Origin: a virus | Reading direction: 5' to 3' (one strand) | IMG/VR virus record: IMGVR_UViG_3300022223_000011 | Coordinates: 1 to 42,075 of that record | Length of the DNA: 42,075 nt | Shown: positions 1 through 42,075 of the stretch, in pieces | How positions within the stretch are numbered: position 1 is the first letter of the stretch | Layout: each line of letters opens with the position of its first letter | The notes under the pieces: model-generated | Told to the model about the DNA's origin: nothing | The model's database searches: none | The model's input: only the letters and a program-made list of their open reading frames with translations | Made by a program: the position numbers and the translations under genes

Positions 1-36
1 TTCTTTATTTTAGACACATGGTATCTTTATGCAAAG

Positions 37-381
37 CTAAAGTTGCTTTCTTCCTTTTCTGCCTGCAATTCTAGAATTTTCACTGTGTGTCATCCACCTC
101 ATATTATCTTTAGTGTACCCCTTTTCACTATCTATTCTATCAATAGTTGGAGTTAGCTTTCTGGGATATCCATTGGATTCCCATTCACTGAATAAAAAAT
201 GAAATCTCCAGCTACCACTGGCCCATTTGTAAAATTCTAGTTTTGGCATCAACTCTTTGCCTAGGTAGTACTTAGACCTGTTTTTCTGGATACCAGAAAC
301 CCTGGATCTAATGTTACAATAAAGCCGCATGAGAAACCCGTTCTTTGTCTTTTCGTATCTTCTTTGTGGCCTTCTACTCAT
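37..381 (-). CDS. Small HNH-like phage protein
   Basis: A basic protein of 114 residues. The segment near residues 76-100 (TPTIDRID, GYTKDNMRWMTH, EN) resembles the C-terminal half of phage HNH/homing-type nucleases, which carry a T-x-D-R-I-D...GY...DN-x-x-W signature. No Cys pairs or complete HNH triad are visible, so it may be a degenerate nuclease or a DNA-binding protein. It ends a dense minus-strand run. The ATG at 381 has only a weak GAAG element upstream, and an internal Met at residue 18 is an alternative start. The family call is an inference from motif shape. Confidence 0.5.
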   Translation of the reverse strand: MSRRPQRRYEKTKNGFLMRLYCNIRSRVSGIQKNRSKYYLGKELMPKLEFYKWASGSWRFHFLFSEWESNGYPRKLTPTIDRIDSEKGYTKDNMRWMTHSENSRIAGRKGRKQL

Positions 382-407
382 AAAAGAGCTTCATCTAAGG
401 GCTTCAT

Positions 408-602
408 TTAGTATGTCCCTTTTAATGTAAAGTCACATGATATAAACTTAAAACTATTCTTTTTGATCTTATCTTTCACTTCTTTTTGGCACTTTTTGCA
501 GGCCGATATGTCTATTTTTCTATCTAGTACTTTAGTGGTCATAAAAATCTCTTTATTTTCATGTGTACAAGACGACAGAGGTACTACTTCTTTATTCAAC
601 AT
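408..602 (-). CDS. Small Cys-containing protein, function unknown
   Basis: 64 residues with Cys12, a CKKC pair near residues 35-38 and Cys56, which could bind a metal but form no known finger. The ATG overlaps the stop of the upstream gene, and AGGA lies a short distance before it, so translation is probably coupled. I do not recognise a family. Confidence 0.55.
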   Translation of the reverse strand: MLNKEVVPLSSCTHENKEIFMTTKVLDRKIDISACKKCQKEVKDKIKKNSFKFISCDFTLKGTY

Positions 603-846
603 CTACAATCCTAATATCTTCATTCATGCTTATGCTTATGCTTGTTATTGTTCTTTCTTTACCAAATAGTTTTACTTTCTCATCGTAGATTTTAATTAGT
701 CCTAATTTATGAAATTCATCTAAACAATATTGTAGATTTTCTTTTACTGGATATACTCTACTATGAGAAAATTTTTTAACTTCTTCAATACAATGAAGTA
801 CTTCCCTAACAGTGCTTAATAACTTTTTTAGTTTTATTTCTTTCAT
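592..846 (-). CDS. Hypothetical protein, 84 aa
   Basis: A Lys/Glu-rich, mostly helical protein with no recognisable domain. It overlaps the stop of the upstream membrane-anchored gene by four bases and the start of the next gene by eleven, so it belongs to the same coupled string of small genes. Function unknown. Confidence 0.6.
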   Translation of the reverse strand: MKEIKLKKLLSTVREVLHCIEEVKKFSHSRVYPVKENLQYCLDEFHKLGLIKIYDEKVKLFGKERTITSISISMNEDIRIVDVE

Positions 847-1127
847 TTTACAAAGCCCCTCTCTCTTACAAAATTTTTAGCCTTACATATACAACAAAGA
901 TCATCAGCACTATTTTCATTAAATTTACACTTAGGCTTAGAAACACATTGTTGAGTACATGCTATATTTATTAACAGCTCCCTAGTTATAAGAAGGTCAG
1001 CTTCATTTAAAATCTCTGTAGTCCTTTCCTTGTAAACCTTCATTAGTTCGTCGTCTTTTTTTATAAAATTATTCATAAAATAAATAAGAACACAACAAAC
1101 AAGAATAAATAAAATATCACTACTCAT
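843..1127 (-). CDS. Membrane-anchored Cys-rich small protein
   Basis: 94 residues. Residues 4-22 form one hydrophobic segment (DILFILVCCVLIYFMNNF), followed by a charged helical stretch and a C-terminal cluster of Cys residues (CTQQC, KCK, CCICK) that could bind metal or form disulfides. The predicted topology is an N-terminal anchor with a soluble tail. The start overlaps the stop of a 22-codon ORF (ATGA). No family is recognised. Confidence 0.6.
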   Translation of the reverse strand: MSSDILFILVCCVLIYFMNNFIKKDDELMKVYKERTTEILNEADLLITRELLINIACTQQCVSKPKCKFNENSADDLCCICKAKNFVRERGFVK

Positions 1128-1192
1128 ACTAAACCTAACTTTGTGTACTTACCGAAGCTCTTATTTATTAAATGGCATATGCAGTCGCTCAT
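1124..1192 (-). CDS. Possible 22-aa peptide ORF
   Basis: This ORF encodes MSDCICHLINKSFGKYTKLG plus two residues. It fills the gap between two genes, has AAGGA about six bases before the ATG, and its stop overlaps the next ATG (ATGA). These are translation signals and coupling rather than homology. It could be only a leader peptide for the downstream gene. Confidence 0.35.
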   Translation of the reverse strand: MSDCICHLINKSFGKYTKLGLV

Positions 1193-1193
1193 A

Positions 1194-1403
1194 TTAATCC
1201 TTTTTATCTTGGAGTATTTTTTCTTTTGTCAAACAAACGAAGGTTGACCCATTCATATAAAAAAACTTTTCGCCACCAATCTCTTTGATAAAGTCCTCGG
1301 GAAGGTCTCTAATATTGCTTTTAGCAAACTCAAGAATCTGATTAAATGAACCCTCTTCTATATAATACCTTCCTGTTGTTTTAACATCATTCTCGTTTAT
1401 CAT
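1194..1403 (-). CDS. Hypothetical protein, 69 aa
   Basis: A small acidic protein. I chose the ATG at 1403 (MINENDV...) because GAGGG lies about six bases upstream; a GTG two codons earlier has no space for a ribosome binding site. It overlaps the end of the upstream gene. No recognisable domain. Confidence 0.55.
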   Translation of the reverse strand: MINENDVKTTGRYYIEEGSFNQILEFAKSNIRDLPEDFIKEIGGEKFFYMNGSTFVCLTKEKILQDKKD

Positions 1404-1599
1404 TAACACCCTCTATTTCAGTAAATCCAAAAAGCACCATTTCTCTCACCTTTTCCCATGATTCTTTCAATATTCTTTCTTCTCTTTTTTCAACCTCTAT
1501 CTTTAACAGTCTTCTTATCCTGGCCCTCTTTCTCCATCCAAGAACTTTTTTGTCTATTCTTACTGTTATATATTTAGTTTTAATTACTATTGTTTTCAA
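1387..1599 (-). CDS. Small basic protein, 70 aa
   Basis: Strongly basic (KKVLGWRKRARIRRLLK in the middle) and probably helical. It could bind nucleic acid, but no fold is evident. It begins with a TTG that overlaps the stop of the HNH-like gene, so it depends on coupled translation. Function unknown. Confidence 0.5.
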   Translation of the reverse strand: MKTIVIKTKYITVRIDKKVLGWRKRARIRRLLKIEVEKREERILKESWEKVREMVLFGFTEIEGVNDKRE

Positions 1600-1835
1600 T
1601 TAAACTCGCTTTTAAAATTCATCTTATCTATTATGTCTTCTCTTTTATTCTTAATTAGCCATGTCTTTAAATTATATTTTTTAATAAAATAAAATATTCC
1701 CACCTTGTGCCTTTCTGTGTGATGCTTCCGGCACAGAATCCAGACATTGTTTTCATCTTTGCCGCCTGCTCCGCGAGTTGTTATATGATCCCTATCTAGT
1801 GGACCGAAACATTCGTTGTTATCTATTAGGCACAT
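1596..1835 (-). CDS. Small HNH endonuclease-like protein
   Basis: 79 residues. The core LDRDHITTRGAGGKDENN followed by VWILCRKHHTERH matches the compact HNH pattern (D-H ... N-N ... L-C-x-x-H-H) of phage HNH or recombination nucleases. The usual first Cys pair is reduced to Cys2 and Cys9. HNH proteins of this size in phages often take part in packaging or recombination, but no partner is visible here. It starts directly after the endolysin stop with no ribosome binding site of its own, which suggests coupled translation. Confidence 0.65.
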   Translation of the reverse strand: MCLIDNNECFGPLDRDHITTRGAGGKDENNVWILCRKHHTERHKVGIFYFIKKYNLKTWLIKNKREDIIDKMNFKSEFN

Positions 1836-2246
1836 CTAAAAATTAAATTGACAGTGAATATAGCCAGCTTCCTCGTTTACCACTATGTAATCAAATATTT
1901 CACCGCAGTCCATAATGAAGTCATCTTTAAAATCTTTGTCAATGCTATTTAAATCAAAGTCGCAAGCAAGCCCCTTTGTGTGATTGGAATTAAAACTAGA
2001 ACCCTTGGTTTTTTCGTTATGTTTTTGGCATCTAAAAAATGAGTTTATCACCACTTTCATATGTCTGTGCTTGATTCTTAAATGAGAAACAGCCGCTATG
2101 ACTTTCCTGTGCGCTAGTGTAAAATGACAGCTTTTATAGGTGCAATGACAATGAAGTTCACTAGCGCAAACTAGCGGTGCCAGTGGGTACCTCTTTTTAT
2201 TCTTAGGAAGCATTATTACTTCGGTGTCTTTTTTAAGTTCTGCCAC
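1836..2246 (-). CDS. Endolysin, M15-family peptidase
   Basis: 136 residues, a usual size for single-domain phage peptidases that cleave cell-wall peptides (L-Ala-D-Glu or D-Ala-D-Ala type). The zinc ligands can be seen: the NSNHTKGLACDFD segment gives His89 and Asp96 (H-x6-D), and GYIHCQ gives His131. The upstream NSFFRCQKHNEKTKGSS matches the conserved Arg-containing stretch of the M15_3 subgroup. There is no signal peptide, so a holin would be needed for export; none is adjacent. It begins with GTG at 2246, eight bases after a GAGG. Substrate specificity cannot be read from the sequence. Confidence 0.8.
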   Translation of the reverse strand: MAELKKDTEVIMLPKNKKRYPLAPLVCASELHCHCTYKSCHFTLAHRKVIAAVSHLRIKHRHMKVVINSFFRCQKHNEKTKGSSFNSNHTKGLACDFDLNSIDKDFKDDFIMDCGEIFDYIVVNEEAGYIHCQFNF

Positions 2247-2248
2247 GC

Positions 2249-2425
2249 TTAAGTCCTCACATACCTTGTTTCAAATATATAAGACACTATCGCATAATTA
2301 GTAAAAAACAGCGTATTAGGGTTTATAATCTCAATAATTCTTGTGCAATTCGGCTTCACCAGCAAGCCTTTATTTTTCTCGTAAAATATCCTACCGGTCT
2401 TATACCATCCGCTATAGTATTGCAC
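2249..2425 (-). CDS. Hypothetical protein, 58 aa, GTG start
   Basis: This gene fills the gap between the endolysin and the upstream gene. It starts with GTG at 2425 (MQYYSGWYKTGRIF...), preceded by GGGAG six bases away, and ends just before the endolysin start. It is rich in aromatic and hydrophobic residues but has no clear membrane segment. No family is recognised. The call rests on the ribosome binding site and the tight fit. Confidence 0.5.
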   Translation of the reverse strand: MQYYSGWYKTGRIFYEKNKGLLVKPNCTRIIEIINPNTLFFTNYAIVSYIFETRYVRT

Positions 2426-2446
2426 TGACTACTCCCTCTCTTTTTA

Positions 2447-2995
2447 TTAATCAACTCTTTTTGCTAAGTTAATCGCCCCATCCATCGTTCCCGCCGCTTG
2501 TAAATCAAAGATGGCGCATAGTAAATATTTCTTTCTCATTTCTTTAGGTAGCCAATTATAAGCTTCCTCTGATCCAAAAAGAGCTATAGCGTGTTGCTTG
2601 CAGAATTTAAACAATTCATCTCTGCCAAAGTTTTTTTCAAACTTTTGCCACAGCCTTAAAAATCTATCTTGCTCGGCTTCGTATTCTTTTTGTCTCTGCT
2701 TGTCACTAAGAAATTCCTTGTTTTTGCCAGATTCGGAACTTCTTATTTTCTCAATTAAGTATCGCAGTGACGGAAAATAATCATGCATCCCAACCTCTGC
2801 TTCAATGACCTGCATTGCGTTTTTGTATTTACGTAACTTTTCTTCATAAATATTCAGTTCCTCGCTATAAAGCTTTTTCTTAAGACCTGTGTTTAACCGC
2901 CTTAATGCTCTATTGATATCCGTAACAGGCAAATCCATTGGATCAACTTTATGACCTATCTTGCGATGAAACGCTTCGATGTGTTCCATATGCAT
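2447..2995 (-). CDS. Hypothetical helical protein, 182 aa
   Basis: A charged, largely alpha-helical protein with a coiled-coil-like middle (Glu/Lys-rich near residues 35-65 and 85-115) and no motif I recognise. The ATG at 2995 was chosen because GGAGG lies about seven bases upstream; the upstream codons have no such signal. It is the first gene after the 3.0-3.2 kb terminator region, so it probably has its own promoter or depends on readthrough. Function unknown. Confidence 0.65.
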   Translation of the reverse strand: MHMEHIEAFHRKIGHKVDPMDLPVTDINRALRRLNTGLKKKLYSEELNIYEEKLRKYKNAMQVIEAEVGMHDYFPSLRYLIEKIRSSESGKNKEFLSDKQRQKEYEAEQDRFLRLWQKFEKNFGRDELFKFCKQHAIALFGSEEAYNWLPKEMRKKYLLCAIFDLQAAGTMDGAINLAKRVD

Positions 2996-3053
2996 AACCT
3001 TCCTCCCCTTGAAAGCTCCACAATTATTCATTTATGATTTTGATTTGTAAAGT

Positions 3054-3092
3054 AAAAAGAAGCGCAGGCTGCCCTGCCCTGGCCTACGCTTC
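3054..3092 (-). terminator. Intrinsic terminator, minus strand
   Basis: On the minus strand an 11-bp stem (3082-3092 with 3059-3069, including one G-U pair) closes a 12-base loop and is followed by five Ts. Read on the plus strand the wobble becomes an A-C mismatch, which favours the minus-strand RNA as the folded form. It lies downstream of a second similar terminator and just before the gene starting at 2995. Confidence 0.65.
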
Positions 3093-3102
3093 GGAGGTCG
3101 TC

Positions 3103-3216
3103 ATGGACTACAACGCACACAGTATAATTTTAGCAGTGCAATTAAAAAGACGTCAATTTAAAAAGAAAGACCTGGCGCAATGGGTAAGGGAGGCACCAGG
3201 TCTGGACCGAAACTAG
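3103..3216 (+). CDS. Possible 37-aa plus-strand peptide
   Basis: The ORF MDYNAHSIILAVQLKRRQ... is basic. It begins five bases after a perfect GGAGG on the strand opposite to its neighbours. Against it, the ORF overlaps both minus-strand terminator stems, and GGAGG could be chance. If translated, it would be a short basic peptide linked to the plus-strand RNA/HNH insert. No similarity is recognised. Confidence 0.3.
   Translation: MDYNAHSIILAVQLKRRQFKKKDLAQWVREAPGLDRN
3160..3203 (-). terminator. Second intrinsic terminator, minus strand
   Basis: On the minus strand AGACCTGGTGC pairs with GCGCCAGGTCT (11 bp, one G-U) around a 14-base loop, followed by TTCTTTTT. As with the neighbouring terminator, the wobble pair is allowed only on the minus strand. 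The two together would stop minus-strand transcripts that pass antisense through the HNH insert. Confidence 0.65.
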
Positions 3217-3260
3217 TATGGGGTAAAAAATCTAACAAAATACTTTTTTTTTGTAAATAC

Positions 3261-3510
3261 TTGGGCCATGATTTTCTCGGATGCAGGCTAAATTCATGGA
3301 CGCAAATCATCCACGCTACCATGACCGAGGGGCCATCAACCTAACTGACGGGGGATTGGAACCACAGTGAGCTAACACTAAAAATCTATTGGCCGTTGGT
3401 GAAGCAGGACGCAAGCCAAAATGAAACTTCCCTCAGAGCCGAGAGGCGAGCTACCAAGCGACCGTGGGAACGCGAATTAAACGGAATCTTATAACAGGCC
3501 CGTAGGGCCT
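3261..3510 (+). ncRNA. Candidate structured RNA upstream of HNH gene
   Basis: About 250 bases with no convincing ORF and a locally higher GC content. Helices can be paired by eye on the plus strand: CTCGG 3276-3280 with CCGAG 3325-3329; TCATGG 3294-3299 with CCATGA 3319-3324; TTGGC 3389-3393 with GCCAA 3415-3419; TTCCC 3428-3432 with GGGAA 3466-3470, enclosing GCC-GAGA-GGC with a GNRA loop; CCGT 3462-3465 with ACGG 3481-3484; and AGGCCC-GTA-GGGCCT at 3496-3510. The last hairpin ends 27 bases before the HNH start. The layout (structured RNA directly upstream of and collinear with an HNH ORF) recalls HEARO/omega-RNA elements, but this is an inference and the protein is not IscB. Confidence 0.5.
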
Positions 3511-3537
3511 CTATTGCCTTCAAACAGGGGATTGATT

Positions 3538-4065
3538 ATGAAAAAGTGCTATAAATGTGGATGTAAACTATATAAGTCTATTAAGTGTTCCTGCGTTAGA
3601 AGTAAAATTATTTACGAGGATATTTCAGATAATAGGTTTTCAAAAATAGAATTAAAAAACCAAAAATTCTACAACGGAGACAGGTGGAAAAAGTTAAAAA
3701 ATATAATTAAAAGGATTTTTGGTAGGCGATGCATGTCTTGTGAAAGTACTGAAAACATTGAAGTTGACCATATAAAGCCTAAAGGCAAATACGATAAACT
3801 GAAATATGATCCCAATAACCTACAGGTATTATGCAGGACATGTAATCGAACAAAAATCAACATACCCGAAACTGACTATCGAACCGAAGCACAGAAGGAA
3901 AAGTTAAAATTAGTTATAAGAAAAAATAAATTTCTTCAAGAATGCATCCCGAAAAATAAGCCTGCTAAAAAGAAGGAATATACAGGTGTTAAGTTTCAAT
4001 CTGGACCTAAAACTATACTGATAAAAAAGAATGAAAGACCCCTCCGCAGAAGGAGCCCTGAATAA
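3538..4065 (+). CDS. HNH endonuclease
   Basis: 175 residues. The HNH core runs from about residue 62 to 106: Cys65-x2-Cys68, VDHIKP with Asp77-His78, DPNNLQ, and Cys99-x2-Cys102. The catalytic-finger position after Cys102 is Asn. An extra N-terminal Cys cluster (CYKCGC ... CSC) may form a second zinc ribbon, and the tail is Lys-rich. There is no RuvC domain or PLMP motif, so it is not a standard IscB. It is the only clear gene on the plus strand, which marks it as an insertion. The ATG at 3538 follows a GGGG stretch; an in-frame TTG further upstream was rejected. The likely role is a homing-type nuclease. Confidence 0.85.
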   Translation: MKKCYKCGCKLYKSIKCSCVRSKIIYEDISDNRFSKIELKNQKFYNGDRWKKLKNIIKRIFGRRCMSCESTENIEVDHIKPKGKYDKLKYDPNNLQVLCRTCNRTKINIPETDYRTEAQKEKLKLVIRKNKFLQECIPKNKPAKKKEYTGVKFQSGPKTILIKKNERPLRRRSPE

Positions 4066-4100
4066 GCAGATGTAAGGGATTAGGTATCCGCCGTTATTTA

Positions 4101-5099
4101 TCACTTATCTTTGCTTATAGGCTTAGGGACATAGTTTTGAATACTCAGTAGTATCTCTTCAAGTAAAGCTTTCTCATGGCGTTTTATGTCGTTAATATTG
4201 GTTACTTTACATAGTTCATGCATTAGTTCGCCGGCAGCATTCATATCAATGTCAAATTCCATAATCTTTTGGTCAAATGTTTTTTTAATCTCGTTACATA
4301 GAATTGCTTTCTCTTCGCGTAATTTCTTTCCTTTCTCTAGTTCTTCTTGCTGCTTTTTGTTAAACTCTTCTTGTTCTTTTTCAAAGTCAACGCCGTGAAC
4401 CTCGTCCATTACCTGAACTAAATTGTCAACTCTATTATCATTGTTGAAGCGTGGCCATTCTTTTGCCGCTCTACGTATCATTGTTTTTTTGACCATTTCT
4501 TCGTAGTCTGATTTCCATGGTGAGCTATTTGGTTTATTGATATAGGACTTGGAGTTCCTGTCTCTTATTTTATGGACCTCTTCAATTAACATGTGATCGC
4601 TTATCCAGTCTCCGTGAATTGTTTTAGCTGCACAAAAAACACCTACTATCTCTCCCCTTTTTTTATCAAAAGGTTTGAAAGAGTGAATTGGCTCTTTGTC
4701 TAGCCCTTGGTATTCAAATGTGTCGTTTTCGCGAATTATTCTTGCTTTCACCAAGACAACAGATCCACTCGTAGTAGCTACCTCTTTCATCCCATAGTAA
4801 GAAACATCAAGACAAACCTTGCCATCTCTAGGGACTAGGTAAGCTGATTTTTTAGCAGGGTTTAAGGATAGACCAACTGCGGCGACGTTTTTAATTGCGT
4901 GTTCAAGTGACTCAGGATTAGTGGAAGCTATTTGTAATAAATATTCGTTAGACTTAAGCAATTGCAAAGCAAACTCGCACTCTTTTTTAAAGTTCATTTG
5001 CTCGACAGTTTTAATAGCGTTGAATGTGTCTTCTAGTTTATAAATATCTTTTTCGGCTAATTCTAATGCGTTTTTCTTTACTTGCTGTTTATTATTCAT
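4101..5099 (-). CDS. recT: RecT-family single-strand annealing protein
   Basis: 332 residues, near the usual RecT length plus a C-terminal extension. The family signature is clear in the first 230 residues: the GLSLNPAKKSAYLVPR stretch, VSYYGMKEVATTSG, a region matching the conserved Asp/Trp-containing core (GDWISDHMLIEEV), and KKTMIRRAAKEWPR near the end of the core. Residues about 235-280 are a Glu/Lys/Gln coiled coil. RecT anneals complementary DNA strands during phage recombination and replication. The neighbouring Gp157 supports this assignment, because the two commonly occur together. No exonuclease (RecE-like) gene is visible nearby. It converges with the plus-strand HNH gene. Confidence 0.92.
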   Translation of the reverse strand: MNNKQQVKKNALELAEKDIYKLEDTFNAIKTVEQMNFKKECEFALQLLKSNEYLLQIASTNPESLEHAIKNVAAVGLSLNPAKKSAYLVPRDGKVCLDVSYYGMKEVATTSGSVVLVKARIIRENDTFEYQGLDKEPIHSFKPFDKKRGEIVGVFCAAKTIHGDWISDHMLIEEVHKIRDRNSKSYINKPNSSPWKSDYEEMVKKTMIRRAAKEWPRFNNDNRVDNLVQVMDEVHGVDFEKEQEEFNKKQQEELEKGKKLREEKAILCNEIKKTFDQKIMEFDIDMNAAGELMHELCKVTNINDIKRHEKALLEEILLSIQNYVPKPISKDK

Positions 5100-5162
5100 T
5101 ACTGTGCTCCATTTCTGTTAATTCAATAAGGTAACCAATTTATCTTTCTCAGCAGGGTTTCT

Positions 5163-5483
5163 TCACTTGCTGCATTCTTTTAATTCTAGAGTCACTGGGT
5201 CGATTGTTTTATATTCGAGATGCTCGTCGTCAACAATAACCTTAGGTTTAGGTAAGCAAAGGTCTACCCAGCCCTCTATCTCACAAATTTTTACCGCATC
5301 CTTGGCCCATTTAACCCCCTTGGGGTTACTAGTCCAAACAATGATAGTGTGACCATCTAATTTCCATGCTTTGATTTTTTCAATTAGCTTCTCGTTTGGG
5401 GTTGTGGGTATGAAGCACCCCTCTGACGGAAGTAATAAAGTCCAATCGACATCGATGTAGATAATTTTATTGTTTATTTTCAT
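5163..5483 (-). CDS. HAD-like phosphatase, small
   Basis: 106 residues. Motif I is IYIDVDWTLL with Asp11 and Asp13, motif II is VWTS (Thr51/Ser52), Lys79 lies in LPKPK, and motif IV is VDDE (Asp85-Asp86). This is the pattern of a cap-less HAD phosphatase or polynucleotide-phosphatase-like protein. Substrate unknown; a nucleotide or nucleic-acid 3-prime phosphate is plausible given the phage context. The ATG at 5483 (MKINNK) is preferred over an upstream codon inside the previous gene. It sits between Gp157 and RecT. Confidence 0.75.
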   Translation of the reverse strand: MKINNKIIYIDVDWTLLLPSEGCFIPTTPNEKLIEKIKAWKLDGHTIIVWTSNPKGVKWAKDAVKICEIEGWVDLCLPKPKVIVDDEHLEYKTIDPVTLELKECSK

Positions 5484-5490
5484 AAAACCT

Positions 5491-6045
5491 TTAAGAATCT
5501 CCAATCTTCTTCTTTTTCGACTTATTTTTCTTAGTGATTAGGGAAAATTTTATACCATGCTCTCCATCGATAATTGTTGCTGCGTCACCCTTGTATTTCC
5601 CTGTCTTAATGGCTTCGGTTAATAGTTTTTTATCTATAGCCGTGCTACTGGGAATAAATTTTTTATACTCCATGGGTATTTTATTTTCGCTGTGAACCTG
5701 TAGTTTTTTAGATGGGTTGGTTAGTTTAATTTGACTTATTTGTCCTGTGAACTCTTTTTGGTCTGATTTCAGTAGGCAGTTCTTAACATAGTTCTTAAAA
5801 GCTTCCTTTTCGTTTGTTCTGGCATTTATGAATCTTTTAAACTCTTCAATCCTTCTCTCTGCCACGCCTATCATATGGTCTAGCCTATTGACATAATCAC
5901 AACAGGCGTCAGTCTTTGTTGTTAGTGCCAACTTAATGCTTTCTTCTATTGCTGCAAGCTCTGGCGTTATCTCACCGCCTGACTTTGCTAGTTCTTTATT
6001 GAACTCTTCTACTCCGTCAATGATATCCCATAACGATTCCGACAT
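5491..6045 (-). CDS. Siphovirus Gp157-like protein
   Basis: 184 residues. An N-terminal helical domain (about residues 1-95, with DYVNRLDHMIGVAERRIEEF typical of the family) is followed by a beta-rich part containing LTNPSKKLQVH and an IPMEYKK segment. This matches the Sipho_Gp157 family, first linked to resistance in Streptococcus phages and commonly found beside RecT or ERF recombination genes. The Lys-rich tail (KKNKSKKKK) may bind nucleic acid. It lies directly downstream of a strong hairpin structure and starts the Gp157-HAD-RecT set. Its molecular role is not established. Confidence 0.8.
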   Translation of the reverse strand: MSESLWDIIDGVEEFNKELAKSGGEITPELAAIEESIKLALTTKTDACCDYVNRLDHMIGVAERRIEEFKRFINARTNEKEAFKNYVKNCLLKSDQKEFTGQISQIKLTNPSKKLQVHSENKIPMEYKKFIPSSTAIDKKLLTEAIKTGKYKGDAATIIDGEHGIKFSLITKKNKSKKKKIGDS

Positions 6046-6056
6046 GCTTTCTCCCT

Positions 6057-6117
6057 CTTAAAAACCCGACCCATGGGCACTATTGCCCTTTTGATCAAAA
6101 CAAGTTTAGGGTCGGGT
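6057..6117 (-). terminator. Three-way-junction hairpin ending in T run
   Basis: A perfect 9-bp stem (6064-6072 with 6109-6117) encloses two further inverted repeats: GGGCA/TGCCC at 6075-6088 and the palindrome TTTTGATCAAAA at 6089-6100. On the minus strand the outer stem is followed by TTTTT. It lies between the 54-aa basic protein gene and Gp157, about 12 bases before the Gp157 start. It could be an intrinsic terminator, an attenuator or a regulatory leader for the recombination genes. Confidence 0.6.
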
Positions 6118-6157
6118 GCGCATTGGTATTATTGTTTATAAACTGAATTTCGTTTTG

Positions 6158-6322
6158 TCAGCTACTTTTTTTAAAATCAGGGTGCGACATAACAAACTGC
6201 CTAAGCGTTCGTTTTTTCTTGCCCTTGCCGCGTATTATTTTCATATGATTATCAGACAAGCGCACCGTTCTGCACTTCGGTCTGTCACTTTCTTTTTCAA
6301 ACCTCTTTTTTCTACTCGCCAT
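6158..6322 (-). CDS. Small basic protein, 54 aa
   Basis: MASRKKRFEKESD... is a Lys/Arg-rich protein with MSHPDFKKSS at the end. Its ATG overlaps the stop of the upstream gene (TAATG) and has GGGGAG five bases before it, a strong translation signal. A possible nucleic-acid-binding protein; no family is recognised. The overlapping plus-strand frame is a shadow. Confidence 0.65.
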   Translation of the reverse strand: MASRKKRFEKESDRPKCRTVRLSDNHMKIIRGKGKKKRTLRQFVMSHPDFKKSS

Positions 6323-6555
6323 TAATTCTCCCCAGGTATCTGTTTAAATTCTTTCAATAGCTTGTCATGTAGCTTATTGCTAAGCTCGATAGCCCGACAG
6401 CCCCCGGGCCACTTTAGGTTACACTTGTCGCAACCAGCTTTACTACATGTGTTAGCAACGAAGTCTTCAAACCTGCGCACTAGATCAGCCAGGTCGCTCA
6501 CTGCACATCTCTCATGCTTTTTTTGATCGACTCTTTTAAGGTTTATTTTGTTCAT
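6322..6555 (-). CDS. Cys-rich small protein, 77 aa
   Basis: Contains Cys17 and a central cluster (NTCSKAGCDKCNLKWPGGCR), which could be a zinc-binding knuckle or an iron-sulfur-like site. The flanking regions are helical. It is placed in the early-type small gene string. No known family. Confidence 0.65.
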   Translation of the reverse strand: MNKINLKRVDQKKHERCAVSDLADLVRRFEDFVANTCSKAGCDKCNLKWPGGCRAIELSNKLHDKLLKEFKQIPGEN

Positions 6556-6561
6556 TGGGCC

Positions 6562-6669
6562 TCATAGTTTTTTTGTTAGAATGACAAGTATTGCCAAATT
6601 AACCAGTGATATTACCAAAGCCAGCCACTGCATAAGCCATAAATCGTTTTTAATTAATTCTTGAATCAC
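6562..6669 (-). CDS. Single-TM peptide, 35 aa
   Basis: A GTG-start ORF (MIQELIKNDLWLMQWLALVI...) preceded by GGAGG at suitable spacing. Residues 11-31 are a continuous hydrophobic segment followed by TKKL, giving a short N-out or N-in membrane peptide. It overlaps the end of the upstream gene by about 20 bases. A tiny holin-like or regulatory peptide is possible, but nothing specific is shown. Confidence 0.5.
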   Translation of the reverse strand: MIQELIKNDLWLMQWLALVISLVNLAILVILTKKL

Positions 6670-6931
6670 CACAAACCTCCCGCACTTTCTCAGAAATCTC
6701 TTTTATTGTTTTCTGGATAATTTCTAACTGCTTACACGCTTCAGTCTGTTCGTTTAGCCTGGCGCTGATCATGCTTATCATGTAAGCGAATGTTTCGCCT
6801 TGCGAGTCACCTGCGCTCTCAGACAGAACCATGTCAAGTTCGTCCTTGTCAATAAGGACTTTATTGGCAAGGCTTAGGTTAATTATCGCAAGCTTGTTAT
6901 CTATAAAGCTTAGCAGTTCTTCGTTGTTCAT
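6650..6931 (-). CDS. Hypothetical protein, 93 aa
   Basis: A predominantly helical acidic protein with a heptad-like C-terminal half (LEIIQKTIKEISEKVREV). It is coupled to the upstream zinc-ribbon-like gene by a four-base overlap. Function unknown. Confidence 0.65.
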   Translation of the reverse strand: MNNEELLSFIDNKLAIINLSLANKVLIDKDELDMVLSESAGDSQGETFAYMISMISARLNEQTEACKQLEIIQKTIKEISEKVREVCGDSRIN

Positions 6932-7110
6932 GCGTTCCTCTCTTCGTTTGTCATGGTTTGAGATTCATTGTCTATTTCGTGGTCCTTAAGGCACTCGCCG
7001 CAAAGATGCCTGCCGTCGAATTTATAAAGCGGTCCCTCGTCGCCTGAGTCGCCGCTGCAAGAATCGCAGGATACGGTGTCTAGTTGGTCTTTAATATTGA
7101 ATGCGTTCAT
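6928..7110 (-). CDS. Small zinc-ribbon-like protein, 60 aa
   Basis: Two Cys pairs (CDSC and CGEC) with the intervening LYKFDGRHLCGECLKDHE resemble a treble-clef or LIM-like ribbon. The tail is acidic. It is probably a small metal-binding accessory protein. Four-base overlaps join it to both neighbours. Confidence 0.65.
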   Translation of the reverse strand: MNAFNIKDQLDTVSCDSCSGDSGDEGPLYKFDGRHLCGECLKDHEIDNESQTMTNEERNA

Positions 7111-7328
7111 TTCGCCCCCTTAAACTTCTCTTTTGAAATCTTATGAAACGCCTCTGTCAGCGCGTCTTTATCCCACTCTACAATCTCGGTCTTTGTGTTG
7201 GACGAGACAAATAGCTCGGATTGCCCTGGCTTCATTGCTTTGTAAACTAGCCTTTGAAAACCGTTCTCTAGTCGCTCAAAAACGTCGACCGCGATATTGC
7301 CCTGTTTTATAATCTGCATTTTTCTCAT
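7107..7328 (-). CDS. Hypothetical protein, 73 aa
   Basis: A beta-strand-rich first half (MQIIKQGNIAVDVFE, FQRLVYKAMKPG) and a helical tail. The ATG at 7328 has GGATG upstream. A 137-base spacer without genes separates it from the Dam gene, so a promoter for the 7.3-4.1 kb set may lie there. Function unknown. Confidence 0.6.
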   Translation of the reverse strand: MRKMQIIKQGNIAVDVFERLENGFQRLVYKAMKPGQSELFVSSNTKTEIVEWDKDALTEAFHKISKEKFKGAK

Positions 7329-7462
7329 AATTCATCCTACCACTAAACTGAGTTTCAGTTAAGCATTTTCTTAACCACCAATCAATGGCTTGTAAAATAT
7401 TCAGTGAGCGAGTTTCGGTTTGTAAATATTAATTATTTATGACTATTTTCTATTTCACAGAG

Positions 7463-7480
7463 ACGTTAATTATCGTGCGT
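7463..7480. repeat. Direct repeat copy containing TTATCGTG
   Basis: ACGTTAATTATCGTGCGT occurs here and again, identically, at 7958-7975, so the two copies flank the Dam gene. Here the sequence also encodes the last residues of Dam (THDN-stop). It contains one TTATCGTG half-site of the palindromes found at 7948 and 8299. Confidence 0.7.
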
Positions 7481-7933
7481 TGATATTTTACGCCAAAAGT
7501 AAACAATTACCGTGCCAGAATTATTTCCCTTTTTTGGCGAACCTGTTTCGGGATCAATGAAACTTATCCTTGATTTTAAAATGTCATAATGAAAATTACC
7601 GTAAATAAAATCATGCCAAGGTGCCGAGTCCATAGAGTTGACCGGCAAGATCATAACGCATGTTTCACAACCATTTTCGAGCACTTCATTTGATGCCTTT
7701 TCTATCCATTTAGCCTTTTCAGAAAACGGCGGGTTACAAAAAACCCTTTCGCCCCTCCATGATAGATTAAGTCCGTTTATTCCCTTATCGATGTAGGCCC
7801 CTTTTTTTGATTTACAGTTTTCAGTACTACAAGCGGCATCTAGCGTAAAACAAAATTTTCTATTTAATTGTCTATAGATAAAGTCAGGTGTTTCAAATAT
7901 GTCTAAGCCTTTTCCTTTTTGGTTTACATTCAT
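7466..7933 (-). CDS. dam: Phage Dam-type DNA N6-adenine methyltransferase
   Basis: 155 residues. The ETPDFIYRQLNRKFCFTLDA opening, CNPPFSEKAKWIEK with the catalytic NPPF at 67-70, and the SWRGERVF segment match the phage DNA N-6-adenine-methyltransferase family (Dam, pfam05869). This family transfers a methyl group from SAM to adenine in DNA, giving protection from host restriction or a mark for regulation. Its length fits the family. The ATG at 7933 follows GAGG and sits 15 bases after a palindromic site. It is one of three methyltransferases in the window. Confidence 0.88.
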   Translation of the reverse strand: MNVNQKGKGLDIFETPDFIYRQLNRKFCFTLDAACSTENCKSKKGAYIDKGINGLNLSWRGERVFCNPPFSEKAKWIEKASNEVLENGCETCVMILPVNSMDSAPWHDFIYGNFHYDILKSRISFIDPETGSPKKGNNSGTVIVYFWRKISTHDN

Positions 7934-7947
7934 GTTTTACCTCAATT

Positions 7948-7975
7948 CACGATAAAAACGTTAATTATCGTGCGT
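7948..7975. promoter_or_regulatory. Palindromic operator-like site before dam
   Basis: CACGATAA at 7948-7955 and TTATCGTG at 7965-7972 form an 8-bp inverted repeat with a 9-base spacer. The right half is part of the 18-base direct repeat also found at 7463. It lies immediately upstream of the dam ribosome binding site, so binding here would block transcription or translation initiation. Confidence 0.55.
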
Positions 7976-7978
7976 AAT

Positions 7979-8281
7979 CTAATATTCCGTACTTGCAAAA
8001 CAGCATGGAAAAACCGTTCCCTCTTCAATCATTTTCAAAACGTAATTGTCGTAAGAATAAAACGGTTGATAAGGCTCATCAATTTCTTGAATTTTATATT
8101 TTCTCCATTGGTCCATTGGAATTTGTGACGGCGATTGATCGTAGAACTCATCATAGTCCTTCCCTATGTTTTTCTTGGCAGCCTCTCTGATTTCGTCAAG
8201 GCTAAAACCAACCCACGTTTCTATGTCGTTCATCTGCCAAATCTCTAGGCCTGATTCTTTTATTTTCTGAATAGTGTTCAT
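7979..8281 (-). CDS. Hypothetical protein, 100 aa
   Basis: An acidic and aromatic-rich protein (DEFYDQSPSQIPMDQWRKYK, FPCCFAS near the end) with no domain I recognise. The ATG at 8281 (MNTIQKIK) is preferred because an AGGAG is present upstream; the longer frame begins inside a palindromic site. It precedes dam and probably shares its regulation. Confidence 0.6.
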   Translation of the reverse strand: MNTIQKIKESGLEIWQMNDIETWVGFSLDEIREAAKKNIGKDYDEFYDQSPSQIPMDQWRKYKIQEIDEPYQPFYSYDNYVLKMIEEGTVFPCCFASTEY

Positions 8282-8298
8282 TTTCTCAACTCCTATTT

Positions 8299-8320
8299 CA
8301 CGATAATATTTCATATCGTG
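8299..8320. promoter_or_regulatory. Palindromic operator-like site
   Basis: CACGATA at 8299-8305 and TATCGTG at 8314-8320 form a perfect 7-bp inverted repeat with an 8-base spacer. It sits 18 bases upstream of the ATG at 8281, equivalent to the site before dam. The flanking AT-rich stretch could hold the promoter. Confidence 0.55.
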
Positions 8321-8403
8321 CTCTGTTTTAATTTTAATAACTTACATTTTGATTTAAAATAACCTGCCTCATTTATTTGCCACCCCCTTTTTTTAAATCA
8401 TGT

Positions 8404-8460
8404 TTAGAGTGAGGACCCGAGTGAGTCCCATTTGTTACCATAGCATTTACCTAGATTCAT
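8404..8460 (-). CDS. SL-repeat cassette C6, truncated
   Basis: This encodes MNLGKCYGNKWDSLGSSL and then stops, so it has the shared 14-residue start and only one tetrapeptide repeat. Its ATG overlaps the stop of cassette C5 (ATGA), with AGGAG from the C5 tail codons as ribosome binding site. It marks the downstream end of the array and may be a broken copy. Confidence 0.55.
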   Translation of the reverse strand: MNLGKCYGNKWDSLGSSL

Positions 8461-8645
8461 TTGCTTCTCCTGAATGAGGGCCAGAGTGAGTACCAGAGTG
8501 AGGACCTGAGTGAGGTCCTGAGTGAGTCCCCGAATGAGTTCCAGAGTGAGTACCAGAGTGAGGTCCCGAGTGAGGACTCGAGTGAGTACCAGAGTGAGGA
8601 CCCGAGTGAGTCCCATTTGTTACCATAGCATTTACCTAGATTCAT
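8457..8645 (-). CDS. SL-repeat cassette C5, 62 aa
   Basis: The shared start MNLGKCYGNKWDSL is followed by eleven x-x-S-L units (for example GSSL, WYSL, ESSL, GTSL; two end in F) and the tail RRSK. The first repeat position is W, G, R or E and the second Y, S, D, N, T or P. The codons for the terminal RR of C4 (AGG AGA) provide the ribosome binding site for this gene, and the start overlaps the C4 stop by four bases. The regular four-residue period suggests a solenoid or fibrous fold. Function unknown. Confidence 0.7.
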   Translation of the reverse strand: MNLGKCYGNKWDSLGSSLWYSLESSLGTSLWYSLWNSFGDSLRTSLRSSLWYSLWPSFRRSK

Positions 8646-8854
8646 TTGCTTCTCCTGAGTGAGTTCCTGAGTGAGGACCAGAGTGAGTACCAGAGTGAGG
8701 ACCTGAGTGAGGACCTGAGTGAGTCCCAGAGTGAGTCCCCGAGTGAGTACCCGAGTGAGTACCTGAGTGAGTACCCGAGTGAGTACCCGAGTGAGTACTC
8801 GAGTGAGTACTCGAGTGAGTCCCATTTGTTACCATAGCACTTACCTAGATTCAT
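8642..8854 (-). CDS. SL-repeat cassette C4, 70 aa
   Basis: The shared start MNLGKCYGNKWDSL is followed by thirteen x-x-S-L units (EYSL, GYSL, RYSL, GDSL, WDSL, WSSL and others) and RRSK. It lies nine bases after the DUF6745-like gene with AAGGG before the ATG, so it is the only cassette whose ribosome binding site is not made from a previous cassette. The other two frames are also open because the 12-base unit has no stop; the xxSL frame is chosen for its ribosome binding site, shared start and ATGA coupling. Confidence 0.72.
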   Translation of the reverse strand: MNLGKCYGNKWDSLEYSLEYSLGYSLGYSLRYSLGYSLGDSLWDSLRSSLRSSLWYSLWSSLRNSLRRSK

Positions 8855-8865
8855 ACATATCCCTT

Positions 8866-10050
8866 TTAATCTATTACTTCTCTGCTTTCTTCTAGCCAGT
8901 GGTCATACTCAAGAACCTTTTTTATTTCGTAAACCCCTCTTTTTAGATTTACATTGTTATGCTCAGGGTGCTGAATGGAGCAATTGTCCATTGCTTCTAA
9001 AAATCTTTTCCCATTTTCGCTCTCATATATATTGCATGAAACCCCTATATGCCTCACTAGCCCCTCTGCTGCTACATTGCTTTTTGTTAGCTTAGCATCT
9101 TCTGGTACCTTATTTGCCTTAAAGAACAAAGCGTCGCCTTGCTGGTGGTATTTAATAGCTTGATTTTTCGCAAATGACATTCCGTCTAATGTCTCAGGTA
9201 GCGCAAATTTTGTGAGTTGATTTCTAAACATTATCGCATCGTCTACATTTTCACTTTTAGGGTCAACTCCTTCGATGTGAATTGTTTTAATTGAAGGGTT
9301 TTCCATTTTTAAAAAGGGTCGAACCCTTGAGTCTCCAAGGTCAACACCTAATAATTGATACCCATTTTTTTCGTCAATTACTTCTGGGTTTAATATTTTA
9401 ACGAGCACGTCTGCCGGTATCTTCCTGACAATTTCTCTTCTTACGTCCGCGTTTTTCTCGTTTAAGATATCTTCTTTAGTGAAGTCTTCTGGTTTTTTCA
9501 TAACAATTTCTTCAGTAACATCAACATTATTTAGCTTCCAAACATTGTTTCCGTCTGCATATTCAATAGCAGGACCATCTGAACAATGAAGAGTCTCCTT
9601 GTCATCTAATGTTGAAATTTTTATAGGTCTTTGCGATAGAAGTATGCCTGATTCAAAAATTAAGAATGGTCCACACTCTTCGACAATACTCTCCATTACT
9701 TTTATTTTTTCCAACTCCTTATTTACGCCTAAGACGTTTACAATGAACGAGCAAAACGCTACCCAGTAATTATTTAGATTCCCCCAGCAAATTTTTGAGA
9801 CATAATCCGAAACGCTCCCTCCTGCATGTTTAGCAGCAAACTCACACATAGCCATCGGTGATTCGAAAACTTTATATTTGTAATTAATATCTAGATTTAA
9901 GTCCAGCACCTTGTATAGGCCCTTGATAGCAGTAACTGCCCTTTCTTCGTTTATCCTTTCAGTTAATAAACACTGTTTTAAAAACTTTTCTTTGTAAACT
10001 TCGACTTGGGCTTCTTGTTCCTTTGTCATTTTAGTGATTAAATTTGTCAT
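8866..10050 (-). CDS. DUF6745-like protein
   Basis: 394 residues. The middle contains LNNYWVAFCSFIVNVLGV, then a SQRPIKIS ... LHCSDGPAIEYADG segment and NADVRREIVRK. These correspond to the YWxAFY, RP, LHxxxGPAxxYxDG and NxEVRR landmarks that I associate from memory with DUF6745 proteins. In many of those relatives a run of xxSL repeats lies inside the chain just before the YWxAFY part; here that position (about residues 85-100) has no repeats, but separate small repeat genes flank the gene on both sides. The ATG at 10050 follows AAGGAAGG. An in-frame upstream extension through the repeats (to 10353) was rejected. Biochemical role unknown. Confidence 0.65.
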   Translation of the reverse strand: MTNLITKMTKEQEAQVEVYKEKFLKQCLLTERINEERAVTAIKGLYKVLDLNLDINYKYKVFESPMAMCEFAAKHAGGSVSDYVSKICWGNLNNYWVAFCSFIVNVLGVNKELEKIKVMESIVEECGPFLIFESGILLSQRPIKISTLDDKETLHCSDGPAIEYADGNNVWKLNNVDVTEEIVMKKPEDFTKEDILNEKNADVRREIVRKIPADVLVKILNPEVIDEKNGYQLLGVDLGDSRVRPFLKMENPSIKTIHIEGVDPKSENVDDAIMFRNQLTKFALPETLDGMSFAKNQAIKYHQQGDALFFKANKVPEDAKLTKSNVAAEGLVRHIGVSCNIYESENGKRFLEAMDNCSIQHPEHNNVNLKRGVYEIKKVLEYDHWLEESREVID

Positions 10051-10093
10051 GTTCCTTCCTTTTTTAGCCATTGTTAAACAAGCTTGTTGTTTA

Positions 10094-10372
10094 TTATTTT
10101 TTAACGAGGTTTTTACTACCTCTCCTGATTGAGTTCCAGAGTGAGTCCCTGAGTGAGGACCAGAGTGGGTTCCAGAGTGAATCCCAGAGTGAGTCCCAGA
10201 GTGAGGACCAGCGTGAGTCCCAGAGTGAGGACCAGCGTGAGTCCCTGAGTAAGGACCAGCGTGAGGACCTGAGTGAGAACCCGAGTGAGTTCCTGAGTGA
10301 GTCCCTGAGTGAGGACCAGAGTGAGGACTCGAGTGAGTCCCATTTGTTACCATAGCACTTACCTAGATTCAT
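10094..10372 (-). CDS. SL-repeat cassette C3, 92 aa
   Basis: The longest repeat gene: shared start MNLGKCYGNKWDSL, seventeen tetrapeptide units and a different tail (RRGSKNLVKK) instead of RRSK. Several units have drifted (SSR, SLL, NPL, NSI). It ends 43 bases before the DUF6745-like gene and is coupled to C2 by ATGA. The extra tail and drift suggest an older copy at the junction with the core gene. Confidence 0.68.
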   Translation of the reverse strand: MNLGKCYGNKWDSLESSLWSSLRDSLRNSLGFSLRSSRWSLLRDSRWSSLWDSRWSSLWDSLWDSLWNPLWSSLRDSLWNSIRRGSKNLVKK

Positions 10373-10569
10373 TTGCTTCTCCTGAGTGAGTTCCTGAGTG
10401 AGTTCCAGAGTGAGGACCAGAGTGAGGACCTGAGTGAGTACCAGAGTGAGTACCAGAGTGAGTCCCCGAGTGAGTCCCCGAGTGAGTCCCCGAGTGAGTA
10501 CCTGAGTGAGTACCCGAGTGAGGACTCGAGTGAGTCCCATTTGTTACCATAGCATTTACCTAGATTCAT
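10369..10569 (-). CDS. SL-repeat cassette C2, 66 aa
   Basis: Shared start MNLGKCYGNKWDSL, twelve units (ESSL, GYSL, RYSL, three GDSL, two WYSL, and others) and RRSK. The start overlaps the C1 stop and the stop overlaps the C3 start. AGGAG from the RR codons of C1 precedes the ATG by six bases. Confidence 0.72.
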   Translation of the reverse strand: MNLGKCYGNKWDSLESSLGYSLRYSLGDSLGDSLGDSLWYSLWYSLRSSLWSSLWNSLRNSLRRSK

Positions 10570-10766
10570 TTGCTTCTCCTGAGTGAGTTCCAGAGTGAGG
10601 ACCCGAGTGAGGGCCAGAGGGAGTCCCCGAATGAGTTCCAGAGTGAGGACCAGAGTGAGGTCCCGAGTGAGGACTCGAGTAAGGACTCGAGTGAGGACTC
10701 GAGTGAGTACCTGAGTGAGTACCAGAGTGAGTCCCATTTGTTACCATAGCACTTACCTAGATTCAT
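10566..10766 (-). CDS. SL-repeat cassette C1, 66 aa
   Basis: Shared start MNLGKCYGNKWDSL, twelve units (WYSL, RYSL, ESSL, GTSL, WNSF, WPSL and others) and RRSK. The length equals C2 although the unit order differs. It is coupled to the short ORF C0 upstream by ATGA. Confidence 0.72.
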   Translation of the reverse strand: MNLGKCYGNKWDSLWYSLRYSLESSLESLLESSLGTSLWSSLWNSFGDSLWPSLGSSLWNSLRRSK

Positions 10767-10822
10767 TTGCTTCTCCTGAGTGAGGACCATTGATAACAGT
10801 AACGCTTGTCTTCTAAATCCAT
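10763..10822 (-). CDS. Short leader-like ORF C0 of the repeat array
   Basis: This encodes MDLEDKRYCYQWSSLRRSK: only one repeat unit and the standard RRSK tail, with a different N-terminus in which RYCYQWSSL loosely resembles CYGNKWDSL. Its AGG AGA codons form the ribosome binding site of C1. It may be the remnant of a longer gene or a true leader of the array. A 16-codon ORF (10813-10863) overlaps its start. Confidence 0.45.
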   Translation of the reverse strand: MDLEDKRYCYQWSSLRRSK

Positions 10823-10840
10823 AGTGGGCCCATTCTAAAT

Positions 10841-10848
10841 TTATCGTG
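10841..10848. promoter_or_regulatory. CACGATAA half-site before the repeat array
   Basis: TTATCGTG on the plus strand (CACGATAA on the minus) lies 19 bases before the C0 start, the same distance as the palindromic sites before dam and the 8281 gene. Only a half-site is visible, so a shared regulator is possible but not shown. The roughly 125-base region 10823-10947 also has a small CTTC/GAAG hairpin and no firm gene. Confidence 0.3.
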
Positions 10849-10947
10849 CCTTTTTTTATTCATAATCTGCTTCTTCGCCTGAAGCGAGTTTAAGTATTTG
10901 CCGCAAATTATTCGATATGAAAAGTTAAAATGAAAATATTTTACTTA

Positions 10948-11265
10948 TTAATCTTCTAGGTATTCGCCGGTAACGCTTCCTGTAATAGGTGCCGAGAATT
11001 TATTGATCTTTTTTCGCACAATGTCTATAATGTCTTGTTGCCATGAAACTATTTTAGCATAATCAGTTATTTTATAACCAACTAAACTATAGCACTCTTC
11101 TAGGGGAACCTCTTTGGATCTTTCCAATGGACCCACAAAATCCACGTCGAACTTATAGCTTCGAACTAAGCACTGGTCAGTTTTTTGACTATAGCGGTAC
11201 TGAGTAACGGTTACTGGGTCGGGTAACTGGCAACCAATCATTAATAACAAGATTAAGTATTTCAT
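10948..11265 (-). CDS. Small lipoprotein
   Basis: 105 residues. MKYLILLLMIGC is a short signal peptide with a lipobox ending at Cys12, so the mature protein should be lipid-anchored in a Gram-negative envelope. The mature part has two more Cys and no known domain. The start overlaps the end of the upstream small membrane protein by four bases, which recalls i-spanin/o-spanin pairs. However, the mature part is not Pro-rich as in Rz1, so this stays a possibility. Confidence 0.65.
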   Translation of the reverse strand: MKYLILLLMIGCQLPDPVTVTQYRYSQKTDQCLVRSYKFDVDFVGPLERSKEVPLEECYSLVGYKITDYAKIVSWQQDIIDIVRKKINKFSAPITGSVTGEYLED

Positions 11266-11468
11266 GGCAATGAGTCGAAGGTGTCTTTAACCTCGTCCTT
11301 GGTGGAGGCCTTTTCTGCCGCCTCTGCTTTAGCTTGATTTGCCTTTGCACGCTTTTTCTTGCGTTGTTTTTCCTGATACAATTTGTACCAATTTTTCAAG
11401 GCACCAACGGTATAATCCATTAGCACCTTGGAAATAATTGTAACTAGACTTGCTAACCATGCTGGCAT
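11262..11468 (-). CDS. Small membrane protein with charged helix
   Basis: 68 residues. Residues 2-25 are hydrophobic or amphipathic (PAWLASLVTIISKVLMDYTV), followed by a Lys/Arg/Ala-rich helix (KQRKKKRAKANQAKAEAAEK) and an acidic tail. The design fits an inner-membrane anchored helical protein such as a short i-spanin, or a holin with a charged tail. It is paired with the downstream lipoprotein by a four-base overlap. The function is inferred from topology only. Confidence 0.55.
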   Translation of the reverse strand: MPAWLASLVTIISKVLMDYTVGALKNWYKLYQEKQRKKKRAKANQAKAEAAEKASTKDEVKDTFDSLP

Positions 11469-11475
11469 TCTTTAA

Positions 11476-11724
11476 TTATGGCTTTTCTTTTCTGCTTTTC
11501 CAAGCATCAATTGCCTCGTCTGGTAATTCAGTGATATCAACCCAAAGACTAATATCTAACCCCAAAACAGGCTCTCCGTCCTTATTTGTGTCAAATTCTC
11601 TGGCAAATTTCACCAGAACCCTGCCATCTTTAAAATCTACTACCTTCCCTGTTTCCTCTGTGCTCATCTTAATCTCCTTTTCAAGATATTCTGATTTATT
11701 AAATATAATTGGTCCTTCAATCAT
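11476..11724 (-). CDS. Hypothetical small protein with two start options
   Basis: 82 residues from the ATG at 11724, which follows GGGAG and overlaps the methyltransferase stop. An internal ATG at 11667 (MSTEETGKV) has an even better AAGGAG six bases away and would give 63 residues. The core (GKVVDFKDGRVLVKFAREF, LDISLWVDITELP) looks like a small beta-barrel. It could be made in two forms. Function unknown. Confidence 0.6.
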   Translation of the reverse strand: MIEGPIIFNKSEYLEKEIKMSTEETGKVVDFKDGRVLVKFAREFDTNKDGEPVLGLDISLWVDITELPDEAIDAWKSRKEKP

Positions 11725-13033
11725 TTTTTTCTCCCTTGTACGGGATCAACGAATGCAACTTATAAAGCCAGTTTACAGCGTCCGGCACGTGCTGGGCGGA
11801 TACAATTCTTATATGGCGATATATATTCCTTGCCTCTACAAAGGCCCCTATTTTTTCATTTGGGTCAATTGTGGCATCGCCTAGCTTTATAAAACATTGA
11901 GCTAGTTCAATTAAATAATTAGGCGCATCCGGCTTCATTTCTAGCGCTGTTTTTAAAAGAGTAATTGCTTCGTTATACCTAGTGTATCGCATATTTATAT
12001 CAGCGGCGAACGCTAATATGTCGGCAGACCTAGGGCACGATTTAATCATAGGTTTAATAAAGTTGTCTTCAATGGACTGCCATCCCTTGTCGTTTAATTC
12101 TTTTCTCTTGTGCTCATACGCTGCCATCCATGCAAGTGGAAAGTCTGGGAAAATCTCTATTGCTTCACTGTATCTGTGACCCTTATAAAGACCGAATGCT
12201 TTCTTGATTTTAGGCAGTACTTCTTTAACTTTTTCATATTGAAAAATATCAATCTTAGAAGACTCTCTTTTCTCGTCTTCTGTCATTTTTCGACATAGAT
12301 AAGTGTTGTCGTAAATCGTGTCATTTTTATGAGTTATTTTAAAGCCAGCTTTATGAAGAACAAATTCAAAATGTTCCTCTGTCCAGGCGTTAATATGATC
12401 TGGATGGTAGTAATATTCCAAGTCAAAACCACTGACTCCAAAATTAGTCATGCTCTTAAACCAGATAGGAACGGAAATATAAAGAATTCCGTCGTCGTTA
12501 AGCATGTCGTGCATTTCCATTAATTTCTTATCTGCGTCAACTTGATGCTCGGCCACCTTATAGCTCATTAATAAATCATATTTCTTTTTTGGGAGATAAT
12601 CGGTTAACTTTATGCCATACTCATGCATGGCTACGCGCTTAAACGACGTGGTCCATTCGGTACCATTCAGATCGGCACCTGGTATAATCTGCCCCAGCCA
12701 ACTTAAAACCATGCCGAAGGCGCTGCCTACTTCTCCGATAACAGGCGTCTTGTCTTTCTTCTTAAGCTCCAAAAGTCTTTCGATTTCATCTTCTAAAAAA
12801 GCTGCATGGAAATTTAACTTCCTTTGACCTGTGTACATGTTTATAATGCTTGGAGGCGGTCTGTAATTTTCCCTGTAATGTTCTTTTAATTTTTCTTCGT
12901 TGGATATTCTTTCTGGGTAAGTAACGAATCCGCAATTCTTACAAATGCACATTCCCTTTGGGACGATTCTGTGCTCGTCTACATTTTCCCAGTCGCCTTT
13001 TTCACATACGAGGCACCTAGCTTTTTCACTCAT
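11717..13033 (-). CDS. Zinc-ribbon SAM methyltransferase with TPR tail
   Basis: 438 residues. The N-terminal ribbon has CLVC and CICKNC pairs, as in sugar C-methyltransferases and related enzymes. A class I SAM domain follows (about residues 95-250), with GEVGSAFGMVLSWL as the SAM-binding loop, LLMSYKVAEHQVD, and DDGILYISVPIW. The C-terminal ~180 residues contain TPR-like helices (RYNEAITLLKTALEMKPDAP). The likely role is methylation of a sugar or carrier-linked intermediate within the glycan cassette, inferred from family and neighbours. The substrate cannot be read. Confidence 0.75.
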   Translation of the reverse strand: MSEKARCLVCEKGDWENVDEHRIVPKGMCICKNCGFVTYPERISNEEKLKEHYRENYRPPPSIINMYTGQRKLNFHAAFLEDEIERLLELKKKDKTPVIGEVGSAFGMVLSWLGQIIPGADLNGTEWTTSFKRVAMHEYGIKLTDYLPKKKYDLLMSYKVAEHQVDADKKLMEMHDMLNDDGILYISVPIWFKSMTNFGVSGFDLEYYYHPDHINAWTEEHFEFVLHKAGFKITHKNDTIYDNTYLCRKMTEDEKRESSKIDIFQYEKVKEVLPKIKKAFGLYKGHRYSEAIEIFPDFPLAWMAAYEHKRKELNDKGWQSIEDNFIKPMIKSCPRSADILAFAADINMRYTRYNEAITLLKTALEMKPDAPNYLIELAQCFIKLGDATIDPNEKIGAFVEARNIYRHIRIVSAQHVPDAVNWLYKLHSLIPYKGEKND

Positions 13034-13042
13034 TGAAAACTC

Positions 13043-13744
13043 CTATTTAAAAAATTCTTTTGCAATTTGTTCCATTTCAGAGGGCGTTGCTGCGTGCACG
13101 CTATCTCTGAAAAGCTTCCCTTTGAATTTTATATTATTCTTATCTTCCTCTAAAACAAAATGCTTCTCGATTAGTGGAACTTTAAGCATTGAAATACATT
13201 TCATGCAGGTCTGGACACCTATTGAATGATCACTTAACCCTATATCGAATCTTCCTGTAAACTTCTGAACTGCCCTCATTGGTAAATCTGGACTTGGCTC
13301 ACAGTAAGGTGTGGCAAACATGATTTTGGCGTTTTTTATTTTAACAGGGTTAAACCTGTCTATTGTTAGTGAGTTAATAGAAAGAAAAACCTCTTCCTTG
13401 TCCCACTTCTTAGGGTTCATTAAAAAGCTACTTGCAAACTGACCGGCAGCTAGTTTTTTCCAATATAAAAATGACTTGAGCCTGTCGTGCTTCTTGCTGA
13501 ATATAGAATAAAAAACGTCTATACCTATATCCCTTCCGTACTCAATTAGGTCTATATAATATTCGGTAGACATGGAAACTTTCTTGTAAAAGGCCCTTGG
13601 CATAGAGCCAGTACAGTCTTCATCTATCGCCTGAAGCTTCACAAGGTTAGCTCCACTCTCTTTGGCAACGCGAATCATTTCTTTCGCCTTTTCAAAATCT
13701 CCAAGGTGGTTATTACCTATTTCCGCTATTAAGTATTTTTTCAT
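13043..13744 (-). CDS. NeuB-like nonulosonate synthase, short form
   Basis: 233 residues. AEIGNNHLGDFEKAKEMI, GANLVKLQ (Lys36, Gln38), GLSDHSIG (169-176) and IEKHFVL (192-198) are signature segments of the NeuB family, which condenses phosphoenolpyruvate with an amino-sugar to form sialic, legionaminic or pseudaminic acids. The usual enzyme has about 340 residues; this one lacks the C-terminal antifreeze-like domain, and part of the barrel between residues 100 and 165 seems compressed. It may be a divergent or specialised synthase, or inactive. The ATG at 13744 overlaps the previous stop (ATGA). Confidence 0.8.
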   Translation of the reverse strand: MKKYLIAEIGNNHLGDFEKAKEMIRVAKESGANLVKLQAIDEDCTGSMPRAFYKKVSMSTEYYIDLIEYGRDIGIDVFYSIFSKKHDRLKSFLYWKKLAAGQFASSFLMNPKKWDKEEVFLSINSLTIDRFNPVKIKNAKIMFATPYCEPSPDLPMRAVQKFTGRFDIGLSDHSIGVQTCMKCISMLKVPLIEKHFVLEEDKNNIKFKGKLFRDSVHAATPSEMEQIAKEFFK

Positions 13745-13944
13745 AAAAATCCTAAAGGAGTCCATATGTCTGAATAATTCAACTCTCCATCATTTAACCA
13801 ATCATCTATTTTTGCAAGTTTATCGTTATATTCGTCAATATCGAACTCATTAATAATAGCTTCCGTTTGGAATTGAAGTGAACCAATATCTACTGTAAGA
13901 ATGTATATAGAATTAAAGAAAATATTATAAAATGCAAACTCCAT
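13741..13944 (-). CDS. Hypothetical acidic protein, 67 aa
   Basis: The first 25 residues are hydrophobic and aromatic (MEFAFYNIFFNSIYILTVDI); the rest is acidic (FDIDEYNDKLAKIDDWLNDG). It is coupled to both neighbours by overlaps inside the glycan cassette. No family is recognised. An accessory role for the flanking enzymes is only an inference from position. Confidence 0.55.
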   Translation of the reverse strand: MEFAFYNIFFNSIYILTVDIGSLQFQTEAIINEFDIDEYNDKLAKIDDWLNDGELNYSDIWTPLGFL

Positions 13945-14345
13945 TAAAACGAACTCTCCTTTAAAAATTTCTCAAACTCTTGGTCCCTTTTCTTTTTCTT
14001 AGACCTTTCAATTGAAAGCTGGTGTATGCTTAAAGTTTTAGCAGCATCGGGATTATCTAACTTGCAGGGAAACTTTTCTCTGTAAATCGACTTAACCGTT
14101 AGTTCAATTGACCTATTCATTCTAATAAAAAGATCGACTATTTTACTAGTATTCATTTTCTTTTTTACCAAGTCATCCATTCCTGCCTGAATACCGTATC
14201 GCGTCTTTTTTAGTTCCTCTATGTCTCTTTTTAATAAACAGCTTGCTAGCCAAGCATTCCACTTGTCATTGTTACTGCTAATAAAAAGCTTAAATAAATC
14301 TATTGCCGGCCATTGTCTGGTTCTGCTTTTATTGTTGACTTTCAT
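13944..14345 (-). CDS. Hypothetical basic protein, 133 aa
   Basis: A Lys-rich helical protein (RSKKKKRDQEFEKFLKESSF at the end) with a Trp-containing N-terminal third. It overlaps the end of the cytidylyltransferase-GT2 gene by 17 bases. No catalytic motif or known fold is visible. It lies in the middle of the glycan cassette. Confidence 0.6.
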   Translation of the reverse strand: MKVNNKSRTRQWPAIDLFKLFISSNNDKWNAWLASCLLKRDIEELKKTRYGIQAGMDDLVKKKMNTSKIVDLFIRMNRSIELTVKSIYREKFPCKLDNPDAAKTLSIHQLSIERSKKKKRDQEFEKFLKESSF

Positions 14346-15630
14346 TGCTGTTTAAAATTTCCTGTTTTATTTTTTCTCTTTCTTTTAGATTAGTCCTTGA
14401 AAGGCTGCCCTCTGTGTGCCTGTAAAAAAAAGTAGGGTAGTGATAGTAATCTACTTTTAGCCGATGCCTTGCCCTGGTTATCCAGTCAAGCCCTTCATAT
14501 CCTCTAAGTTTCTCAGTAAATTTAATATAGTTCAGAGAAGACCTCTTGGCGATCGCACCGCCCATGTGGTGGTTTTTGTTTCCATTCACTACCTTTTCAA
14601 AGCTACCATCAAAATAACAAGGATAAACTATATCTGCCTCAAGGTAATTAATGTAACTGCACAGTTCACTAAGGTTGTCGTTGTTGGCCAAATAGTCATC
14701 GGCATCTAGCCTTAAAACATACTCTCCCTTAGCTTGGGATATTGCTAAATTACTAGACGCTGCTAGCCCTATGTTTTCTTTGTTCTCAATATATCGAGCG
14801 AACTTAGTTGTGTTGCAAAAATTCTGCATTATCTCGGCAGTTCTATCAGTTGAACCATCATTTATTAAAAGGTATTCAAAGTCAAAGTTTTGATTGCGGA
14901 CAGACTTAAGGCATTCATTTAGATGCCTATCTGCGTTTTTAGCGCACGTATACACAGTTAACCTAGGAAGCCTATACGGCAGGTCTTTTGAGTTGTTTCT
15001 CAAATAATCTATTGCCGCTTTTTTAGTGCTGTCTCCCCTAAGGTTTTCTATTAGATTACGAATGCTCTCAAAATCTTCGGGATAATCAATCATTAACCTA
15101 TCTTCGTAACTATCAAAGCTCATCTTCCCAATTTTGCCAGGTTCAAGAACTTCCCTTATTGCGTATGATATATGCTCTACTGCACCAAATTTATTACACG
15201 CTTTTTCTAGTGCCTTAATCGAGATTATCTCAAATCCCGTGCCCTCTGTTTGAGGGGAAAGATAAAGGTAGTCTAATCCCCTAGTTTTAAAGTTTGCCAA
15301 AGCTTGCATGATCTCTGCTGAGTCAACAAAGATTTTATCATGGCAAATTCTTACTATTTCAGTAAGACCATACTTAAGAGCTGTTTTATACATCCTTCCC
15401 ATGGGATTGTGGTAATTGATTATATCTCCATGAACTTCTGCTTTTGAATTAACTAAAATGCTATCGTAGTAAGATTTTTCGGCGAGGGGAACGGATACTA
15501 TAGTAGGAATACAATCGGGCATATTATTAACAAGTCTTCTAATAACTGGTATACCCATTATCTTTCTAGCTGCTTTTCCTGGCACTCTACTAGAGCTCAA
15601 TCTTGAGCAAATAATTACACCGGCAGGCAT
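14329..15630 (-). CDS. Cytidylyltransferase-GT2 glycosyltransferase fusion
   Basis: 433 residues and two domains. Residues 1-200 carry CSRLSSSRVPGK (8-19), RICHDKIFVDSAEI and YPEDFESI, typical of SpsF/NeuA-like cytidylyltransferases that activate an acidic sugar as a CMP or NDP form. Residues 220-420 are a GT-A family 2 glycosyltransferase: LTVYTCAKN, DGSTDRT (258-264), the DADD metal site (309-312) and a YEGLDW segment. The fusion links activation and transfer of a sugar. With the NeuB-like enzyme next door this suggests a complete branch for making and attaching a nonulosonic-acid-like sugar; the acceptor is unknown. Tandem ATGs at 15633 and 15630 are both possible starts. Confidence 0.8.
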   Translation of the reverse strand: MPAGVIICSRLSSSRVPGKAARKIMGIPVIRRLVNNMPDCIPTIVSVPLAEKSYYDSILVNSKAEVHGDIINYHNPMGRMYKTALKYGLTEIVRICHDKIFVDSAEIMQALANFKTRGLDYLYLSPQTEGTGFEIISIKALEKACNKFGAVEHISYAIREVLEPGKIGKMSFDSYEDRLMIDYPEDFESIRNLIENLRGDSTKKAAIDYLRNNSKDLPYRLPRLTVYTCAKNADRHLNECLKSVRNQNFDFEYLLINDGSTDRTAEIMQNFCNTTKFARYIENKENIGLAASSNLAISQAKGEYVLRLDADDYLANNDNLSELCSYINYLEADIVYPCYFDGSFEKVVNGNKNHHMGGAIAKRSSLNYIKFTEKLRGYEGLDWITRARHRLKVDYYHYPTFFYRHTEGSLSRTNLKEREKIKQEILNSNESQQ

Positions 15631-16574
15631 CATGAACTCCAATTAAATTTATATCCCTCGTAAGATTCAAAGCTCGAGCAATTCTTGCAAGGGTCCATGT
15701 TGAATGCTTTTTTACTTATTAAATCCCTTCTCAATCTAGCAGCTTTTTCAGACCCAAATATTTCCCATATGGAGTCTTTTTTAATATCACCTAAGCATAG
15801 TTCTTCTTTAATGTCCGGGCAGCAGGGAAACGCCTTGCCTTCATGGTTAAATATCAATCTAACATGTGCCTGATAACAGCTTTGCCTTCTCACTGCCCTT
15901 TCTTTGTCCTCAAGCTCGGTGACATCCTTTTCCACTCTCCCTGCTACCATGTCACGAATCGAAACAGTTGCCTCCGGCCATAGCTTTTTAGCTTGCGCCT
16001 CAATGTCTTCATCTTTGTTTAACTTGGTTCTAACCGCCTGGATAACCAGTTCAGTCTTTCGACCGGGCCAGTTGTAGAACTTATTAATATTATCCAATGT
16101 AACCTTGTGAATCCCTCCGGCCCTTTGGTATTCGAATACGTTGGCCAGAAATGAGTCAAATGATACCTTAACCTTTGTCTGGCACGCTAGGCCTTTAAAT
16201 ATGTCATCCTTGCTTGTGTCAAATTTAAAGTTAGAGTTAGTTAATCTGTCTATGTATGCACTGCTCTGAGATAACACTCTAGCTGTGTGACAAGCAAAAT
16301 AAAAATGAGGGCTAAGGGTTGACTCCCCTTTCCAGTTAAGCTTTACAGAACTAACGCCGGCCAAAGAACCCTGTATTAATATATCCTTTATTGTGTCTTT
16401 ATCCATATGACCGCGTTTAAATGGTAAATTCTTTGGGTCGGAATGATAGCAGTACCCACATTGCATATTGCAGGCACTAGACAATTCCAAGGATATATCA
16501 ACAGGGGTATCTAGTTTTAAGTGTCTCCCGTATTTATATTTAAACCTGTAAAGATAGTAACTTAGACTATTCAA
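15630..16574 (-). CDS. Radical SAM/SPASM-domain enzyme
   Basis: 314 residues. The CNMQCGYC motif (Cys35, Cys39, Cys42) binds the catalytic 4Fe-4S cluster; NWKGESTLSP corresponds to the GGEP-like segment. The C-terminal part has FPCCPD, an EELCLGD segment and DPCKNCSSFE, a SPASM-type auxiliary-cluster pattern. Such enzymes modify sugars (epimerisation, dehydration) or peptides by radical chemistry. Here it sits directly before the cytidylyltransferase-GT2 gene, so sugar modification is favoured, though peptide or tail-protein modification cannot be excluded. The start appears to be TTG after an AAGGAAGGGG stretch. Confidence 0.82.
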   Translation of the reverse strand: MNSLSYYLYRFKYKYGRHLKLDTPVDISLELSSACNMQCGYCYHSDPKNLPFKRGHMDKDTIKDILIQGSLAGVSSVKLNWKGESTLSPHFYFACHTARVLSQSSAYIDRLTNSNFKFDTSKDDIFKGLACQTKVKVSFDSFLANVFEYQRAGGIHKVTLDNINKFYNWPGRKTELVIQAVRTKLNKDEDIEAQAKKLWPEATVSIRDMVAGRVEKDVTELEDKERAVRRQSCYQAHVRLIFNHEGKAFPCCPDIKEELCLGDIKKDSIWEIFGSEKAARLRRDLISKKAFNMDPCKNCSSFESYEGYKFNWSS

Positions 16575-16588
16575 TGAAAGCCCCTTCC

Positions 16589-17041
16589 TTAAGCATTCTC
16601 TACGATCCCCCAGGCCATATAAGATACCGTTCCACTGGCCCCACTTTTCCTAACATAGGGATACTTACTAGCAGGCGTTTCCCAATATATATTCATAAAT
16701 TTTTCCGTGCTTGCTGGAATGGTTAAATAACTAACACTGTTAGACCCTATTTTTACAGCATTGGTTGGTTGGGTCGTGTTGTTATCTTGAGGGTCGTCGC
16801 CATATCCCCATTCCTGGAGGTCGAATTGAACACTGCTAAAAAATCTTATATAAAAAATTTTAAGAACCTTCCCCGTTGGGACCTGATATGCACTGTTGCC
16901 AATGCTCCCAAGCGTTTCAACAGTATTAGTTGAGCTATTTTCTCCCCATAGTAATATTACCTGCTTGCCGTCTCCACTAGGAAAAACATTATGGAAGCCA
17001 ACTTGCATTAAATCTCTTCCTGACACCACCGATACTGTCAT
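16589..17041 (-). CDS. Tail-associated protein, function unknown
   Basis: 150 residues, beta-rich with many Ser, Thr, Gly and Asn (ASTEKFMNIYWETPASKYPYV, SGASGTVSYMAW), typical of phage tail or fibre surface proteins. Its place after the fibre protein and before the glycan cassette fits a receptor-binding or fibre-tip role. No fold is firmly recognised. Confidence 0.55.
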   Translation of the reverse strand: MTVSVVSGRDLMQVGFHNVFPSGDGKQVILLWGENSSTNTVETLGSIGNSAYQVPTGKVLKIFYIRFFSSVQFDLQEWGYGDDPQDNNTTQPTNAVKIGSNSVSYLTIPASTEKFMNIYWETPASKYPYVRKSGASGTVSYMAWGIVENA

Positions 17042-17060
17042 CTTTAACTCCGTTTATTAA

Positions 17061-17780
17061 TTAAGCATTCAAGTTGAAAATATGGTCTGCTAAGTAAAAA
17101 GCACCCCCACTATCTCCGGCATTGCTCCCAACTCTTTTAAAATTTACCAAGAGGTAGTCAAAAGCCGTACAAGTTACACTGTTAATAAAACCACCTGTAT
17201 CATTTACTGTAAAGAACTCACCCGTAATTAATTTATTAGATGAAGCCGTGTTAAAAGATAGGGTCGCAGTATTAACCTCTGCCGCTGGCAATGATTCAAT
17301 GCTAACCGCAGATGCTGTATTGTTTTTAAAAAGATAACTGGAAACTTCAAAAATTTGCGTCGTAACTGTATCTACATGGCACCAGACCCTAAGCTTTATT
17401 TGATTTCCTGCAATATAGTCACTCGGCAGTGGTAACTTGAAGTATCCATCCTGATCTGAGCCGGGGCTAAATTTAATAACAGATTGCGCTACACCTATAT
17501 CCGTCTGGTCTGGAGGATTCACGCCATCATAAAGGTCTTCTGTTTTTATGTATTGTGACGAAACACCATTAATAAAAGGCGGGTTCTTTACATATAGATT
17601 ATTCCACTGATACTCAGTTGATCCAAGATTATATGCCTGGTCTATTGCTGTGGCCGTATTGGGATCTATCGGAATTAAATGACCTCTATATATATCAAAG
17701 TTTCCGTTAACCTGGCTCGATTTCGCCTTGGTTCCCGACACAAAAGTATAAAAAGCAGTCACTGTAGCCGATGATGGCAT
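17061..17780 (-). CDS. Tail fibre protein
   Basis: 239 residues. The NLGSTEYQWNNLYVKNPPF segment (about 50-70) matches the LGSsxxxWxNLY repeat used as a trimeric element in phage fibres. The rest is beta-rich and Ser/Thr/Asn-rich with no chaperone or depolymerase signature. It is shorter than most fibres and lies next to the hub genes. It is a candidate receptor-binding protein and a possible target for the neighbouring glycan enzymes (inference). Confidence 0.68.
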   Translation of the reverse strand: MPSSATVTAFYTFVSGTKAKSSQVNGNFDIYRGHLIPIDPNTATAIDQAYNLGSTEYQWNNLYVKNPPFINGVSSQYIKTEDLYDGVNPPDQTDIGVAQSVIKFSPGSDQDGYFKLPLPSDYIAGNQIKLRVWCHVDTVTTQIFEVSSYLFKNNTASAVSIESLPAAEVNTATLSFNTASSNKLITGEFFTVNDTGGFINSVTCTAFDYLLVNFKRVGSNAGDSGGAFYLADHIFNLNA

Positions 17781-18458
17781 TTAAAGCTCCCTTGCCTTAA
17801 AGGTAGATTCTATTCTGTCTAAATTCAAATCTACACTTAATATTTTAAACTCTTTTTGCACAAGACGTATAGCGTCGCCTTCTGAATCATCCCATATCAA
17901 TTCTCTTTCTACTGACGGTGCCCAATCACTCAAATCCCATCGTGATGCTATGTTTTTATCCGTTGAGTCGTATGTTACCTCTACTTTGTCCAAAACCTGA
18001 ACATGTGGAACAAAAGAAGAGGTAAACGCTATCTCATTGCGAAGCGTGGAAAAATCGTTGTAAATAGTTGCAGCTATAGTATTAGCAACCGTTGAAGTCT
18101 GTATAAAGAAGTTTTCCATTTTAAAGGTTCTATAACCATAATTCCAAAAATCACTAGCCCCGGAAACAGCCAGAGTTGCTTCCGCTACGGAAAAAGCGTC
18201 AGAAGTAGAAGTGTTCTTCCAGTGGACCTCTACTCTTGTATATAGGTTTTTTATTTTCTTACCATAGGAATTAATTGTTTTAATTGTATGGCCGTAAGTA
18301 GTATCAAAATTACCATTACCCCCAATGAAGTGAAATTTAGAGGTAGTTGTATTTTCAGTTTTTGCCTTAAATACAAAATTTCCATTTTGATCTGCATAAG
18401 GAGCAAAGTTTTCGGCCTCTGCTAATGACTCTATAATTTCCCAGCAATTTTTATTCAC
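17781..18458 (-). CDS. Tail hub protein, C-terminal part of split gene
   Basis: 225 residues as an independent ORF beginning with a GTG that overlaps the stop of the upstream ORF. Its frame stays open upstream of that GTG and reads SLRESKHYTAEDLV, continuing naturally into NKNCWEIIESLAEAENFAPY, which looks like the middle of a tail hub or tip protein. The ORF is therefore probably the second half of a protein of about 444 residues disrupted by a one-base change near 18507. Whether it is translated on its own is uncertain. Confidence 0.65.
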   Translation of the reverse strand: MNKNCWEIIESLAEAENFAPYADQNGNFVFKAKTENTTTSKFHFIGGNGNFDTTYGHTIKTINSYGKKIKNLYTRVEVHWKNTSTSDAFSVAEATLAVSGASDFWNYGYRTFKMENFFIQTSTVANTIAATIYNDFSTLRNEIAFTSSFVPHVQVLDKVEVTYDSTDKNIASRWDLSDWAPSVERELIWDDSEGDAIRLVQKEFKILSVDLNLDRIESTFKAREL

Positions 18459-19114
18459 TAAATCTTCCGCCGTATAGTGTTTAGATTCCCGTAAACTATC
18501 GAGGTTAAAGTGTATATAAACCCTGTTGAAGTATTGTTAAAAAAAGGTCTAAATATATAGTTACTGCTACCGTCAGTCATATCTCTTAGTATTTCTATAA
18601 ATTTAGAAGCTGTTATTCCAGTAGATGTAAACCCTGTTAATTTAGTAGCAGGAAAGTCTCTAAAGACTTGTGTTAATGGTTTTATTTTTAAATTAACGCT
18701 ATTTGTATCATTGACCATGGAATCACCTGAAACCAATCCTGTGAATGCAACCTTCGAGCTAGGAAATTCGGTTCTTGTCCATATCCCGTTTGTTAACGAG
18801 GCATTTAAAAAACCAGCCTCTATTTTTAATAGCGATCTTTCTCTGTTAGCGTACCCATTCCATAGAGAGTTTTCGTCATCTTCTGGATTATAGCGTCCAG
18901 TATCATTGGACATTCTTAAGCTAACTGATTCAAATGTAAATTTTGATTGCCTAACGTCATCTATTGATTTTCGTATAATACCCCATTTCTCAACGTCTTC
19001 TGTTATTTCTTGCCAATTCGCTTCAAATTGACCAGTAGTAGAATCCCTTCTCTTGATATAGGCCCTTCTGAAAACCCTATTTTTAGATTTTTTAATTTCA
19101 TTTTCTATAGTCAT
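18458..19114 (-). CDS. Tail hub protein, N-terminal part of split gene
   Basis: 218 residues. TEDVEKWGIIRKSIDDVRQSKF, SLRMSNDTGRYN and FTGLVSGDSM give the look of the first domain of a tail hub or baseplate-type protein. The last ~16 residues (LTSIVYGNLNTIRRKI) are probably out-of-frame sequence after a lost base; adding one T in the T run at 18507-18509 would join it to the next ORF as IYTFNLDSLRESKHYTAEDL. The start overlaps the stop of the distal-tail-like gene. Confidence 0.65.
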   Translation of the reverse strand: MTIENEIKKSKNRVFRRAYIKRRDSTTGQFEANWQEITEDVEKWGIIRKSIDDVRQSKFTFESVSLRMSNDTGRYNPEDDENSLWNGYANRERSLLKIEAGFLNASLTNGIWTRTEFPSSKVAFTGLVSGDSMVNDTNSVNLKIKPLTQVFRDFPATKLTGFTSTGITASKFIEILRDMTDGSSNYIFRPFFNNTSTGFIYTLTSIVYGNLNTIRRKI

Positions 19115-19896
19115 TATGTTTGCTCAAGTCTGATATCCCCAGAAAAACCGGCTCCAGCTGCATCGTCTGAGTACCTGTAAAAATTGAACTCACCTGACCA
19201 TACACAGGGGAAAAAAACTTCATCCCATCCAGTGGAAGTACCAAAACCCACAAATAATAACTCATCATGTAGGTCCCATACAGTTCTAAGGCTATCTCTA
19301 AATGCAGAGTTTATATACTTAAATTTTATATCGACTCTCCATTTCTGTTCGATAGTATGAATCCTTATTCCCCCGTCAGAAAGTCTATGTCTTATTTCTT
19401 TAGGTACATTCCTTGGTTTATAGTTTTTAGAAGATGGTATTCTATTGTAATCTGCGTCAAAATCTATGTGTTTGTTGGTTATCCCCAAAAATCCCACCGC
19501 CTTTTCTATATTTGCAACTTGTGTAGAGTAAACGTCAAATGTTACCGATGTGCAATTTTGTGGAGTGCATTTGAAATACATTGATGATTCTGAATTGTTA
19601 ATAAACTGACTTGTTGTAGTTGCTGCCGTCGAAGTAAATGAAAAGGTATTTGCTGTTACCCCATCATAATAAACATTGAATTTTTTCCAGTTCAACTGAA
19701 CCATTGCCAGTCTTGAAACTGAAAGAGTTTCGTTGAAATTTATAGTTATTGTTGTAGTAGTATTATCATCATTAAACCCATTGGATGAATATTGAAATAA
19801 AAAATCTGGGTTCAGTAAGTTTTTAGCCGTGGTTGTATTAGAATTTACGACAATTTGTGTTGCAGTATCATAATAATTTTTTTGCAATATTTCCAT
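19114..19896 (-). CDS. Distal tail-like structural protein
   Basis: 260 residues, Thr/Ser/Asn-rich beta sheet in the first 130 residues (ITINFNETLSVSRLAMVQLN resembles a galactose-binding or discoidin-like sandwich), then a basic middle and an aromatic C-terminal part (FFPCVWSGEFNFYRYSDD). The position between tape measure and hub is that of Dit-type proteins, which connect the tube to the tip. The family call is by position and composition rather than a clear motif. Confidence 0.6.
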   Translation of the reverse strand: MEILQKNYYDTATQIVVNSNTTTAKNLLNPDFLFQYSSNGFNDDNTTTTITINFNETLSVSRLAMVQLNWKKFNVYYDGVTANTFSFTSTAATTTSQFINNSESSMYFKCTPQNCTSVTFDVYSTQVANIEKAVGFLGITNKHIDFDADYNRIPSSKNYKPRNVPKEIRHRLSDGGIRIHTIEQKWRVDIKFKYINSAFRDSLRTVWDLHDELLFVGFGTSTGWDEVFFPCVWSGEFNFYRYSDDAAGAGFSGDIRLEQT

Positions 19897-21659
19897 TATG
19901 GTAATCCTGAAAAAGCCATTGATTCATTATCCTGGCGCAAATCACTAAGTTCTCTATCAATCATTCGTGCAAACTCTCTGGCCTGCTGCTCATCCCCCAT
20001 TAATGGTCCATTAAAATTAAAAGTTACGTTCGATCCTAAAGCTGGCCCTCCGTCGTCTAAAGGAATAACCGCCTCATCTCTTCCGCCCTCACCTATGGTC
20101 GCCTGAACTCCGCCTGGTCGAGCCTTAACAATACCACCCTCGGCCAATTGCACACCAGCAACCTTGGCAGACTGAACAGCACCGGCAGCAACAACTAAAC
20201 TACCTAAAACTGTAGCTGTAATAGGATCAAAAAAACGATAGGCGTTCATGACCCCGGCAGCTGTTGAGATAATTATGTTGGCTATCGCTGCCGCCTTACC
20301 TATAGCTATTAATTTTTTTGATTCAGCTTGCTGCAAGGTGCTAATGGTAGCGAAGGTATTTTGCGCTGTCTGAACCTTCTGGCTAGCAAGAAATTGTTCA
20401 AATTTATAAAAATTAGATTCATGCTCTTTTCTAACTTTTACTTCTTCAGCTTTTACCATCTCCCGTCTTTTAGAAAGGGCCTCTAACTTTTTATTTCTAT
20501 CTTTAGCACCGGCAATCTCTTTATTTATATCTTGAAATCTTTGCTGCTCTTTCAAGTTATTCATTGCTTCTTCATGAATCCTTTGATTCTCGAGCTTGGC
20601 CTGCTTGTTCATTATATCGTTTTCGATATCTACCTTATCCATTTCCTCTTTGATGGCAGCGTCTACTTTCTTTTGCTCCCTTAAAGCCTCGCCTCTCTTC
20701 TTGGCATTTTCAGCATTCTCAGCTTCAACGGCCTCCTTTTCTTGTAGTACGGCTATTTGTTTTTTAGTTGCGTCTATTTGTCGCTGAACATCCCTTTCGC
20801 CAAATGCTAAAAAAGAGCCCGCGCCAGACTGCATTCTATTTAATCTAGATTCAAGGGCCTCTAGCTGTTTTTCTAACTGCGGAAGAGTTTCTGGTGCAAT
20901 AACTTCTTTAGTAGCATCCAGCATTTTATTGACCCACTTGAGGCCTGTTTCCATTGCTGGAGCAAATTTCTGCCCCAACTCAATAGCAACTTCTGAAATT
21001 TTAACCTTAAATTGTTCCCATCTTTCCGTTAATGATAATGCCCCTGTACCAGATGATTCGGCGTTTTCCTTACCTATCTGTAGAGCTTTATTGATAAATG
21101 CTTGCTTCTTTTCTGCGTCTGTAAGCTTAGAAGCTACTGTACCTATACTGGCGGCATATTCATCATAGGCTTTGTTTGTATCAATAATGATGCCCAAGTT
21201 ATCAAGCATTAACTTAGATCCACGACCTAAACCAGTTACGATTGAGCTAAGCATGAAATCCATTGACTGGCCGGTGGCCTTTGCAGATGACCGTGCTATT
21301 TGAAGCATGTCACCGAATCGGTCAACAGGAAGGCCAAGTAATAATGCGTTGTTGGCCCTCTTCATCAATTCCAATTCTGAAATAGTCCCCGCCGAAAGTT
21401 CTTTCATTTGCGCCAGCATTTTATTGGCGTCTTGTCCTTGCGCGGAAGCTAGATTGCTAAAGGCCCTTTTAACGTCATTAAACTCCCCGGCCTTTAACGC
21501 CATATTGCCTATAGCGGCAGTTACTCCGGCCAAAGAAACTGACAAGGGTGCAAGAACAGCATTTTTTAAATTGCGGAGGGAGTTGTTAATCCCTTTTATT
21601 GCAGCGGCTCCCTTTTCCTTTATCTGTAGGATAAGCGTTGCTTTTTCTTCCTTGGCCAT
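19896..21659 (-). CDS. Tape measure protein
   Basis: 587 residues. The N-terminus is helical with Ala/Gly-rich hydrophobic segments (SLAGVTAAIGNMALKAGEF). Long coiled coils rich in Glu/Lys/Gln follow (about 260-430), then a hydrophobic region (about 455-500, AAAIANIIISTAAGVMNAYR) and LAEGGIVKARPGG, typical of tape-measure C-termini. Tape measures set tail length during tube polymerisation. At roughly 1.5 angstrom per residue this predicts a tail somewhat under 90 nm, short for a siphovirus. It follows the tail chaperone genes as expected. No lysozyme or peptidase domain is seen. Confidence 0.88.
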   Translation of the reverse strand: MAKEEKATLILQIKEKGAAAIKGINNSLRNLKNAVLAPLSVSLAGVTAAIGNMALKAGEFNDVKRAFSNLASAQGQDANKMLAQMKELSAGTISELELMKRANNALLLGLPVDRFGDMLQIARSSAKATGQSMDFMLSSIVTGLGRGSKLMLDNLGIIIDTNKAYDEYAASIGTVASKLTDAEKKQAFINKALQIGKENAESSGTGALSLTERWEQFKVKISEVAIELGQKFAPAMETGLKWVNKMLDATKEVIAPETLPQLEKQLEALESRLNRMQSGAGSFLAFGERDVQRQIDATKKQIAVLQEKEAVEAENAENAKKRGEALREQKKVDAAIKEEMDKVDIENDIMNKQAKLENQRIHEEAMNNLKEQQRFQDINKEIAGAKDRNKKLEALSKRREMVKAEEVKVRKEHESNFYKFEQFLASQKVQTAQNTFATISTLQQAESKKLIAIGKAAAIANIIISTAAGVMNAYRFFDPITATVLGSLVVAAGAVQSAKVAGVQLAEGGIVKARPGGVQATIGEGGRDEAVIPLDDGGPALGSNVTFNFNGPLMGDEQQAREFARMIDRELSDLRQDNESMAFSGLP

Positions 21660-21669
21660 TTATATACCC

Positions 21670-22241
21670 CTATTTCCGTGGGACCTTTCTGTTAGCTTTC
21701 TTCATTTGTTTTTCTTCCTCTGAAAAACCTATACTTGCGACTAGTAAATTAAACGAGTAATCAGAAATATCCATAGGTATAATTTCTGACGGGAACTTTG
21801 AATATCTTTTGCAGACTAAATCGACTTCTAGGAGTTGAGCACGAGAGAGCGTGCGTGTTGAATTTTTTTTTTACCATAGGTATGGGTAAATATTTCCTCA
21901 GCAAGTTTCTCTGCCATATCACCGGCGCTGAAGATATCCTCAACGTAAATATCTTCTCCGCTTTCTTTTTTTCTAGTTAACTTAGGTTTTACGACGCCAG
22001 CCATTATAATGTCTTTATAAAACTCTTTAACTTTTTTAGCAGAAAGTTCTTGACCTTTATCTCCGCGCTTTTGCTCGTAGGTTTCATAAACTCTCATCAT
22101 TACTTTAGCGCCCTCTAAGTGATCCAGCGTGTTTATTTTTTTAATTTTAAAAATAACACCATTAATTTTAATTTCTTTTTCATCGTAAATTAAATCTCTC
22201 AGGTCTTTCTTTTTAAATAGATTTTTAAACCATTTAAGCAT
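21670..22241 (-). CDS. Frameshifted tail assembly chaperone (GT-type)
   Basis: A -1 shift at the ten-A run (21863-21872) carries translation from the G frame into a 64-residue extension that reads NSTRTLSRAQLLEVDLVCKR, then KFPSEIIPMDISDYSFNLLV and so on, ending at 21670. The total is about 190 residues. The extension fills the gap before the tape measure and looks like true protein, while the frame-0 tail is short. Tail chaperones of the lambda G/GT type use this arrangement to make both a short and a long form that load the tape measure during tail assembly. The slip is inferred from sequence, not measured. Confidence 0.78.
21828..22241 (-). CDS. Tail assembly chaperone, short form (G-type)
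   Basis: 137 residues. It begins with LKWFKNLFKKKDLRDLIYDE and contains VIFKIKKINTLDHLEGAKVM, consistent with phage tail chaperones that follow the tube gene. About residue 126 it reaches the A run; reading straight on adds only 11 residues (IQHARSLVLNS). The start overlaps the tail tube stop. Confidence 0.75.
   Translation of the reverse strand: MLKWFKNLFKKKDLRDLIYDEKEIKINGVIFKIKKINTLDHLEGAKVMMRVYETYEQKRGDKGQELSAKKVKEFYKDIIMAGVVKPKLTRKKESGEDIYVEDIFSAGDMAEKLAEEIFTHTYGKKKIQHARSLVLNS
21863..21872 (-). other. Slippery A10 run for -1 frameshift
   Basis: On the minus strand ten consecutive As are read as GGT AAA AAA AAA ATT. A AAA AAA is a classical slippery pattern for -1 slippage, and the run is long enough also for transcriptional slippage. 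The -1 frame downstream is open for 64 codons. Confidence 0.75.
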
Positions 22242-23292
22242 AGCTACTCGTAGTGTTTGTTATTAGGGCCCTTAGTGCATATCCAGACGCACTTGAAATA
22301 TCTCTAAGCACATGAAAGACTACTTCTTGAGTTAGTAATTCATCTGGACCGCCAATTTCAGGATCTCCAGAGTCACTAACCTGTATTGCTGGCAATTGCA
22401 GTTTTAAACCACGTCTTATTGTAGATGCACTTGACAGAGTAGGGCCTTGCCAGTTTAGTTCGCAAGCGAGGTTTGTAGCGTTTAACATATTGTCTCTTGC
22501 TGTGGATGTATCAAACCTAAGGGTTAACTTTAAATTTAGGTTTGCAATACCTGCCGGCATAACATCAAGAGTATCAGAACCAATTCTTCTAGATTCAGAA
22601 TCACTTTTTAGATTGTTTGAAATTCCCCATTCTACACTTTGGACATGCCAATAAGAGCTAGAGGTTAAAGAGGCGAAGCTATTTTCAATAGAAACCCTCC
22701 CGTCAACAAATGACAACGGATGGCAATCGGCAGCTTGGGTTAAAGCAGCGGATACATTGTTCCCTGAAAAAGTTGCATCTTTAAACATAAGAGATGCAGA
22801 ACATTTCAGAGCCTCGTCTATCTCAGAGTTAATTGTTAGTTCATTGACTCTTCCACCGATATATTCGAAAACCTTTCCAGAAGTCGAACCACCTTTTCTG
22901 TGATTAAAATGCAATGCTGGATAAGACTGATCTTGTATTGCCCCAATCCTAATATCATGTTCAAAGGCGTTACCGCCTAATGTCTCGCCAGTTGCAGTAG
23001 CACTCGTTAAGGTCCCACCAAGGGCATTTTGCATTAAGTAAACAAAAGATGCCGACTCTACATAGGGGTAAAATTCAACTTCACCTTCTATAACTTTACC
23101 AGTTGGGGTTCTCTTTGCGTATGTTCTTTGCCTAGTAACTTCCTCAATTATCTTACCCTCTTTACTTTCTTTAAAAGAGGCCGAAACAAAATCCAAGGAT
23201 TCGGTTGCTGTATTCCCAGTGGCAAAAGCTGTTTGCCGTCCTACTGCAAGGTAACTTTCGTAACCTAACAATTCTCCTTGACCTACTGGCAT
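22234..23292 (-). CDS. Major tail tube protein
   Basis: 352 residues. It starts with GYESYLAVGRQTAFATGN, then a long beta-rich chain with conserved-looking blocks (FYPYVESASFVYLMQNALGG, VSIENSFASL, WGISNNLKSDSESRRIG). This pattern is typical of phage tail tube proteins related to Gp44-like or lambda-V-like folds. It precedes the tail chaperones and tape measure, as expected. The length suggests an extra C-terminal surface domain. It could be a target for the DUF115 protein next door (inference). Confidence 0.8.
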   Translation of the reverse strand: MPVGQGELLGYESYLAVGRQTAFATGNTATESLDFVSASFKESKEGKIIEEVTRQRTYAKRTPTGKVIEGEVEFYPYVESASFVYLMQNALGGTLTSATATGETLGGNAFEHDIRIGAIQDQSYPALHFNHRKGGSTSGKVFEYIGGRVNELTINSEIDEALKCSASLMFKDATFSGNNVSAALTQAADCHPLSFVDGRVSIENSFASLTSSSYWHVQSVEWGISNNLKSDSESRRIGSDTLDVMPAGIANLNLKLTLRFDTSTARDNMLNATNLACELNWQGPTLSSASTIRRGLKLQLPAIQVSDSGDPEIGGPDELLTQEVVFHVLRDISSASGYALRALITNTTSSYA

Positions 23293-23301
23293 ATAATTCT
23301 C

Positions 23302-24297
23302 CTAGGTAGTTTCTAAAAATTTCAAATCATGCTTACGATTAATTCTATCTAATTCTCTACTAATTAGAAACATTTGATTTCTTGCTTGTGTTAATAAATT
23401 GTTAAGCGTGTTTTTAACCTTAGCGTCCTCTGGGTCGAACATGTACTGCATTTGCTTTTCAAGAGTAGACTTTCTTGATGTAGATAATATGGTTTTCTTC
23501 GTGCATTGGATAACTGGTAAATTAAATGTCGTAATATATTTGGCCAACCACTTAGCACTGAAAAGTAAATTACCAGATGAGTAACAAAACTCACCGTCTT
23601 CCCTGACGGTGAGCTGATGACGCATATAATGGGCCTTGCCCCCACCATACTTGTCAAACGCATAGTATGATTCTTTATCTGACCATGAATAGTCGAAGCC
23701 TATTAATAGTATTTTATCATATCCGAAAAAATTCTGTCGACCATTTTCGTCTGATTGCGTCAATAGAACCACCATTGCGCCAGAAACATTTGTCGCCGCT
23801 GCTATCCCATTAGGACATCCAGACAATTCACCGAATTTTTTTTCAGATCCCAAAACGTCTTTATTAACTGTGAAGTACATATCCTTCCAGTTTCCATTTT
23901 GCGCCCATTTAGGATTAGCGCAAACATTCATAAAGAGAATGGTTTTATCTAACTTGTCCTTCCATTTCTCCATGTATTTTTCGTAGCTAACATTTGCATC
24001 TGCTACCACACAGAAGGTCGGGGTTATACCGTGATCAAGTAACGGACCTAGTGTCTTATCACAACATAGAATATCTACGTTATCCTGATATTTTTTAATT
24101 GTTTCTAGTTCGTGTTCAAAAGAATACCCATTGGCAATGCAAAGTACTGCTCTACCTACTCCACAATCTCTAAAACACTCAATTGATTTTTTTGCATACT
24201 TAGCATTCTCTTTAGCATGCTTCTCCCATTTTTCACCAAACTGCCTAATAACGGCCTCTGATTGTTTTCTAATTTGGCTTGTTGACATTTCACTCAT
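23302..24297 (-). CDS. DUF115/Maf-like glycosyltransferase
   Basis: 331 residues. The block VLCIANGYSFEHELETIKKY, VDILCCDKTLGPLLDHGITP and FCVVADANVSYEKYM follows the DUF115 pattern (nucleotide-binding loop, then xxDxxLxxLLxxGIxPxxxVxxD). In many bacteria this domain occurs in Maf proteins, which attach nonulosonic acids to flagellin, and in MptE-like enzymes. Further down, GFDYSW resembles the conserved second half. Here it is embedded between the tail terminator-like gene and the tail tube, an unusual place. With the NeuB-like and cytidylyltransferase genes it suggests glycosylation of a tail protein. The substrate is an inference. Confidence 0.75.
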   Translation of the reverse strand: MSEMSTSQIRKQSEAVIRQFGEKWEKHAKENAKYAKKSIECFRDCGVGRAVLCIANGYSFEHELETIKKYQDNVDILCCDKTLGPLLDHGITPTFCVVADANVSYEKYMEKWKDKLDKTILFMNVCANPKWAQNGNWKDMYFTVNKDVLGSEKKFGELSGCPNGIAAATNVSGAMVVLLTQSDENGRQNFFGYDKILLIGFDYSWSDKESYYAFDKYGGGKAHYMRHQLTVREDGEFCYSSGNLLFSAKWLAKYITTFNLPVIQCTKKTILSTSRKSTLEKQMQYMFDPEDAKVKNTLNNLLTQARNQMFLISRELDRINRKHDLKFLETT

Positions 24298-24307
24298 TGA
24301 AACCCTC

Positions 24308-24808
24308 CTAATACCATTGTGTAACTTTTAAACTTAGCTTAACGCCTCTAAAACTCGTCTCCTGATCTAGCGCTGTCCCGTAATAATCTGCCGAATCAAC
24401 CATAGACCATTTAGCAGTTGCAGAAAGATCAGGGTTTGCCCTTAAAATTTCCTCTATGTTCTCCGCTAAATATTCTATTTGATCACTAGAGCTATCATTT
24501 GCAGGAGAATCTATATTATAATCAATCACCGCAGCGTTTATGTCTAGAATTAATTCTGCCTTGCGTTTTGCATTTGTCATAGTTTGGGCAATAGTATCTT
24601 GGTTCATAGACTTAGAATCATAATGAACAGTAACGCAAGGAAAGTAATCATCTTGTATTGGAATTAGATCAGGATTAACGGTTAAGACCTTAGAAACCCT
24701 GTTGGTTAAATTTGCTGATAAATCGACGGGAGAGCCAGTAGTTGTATTGGCCGCATCCAGTATATTTTTAACAGCATTTTTAATTCCGTTTAAATTTAGC
24801 TGCCCCAT
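24308..24808 (-). CDS. Tail terminator-like protein
   Basis: 166 residues. Position between the gpG-like protein and the tail genes, an alpha-beta composition and the FPCVTVHYDSKSMNQDT segment fit tail terminator or head-tail joining proteins that cap the tube. No decisive motif. The start overlaps the stop of the upstream gene. Confidence 0.55.
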   Translation of the reverse strand: MGQLNLNGIKNAVKNILDAANTTTGSPVDLSANLTNRVSKVLTVNPDLIPIQDDYFPCVTVHYDSKSMNQDTIAQTMTNAKRKAELILDINAAVIDYNIDSPANDSSSDQIEYLAENIEEILRANPDLSATAKWSMVDSADYYGTALDQETSFRGVKLSLKVTQWY

Positions 24809-25407
24809 TATTTGACCTTCTTATTCGTTAAATGATCAATTGATATTTTAGCAATATTTTTCAATCCTTTTCCAGATAACCACATGAATTTTCTCTGCGG
24901 AAGCTTGTCCCTGGGGCCATCATTATTATGTGCGGCGGCATAAGGGAACCCTGATTTTGTTTTTGCGTTAGTATACCACTTCCATCCATTCCTAGATAAA
25001 ATCGTTTTTTTACCGGCCTTTATCGGAAATATTGATTTTCTAAGCCCACCAGAATCTTGGAGAATCCTACCGCCCAATCTCTTGGGTCTAGCATCCTCTA
25101 CTAATGGCTGTTTAAACAATGGAGAATCATTATAATCAGGGTCTAAAGGTATAACCTTCCCCTGCATTTTTCTAAAAGAAATAACGCCTGCCCAAACTAA
25201 CTGCGTAGACTTGGCATGGACTTTCCACTTCCCAAAGGGTCCTTTTTCTTGTTCAAAATGACTCATTATATCTGCAAAAACAGGCATAGATATAACCTTG
25301 CCCCATGTCTTTGCCTTGCCCTTGTCGGCATCTTTTAATTCTCTCTCTAGGAAATTTAGATACTTTCTTAATTCTTTATCATCTAGTTTGGCGAAACTTT
25401 CAGGCAC
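24808..25407 (-). CDS. Virion morphogenesis protein (Mu gpG-like)
   Basis: 199 residues. An N-terminal helix (LDDKELRKYLNFLERELKDA), a basic middle and the C-terminal FPYAAAHNNDGPRDKLPQRK with a FMWLSG end are typical of the Mu gpG/phage tail completion family, in which the Y/H-x-x-G...P-x-R-x-F-M/L pattern is conserved. These proteins act in head-tail joining. Placement fits. Confidence 0.78.
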   Translation of the reverse strand: MPESFAKLDDKELRKYLNFLERELKDADKGKAKTWGKVISMPVFADIMSHFEQEKGPFGKWKVHAKSTQLVWAGVISFRKMQGKVIPLDPDYNDSPLFKQPLVEDARPKRLGGRILQDSGGLRKSIFPIKAGKKTILSRNGWKWYTNAKTKSGFPYAAAHNNDGPRDKLPQRKFMWLSGKGLKNIAKISIDHLTNKKVK

Positions 25408-25901
25408 TATGTCCTCTCAGATGCAATATCGTCCAACTTGTCGGGGTCAATTTCCCAGTTCAATGGATCATCTTCGTTGAAAGTTGGTGTATAGTCGTCG
25501 GTATTTGAAAGGCACCTGTAAGCGGTGTTTGAAAAATCAGTAATAACCGAACCAGCGGTGTTAACTAGGTCCATCTTGTAATCTCGAACCATCATTAAGT
25601 TATCAATGACGTCTTTTCTCATTTCTCTAGCAAGAGACCTTTGTTCTTTCCCCCCCCTAGTACCAAATTGGTAATAGTAAGACGGCACTAGTCTCTCGCA
25701 CCATGATCTAACTAGCGGAGGAACACTTGTGGTTGTTTGGAATGTATTTGATGACAAGTCGTACCGCTTAGAAAGGTATTTATTTATTTCTGCTTCTGAC
25801 CACTCAATGTATTTGTTTATAGAGGCAATGGCGGCTGTATTGAAATCTACGCCCCTCATCGTTGACGTAAGGCTCGTGGCGGTATTGATATAAATTCCCA
25901 T
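25407..25901 (-). CDS. Head-tail connector-like protein (DUF1320-like)
   Basis: 164 residues. Helical and acidic with IASINKYIEWSEAEINKYLS, KRYDL and a second helix bundle, as in gp36/DUF1320-type or gp6-like adaptor proteins, in which a helix containing a sxxEINxYLxxRY pattern is common. Its position after the capsid and before the gpG-like protein fits. Family assignment is moderate. Confidence 0.62.
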   Translation of the reverse strand: MGIYINTATSLTSTMRGVDFNTAAIASINKYIEWSEAEINKYLSKRYDLSSNTFQTTTSVPPLVRSWCERLVPSYYYQFGTRGGKEQRSLAREMRKDVIDNLMMVRDYKMDLVNTAGSVITDFSNTAYRCLSNTDDYTPTFNEDDPLNWEIDPDKLDDIASERT

Positions 25902-25917
25902 AGTTCACCGTTATGCC

Positions 25918-26211
25918 TTATTCTATAGAGACTTTTCTTCTTGGCTCCCTTTTATTTTTCTTTTCTTTTTCTGATCTTCTCTCTTCTGGTAGCGCTAGTT
26001 CTTTTGATGCTGAATCAAAAAGCTTTTTGTCTTTAACAGAAGACGGCTCCCTCAGAAGATTACTCTTAATGAGCTTTTTTAGCTCTAATGGATTCTTTCT
26101 AGCATGAGCATGGAACTCGCTATATTCGCCTGACTTTAGCTTTTTAATTTTCTTAATAACGCCTTTCTCTAGAACGTAATGGATTTTGGGTTCTTCTTTC
26201 TTTTTACTCAT
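25918..26211 (-). CDS. Hypothetical basic protein, 97 aa
   Basis: A Lys/Arg/Glu-rich helical protein (EERRSEKEKKNKREPRRKVS at the end). Its start overlaps the stop of the upstream gene by four bases. In the structural gene region but with no recognisable fold; a head accessory or assembly factor is possible. Confidence 0.6.
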   Translation of the reverse strand: MSKKKEEPKIHYVLEKGVIKKIKKLKSGEYSEFHAHARKNPLELKKLIKSNLLREPSSVKDKKLFDSASKELALPEERRSEKEKKNKREPRRKVSIE

Positions 26212-26645
26212 GATGCTTGCATCCTTCTTTTATCTGCCTCTACTAATTCAGTTGGCATATTTAAGCGACCTTCTTTTTTCATTGTTTGAATGAATTTTTT
26301 TTCGTTCTCGCTCTTGGTTCTTCCAACATATTCTTGATATTGGTTGCCGTTATTTTTCCTGTAAACAAAGAATATCTTAGATTTCTCAGGGTTTCTTTTG
26401 TTTTCTTCAATCTCATACCATGAATGAATTACCTTGAGTTCTTTCTTTCTTCTCTCGTCCTCTGCTCTAAGTTTTTGAGCATGAAGAAAACTAGCACTGG
26501 CCTCTTCCTTCACTCCTGCCTCTTTACTCTTAAGCGCATCAATGGCAGTCTCTGCCAGGATCTTAAGCTCTTTATTTTCTTTTAGAGCTAAATCTAATTT
26601 CTCTGTTAATTCTTGAACTTTGTCTGTTGGTTTACCTTTTGACAT
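26208..26645 (-). CDS. Hypothetical coiled-coil protein, 145 aa
   Basis: Residues 5-75 form a charged coiled coil (VQELTEKLDLALKENKELK). The second half has a small beta-containing domain (SKIFFVYRKNNGNQYQEYVG) and a basic end. It follows the capsid terminator and has AAGGAA before the ATG. Function unknown; the position suggests a head or neck component. Confidence 0.62.
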   Translation of the reverse strand: MSKGKPTDKVQELTEKLDLALKENKELKILAETAIDALKSKEAGVKEEASASFLHAQKLRAEDERRKKELKVIHSWYEIEENKRNPEKSKIFFVYRKNNGNQYQEYVGRTKSENEKKFIQTMKKEGRLNMPTELVEADKRRMQAS

Positions 26646-26656
26646 TTTTATTCCTT

Positions 26657-26695
26657 AAAAAAAAGGACGATGGTTACTAGAGTTCACCACCGCCC
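26657..26695 (-). terminator. Intrinsic terminator after the major capsid gene
   Basis: On the minus strand GGGCGGTGGT pairs with ACCATCGTCC (10 bp including two G-U pairs) around an 11-base loop and is followed by eight Ts. It lies eight bases after the capsid stop. Partial termination here would raise capsid mRNA relative to the distal tail genes. Confidence 0.75.
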
Positions 26696-26703
26696 ATTAG
26701 GTT

Positions 26704-27609
26704 TTAAATTACGTCTTTAATCAAGAACCCCGCCAATGAAGAAATAATTCGGATATCGTAATCCATATTTGCTTCGATAGCGTCTGATTCCCTAGACTCT
26801 ACCCGCCATCTCTTTACTAAGTTTTTAGGCTTCATAAAGGTAACGCCGGTACACTGGGTCTTTTTACCTGGGTTTGGAACCACGTAACCAAAGAACGCCA
26901 CATCTCCCCACATTGATGATAGTGAAGATGCCTGCCCTCTAGCAGCTGTGTCATAGCTTTGTTTAGAAACTACGTACTTATCTGCCCCTAGAAGCTTTGC
27001 AATTTTAACCTCGTCGATTTCTGCACTAGTGTATTTAATACGATCTAGAACACTGACGTGGTTTTTAATTGCAATGTGCGCCTCATGGTTGAGACCGATT
27101 ACGTTTGGCATCTTGCCGCTGTTTCTTAAAACCAAAAGCGAAGCTGTATCAAACACTGGGATAGGGTTGGAAACAGTTGTATTGGCATTAAAAGCATTTG
27201 CGGCTGCAAGCGAAACGTTTAACGACCAGTTTGTAGTAGTCATTAAATTACAACCATCCAACTCCATCCTGCGCTGTAGCGCATCCGTAAGTTGTTCAGT
27301 TGTCTCCGCTCTCAAGTCGGCCAAATCGTCGTTCTCTTCCTCGTCGTCAGCTACATAATCTTTCAATGCATTCTTTACCAATTGGTAAGAGGCAGTTGAG
27401 AAATCATAGTAAAACTTATTCGACTCGGCTCCAATCGCTCTTTTTGTTTCAGGGATTCTGAAATTTCTTTCATAAATCCTGTAAATGTTGCTTCTCTTCT
27501 TTACGGCTCTTTTCGGAAAAAACTCCGGGATGATATAATCCGGGTTCCGATACTTAACAGAAAGATCGGAGAGAAGCGCGTCAGTATGTAATTTATTAAT
27601 ATCTGGCAT
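26704..27609 (-). CDS. Major capsid protein
   Basis: 301 residues. A helical N-arm (KLHTDALLSDLSVKYRNPD), a beta-rich E-loop-like region (RIPETKRAIGAESNKFYYDF), a long acidic helix with DYVADDEEENDDLADLR (spine-helix-like) and the C-terminal P-domain and A-domain pattern (GLNHEAHIAIKNHVSVLDRI, MWGDVAFFGYVVPNP) are consistent with an HK97-fold capsid protein. It lies between the decoration protein and the connector genes and is followed by a strong terminator, as expected for the most abundant virion protein. Confidence 0.85.
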   Translation of the reverse strand: MPDINKLHTDALLSDLSVKYRNPDYIIPEFFPKRAVKKRSNIYRIYERNFRIPETKRAIGAESNKFYYDFSTASYQLVKNALKDYVADDEEENDDLADLRAETTEQLTDALQRRMELDGCNLMTTTNWSLNVSLAAANAFNANTTVSNPIPVFDTASLLVLRNSGKMPNVIGLNHEAHIAIKNHVSVLDRIKYTSAEIDEVKIAKLLGADKYVVSKQSYDTAARGQASSLSSMWGDVAFFGYVVPNPGKKTQCTGVTFMKPKNLVKRWRVESRESDAIEANMDYDIRIISSLAGFLIKDVI

Positions 27610-27619
27610 TTCTTACTCC

Positions 27620-28012
27620 TTATTCTCTGTCAAAGCCCGGATGAATTTGTACTAAAGCAATTGTTCCAGTTGCGGAAACGGCTTCCAGGCTATGACCAAC
27701 GTAGGCCGAGGCCAGGGTTAGTGCACTTGTCGTGTTGGCCAAAGTAAAAGGCACGCCCCTACCAGATATATCCGACTGAACAAGTTGTCCTGCTCCGACA
27801 GTATCATTAAAGTAGAGATATGCTTTACCGCTTGTTTGAACTGGAATTGCTGAAGTAGTATCCAAAACCGTATCAATGGTTATACCCACTGGAAGCCTCT
27901 GGTTGCTTTCTGGATAGGCCACAAAATGGGCAGATCCCGAAAGCATAGAAACTATCCTGCGAGCAGCTAAAGTCGTGGCGACTTTATAGCTTTCTACTGA
28001 TGCTTCTGACAT
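27620..28012 (-). CDS. Head decoration-like protein
   Basis: 130 residues, beta-rich and Ala/Thr/Ser-rich with AYLYFNDTVGAGQLVQSDIS and VGHSLEAVSATGTIALVQIH. This GxALEa...tGtixVxI style is typical of capsid decoration or cement proteins (DUF2190-like). Directly upstream of the capsid gene. AAGGAAGGAG precedes the ATG. Confidence 0.72.
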   Translation of the reverse strand: MSEASVESYKVATTLAARRIVSMLSGSAHFVAYPESNQRLPVGITIDTVLDTTSAIPVQTSGKAYLYFNDTVGAGQLVQSDISGRGVPFTLANTTSALTLASAYVGHSLEAVSATGTIALVQIHPGFDRE

Positions 28013-28044
28013 CTTTTACTCCTTCCTTGGATACCAAAAAGACC

Positions 28045-29085
28045 TTACTCGTCGTCGTCTTCAGGCTCGACGGCTACTTTATCCATGTAGTCAGTATCGA
28101 GACTTTTAACAACGGCCAAGTGCGCTTCTTTATAAGTGCAATCGTTGTCTTTTTGATACGTCTTTATTTTTTCAGTTATCTGATCAATCGTGAAATTCTT
28201 TTTGCCTTTGTCGCCCTGCTTCGAACGCTCCTCTAGGTTTACGTCGCTGGCCTTATAAAGCTTTAGGATTTCTCCGACTAATTCATATTTTGTTAATTTC
28301 TTTTCCGACTTATCTTTAGATGTAACCGTGTAGGTCTTTTTTTCTTCCCCAAACAACTCTTTGATATATGGTTTAGCAGAGGGCGGTGTTTTAAACTCTA
28401 CCTCAAACTCGTTTACCTGTTTTTCAATTTCTGTCTTCTTTAACTCGGCTTCTGTTTGGGAGTATTTTTTTTCAGCTTCTTCTCTGGCACTTTTGGCTTC
28501 TTGGGCCTCTTTTTCTGCCTTAGCTGCTCTATCTTTTAATTCCTGAATCTCTTGTTCAGTCATTTTCCCTCCATGGTCATCATTGATTTGATAATTGTAC
28601 TTTTTAATAATAAGTTCATTTTCCTGATTTGCATATATTTTTAAATCGCCCAACCCATTTTTTTTGTACTGGGCCAAAATATCACTTAGGTTCATTACAC
28701 CTGGAGTGTCAGCACCCAATAGAGCAACAGCGGCTAGCATTCTTTTGTAAACCTTCCCGTCTACATCTATGTCCCAATATACCTCACTTGATACATTTCT
28801 ATATGCTTTCTTTTTTATGAGCTCCATTACCTTCTTAGGAATGTCCACAAAATCAGCAAGTAGCTTTTCGCCTTTAGTATAAATATTAGAAATCCATCCC
28901 GCTGCCGGAAGCCCATCTGCTTGAAGTAGTTTTTGTTCTTCATCGTGACCTAGCTTTAAAAAAGGTCTTACATGGTCTTTAGTATCATTAAAAGCCTTAA
29001 CCATCTCATCTAAATCCGAGGCGGTATACTTATCACCATTCCACTCACCAACGCTGAATATCTCAACTCCATTAATTGACGGCAT
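28045..29085 (-). CDS. Prohead protease/scaffold protein
   Basis: 346 residues. The N-terminal 175 residues (FSVGEWNGDKYTASDLDEMV, RPFLKLGHDEEQKLL, PAAGWISNIYTKG, YRNVSSEVYWD) match the Mu gpI-like or related prohead protease family, where a His and a Ser act in catalysis. A coiled-coil scaffold domain follows (about 180-230, EIQELKDRAAKAEKEAQEAK), then an acidic C-terminus. The protease cleaves the scaffold and often the capsid N-arm during maturation. The ATG at 29085 has GGAGG six bases away. It lies just upstream of the decoration and capsid genes. Confidence 0.78.
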   Translation of the reverse strand: MPSINGVEIFSVGEWNGDKYTASDLDEMVKAFNDTKDHVRPFLKLGHDEEQKLLQADGLPAAGWISNIYTKGEKLLADFVDIPKKVMELIKKKAYRNVSSEVYWDIDVDGKVYKRMLAAVALLGADTPGVMNLSDILAQYKKNGLGDLKIYANQENELIIKKYNYQINDDHGGKMTEQEIQELKDRAAKAEKEAQEAKSAREEAEKKYSQTEAELKKTEIEKQVNEFEVEFKTPPSAKPYIKELFGEEKKTYTVTSKDKSEKKLTKYELVGEILKLYKASDVNLEERSKQGDKGKKNFTIDQITEKIKTYQKDNDCTYKEAHLAVVKSLDTDYMDKVAVEPEDDDE

Positions 29086-29530
29086 CTTCATCCTCCATGA
29101 ATTCACACTCAATAACTAGCGTTGCTGACCCTTCCTCGTCGCTGTAAGCTGCAAGAGCCAGGTGCTCGCCTCCATTTAGTGTTCTTTTTAATTTTATTTT
29201 TGTCTGTCCGATTGCACAAGGGAAATGACCCATGTTTCGGAACCTATCATCATTTATGTTATACCCTTGAGTGTAATGCATAGATGAAACTTCCTTGTCG
29301 CCCACGATATCACTAGTCCATTCTACGACGATGCCTTCAGGGAGTTTATCAGAGGTCCCAAATGTTAAGATTAGCGGTATATTTAACCTCTGCGTGCCAG
29401 TTGGCCCCGACCAATAGGCGTATATTTTTTTTATATATAAAGGAACATTACTTTTATTCGTTACCGCCATGAAAACATCAGCCGCCCTGCCTATCCTGTA
29501 ATAAGGGGATTCTATTAATACTTCATGCAT
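29072..29530 (-). CDS. Hypothetical beta-rich protein, 152 aa
   Basis: Beta-rich with many aromatic residues (YYRIGRAADVFMAVTNKSNV, GEHLALAAYSDEEGSATLVI). Overlaps the protease gene start. It may be a head-surface or accessory protein, because it lies between the portal and the protease and resembles small beta-sandwich proteins; there is no specific motif. Confidence 0.58.
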   Translation of the reverse strand: MHEVLIESPYYRIGRAADVFMAVTNKSNVPLYIKKIYAYWSGPTGTQRLNIPLILTFGTSDKLPEGIVVEWTSDIVGDKEVSSMHYTQGYNINDDRFRNMGHFPCAIGQTKIKLKRTLNGGEHLALAAYSDEEGSATLVIECEFMEDEDAVN

Positions 29531-29715
29531 GCTAATCCTCTAGCCATGTTAAACCCACCGTTCCGTCTGTTGTCCCAGACTTCAGACGTTCCAACAGATT
29601 CATTACTTGCTACCTTGTCTACTCTCTCGGTTATGTCCCCTATGAAATTGGAATTTCCTAAAACAATCCCGATAAACGTTAGCATTATTGAAATGAAAAT
29701 TAAGAACTGTTTCAT
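29515..29715 (-). CDS. Small membrane or secreted protein, 66 aa
   Basis: Residues 2-20 (KQFLIFISIMLTFIGIVLG) form a signal peptide or membrane anchor, followed by a short soluble part. It overlaps the start of the next gene. Unusual inside the head gene cluster, like the TM gene upstream. Function unknown. Confidence 0.55.
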   Translation of the reverse strand: MKQFLIFISIMLTFIGIVLGNSNFIGDITERVDKVASNESVGTSEVWDNRRNGGFNMARGLACMKY

Positions 29716-29727
29716 CTTTGGACTTTT

Positions 29728-29940
29728 TTATAATTTTTCTAATATTGTATCTATTTTATTACTAATATTATAGAGAGAATTATCAATTTTATCGACGTCC
29801 CTAAAGTGTTGAGACCTCATCCCCTTAATCCTCCTGTCCCCTTCATCCTTGGACATGAATTTTTCATTAACGTAAGCGAAGCCAATTAAAGAATATGCAA
29901 CTATACCCAGTACGAGCATGATAATGGAAAGATATTGCAT
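29728..29940 (-). CDS. Small membrane protein, 70 aa
   Basis: The ATG at 29940 follows AGGAG by four bases. Residues 4-25 (LSIIMLVLGIVAYSLIGFAY) are a membrane segment and the rest is charged helix (DVDKIDNSLYNISNKIDTIL). Together with the following gene it forms a two-gene membrane pair inside the head cluster. A holin or spanin role is possible from topology, but there is no decisive feature. Confidence 0.58.
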   Translation of the reverse strand: MQYLSIIMLVLGIVAYSLIGFAYVNEKFMSKDEGDRRIKGMRSQHFRDVDKIDNSLYNISNKIDTILEKL

Positions 29941-29968
29941 GATACTCCTATCCTGTTTCAAGTCTCTC

Positions 29969-32182
29969 CTAGAAACCATCGCCCTTTTCCTCTTCTATAA
30001 ACTGCCCGACTGATCTTCTCCCTATCTTTTCAACTGGCTCAATCTCTTCATATATTGTAATTGGTATTAAAAGACTTCTGCAATTAAAGTGACCGGGTAT
30101 AGGTGGTTCTTCTCCTAGCTTGAATTGTTTGTTGTGTAGGCCTGCACAGTAAGGTGTAGTTCTACCATCAAGTATAGCGCTGTATTGGTAGCCCTGAATG
30201 ACGCCAGTTGATTCGAAGAAATCTTTCCTTGCTCTATTAAATACTTCAGTTGTTTTAGTTCTTGCCCATCTCTCTACGGACACTATTGATTTTTCCCTAC
30301 TGCCTTCTATGAGTTCGATAACTTCTGACAGTGGCTTGCCGTTTTTCATTGCATCTAGGACCGCTGTTTTTGCGCCCCTAGTTAGTTCTAGTTCCCAATC
30401 ACCAATTGCCGAGAATGTTTCTTTCTCCAAGAACTCTAGGAACTGGTCATGTGGTATGGGTTCTCTGGCGAAGTCCTTCCGCATTATTTCCCCGCGCGCC
30501 ATCATTTGCGCCTCTTTGAATAGTTCCTTAAAGTTCTTCTTGTAGGCCAACTGCAACCTCTTTTTGAACTTTATGTTAATGCTATCCATGCGCGTTATGT
30601 CTTGTTTCTGGATGATTTTTTTCTTTTCTATTTGATCTATCAAGTCATCTACGATGTCGTTGACAATAGGCCTGGCATTGTTTTCTATCTTCTTTACTCT
30701 AACGTCCATTAGGTTACTTGCCAGGGCAAAGTCTACCTTCTTATAATAATCTCCGATATGTTCGGGAAATACTTTAGCGAAATTTTTCTTACCTTTATTA
30801 TTTACTTTATTGGGATCTGTGTTGTTGTCTACTTTATCGTCAGGTTTTTCTGGTTCTAGGTTATCGTCTGGATTAGGCGGCATAGGGTTGCCGTCCTTGT
30901 CTAGTTCTGGAACTTGCCCTATTATCGGCTTAGGTTCCTCTCTTTCAACGTCGCCTTCTGGGAAGTTAGCAATGTTTCTAAGGTGGTTTATTTCTTCATC
31001 GTTTGGCTTCCATAGCTTCGATTTTGTGGCATCGAGCCATAACTTGGCACCTGTGTATATTTCTTCTGAATCTAACGGCTTTAATTTAAACTTCGGATAG
31101 CTGTCAATGAAACCGAAATTGTGAACGACTAGAGGCTTGACTACGTGCTTGTTGACCATGAACTCTAGTTGTTTTCTTCTCCTGGCAATATGCAAAAAGA
31201 ACAGTTTTAGTTGCTCCCTACCGAGCGCTTGTGACCCGCCCCTGTTTGATTGTTCTCCTGTGAATCCCAAAAGATCGGGGATAAGCAAAGCGCGACCAAT
31301 AAAAGTATTGAAAAGATTAATTCCTTTAACATAAACCTCCCCATTGTTCTTTGCTTCTAGGAACTCAACCTCTATTTCTTTCGGGATAGTGATAGCGGTC
31401 TTGGTTTGAAACTTCTTTATAATGTTAAATATTTTAGTTACCGCTGAGTCGGGAGCATTGGCGTTAAACCTTGCAACCGGTATGGGAGACGCTGCCTTCT
31501 CGCTGAATATCGCGTAAAACCTTATGATTTGTCTTTTCGCAAACCATGCTGCATGTGCTGCTCGCAAGTCCGATGTTCCGAAAGGGTTCTGAAACCTACT
31601 ATTGTTAACCACGTGCATTAATGACTTTTCATCCGGGAAGAAATTAATCTTAGTTCCTTGCTGCTCGTACTTATCAATGTTCCCATGGTCATCGATGTGA
31701 ATTAGCCATGTATTAGGGTGTCTTGTTTTAAATTGCTTCCAGCTTAATGTGCCATCGGGTCTTTTCTGAAACAACTTCTCACTAATGGAAAACCCAAAAT
31801 CGTAAGAGGTTATAACTTCCTCTAGCTGTTCCTCAAAAGGTATCTCGGTGTCTTCGTTTAGCGCTATCTCGAGATCAGTTTTAATGTCATTATGCCCGTC
31901 ATCTTCGGTCATAATCTCGTGCCCACTACCAAGAACCAGGTCTTTCTTGATCTGCATATTAGCACTTACCTGATCATCGTTTAGCATATCCTCGTAAATA
32001 GAATAATCCCCTGCCTTTTGGTACAAGTCATCGGGGTTCCATGGGTAGACATACGTATTGGGATCATAAGGACTTCGTGTAAATGTCTTTTCAGCTATAC
32101 CCGTATAAACGTCCACCATTAGGTTTTCGCTGTTTTTTGACTTCATTTTGCCGACTGAATCTTCTAAATTGTTTTTAGGCAT
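29969..32182 (-). CDS. Portal protein fused to MuF head protein
   Basis: 737 residues. The N-terminal ~415 are a DUF935 (Mu gp29-like) portal: YEDMLNDDQVSANMQIKKDL, SYDFGFSISEKLF, and GRALLIPDLLGFTGEQSNRG with GGSQALGREQLKLF. A Pro/Asp/Asn/Lys-rich linker (about 430-475) follows. The C-terminal ~250 residues match the MuF family (TKTTEVFNRARKDFF, DGRTTPYCAGLHNKQF, PPIPGHFNCRSLLIPI). The portal forms the DNA entry ring and MuF helps head assembly or is ejected. The fusion is not unique among phages but makes one large gene. It directly follows the terminase. Confidence 0.87.
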   Translation of the reverse strand: MPKNNLEDSVGKMKSKNSENLMVDVYTGIAEKTFTRSPYDPNTYVYPWNPDDLYQKAGDYSIYEDMLNDDQVSANMQIKKDLVLGSGHEIMTEDDGHNDIKTDLEIALNEDTEIPFEEQLEEVITSYDFGFSISEKLFQKRPDGTLSWKQFKTRHPNTWLIHIDDHGNIDKYEQQGTKINFFPDEKSLMHVVNNSRFQNPFGTSDLRAAHAAWFAKRQIIRFYAIFSEKAASPIPVARFNANAPDSAVTKIFNIIKKFQTKTAITIPKEIEVEFLEAKNNGEVYVKGINLFNTFIGRALLIPDLLGFTGEQSNRGGSQALGREQLKLFFLHIARRRKQLEFMVNKHVVKPLVVHNFGFIDSYPKFKLKPLDSEEIYTGAKLWLDATKSKLWKPNDEEINHLRNIANFPEGDVEREEPKPIIGQVPELDKDGNPMPPNPDDNLEPEKPDDKVDNNTDPNKVNNKGKKNFAKVFPEHIGDYYKKVDFALASNLMDVRVKKIENNARPIVNDIVDDLIDQIEKKKIIQKQDITRMDSINIKFKKRLQLAYKKNFKELFKEAQMMARGEIMRKDFAREPIPHDQFLEFLEKETFSAIGDWELELTRGAKTAVLDAMKNGKPLSEVIELIEGSREKSIVSVERWARTKTTEVFNRARKDFFESTGVIQGYQYSAILDGRTTPYCAGLHNKQFKLGEEPPIPGHFNCRSLLIPITIYEEIEPVEKIGRRSVGQFIEEEKGDGF

Positions 32183-32185
32183 GAA

Positions 32186-33673
32186 TTAAACTCTGAGTTT
32201 ACTTTCTATATTATTATAAAAATCAACATTGCTTTTTTCAAAGATAAATCCTTGGACTGCAATAGCGAGGGCAATTACTAAGTCATCGTTCTTCCCTTCA
32301 GCAGCTTCTTGCTTGCCATCGTTGTTAATAAAGGTCAGTAATTCTAGTATAGTTTTTTTATCATTGATTTGTATATGCCGATTCGCAATAGCATCTTGAA
32401 GTGCAGAAATCATAATTGGCTTAGTTATTTTATCGGTTAACCAGCCTAGTTTGTCGTCATCTGTTCTAAATAGATTGGGGTAAAAAAGGTATTCAGACAG
32501 TTTCAATAGTACAGCATGACCGTGGTTGTTTCTCTCAACGTAAAGACGTGGCCAGATGTAGCCTTGCTGAACGTATAGTTTCCCTATATCGTAAAGCTTG
32601 TCTGCGAACTCACTAGGTGTAACGTCACATTGAATTGTTGCGACCACCTCATTGCTGGTTATGTCGATTACCTGGGCAGCGGATTTATCTCCACCTGTTC
32701 CTTGGGCACAGTCTGCTCCTATAACGTAAACATGATGTAGGACCTTTTCTTTGTATATCCGAACGTCGTTAGAGTCGCTTATTGGCGTAGGTACGTCGTG
32801 AAGCATCTCTTTTAATACAAAGGCATTGAATACCATATCACCTGTAGTTAAAAAGCACGTGGCATCGTCTTCCGGGTATTCCTGAAGATACAAGCTTCCT
32901 AGCCTATCCATGGCATTTCTTCTGAACTCTATTTGCTCGTGCGTTATATCGACACCAAACAACCTCTTTGCTTTATCTACGAACTCTTCCTCTTCGCTTG
33001 TCAGTTTGAGCGGTCCATTAATAGGGTCAGCGTACTCGGCGAATATATACCAAGGGAAAAAGAACTTAGTGTATTCTCTCCCTTTATCTGTCCACATCTC
33101 ATGAAAGTAGCCGCCTATCCCATTGGCAGTAGTTTCCATTGACGTGTTACCGCGCCTGGCCGCTTCCAGTGTCGCTTTAATTCTGTCTTCTTTTGAGAAT
33201 GCCGCTTCTGATATATGTAGATTCTGAAGCGTATCCCCTCTTGTTTCAAGATCGCAATATATCCTTGAGTTCAAGTCAGGGAAATAGAGTTCGTACTGAG
33301 ACCCACCGCCTTTCGCTAGTCTTGGCCTCCATTGCTCAGGCATGAAGTCATATACCCTTCTTACTATTCGAAACAGTTTTTTAATAGCGTCCTTTTCGTG
33401 CGCCATTATCATATTGGTCTGATTCTCTTTCCACATTGTCAGGTCGGTGATTCTTATTATCTCATAAGTGGAAACGCCAAACTGTCTAGCCTTTAGCGTC
33501 ATGCGCATGAGCCTGCCTGTTAGCGCATTTGGTGGCTGATCCATTAGTTTTTGCTGAACGCAGTTAGGTCGAAATGGAATCTTGTTAGCATCTTTGTCGA
33601 TTATTCGATAGAAATTAGCTACTCGATATTTATGGTCCCTGAACTTTTTTAATTGATCTTTGTCATAGTCCAA
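32186..33673 (-). CDS. terL: Terminase large subunit
   Basis: 495 residues, close to the usual size. ATPase: a Walker A-like KARQFGVST (61-69) and Walker B LHISEAAF (152-159). RNase H-like nuclease: IGADCAQGTGGDKSA (Asp321 with Asp329), YVERNNHG (Glu380) and GKNDDLVIALA (Asp463-Asp464). It pumps DNA into the prohead and cuts the concatemer. The motif style (VERNNHG, KNDDLV) is like that of headful or cos phages related to lambdoid or Mu-like morphogenesis; the packaging mode cannot be fixed. It follows the small-subunit-like gene and a methyltransferase. Confidence 0.92.
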   Translation of the reverse strand: MDYDKDQLKKFRDHKYRVANFYRIIDKDANKIPFRPNCVQQKLMDQPPNALTGRLMRMTLKARQFGVSTYEIIRITDLTMWKENQTNMIMAHEKDAIKKLFRIVRRVYDFMPEQWRPRLAKGGGSQYELYFPDLNSRIYCDLETRGDTLQNLHISEAAFSKEDRIKATLEAARRGNTSMETTANGIGGYFHEMWTDKGREYTKFFFPWYIFAEYADPINGPLKLTSEEEEFVDKAKRLFGVDITHEQIEFRRNAMDRLGSLYLQEYPEDDATCFLTTGDMVFNAFVLKEMLHDVPTPISDSNDVRIYKEKVLHHVYVIGADCAQGTGGDKSAAQVIDITSNEVVATIQCDVTPSEFADKLYDIGKLYVQQGYIWPRLYVERNNHGHAVLLKLSEYLFYPNLFRTDDDKLGWLTDKITKPIMISALQDAIANRHIQINDKKTILELLTFINNDGKQEAAEGKNDDLVIALAIAVQGFIFEKSNVDFYNNIESKLRV

Positions 33674-33679
33674 GGGTAC

Positions 33680-34438
33680 CTACTTGGGAATTTCTGTGCC
33701 ATTGATTCGATTCCTTGCTATCTCAAAATATTTTTCGTCTTTTTCTATTCCAATAAATTTGCGGTTTAAGTTTTTACACGCAACGCCAGTTGATCCTGAT
33801 CCCATTGTGAAATCCAATACTGTTTCGTTTTCTAGCGTGTAGGTTTTGATTAGGTATTCTAATAGTGCAACTGGTTTTTGGGTTGGGTGTGTTCTGTTTA
33901 GCGGGTTGCACTCTTTGGCTCTCATGTTAAATGTTATCAAATGTTTTGGGTATCTTTTTGTAGTATCAGACTTTGGTATAAAGCCGTCCTTGAACCTGCT
34001 CATTAACTCGCTTTTTTGAGGGGCCTTTATATGCGGTCTTATGTTTCTCGGGTCCGCATTAACCATTTCTGGATAGTAATTTAGCTTCCCTCTGCCAAAC
34101 ACTGATATTATTTCGGTGGTTTTCATGGGCATTATTTTGTTATTTATGGGGTTACCCCCGGATACCTTATCCCAAATCCAATCATACTTAAACATTTTCA
34201 AATTACTCATTCTTAAATGACTTGAAAAAGGCTCACTGCCAAATAAACAAATAGCTCCATTGTCTTTTGTAATTCTTTTCAACTGTTCCCACATCGGCTC
34301 AAATGGAATTACATTGTCCCATTTACAGGCAGTAGTGCCGTAAGGTGGATCAGTTAAAACCATATCTATTGATTTATCTGGAATATCTTTCATTACCTCT
34401 AAGCAGTCGCCGCAGACTAACATAAAGTCACTGCTCAT
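33680..34438 (-). CDS. DNA N4-cytosine/N6-adenine methyltransferase
   Basis: 252 residues. TDPPYG (29-34) is the catalytic motif IV and LDFTMGSGSTGVACKNLNRK holds the SAM-binding FxGxG-type motif I, placed after the catalytic motif, so this is a beta-class (N6_N4_Mtase) enzyme. It probably protects phage DNA from restriction or marks it for packaging. A THPTQKP segment is conserved in this family. It lies between the small and large terminase genes, with the ATG at 34438 overlapping the previous stop. Confidence 0.9.
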   Translation of the reverse strand: MSSDFMLVCGDCLEVMKDIPDKSIDMVLTDPPYGTTACKWDNVIPFEPMWEQLKRITKDNGAICLFGSEPFSSHLRMSNLKMFKYDWIWDKVSGGNPINNKIMPMKTTEIISVFGRGKLNYYPEMVNADPRNIRPHIKAPQKSELMSRFKDGFIPKSDTTKRYPKHLITFNMRAKECNPLNRTHPTQKPVALLEYLIKTYTLENETVLDFTMGSGSTGVACKNLNRKFIGIEKDEKYFEIARNRINGTEIPK

Positions 34439-34814
34439 TACTATCCTCGCCCTCAATGTCTTTCATTGCTTGCATTAAAGCAGCATGACCCGTAAGTATG
34501 CCGCCGCTATGCTCTTGCTTTTGAGGTATCCTGCCTATCAACCGACTGACTAAATAGTCCTGAGCGGTAACGCATTGCTTTTTAATTGCCCTGTTAATTG
34601 CACTTATAATCATAGCGTCAAGCGCGGACAGATTGGGGTCTTTCGTTAACTCTTTGAGTTCACTGATCGACATGTGCATGTACTTATTAATAGCTTTGTC
34701 GTGCGCTGCCTTGTTTAAGGACCTTGCTTCCTTGAGCTCTTTAATGCCCTCAGGCCTACCCTTGCCAAACTTGTTGCCTTTTTTGAATTTGTTTTGTGGG
34801 TTAGGATTTGCCAT
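34428..34814 (-). CDS. Terminase small subunit-like protein
   Basis: 128 residues. PQNKFKKGNKFGKGRPEGIK at the N-terminus is the KxGxSGNPxGRPxG-like pattern (DUF5681 style) that occurs in small-terminase-like proteins. The helical core follows (SALDAMIISAINRAIKKQCV). Located near the large terminase with a methyltransferase between. A role in recognising packaging DNA is inferred by position and pattern. Confidence 0.68.
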   Translation of the reverse strand: MANPNPQNKFKKGNKFGKGRPEGIKELKEARSLNKAAHDKAINKYMHMSISELKELTKDPNLSALDAMIISAINRAIKKQCVTAQDYLVSRLIGRIPQKQEHSGGILTGHAALMQAMKDIEGEDSNEQ

Positions 34815-35829
34815 TACTGAACCATTGTTTATGTATTTCTCTGCTTATATTATGCATCATGAGAGGGGGGACGGACATACCTATTAAATGCTTTGGGTTC
34901 GTATTTACAAACTTATAATCTAGTGGATAGCTTCCGCCTAATTGGAGCTCCCTGGTTGTTAGTTCCCTTGGGTATTTATAATGATATGCCTTAGTTCCAC
35001 CATCTCCAATTATAGTATTTAGGGGCCTCTTGGGGTGGACCCTGGACGCTCCGAACAGGTGTCCCTTGGGGTGGTATTTAGAAAATGACTCACCTGGATT
35101 TGCCTTTTTCCAGTACTCTATCTGCCCATTGGTAACGCCCTTGGCCTCGACGTTGCCCTCATCTATTTCGTTAAAGGTTATCTGCGGCAAGGCAAAGGCC
35201 ATCTTTAGCTTCCCCCAACCCAAGTCCCTTCTTTTACAAATAAAAAATACTCTTTCGCGCTTTTGCGGAACCCCCATTGTCGCAGCATTTAACAAGAACA
35301 GCTGCACATTGTAGCCCGCCGTTTTAAAGAGCTCATTAATTTGCTTAACGTAGCCCTTGGCATTTCCCATTAATAACCCCTTAACGTTTTCAGCAATAAC
35401 AACTTTTGGCTGTAGCTTGTGGGCCAAATCGATAAAGTGAAAAAACAAGTCATCTAATATCTGCTCTGATTGACCTTCTCTAAACTTTTTCTTTTTACCC
35501 CATGCTTTTTCCCTGGAGCCTGCCATGGAGAAACTAGAGCATGGAGGCGATCCATCAAGTATGTCTAAATTATATAACTCTTCAGGTAAATCCTTTCGTA
35601 GTTTAAAACTTCTTATGTCTTCAACGTACAGGTATTTAGGATTATGATTAATCTTATAAACTTCTGCCATCTTTGGATCTATTTCGTTGGCGCCTATTAC
35701 ATCAAATCCGCTCATTTTATAACCCATTGTCGAGCCACCGCCACAAGCAAAGCATGAAAATACTTTTAATCCGTTTTTAGGAACGTTATCAAGGTCGGAT
35801 AGTTTCCATTTGTAAGTAAATTCAGTCAT
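34801..35829 (-). CDS. C5-cytosine DNA methyltransferase
   Basis: 342 residues. Motif I FSCFACGGGSTMGYKMSGF, motif IV GSPPCSS with catalytic Cys97, motif VI AENVKG (Glu147), motif VIII QKRERVFFICK and motif IX-X (PLNTIIGDGG, then LTTRELQLGGSYP and IGMSVPPLMM) are all in order, so it is probably active. It transfers a methyl group to cytosine C5. The target recognition region (about 200-265) is short. The ATG at 35829 overlaps the ParB-like stop. Confidence 0.93.
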   Translation of the reverse strand: MTEFTYKWKLSDLDNVPKNGLKVFSCFACGGGSTMGYKMSGFDVIGANEIDPKMAEVYKINHNPKYLYVEDIRSFKLRKDLPEELYNLDILDGSPPCSSFSMAGSREKAWGKKKKFREGQSEQILDDLFFHFIDLAHKLQPKVVIAENVKGLLMGNAKGYVKQINELFKTAGYNVQLFLLNAATMGVPQKRERVFFICKRRDLGWGKLKMAFALPQITFNEIDEGNVEAKGVTNGQIEYWKKANPGESFSKYHPKGHLFGASRVHPKRPLNTIIGDGGTKAYHYKYPRELTTRELQLGGSYPLDYKFVNTNPKHLIGMSVPPLMMHNISREIHKQWFSNGKS

Positions 35830-36319
35830 TGAATTCAAACCCGCATTTTGGACAAGTGTGTTCTAGATCGTTGCCGAAATTATCCAAATCTATTTCTTTA
35901 TTTGAGCTGGGACCTCCGTCACTTTCAGCTATGCCAAAACTGTTCTCACTAAAGCCCCACTCCATTAAGTCGTCCATTTCAAACTCGTTAGCAAGAATAT
36001 CGAAGTCCCATGCGCCTGCCTGGTTTTTGTTCATGCGAATTAGTACAGCTTCCTCTTGCTTTGGAGTTAGCTTTCGATCAGGGACTAGTACTTTAATTTC
36101 TTGGTTCGGATCTTCTTTCTTTAAGACCATGCATCGGGCGTGCCCAGAGAGTATTGTGTTATCTGTGTTGATGTTGATATACTGTGCATACCCGATGTCA
36201 TCAAAGGAACTTTGAAGCTCGTTAAGACCTAATTCTGTTATGATTCTGGGGTTCTTGTCGTAAGGTTTAAGATCGGAAACTTTTCTAGTTTCAACGTGCC
36301 AAGTAATTCGTTTACTCAT
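35822..36319 (-). CDS. ParB-like nuclease-domain protein
   Basis: 165 residues. VSDLKPYDKNPRI and NTILSGHARCMVLKKED match the ParB/sulfiredoxin-like fold (ParBc), where the G-H-x-R element is conserved. The middle is acidic, and a CPKCGF pair at the end looks like a remaining half zinc ribbon. ParB-domain proteins are often next to phage methyltransferases and terminases and may act as DNA-binding or CTP-using partners. It is the first gene after a possible promoter, so it may start the late gene set. Confidence 0.82.
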   Translation of the reverse strand: MSKRITWHVETRKVSDLKPYDKNPRIITELGLNELQSSFDDIGYAQYININTDNTILSGHARCMVLKKEDPNQEIKVLVPDRKLTPKQEEAVLIRMNKNQAGAWDFDILANEFEMDDLMEWGFSENSFGIAESDGGPSSNKEIDLDNFGNDLEHTCPKCGFEFND

Positions 36320-36363
36320 TGTGTTAAATTCCGTTTAACTTTTTGGTTTCAAAATTACTCTAT

Positions 36364-36392
36364 ATTCTGTCAGAAGTTATGCGGGTTTGCAA
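36364..36392 (-). promoter_or_regulatory. Possible late promoter before the ParB-like gene
   Basis: On the minus strand TTGCAA (36387-36392) and CAGAAT (36364-36369) are separated by 17 bases, close to a sigma70-type promoter. It lies 45 bases before the ParB-like start, in the only gap of some size (87 bases) ahead of the packaging genes. The match is modest. Confidence 0.35.
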
Positions 36393-36406
36393 TTAAGGGG
36401 TGCTAA

Positions 36407-36763
36407 TTATCGTATATTATTAATCCTGTCTACTAGGTGCTCGCAGCTTCCCTTGAAAACGTAGCCAGTGTCTTCGTAATCAAATGTGCAAGCGGTGTCG
36501 TGCTCGATCTTCATGTTATCGTCAACAAATTCTACGTTTTTAAATTCTTCAATATTTTTAATCTTCGAAAGGTCAAACGCTTTCGTGTAGGTGTTGCCAA
36601 AGTAAATGCTTTTCAGTTCGTGTATATAGTTTTTGTAGGAAAATGTAATCAATATTAGTTTGCTGCGTGTGTTTCTCATTACAGTCCTCTTTGCTTCTGG
36701 TTTCTCGATTAGCAAAACGAAACATAGCGCAATGATTAAAAAAACTAAAATAATCTTCAGCAT
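36407..36763 (-). CDS. Small secreted or anchored protein, 118 aa
   Basis: Residues 2-20 (LKIILVFLIIALCFVLLIE) form a signal anchor. The soluble part is alpha-beta with two Cys residues (HDTACTFDYEDTGYVFKGSC) that could make a disulfide in the periplasm. No known family. One of several secreted small proteins in this region. Confidence 0.62.
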   Translation of the reverse strand: MLKIILVFLIIALCFVLLIEKPEAKRTVMRNTRSKLILITFSYKNYIHELKSIYFGNTYTKAFDLSKIKNIEEFKNVEFVDDNMKIEHDTACTFDYEDTGYVFKGSCEHLVDRINNIR

Positions 36764-36792
36764 TTACCATCTCCTTATTTGTAACAATGTCA

Positions 36793-37263
36793 TCACATGC
36801 CTACATACTTAACCAGCGAATCCTTGATTGGATTAATACAGGCATTAATAACCTTCTCGGCTTCTTGCTTGCTTGATGGTCGTCTGCCGTAGTCCCATGC
36901 CTCGGTAGTAGTTGAGGTTCCTATTATATCCATAAACTTTAATGATATAGATTTATTCTTAACGCTTACCACCATAGCAAAGTCCAAGTAAGAATCGACA
37001 TATCCTCCACCCAAATTTAACTCGGGGCAACTAACAGACCCACGTATTATGATCTTCCCTCTTCTTGAATCTCTCATTTTGATAACGTTATTGGAGTCAT
37101 TAAAGGTGATGGCCGTCCAGTCTATTAGCCTGTTGAAATTACCACGCTTAGAGTGCTTTGATTTGACATCGAAAGAAGCCGTTCTATTAGCTGGGCTGGT
37201 TAGCCTAACGTCGTTATAGGCGCAAGAATAGGTGAGCAGTGATATGATTAGTAGTCTGTGCAT
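36793..37263 (-). CDS. Lipoprotein, DUF4468-like
   Basis: 156 residues. MHRLLIISLLTYSC is a short signal with a lipobox-like end at Cys14. The body has IDWTAITFNDSNNVIKMRDS, RGKIIIRGSVSC and a following beta region, which resembles DUF4468 proteins with a TBP-like fold that are common in Bacteroidota and other Gram-negatives. Its phage role is unknown; surface exclusion of other phages is one possibility for lipoproteins (inference). It overlaps the upstream gene by 50 bases. Confidence 0.62.
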   Translation of the reverse strand: MHRLLIISLLTYSCAYNDVRLTSPANRTASFDVKSKHSKRGNFNRLIDWTAITFNDSNNVIKMRDSRRGKIIIRGSVSCPELNLGGGYVDSYLDFAMVVSVKNKSISLKFMDIIGTSTTTEAWDYGRRPSSKQEAEKVINACINPIKDSLVKYVGM

Positions 37264-37423
37264 AAGTCCTCCTGTATCTATATTGTACCATATTTGTAAG
37301 GTATTGATTATACGTATCTAGCAGTCGCCATAAACGATGGTGATTATTCTTTATTTCTGGGCATCTTATTATTATCTCTTTTTTCAGTTTTAGCCATTCC
37401 CTTCTCTCTTCTTTTGTTGTCAT
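37214..37423 (-). CDS. Hypothetical protein, 69 aa
   Basis: A Lys/Arg-rich start (TTKEERREWLKLKKEIIIRC) and an end that overlaps the lipoprotein gene by 50 bases. The overlap makes the last 16 residues doubtful as functional sequence. No family. Confidence 0.48.
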   Translation of the reverse strand: MTTKEERREWLKLKKEIIIRCPEIKNNHHRLWRLLDTYNQYLTNMVQYRYRRTYAQTTNHITAHLFLRL

Positions 37424-37653
37424 TTATCGCTCCTATTGTTAAGCACTAAAACTTTGGATATTAAAATAAAAATTGGCAATAGACCTCCGAGTAACCCCTT
37501 GTAGTCGCCAAGAAGGTAGCAAAGCCCTGCGACTGATATTAACCCGACAGGTGCAAACCATATCATTTCTCTTGTAAATTCCTTATGCCAGTAGCCTACT
37601 GGGTCGCAAGCCTTATGGAGTTCTTTTTCAATCTCCTTGTCTTTGCGACTCAC
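37420..37653 (-). CDS. Two-TM small membrane protein, 77 aa
   Basis: A charged N-terminus (residues 1-28), then two hydrophobic segments separated by a short loop (MIWFAPVGLISVAGLCYLLG and LLGGLLPIFILISKVLVL), ending in a charged NNRSDK. The topology fits small phage membrane proteins, including class II-like holins. It has no lysis partner next to it, so this is only a possibility. Confidence 0.6.
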   Translation of the reverse strand: MSRKDKEIEKELHKACDPVGYWHKEFTREMIWFAPVGLISVAGLCYLLGDYKGLLGGLLPIFILISKVLVLNNRSDK

Positions 37654-37656
37654 TGC

Positions 37657-37881
37657 CTAATCCTTAAATTTGCATTGCAAAACATCTGTATCGCCTAATT
37701 CTTGATAGCATATAACTTCTTTGTTCTCGCATCTGGCCAATCTAGCACCCACTTCTATGCATGTCACATCATAAGGGCCTCTTGTTTTCCCGGTAACCGC
37801 ATTACCCTCCCCGCAACATCCTCCCAAAATCATTAACACTGTAAAAATCCCCGCCCAAATCATTAGTCCTATTGCTTTCAT
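37657..37881 (-). CDS. Small lipoprotein
   Basis: 74 residues from the ATG at 37881. MKAIGLMIWAGIFTVLMILG with GC next is a signal peptide with a lipobox and Cys at about 22. The mature part has five further Cys residues. The upstream in-frame extension to 37935 is Arg-rich and shadow-like, and the region is also open in another frame that looks protein-like, so the true start is uncertain. Confidence 0.58.
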   Translation of the reverse strand: MKAIGLMIWAGIFTVLMILGGCCGEGNAVTGKTRGPYDVTCIEVGARLARCENKEVICYQELGDTDVLQCKFKD

Positions 37882-37931
37882 CTGCAACCAATTCACACGC
37901 CTTATTGATAACCTCTTCAAATTGTTTAGTG

Positions 37932-38231
37932 TCATTTCTTGTCCTTTAACCTCTCAACGAACCACTTGTTTATCTCAAGCACTTCGCGGTCTCTTATTAT
38001 CCCTCTGTGTTCAAGCTTTAAATTTCTAAGCCTTTCAAGAGAGTGGTTAGGCGGCGGCATTATACCTGCTTCGATCTTGGCGAGAGTTCCTTGGCTAATA
38101 CCCATTATACTTGCCATATCTATCTGGGTTACGGTTCTTTCTAGCCCGATATCCGACTTTTTTGTTTTCTTAAACCGTAGGTTCTTAATTGGGTTTTCCA
38201 TGTTTAATTGTTTTTGCAGTACTCTATTCAT
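37932..38231 (-). CDS. XRE-type HTH regulator
   Basis: 99 residues. RTVTQIDMASIMGISQGTLA followed by KIEAG is a clear helix-turn-helix of the XRE/Cro-CI type (about residues 33-57). The N-terminal 25 residues are basic and the C-terminal part is helical. It probably represses or activates phage promoters; the palindromic sites in the window are candidate targets, but no link is shown. AAAGGAG precedes the ATG by six bases, a strong signal. Confidence 0.85.
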   Translation of the reverse strand: MNRVLQKQLNMENPIKNLRFKKTKKSDIGLERTVTQIDMASIMGISQGTLAKIEAGIMPPPNHSLERLRNLKLEHRGIIRDREVLEINKWFVERLKDKK

Positions 38232-38304
38232 TTGGTCTCCTTTGAAATATAAACAGGTCTTTAGTCGTTACCATTGTCACTAATGCCAAGACAGCGCACA
38301 AAAG

Positions 38305-38457
38305 TCATTTAAGCTCCCTAGCTCCATAAATAACAATGCAAGCAATAAACACGACCATGGTTATAATGAAAACTGGCCCTGCTATTTTCCACATTATAAA
38401 ATCAAGCCATGCACTCGCAACCTGTAGCCAGTGCGGTATTTCTATTGCGTTAGTCAT
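38305..38457 (-). CDS. Single-TM peptide, 50 aa
   Basis: MTNAIEIPHWLQVASAWLDF begins the protein, followed by a hydrophobic segment (residues 27-44, PVFIITMVVFIACIVIYG) and ARELK. An amphipathic N-terminal helix plus one membrane segment. The start overlaps the stop of the upstream gene. Typical of small phage membrane peptides; function unknown. Confidence 0.62.
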   Translation of the reverse strand: MTNAIEIPHWLQVASAWLDFIMWKIAGPVFIITMVVFIACIVIYGARELK

Positions 38458-38743
38458 TGGGTGCTTCGGTTTTTATAATAGGTGGCGCGGCAAGCATTAA
38501 GTAGTCCATTCGTTCTTTTAAAATGCGCTTATTTTGCTTTGATAGCTCGGCAACCATTAGAGCAAGAGCACTATTCCAGTCAAGATTGCCGTGTTCGTGT
38601 GCCATAATTACGTGATGAATAAGGGGGCAGTCTCGCGCCAGATCATAAATATGTTCTTTTGTGATTATCCCGCTAACAATCTCGTCGCTTATATTTTTAT
38701 TAGCATCGAGAAACCTGCCAAACCAATTGTTATCCCTGCTCAC
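38450..38743 (-). CDS. Hypothetical protein, 97 aa, GTG start
   Basis: The GTG at 38743 (VSRDNNWFGRFLD...) follows GGGAGG and overlaps the end of the upstream gene; an ORF extension to 38806 adds a basic shadow-like stretch and was rejected. The protein is helical with a His-containing centre (PLIHHVIMAHEHGNLDW). This could be a metal site but fits no family I know. Confidence 0.58.
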   Translation of the reverse strand: MSRDNNWFGRFLDANKNISDEIVSGIITKEHIYDLARDCPLIHHVIMAHEHGNLDWNSALALMVAELSKQNKRILKERMDYLMLAAPPIIKTEAPND

Positions 38744-39137
38744 CACACACCTCCCGCGCCTTTTTGACGGCTTCGCTATCTTGACATTCCTTTGCGTCGC
38801 AGGCAAGACAGCTTGCCTCGTCTATTGTGCAGCTTCTCTTCCTTGTCTTTGTTGCAAGTTCGTATAGCTCCTTAAATCCTGCCTTGAGGGTTTCGACTCG
38901 CTCGTTAAGTTTTGTTCTTTGTTCTCTTAATTCAAGTATCTGGTTATTCAAAAACCTGACTGCTTTAAAATTAGCGCCAGTGTCTTTACTTTCCGCCTTG
39001 AGGGCTTCGAGTTGGTCTTTATATTCACTAGTAACAATATCGCCATAGGGAATAATAAAGTGCTTTATATAAAGTTCGTCAGCTTCTTTTTTCTGTTCTT
39101 CTGTCATTTCTTTTCTAAGTTCACTTATATGCTTCAC
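38730..39137 (-). CDS. Coiled-coil protein with Cys cluster
   Basis: 135 residues. A helical coiled coil for most of its length (FLNNQILELREQRTKLNERV), then a C-terminal Cys-rich end (SCTIDEASCLACDAKECQDS) that could bind zinc. It overlaps both neighbours. Similar helix-plus-Cys plans are seen in other genes in the window, but no family is recognised. Confidence 0.62.
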   Translation of the reverse strand: MKHISELRKEMTEEQKKEADELYIKHFIIPYGDIVTSEYKDQLEALKAESKDTGANFKAVRFLNNQILELREQRTKLNERVETLKAGFKELYELATKTRKRSCTIDEASCLACDAKECQDSEAVKKAREVCGEQG

Positions 39138-39501
39138 TCTTCCCCCTTATCTCTGCCAGTGTTTCGCGGGCGAGCTTGCCGCCTATTGAATTTTTACCAC
39201 ACCACTCTCTGTCTACGTCTATTACCATTGCAACTTGATAACCTTTTTCATTTACCATATCGCTATTATCCTCAGAATATAGCGTATTAAACGCCTTTTC
39301 CGCATAAAACTCCACACACGCCAAAAGCTTCTCGTTGTCGGATTGGAGTTTTTTGATTTCACTTCTTACTATCTTCGCCCACTCCTTCCTTATCTCTTGT
39401 TGTATATCGTCGTCGATTCTCTCAAATTCTTGGCGCAAGCCCCTTCTGTTACAAATATCCTCTTCAATTTTCCCTACAATTTCTTTAACTGCATCACTCA
39501 T
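39121..39501 (-). CDS. Hypothetical protein, 126 aa
   Basis: Start at 39501 (MSDAVKEIVG), one base after the stop of the short ORF upstream and with GAGG before it; an ORF extension of four residues exists. Helical and charged (FERIDDDIQQEIRKEWAKIV) with a mixed C-terminal half. No recognisable domain. Confidence 0.62.
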   Translation of the reverse strand: MSDAVKEIVGKIEEDICNRRGLRQEFERIDDDIQQEIRKEWAKIVRSEIKKLQSDNEKLLACVEFYAEKAFNTLYSEDNSDMVNEKGYQVAMVIDVDREWCGKNSIGGKLARETLAEIRGKSEAYK

Positions 39502-39502
39502 C

Positions 39503-39640
39503 TTAAACCTCAATCATGGTGTGTTCTAGTTTTATTTTGTCGAGGGTGTGCCACGCCGTAAACATGTCGCCTGACGTGTTACGACCGCTATCGTCGTAGA
39601 AAGATTCTGCTGAAACATAGGAATGCGCCCACAAACACAT
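39503..39640 (-). CDS. Possible 45-aa protein overlapping its neighbour
   Basis: MCLWAHSYVSAESFYDDSGR begins this ORF, which ends one base before the next start. It overlaps the end of the preceding ORF for about 50 bases in another frame. The rest (MFTAWHTLDKIKLEHTMIEV) looks like protein and the exact fit to the next gene supports translation. It has no strong ribosome binding site. Confidence 0.42.
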   Translation of the reverse strand: MCLWAHSYVSAESFYDDSGRNTSGDMFTAWHTLDKIKLEHTMIEV

Positions 39641-39743
39641 ACTCATCTAAGTCTTCATCGTCTCGGTGGTCGTCATAGAGAAACACAGTCTCGCCAGCCA
39701 CACAGTTCTTTTTAATGTAGTCAAAGGTTAGTTTTTCTTTCAT
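39588..39743 (-). CDS. Hypothetical acidic protein, 51 aa
   Basis: ATG at 39743 (MKEKLTFDYIKKN) overlaps the stop of the lipoprotein gene (ATGA). The central DDHRDDEDLDEY is strongly acidic. The final residues (FLCFSRIFLRR) run through the overlap with the next ORF, and a frame change there would join it smoothly to that ORF (VGA|HSYVSAESF), so the pair could also be one gene. Confidence 0.5.
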   Translation of the reverse strand: MKEKLTFDYIKKNCVAGETVFLYDDHRDDEDLDEYVFVGAFLCFSRIFLRR

Positions 39744-40075
39744 AGTTTTTCCTTCTGTTGCTTCATGCACGGTCCGTATTTATACGAATGAACGCTCCGA
39801 GCAGTATACTCCCCATGATAGTATTCGCGCTTGCAGCACTTCATATCGCTGTAGAAATCAACACAATCTTTTTTAACGACGTCAAATATCTTACCTTGGT
39901 GCATTCCGCTCATCGATGAGGCGCTAGTCCCCCATGACTCGCCTTTTGCATGAAAACTCTTGAAGTAAGCTTGCACGCAAACGAAATGACAAAACTTTTT
40001 ATCAACGACATGGTTTATTGGTGGACGATCTAAGCAGCCAGAAAGAAAGAATAAGAATAGCATTTTAAATTTCAT
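39740..40075 (-). CDS. Cys-rich lipoprotein
   Basis: 111 residues. MKFKMLFLFFLSGC is a signal peptide with lipobox (LSGC, Cys14). The mature protein has many Cys residues (KFCHFVCVQ, KKDCVDF, KCCKREY) and is Lys/Tyr/His-rich, so disulfide bonds in the periplasm are likely. No family. The start overlaps the end of a 30-aa coiled-coil ORF. Confidence 0.65.
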   Translation of the reverse strand: MKFKMLFLFFLSGCLDRPPINHVVDKKFCHFVCVQAYFKSFHAKGESWGTSASSMSGMHQGKIFDVVKKDCVDFYSDMKCCKREYYHGEYTARSVHSYKYGPCMKQQKEKL

Positions 40076-40157
40076 TATCCCTCGCCCATAGATACCCCAG
40101 CAAGTAAGTCAGGGTGTCTTTTAGTTTTTTGTTTTCCTGTTCTAGTTTTTTAGTCAT
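40065..40157 (-). CDS. 30-aa coiled-coil peptide ORF
   Basis: MTKKLEQENKKLKDTLTYLL starts this ORF, which ends GYLWARDNEI. The heptad pattern suggests a short coiled coil with an amphipathic end. It is the first ORF after a gap with a palindromic site, and its end overlaps the lipoprotein start (ATGA...). Possibly a leader or small partner of the lipoprotein. Confidence 0.5.
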   Translation of the reverse strand: MTKKLEQENKKLKDTLTYLLGYLWARDNEI

Positions 40158-40193
40158 GAATTATTCCTTGCTAATTAGTTATTAAATCACCGG

Positions 40194-40208
40194 CATTATG
40201 CCATAATG
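40194..40208. promoter_or_regulatory. Perfect 15-base palindrome, operator-like
   Basis: CATTATG-C-CATAATG is a perfect 7+1+7 inverted repeat in the 114-base gap between the UDP-sugar dehydrogenase-like gene and the small gene string. On the minus strand it contains CATAAT, which could be a -10 element, so a repressor bound here could control the genes from 40157 leftward. Confidence 0.4.
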
Positions 40209-40271
40209 AATTGAAAATAAAAACTAATTTTTAGTAGATAATTTAACGCAAGGTGGTTTACGTGTTATTGA

Positions 40272-41066
40272 TTACTTACTCATTGCTCGGAATTTATTAT
40301 TGTCTTTTATCGCGCCATGAATTAATTCAGAATCAGTTATTAATGAAAGTGATTCCATGTTTTCTGGGAAACATTTACCAGAATAACCTAGCCCATGATG
40401 CCCTGGAACATCTAAATGCATTGGTGAGAAAAACCCTGTAATATTTATAAGCCTCTTTACAATGTCGTAATTCGCTCCGTACCTTTTGCAAAGATCATAG
40501 AATACATTAGCATAAGTAACCTTCACAGCGCCCAAGCAGTTGTGCATATACTTACAAAGCTCTGCTTCTATATTACTTGTGAAAACATGTTTTTTCCCTG
40601 GGAACATCATTCTAATATTTGGATCGTCCTCTCCGCCACATATTACATCTAACGCAAATATATCATTAAGCGCTCGGCTCTCTGTTAAAAACTCAGGCAT
40701 GTGAATTACGTTCGCACTATGCACTCCGTTTAACAGGTCTGTCGTGCAAGGCAAAACTGTTGACCTGATAACGGCGGTCGCCCCTGGTTGCATTAACTTT
40801 AAAATGCTCACTATGTTTTCTGTACGCTGAAGGCGGTTACTGTTATCCGTTAAAACAGGAACACAAATAAAAACATAATCACATTCCTTGATATATTTTT
40901 CGTTGTTATACCCCTTATCAGGGTCATGTAAAAGCAACTCAAAATTATTCCAGAACTGACTCTCGACAGACGTCTTCCAAAATGATTCTTCTTTTTTCAT
41001 GCAATGTTGAAAAAAAGTTTTCAAGGCTCCGCCAACTGTTCCAACACCAGCTATTCCAACCTTCAT
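40272..41066 (-). CDS. UDP-glucose/GDP-mannose dehydrogenase-like protein
   Basis: 264 residues. GIAGVGTVGG (4-13) is the NAD-binding Rossmann loop. VFICVPVLTD, RSTVLPCTTD, MPEFLTES and AELCKYMHN (Lys172, Asn176) follow the family order, and GLGYSGKCFPEN carries the catalytic Cys232. Family members oxidise NDP-sugars to uronic acids and have 390-450 residues; this one stops after the catalytic loop and lacks the C-terminal sugar-nucleotide-binding domain. It may act on a different substrate or need a partner. It lies in one unit with an epimerase-like gene and an RNA ligase. Confidence 0.8.
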   Translation of the reverse strand: MKVGIAGVGTVGGALKTFFQHCMKKEESFWKTSVESQFWNNFELLLHDPDKGYNNEKYIKECDYVFICVPVLTDNSNRLQRTENIVSILKLMQPGATAVIRSTVLPCTTDLLNGVHSANVIHMPEFLTESRALNDIFALDVICGGEDDPNIRMMFPGKKHVFTSNIEAELCKYMHNCLGAVKVTYANVFYDLCKRYGANYDIVKRLINITGFFSPMHLDVPGHHGLGYSGKCFPENMESLSLITDSELIHGAIKDNNKFRAMSK

Positions 41067-41779
41067 TTTAAGTCCCCTAAAAATATTTCGTGGTTCTTGT
41101 TGAATATTTCTTGATCCATGTACAGTCCGCTCCTATGGTCCGGTCTCACATATTTTGCAAGAAAATTGACCCCGTTTTTGTCCTCATATCTGTACACAAG
41201 TCCTTCTGATTTATCTGCCCCGTGTTTATTATATCCGTCTAGTATCTCCATTGCCGTACTGATGCTTACTGGTTGCCCATACAGCAACAGCCTGGGCATT
41301 ATAAATTCAGAGTCAATCCTTTCGACAAAATCATGAATCACTAGTCTTTTGTTATTTTTATTAAATATATCAAATGCTACAAAAGGTTCATGTTTTAACT
41401 CGTATTTTGTTGTGTGAACTTGCAACAGCCATTCTGCGCAAATCCTCTCTCCCTCTTTTAGAACTCTCTTAAACCTTTCGGTGTTAAAAATAACCCAATC
41501 ATGAAATATTCGATGTTGTTTATATGGCGAAGTAATGGCCAAGTATCCGGCCCTCGTCAATGGCAATAGCTCACCATTGGCCAGTGCGACCGAAACACAA
41601 CTGCCATCTAACTTTTCTTGAACAACTACATTATCTGTCTTGTTCTTGAGCTTCTCGGTTAACATCTTTACTTGGCCCATGGTGATTCTTTTATCACCTA
41701 TATCCGCCCTACTACCTGGAAGGTGAGGTATGCTACCATAAGCTTTTCTTTGAAGCGGTTTCGATCTATTACTGTCCAT
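41063..41779 (-). CDS. RNA ligase (nucleotidyltransferase)
   Basis: 238 residues. YGSIPHLPGSR near the start is a known feature of one phage and bacterial RNA ligase family. The catalytic motif I is EKLDGS with Lys56, motif III has AEW (115-117), motif IIIa is FVAFDIF (133-139), motif IV EGLVYR (192-197) and motif V AKYVR (208-212). All are present, so it is likely active. It seals RNA breaks, for example to repair tRNA cut by a host defence nuclease. No polynucleotide kinase is nearby; the HAD-like protein at 5.2 kb could supply a phosphatase activity, but this is a guess. Start ATG at 41779 overlaps the epimerase stop. Confidence 0.85.
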   Translation of the reverse strand: MDSNRSKPLQRKAYGSIPHLPGSRADIGDKRITMGQVKMLTEKLKNKTDNVVVQEKLDGSCVSVALANGELLPLTRAGYLAITSPYKQHRIFHDWVIFNTERFKRVLKEGERICAEWLLQVHTTKYELKHEPFVAFDIFNKNNKRLVIHDFVERIDSEFIMPRLLLYGQPVSISTAMEILDGYNKHGADKSEGLVYRYEDKNGVNFLAKYVRPDHRSGLYMDQEIFNKNHEIFLGDLK

Positions 41780-42075
41780 GCCCAAACCTTTTAAACCATT
41801 TAATTGTATTCACTACTTGCTTATCTGGGTTTATTAAATCAGTTTCCTTATAAAAATCACCTAGTAAATTCTGCATTGTAAAATTAGAACCAAATGCCGC
41901 AATAACGTCTGACTTCCTTGGTCCAGTGAATTTTATTCCAGCTTTGTTTTCGTAAATATCGTTAACCAGTTCGGCTACTCTGTAGATGGAAACCATGTTA
42001 CCTGTGCAAACATTAAACGCTCTTTCACTGCTAGACATATAAAGAAGCCTAGAGATAACCTCGGCAACTAAATAC
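41769..42075 (-). CDS. NAD-dependent epimerase/dehydratase, partial
   Basis: The C-terminal ~101 residues of a gene that continues beyond the right edge; the frame is open to the window end, so the ATG at 42038 is probably internal. FNVCTGNMVSIYRVAELVND matches the NVGtGxxxSixelaxxi segment of extended short-chain dehydrogenases, such as UDP-glucose 4-epimerase or dTDP-glucose dehydratase families. It acts on NDP-sugars and with the neighbouring dehydrogenase-like gene suggests sugar-nucleotide synthesis. The catalytic domain is outside the window. Confidence 0.75.
   Translation of the reverse strand, partial: YLVAEVISRLLYMSSSERAFNVCTGNMVSIYRVAELVNDIYENKAGIKFTGPRKSDVIAAFGSNFTMQNLLGDFYKETDLINPDKQVVNTIKWFKRFGHGQ

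Follow-up and report, generated by a model that had tools for sequence, protein, structure and literature searches.

Gene organization of the locus

The window is the whole stretch of DNA that was analysed, namely a 42,075-base virus record of IMG/VR (IMGVR_UViG_3300022223_000011). We found that six small genes with a common start (MNLGKCYGNKWDSL; cassettes C1-C6) and a short ORF, C0, flank a DUF6745-like gene on the minus strand, as the preliminary description had stated. The coordinates also agree with its arrangement of three full cassettes before this core gene (C1-C3) and two plus a stub after it (C4, C5, and C6). The features are as follows.

10763..10822, minus strand: C0, a 19-aa ORF (MDLEDKRYCYQWSSLRRSK) with a single repeat unit and an RRSK tail bearing the C1 ribosome-binding site
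10566..10766, minus strand: C1, a tetrapeptide-repeat cassette of 66 aa with start ATGAATCTAGGTAAG and end AGGAGAAGCAAATGA
10369..10569, minus strand: C2, a tetrapeptide-repeat cassette of 66 aa with a 4-base overlap with C1
10094..10372, minus strand: C3, the longest cassette (92 aa), with the C-terminus RRGSKNLVKK, 5' of the core gene
8866..10050, minus strand: the core gene, 394 aa from MTNL, with DUF6745 at residues ~114-211 and a C-terminal QGDV-like domain at ~300-394
8642..8854, minus strand: C4, a tetrapeptide-repeat cassette of 70 aa that begins 11 bases past the core stop, with AAGGG upstream
8457..8645, minus strand: C5, a tetrapeptide-repeat cassette of 62 aa with a 4-base overlap with C4
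8404..8460, minus strand: C6, a stub cassette of 18 aa (two repeat units, then TAA)
10130..10736, unstranded: tandem array with a 12-bp period, 5' of the core gene (Tandem Repeats Finder)
8481..8824, unstranded: tandem array with a 12-bp period, 3' of the core gene (Tandem Repeats Finder)

Four of the cassettes (C1, C2, C4, and C5) end in RRSK. For the core gene, the upstream ATG at 10071 is an alternative start that gives 401 aa. The repeats in the window far exceed chance expectation: Tandem Repeats Finder gave scores of 268 and 360 at a period of 12 bp and of 628 and 867 at the cassette period of 185/197 bp. In addition, the coding strand of the window array is open in all three frames. Thus, openness alone is weak evidence for the SL frame, and the frame is decided by the relatives. 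This openness, by which ORFs are easily obtained, also favors a selfish or neutral minisatellite, in which slippage expands a 12-bp repeat in DUF6745 or next to it and the small ORFs arise as side effects with no role. However, the starts, tails, and overlaps of the cassettes are kept, and we consider a minisatellite quite improbable.

A phage sugar-modification gene set, consisting of a NeuB-family protein, a cytidylyltransferase-glycosyltransferase fusion, and a SPASM-domain protein, lies together at 13043-16574 of the window. The record also encodes an MptE-like protein (23302-24297), a UDP-glucose/GDP-mannose dehydrogenase-like protein (40272-41066), an RNA ligase-like protein (41063-41785), and three DNA methyltransferases (33680-35838 and 7466-7933), namely an N6/N4, a C5-cytosine, and a Dam-like one near the cassettes. 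Two small genes are found upstream of C0 (10948-11468), and the second weakly matches Rz-like spanin and holin profiles (E 0.0076 and 0.14).

Junctions between cassettes

The cassette-to-cassette junctions read AGGAGAAGCAAATGA. The C0-C1, C1-C2, C2-C3, and C4-C5 junctions have the identical context CTCAGGAGAAGCAAATGA, and C5-C6 has TTCAGGAGAAGCAAATGA. In this layout, a Shine-Dalgarno-like sequence from the RR codons is followed by a 4-base ATGA stop/start overlap, and the stop/start overlap between successive window cassettes was found at 5 of 5 junctions. It had been proposed earlier that the RR codons form the ribosome binding site of the next gene and that ATGA links stop and start. This holds for the window and for L107, but the Shine-Dalgarno part is missing in several other chains: among the 61 overlaps found across chains, it was strong in 15, weak in 14, and absent from 32. 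Furthermore, ATGA or GTGA overlaps occur despite dissimilar tail peptides (ERWIE, KENLK, REDLTP, RGIK, DDIQ, and RRSK). Judged from these junctions, the ATGA overlap is a more general feature of the chains than the tail Shine-Dalgarno.

The chains themselves varied among loci. For instance, the cassettes of L107 start with VIPLGKPL and carry GGAGG in the tail as a strong Shine-Dalgarno, those of L092 mostly start with MKTLGKPV and have an RGIK or RSIK tail, and the L064 chains have QGQLS or similar tails. At L058, five cassettes with ERWIE or ERWAE tails come straight after the core. QV units were found at L134, L136, L137, L139, L140, and L157, and L157 has the highest count per locus, with 17 cassettes when alternate-frame ORFs are left out.

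The core protein and its candidate QGDV partner

A search with the 394-aa protein, suggested along with the preliminary description, matched the Pfam DUF6745 model (PF20530; E = 2e-10, 40.6 bits, cut-off 27). The window core is 41% identical to its relative in L002, 35% to that in L004, and 33% to that in L003, and an alignment showed that all three have in-chain xxKV or xxSV repeats just before the YWxxFY segment. The in-chain repeats that the preliminary description had ascribed to DUF6745 proteins are therefore present at the homologous position. The accompanying claim that the core is free of repeats at this position is right as to an array, but about two degenerate units, GGSVSDYV, remain. 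With GGSVSDYV only, the window core does not belong with the DUF6745 proteins that have an in-chain array of many units. In addition, it shows no break at the insertion point.

Scans of viral contigs and bacterial genomes gave 204 DUF6745 domains, 164 of which were nonredundant. QGDV adjoins DUF6745 in 68 of 164 loci, with a median gap of 20 bp. The last hundred or so residues of the window core appear to correspond to this small QGDV protein, as suggested by the alignment with L002, by the common QGD...EYDHWLEE pattern, and by a weak profile match of residues 358-384 to phrog_27831 (QGDV; E = 0.013). The pair of QGDV and DUF6745 known from phages, Streptomyces, and cyanobacteria thus appears to be present in the window too, where the two would be fused, as they are in L002, whereas QGDV is a separate protein elsewhere, including L003, L004, and Microcystis phage LMM01. 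In the bacterial genomes sampled, the DUF6745 genes are mostly without repeats, and many have QGDV next door. Three genomes from the same phylum as the L128 genome (Xenococcus), G928, G971, and G1153, have six or seven DUF6745 matches each, and QGDV is adjacent at many DUF6745 loci in this phylum.

The AF2 model of the core had a mean pLDDT of 86.3. A fold search of the PDB with the core matched no solved fold (best E 0.23), so no function can be read from the fold. Meanwhile, the search of BFVD gave three matches at E ≤ 0.001, namely the LMM01 DUF6745 protein and two uncharacterised phage fragments. A profile search of PDB sequences gave nothing useful; a match of a QV cassette was rejected, being only a low-complexity GQMP stretch. 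PADLOC-DB (known anti-phage defence systems) and NCBIfam gave no relevant match.

In-chain repeats and free-standing cassettes

Among the 164 nonredundant domains, 110 had in-chain repeats, 24 were repeat-free with cassettes nearby, 22 had neither, and 8 were cut at a contig edge. Placed after the N-terminal helices and before the YWxxFY segment, the in-chain repeats consist of 4-residue units with the grammar xx[S/Q/N/K/A][V/L], and they lie outside the Pfam DUF6745 domain match. Several of the 22 genes with neither retain one to three units. At L033 (4452-4906), there is an in-chain xQAT array (DQATRQATYQAT) of different grammar and the same period, which the detector did not count. The in-chain arrays have between a few and about 70 units, and AF2 renders the repeats of L002 as long helices at low confidence (pLDDT about 50-72). 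Both observations would suit a structural arm, in which the repeats act as a spacer, a scaffold, or a multivalent segment through their length and copy number and not through their sequence, so that splitting just raises the dose. We regard such an arm as somewhat unlikely.

Free-standing cassettes were counted with a strict detector, since looser detection gives false positives among the in-chain loci. Of the 46 repeat-free genes whose 5' end is complete, 24 have such cassettes next to them, and none of the 110 repeat-bearing genes does (Fisher test, 7e-16). When the loci were limited to those with flanks of at least 1.5 kb on both sides, the value was 2e-10, and for flanks of 3 kb it was 4e-8. 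The window has this split arrangement, in that its tetrapeptide-repeat genes are free-standing and adjoin a DUF6745 gene that is free of repeats. In a FastTree tree, the cassette state changed about 12 times, at least 7 of them on starred (well-supported) branches. Both the restriction of cassettes to repeat-free neighbors and their recurrence on the tree stand against a minisatellite. Phylogenetically independent pairs were on average 3.5 in the expected direction and 0 in the opposite one, which is not significant after correction for shared ancestry. The earlier suggestion that the repeat part works in trans is favored indirectly by the presence of cassettes only beside DUF6745 genes without in-chain repeats, but this association does not reach significance once shared ancestry is considered.

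The split module was seen on about 20 different contigs from several lineages, all of them metagenomic, and no split locus was found in any isolate among the DUF6745 loci surveyed. The DUF6745 genes in the bacterial genomes, searched as short stretches, were mostly without cassettes or repeats, and the exact start MNLGKCYGNKW had no match in the viral contigs. The restriction to metagenomic contigs, which often end inside arrays, could mean that the cassettes arose in assembly, by wrong joining of copies of a single in-chain array. However, start, tail, and junction are separate for every cassette, the window core is unbroken at the insertion point, and in-chain arrays are also known from isolates, in plasmid and phage records that have been deposited. 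Because many unrelated contigs carry the arrangement, it is not the artefact of one assembly, and misjoining seems to us hardly credible. None of the refuting outcomes named in the preliminary description was observed. Upstream of DUF6745 at L009 (1647-2764) and L144 (2552-3525), there are small ORFs with a four-residue hydrophobic period and no clear repeats, which are possibly decayed cassettes.

Variation of the repeat units

In the 89 in-chain arrays, base 1 of the 12-mer was polymorphic in 89 of 89 and base 5 in 80%, and the other bases were polymorphic less often; third codon positions were polymorphic in few arrays. Single-base codon variants were 194 nonsynonymous to 8 synonymous at codon 1, 119 to 7 at codon 2, 39 to 15 at codon 3, and 29 to 30 at codon 4, so that codons 1 and 2 together had 313 nonsynonymous and 15 synonymous variants. 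The 72 cassette units of the window likewise vary mainly at codons 1 and 2. R, G, and W account for 80% of the residues at unit position 1; between units, the choice is mostly among W, R, G, and E at position 1 and among D, A, S, and N at position 2. Variation mainly at positions that change the amino acid would point to selection. Furthermore, the focus on codons 1 and 2 with nearly fixed silent sites, and the regular preference for W, R, and G and for D and A, would not be expected of a pure spacer.

Ser at position 3 is spelled with TCN codons in 23 arrays and with AGY codons in 21. Since Ser is written in both ways, the repeat pattern is maintained at the protein level, and the same amino-acid pattern from different codons argues against a minisatellite.

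Near-identical phages were also compared. Five metagenome records (L131-L135) have identical DUF6745 genes (854/854 bp), and their long downstream blocks are 99.6-100% identical to that of L134, with L133 free of mismatches over 7,221 bases. Nevertheless, the number or the length of the cassettes is not the same in L131, L132, L134, and L135, and the cassette arrays of L157 and L158 likewise differ; any single array difference could be an assembly error, as short-read assembly of repeats may miscount cassettes. By this comparison, 12-bp units and whole cassettes are gained and lost between near-identical phages. Differences of this kind are consistent with a structural arm, as to length and number, and with a minisatellite, as to copy number.

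Most of the variation falls on two specific bases of the unit, as might result from targeted mutagenesis by a diversity-generating retroelement or something similar. However, 15 contigs, the window among them, yielded no reverse transcriptase (these records may be fragments), and repeat units are common to, and shuffled between, cassettes and strains, which points to recombination. We therefore judge targeted mutagenesis very improbable. The RecT gene of the window (4101-5099) was considered as a recombination partner and rejected as a regular component of the system, because RecT and ERF each occurred in just 1 of 24 records tested.

Comparison with known systems

In-chain DUF6745 proteins, such as Mycobacterium phage prophiGD102-1 gp38 and the one in phage record MW202476.1, resemble the window in core domain, repeat grammar, and placement. 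However, their repeats are in one chain, whereas those of the window are in separate, multiplied, and overlapping genes. No paper on the in-chain repeats was found in the literature searched. Searches for DUF6745, PF20530, and repeat peptides also found no mention, in a literature that left most subscription papers and all bioRxiv preprints outside reach; no description of the split cassette arrangement was found there either, and one may exist elsewhere.

The repeat units of TAL effectors have 33-35 aa and a known DNA-reading fold. The window resembles them in having near-identical DNA repeats that vary at few residues, but its units have 4 aa and no such fold. Diversity-generating retroelements are similar in the focused amino-acid variation of a phage protein, and differ by their reverse transcriptase, of which the 15 contigs gave none. 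Pentapeptide-repeat proteins (PF00805) also have short uniform repeats, with a period of 5 instead of 4; a Pfam scan of two window cassettes gave no match.

Proposed function and implications

On balance, we favor a split DUF6745 module, in which multiplied, exchangeable, and rapidly recombining repeat arms would serve the DUF6745-QGDV protein in trans. In the window, about two degenerate units are left of the insertion, and small genes chained together on either side of the core encode the repeat domain instead. This chain may make several different repeat arms at similar levels, and these arms would dock on, or act with, the DUF6745-QGDV protein and so replace the missing in-chain arm. The variable residues would be surface positions under diversifying selection, giving one core a repertoire of interchangeable arms. 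The weakest step of this proposal is that the arms would bind a changing target, for example a host factor or a defence component, and not be mere spacers.

We infer the function of the module from its anatomy, that is, from separately made and interchangeable repeat arms. That the DUF6745 module acts against a varying host target is a guess, and a structural role is the main rival to it. A complete repertoire system, in which overlapping mini-genes make recognition arms and recombination of 12-bp units rewrites a two-residue code under selection to track a changing target, is a speculative and, to our judgment, unlikely extension of the split module.

Most phage members carry the domain in cis; it has repeatedly been found outside the core gene, multiplied into a series of genes that overlap. 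This is a rare and testable case of evolution from a domain to a gene array. DUF6745, which occurs in phages, actinobacteria, and cyanobacteria and has no known function, gains QGDV as a candidate partner and the repeat arms as a candidate variable subunit. Furthermore, the variation of the arrays gives access to the question of the target, and any molecule contacted by the arms should show parallel variation.

Follow-up and report, generated by a model that had tools for sequence, protein, structure and literature searches.

Why should a virus carry, within its tail operon, a gene related to the transferases that glycosylate bacterial flagellin? The DNA analysed here (the window) spans an entire IMG/VR virus record (42,075 bases), for which an earlier note had placed a DUF115-type protein between the genes for a terminator-like tail protein and the tail tube, had drawn attention to its likeness to Maf proteins, and had proposed that a tail protein is glycosylated with the product of a nearby sugar cassette. 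The placement and the Maf likeness both hold. The occurrence of a DUF115 gene beside the tail tube gene, together with the sugar genes, suggests that part of the virion is coated with sugar by the virus's own enzymes.

On the minus strand, positions 23302-24297 form a single open reading frame of 331 residues, P0001; the plus strand has many stops there. P0001 falls within the DUF115/MptE-like family PF01973 (E 1.7e-16, 60.9 bits, with a family cut-off of 34.6 bits), and all 66 of its relatives match this model at E<=10, the best at 1.4e-22. The sole NCBIfam match is to 'flagellin modification protein PseD' at 1.4e-5, which lies far under that model's own cut-off, and a PHROGs search gave no match at E<=0.1. 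An alignment of 66 DUF115 sequences, made up of P0001 and 65 of 84 loci (sequences shorter than 280 aa and duplicates being left out), contains 28 invariant columns, including D80, K81, D100, D147, N170, G200, D202, Y211, Y212 and N243. Such conservation would fit P0001 as a working enzyme. A role for His227 as catalytic base was given up as a firm claim, this residue being kept in only 59 of the 66 sequences. It is replaced in the other seven (L036, L055, L074 and four further loci); where such a locus has a record typed for its sugar synthase (L036, L055 through its near-duplicate L056, and L074), the type is NeuB only in all three.

An AlphaFold2 model of P0001 (pLDDT 86.5, pTM 0.84) finds its best solved counterpart in the Maf structure 5mu5 (Foldseek E 2.0e-11; Z 22.2, rmsd 3.2, 240 residues aligned), and a sequence profile of the 66 DUF115 relatives alone picks up the same structure at E 2.4e-5. 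Comparison of the model with 5mu5 shows that P0001 has the fold of the central Maf_flag10 domain. The three-domain Maf layout is absent, as P0001 aligns to residues 237-514 of 5mu5 only. Further fold matches are to MjHPPK (Z 15.7), SteA (10.9), ST8SiaIII (9.3) and CstII (8.2). The CMP-sialic-acid transferases of families GT42 and GT29 as a group score Z 7.5-9.3; ST8SiaIII and CstII (Z 8.0-9.3) appear to have an overall fold in common with P0001, although aligned identity is just 9-13 %. The GxDY...YYAF...YM.H stretch of DUF115 may resemble one in CstII, and at the nucleotide site P0001 has an Asp where CstII has Asn. From sequence and model together, P0001 is a putative stand-alone glycosyltransferase of Maf/sialyltransferase fold, encoded by a phage.

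The second-ranking fold match nevertheless raises another reading, that DUF115 acts on small molecules, either as a diphosphokinase-like enzyme, in the manner of archaeal MptE and HPPK, or as a cassette enzyme working on sugar nucleotides, with no transfer to protein. PF01973 does include archaeal diphosphokinases, the archaeal 6-hydroxymethylpterin diphosphokinase MptE/MjHPPK has its Pfam family and, it appears, its fold in common with P0001, and Asp80 and Asp100, invariant in 66/66 sequences, align with Asp residues of MjHPPK. The Maf match is clearly the better one, however, and the context of P0001 is one of late phage genes; a metabolic enzyme has no need of a slot between terminator and tube, when the rest of the cassette is located elsewhere. 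We consider this reading improbable.

Table 1. Features of the window, with coordinates, strand and supporting matches.
Feature	Position	Strand	Evidence
P0001, DUF115/Maf-fold putative glycosyltransferase, 331 aa	23302..24297	-	PF01973 1.7e-16; model pLDDT 86.5; Maf 5mu5 Z 22.2 over 240 residues; 28 invariant columns/66 sequences
P0002, tail tube protein, possible acceptor, 352 aa	22234..23292	-	PF18906 1.1e-19; P74-26 tail tube Z 29.0; T5 tube Z 24.7
P0003, tail-terminator-like protein, 166 aa	24308..24808	-	weak PHROG matches; conserved position
P0004, tail completion/neck-like protein	24808..25407	-	phrog_26 2.1e-4
Major head protein, other possible acceptor	26704..27609	-	phrog_1005 7.8e-46
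P0006, methyltransferase with TPR tail, last cassette gene	11717..13033	-	PF13489 1.7e-7; TPR matches
P0007, NeuB-type PEP-dependent ulosonate synthase	13043..13765	-	PF03102 2.2e-12; PseI and NeuB models 2e-18 to 3e-18
P0008, small conserved cassette protein	13944..14345	-	no Pfam match; present in 26/28 tabulated records
P0009, cytidylyltransferase fused to GT2 glycosyltransferase	14329..15642	-	PF02348 5.2e-9 at 9-199; PF00535 1.7e-26 at 230-367; RxxSxRxPGK at 14
P0010, radical SAM/SPASM protein of cassette	15630..16574	-	SPASM PF13186 7e-11; CxxxCxxC at residue 35
P0011, nucleotide-sugar dehydrogenase-like, accessory	40272..41066	-	PF00984 1.3e-12; PF03721 1.4e-10

P0001 lies among structural genes. 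The tube gene starts 9 bases after DUF115, and the terminator-like gene precedes it. All three are encoded on the minus strand, as are the further tail genes, which reach to 16589, and the sugar cassette (16574-11717); the window contains head protein, portal, terminase and tape measure genes. The modelled tube (pLDDT 87.6) has the two-domain fold of the P74-26 and T5 tubes. The terminator identity of P0003 is weak, as its PHROG matches are weak (phrog_20428, 'tail terminator', E 0.093; phrog_16204, unknown, 5e-4) and it derives mainly from gene order.

This gene order recurs in the relatives. The search for other phages with DUF115 beside a tube gene, suggested in the earlier note, was made with alignments against viral contigs and gave 80 loci, which with those found before make 84 loci on 80 distinct contigs (four contigs occurring twice). 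The tube gene lies directly behind DUF115 in 79 of the 80 contigs, with a gap of at most 44 bases, and the remaining contig ends inside DUF115. A terminator-like gene stands before DUF115 in 78 of 80, the other two contigs starting inside DUF115; in four contigs more than 300 bases separate the two genes. Since the first loci had been picked by DUF115 or tube, the order was examined again from other baits. New tube-baited loci have DUF115 upstream in 56 of 59 cases, the other three beginning no more than 54 bases ahead of it, and DUF115 is present in 26/26 new capsid-baited loci that show this tube type; in loci with distant capsids (29-32 % identity) neither a tube nor a DUF115 of this type is detectable. 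Many baited loci are on contigs already counted, so that these figures test the bias of the bait rather than add further phages. In a second, more divergent clade (loci L255-L287; 28 examined) DUF115 is preceded by the terminator-like gene in 28/28 and followed by the tube in 25/28; two of the other contigs end, and the third, L282, may be a chimera, as its capsid gene is reversed. Mostly about 200 bases lie between DUF115 and tube in this clade, enough to hold a promoter or a very small gene. In tblastn searches, neither P0001 nor one divergent relative had a match in 50,697 cultured-phage records, and of 115 candidate stretches that the DUF115 alignment picked out in a genome scan, none was confirmed as a relative. 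Gene order thus confirms, at the level of sequence, that DUF115 belongs to the core of the tail operon in a lineage of uncultured siphoviruses.

What, then, might such an enzyme transfer? The NeuB-like and cytidylyltransferase genes that had been noted in this genome are indeed present (Table 1), within a cassette whose proteins have no obvious membrane-spanning stretch in the window, the highest 19-residue hydropathy being 1.34. This makes a cytoplasmic reaction on soluble subunits likelier than envelope chemistry, and it tells against the idea that the cassette alters the host envelope, for receptor masking or lysogenic conversion, with DUF115 serving that end. Some relatives are probably temperate, as one of them (L087) encodes a phage integrase at 2014-3186 (PF00589 8.9e-14), a tyrosine integrase whose cluster occurs in 3/21 sequence sets compared, and this would suit an envelope role. 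DUF115 is locked into the structural operon, however, and we regard such a role as quite improbable.

Against the same 50,697 cultured-phage records, the radical SAM and NeuB proteins gave no match, and the fused P0009 matched 11 records through part of its GT2 domain only. Scanning genomes with the radical SAM alignment gave 16 distant loci (22-31 % identity), every one of them from a record titled Acidobacteria or Vicinamibacteria; we do not take these as host evidence. The record ends within a gene (41769-42074) close to the dehydrogenase-like gene; its visible part, which has no Pfam match, reads as the C-terminal end of a nucleotide-sugar epimerase, and a dehydrogenase adjoining an epimerase-like gene recurs in L091, L095 and L104.

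The sugar genes accompany DUF115 consistently. A synthase and a cytidylyltransferase, as a CMP-ulosonate pathway would need, occur in 24/24 DUF115 records of at least 35 kb (the window, 19/19 others and 4/4 of the second clade), so that DUF115 without phage sugar genes, the case that would have spoken against the earlier proposal, was not seen among records of this size. For the cassette as a whole we tabulated the stretches behind the tail operon of relatives, 28 records including the window. The cassette region is visible in 27 of them, and all 27 have a radical SAM match, a cytidylyltransferase-GT2, a methyltransferase and a PEP-condensing synthase; the 28th (G050) has no cassette gene in the stretch read. 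The G046 radical SAM match, of 175 aa and 55 bits, is both short and weak, and the small P0008-like protein is missing there.

The co-occurrence with NeuB-like genes that the earlier note expected stands for an ulosonate synthase but needs amending as to type, as the synthase is often of DAHP-synthase type. DAHP-synthase-type proteins cross-match PF03102 (L098 at 2.8e-6, against 6e-46 for DAHP_synth_1/PF00793), so that PF03102 counts inflate NeuB, and types were therefore assigned by separate profiles. In the 27 cassettes a single gene slot holds NeuB only in 10, DAHPS only in 15 and both in 2; these two, L087 and L088, carry both genes as if caught mid-swap. The best models for the DAHPS proteins are NF006421 (1.2e-81) and DAHP_synth_Bsub, both matches being below the models' own cut-offs; from the names of these models we take the enzyme to belong to the type Ibeta family. 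Exchange of the two synthases in one slot is what would be expected if the shared need is for a CMP-activated 3-deoxy-ulosonic sugar. With a DAHP-synthase-type enzyme in the NeuB slot of most relatives, the term 'nonulosonic acid' is too narrow.

In the second clade, a cytidylyltransferase occurs in 6 of the 14 records and a synthase in 2 + 4 (one cross-match left out). Their cassette keeps its order, yet often lies ahead of the terminase gene, and in G059 it comprises NeuB, GT2 and a separate cytidylyltransferase only. Shorter records often come without the sugar genes, and one of 22 kb (G061) has a cytidylyltransferase and no synthase match. As a control, distant-capsid records in which no DUF115 was seen have the cytidylyltransferase in 0/9, though these are mostly fragments of 7-36 kb, and DUF115 was searched by family in six of the nine (none found) and within their loci only in the other three. 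Mapped on gene trees, with records holding both synthases left out, the synthase type changes 5 times on the DUF115 tree, 6 on the tube, 7 on the capsid and 4 on the radical SAM tree; DUF115 does not fit clearly better.

Which protein would receive the sugar? Distance correlations, which are exploratory and small, were used to look for partners of DUF115. With 25 records (G046 dropped as an outlier; eight partial tests, p values uncorrected for multiple testing), the partial r of DUF115 distances is 0.27 with the GT2 domain (p 0.0125), 0.28 with the head protein (p 0.007), 0.15 with the cytidylyltransferase domain (p 0.09), 0.05 with the tube and -0.03 with the terminator-like protein. With 52 loci it is 0.16 for the tube, 0.21 for the terminator-like and 0.09 for the head protein; with 49 loci, three divergent ones having been removed, the values are 0.11, 0.11 and -0.01. 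The apparent covariation of head protein with DUF115 in 25 records was rejected, as it vanished with 49-52 loci. DUF115 would thus seem to vary largely apart from the genes beside it and to follow the cassette more; this speaks for an enzyme coupled to its donor, and against a close structural partnership with the tube. This bears on the view that DUF115 is a former enzyme retained as a chaperone for tail assembly or as a structural component. Its strict site beside the tube gene might suggest as much, but a fold known for catalysis has kept 28 invariant columns, and the covariation of DUF115 with the tube is small when set against that between terminator-like protein and tube (partial r 0.44 with 52 loci, 0.40 with 49). 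We hold this view to be very improbable.

A stronger competitor keeps the same enzyme and donor and changes the acceptor to one or more other virion proteins, in head, tail tip or fibre, the site beside the tube then reflecting only late co-expression. Covariation of DUF115 with the tube does not exceed that with the terminator-like protein, and conserved Ser/Thr columns, which number 28/352 in the tube, 21/301 in the head protein and 9/130 in a scaffold/decoration-like protein, are not enriched in the tube over the capsid protein. The capsid signal in 25 records pointed the same way until it was lost in the larger sets, and the strict spot beside the tube in two divergent clades would still need explaining; we consider a different acceptor unlikely, though a serious alternative. 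The tube, as the product of the next gene, would be the likeliest single acceptor, and as such it is only plausible: gene order favours it, while covariation, the Ser/Thr tests and the mapping of synthase type on gene trees do not. Of the proposal that the cassette product glycosylates the tail, the parts that fare well are the fold, the place in the tail operon and the co-occurrence of sugar genes, whereas for the tube as acceptor there is gene order only.

We therefore favour, with a probability of about 0.5, a soluble cytoplasmic CMP-ulosonate pathway whose Maf-fold enzyme acts on a virion protein prior to assembly; the sugar donor, transferase activity, acceptor and timing of P0001 are what we infer. 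The PEP-condensing synthase, NeuB-type in the window, would form a 3-deoxy-ulosonic acid, which the GT2-fused cytidylyltransferase domain would activate to a CMP-sugar, while the radical SAM protein and methyltransferase may tailor the sugar or glycan. Late in infection, in the host cytoplasm, P0001 would then place the sugar on a virion structural protein before assembly. The transfer might be made by DUF115 or else by the GT2 domain, which could be the real protein glycosyltransferase. A bolder version, which we put forward tentatively as a possibility short of an even chance, is that the lineage has a flagellin-type glycosylation of its own, with a Maf-fold transferase obligatory among the tail genes and a self-made CMP-3-deoxy-ulosonic sugar of varying backbone (nonulosonic through NeuB, heptulosonic when DAHP-derived), giving a sugar coating of the tail that is swappable via one gene.

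Parallels exist in known systems. The Maf/PseD flagellin glycosyltransferases (PF01973; 5MU5, from Magnetospirillum) have the central domain family and fold in common with P0001, and as with P0001 their genomes contain acidic-sugar donor genes and a cytoplasmic protein acceptor is proposed. They differ in size, being of 632-666 aa, whereas P0001 lacks the N-terminal domain and retains only the central one; unlike them, P0001 is found in a phage tail operon, with a donor synthase that is often of DAHP-synthase type. The excerpted text of PMC11339370 describes Maf as having three domains, including an N-terminal Rossmann-like and a C-terminal helical one, and as using no known sequon. In Aeromonas, according to an excerpt of PMC4065374, Maf1 makes direct contact with flagellin, which is glycosylated before it is bound by its chaperone and exported; a tail subunit modified before assembly would be a fair parallel to Maf acting on flagellin before export. 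In mycobacteriophages, phage-encoded transferases put glycans on capsid and tail tube subunits (Freeman et al. 2023, as cited in excerpts of PMC12619734 and PMC11600133); there, by the latter excerpt, tandem glycosyltransferase genes adjoin an O-methyltransferase gene, unlike here. Phage virion glycosylation is thus already known. A literature search on DUF115/MptE/Maf, on nonulosonic acid and NeuB, on glycosylated structural proteins in phages, and on auxiliary metabolic DAHP synthase, cytidylyltransferase or radical SAM genes, which mostly did not extend to subscription papers, found no description of this arrangement, and a Maf-type gene in a tail operon with a CMP-ulosonate cassette appears, from its sequence, to be a variant that we found undescribed.

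Other features of the genome deserve brief mention. Within the DUF115 coding sequence, at 23588-23615 on the minus strand, is a terminator-like 11-pair stem followed by a T-rich stretch; one was found, against 3.3 expected in shuffles, and it could be due to chance. An open reading frame at 8866-10353 (region 8457-10737) begins with a THSGPHSG-like repeat, overlapping frames being likewise repetitive, and its later part matches DUF6745 (3.4e-10). This 42-kb genome also encodes three DNA methyltransferases (Dam, N6/N4 and C5), at 7466-7933, 33680-34456 and 34801-35838.

Finally, if the proposed mechanism is true, Maf-type protein glycosylation would extend from flagella to virus particles. These viruses would also offer compact genetics, with one transferase, one donor cassette and few candidate acceptors, for direct tests of acceptor choice and donor swap, and the fact that NeuB and DAHP-synthase-type enzymes replace each other at a single slot is an indication of CMP-activated 3-deoxy-ulosonic sugars, which may be of an undescribed kind.
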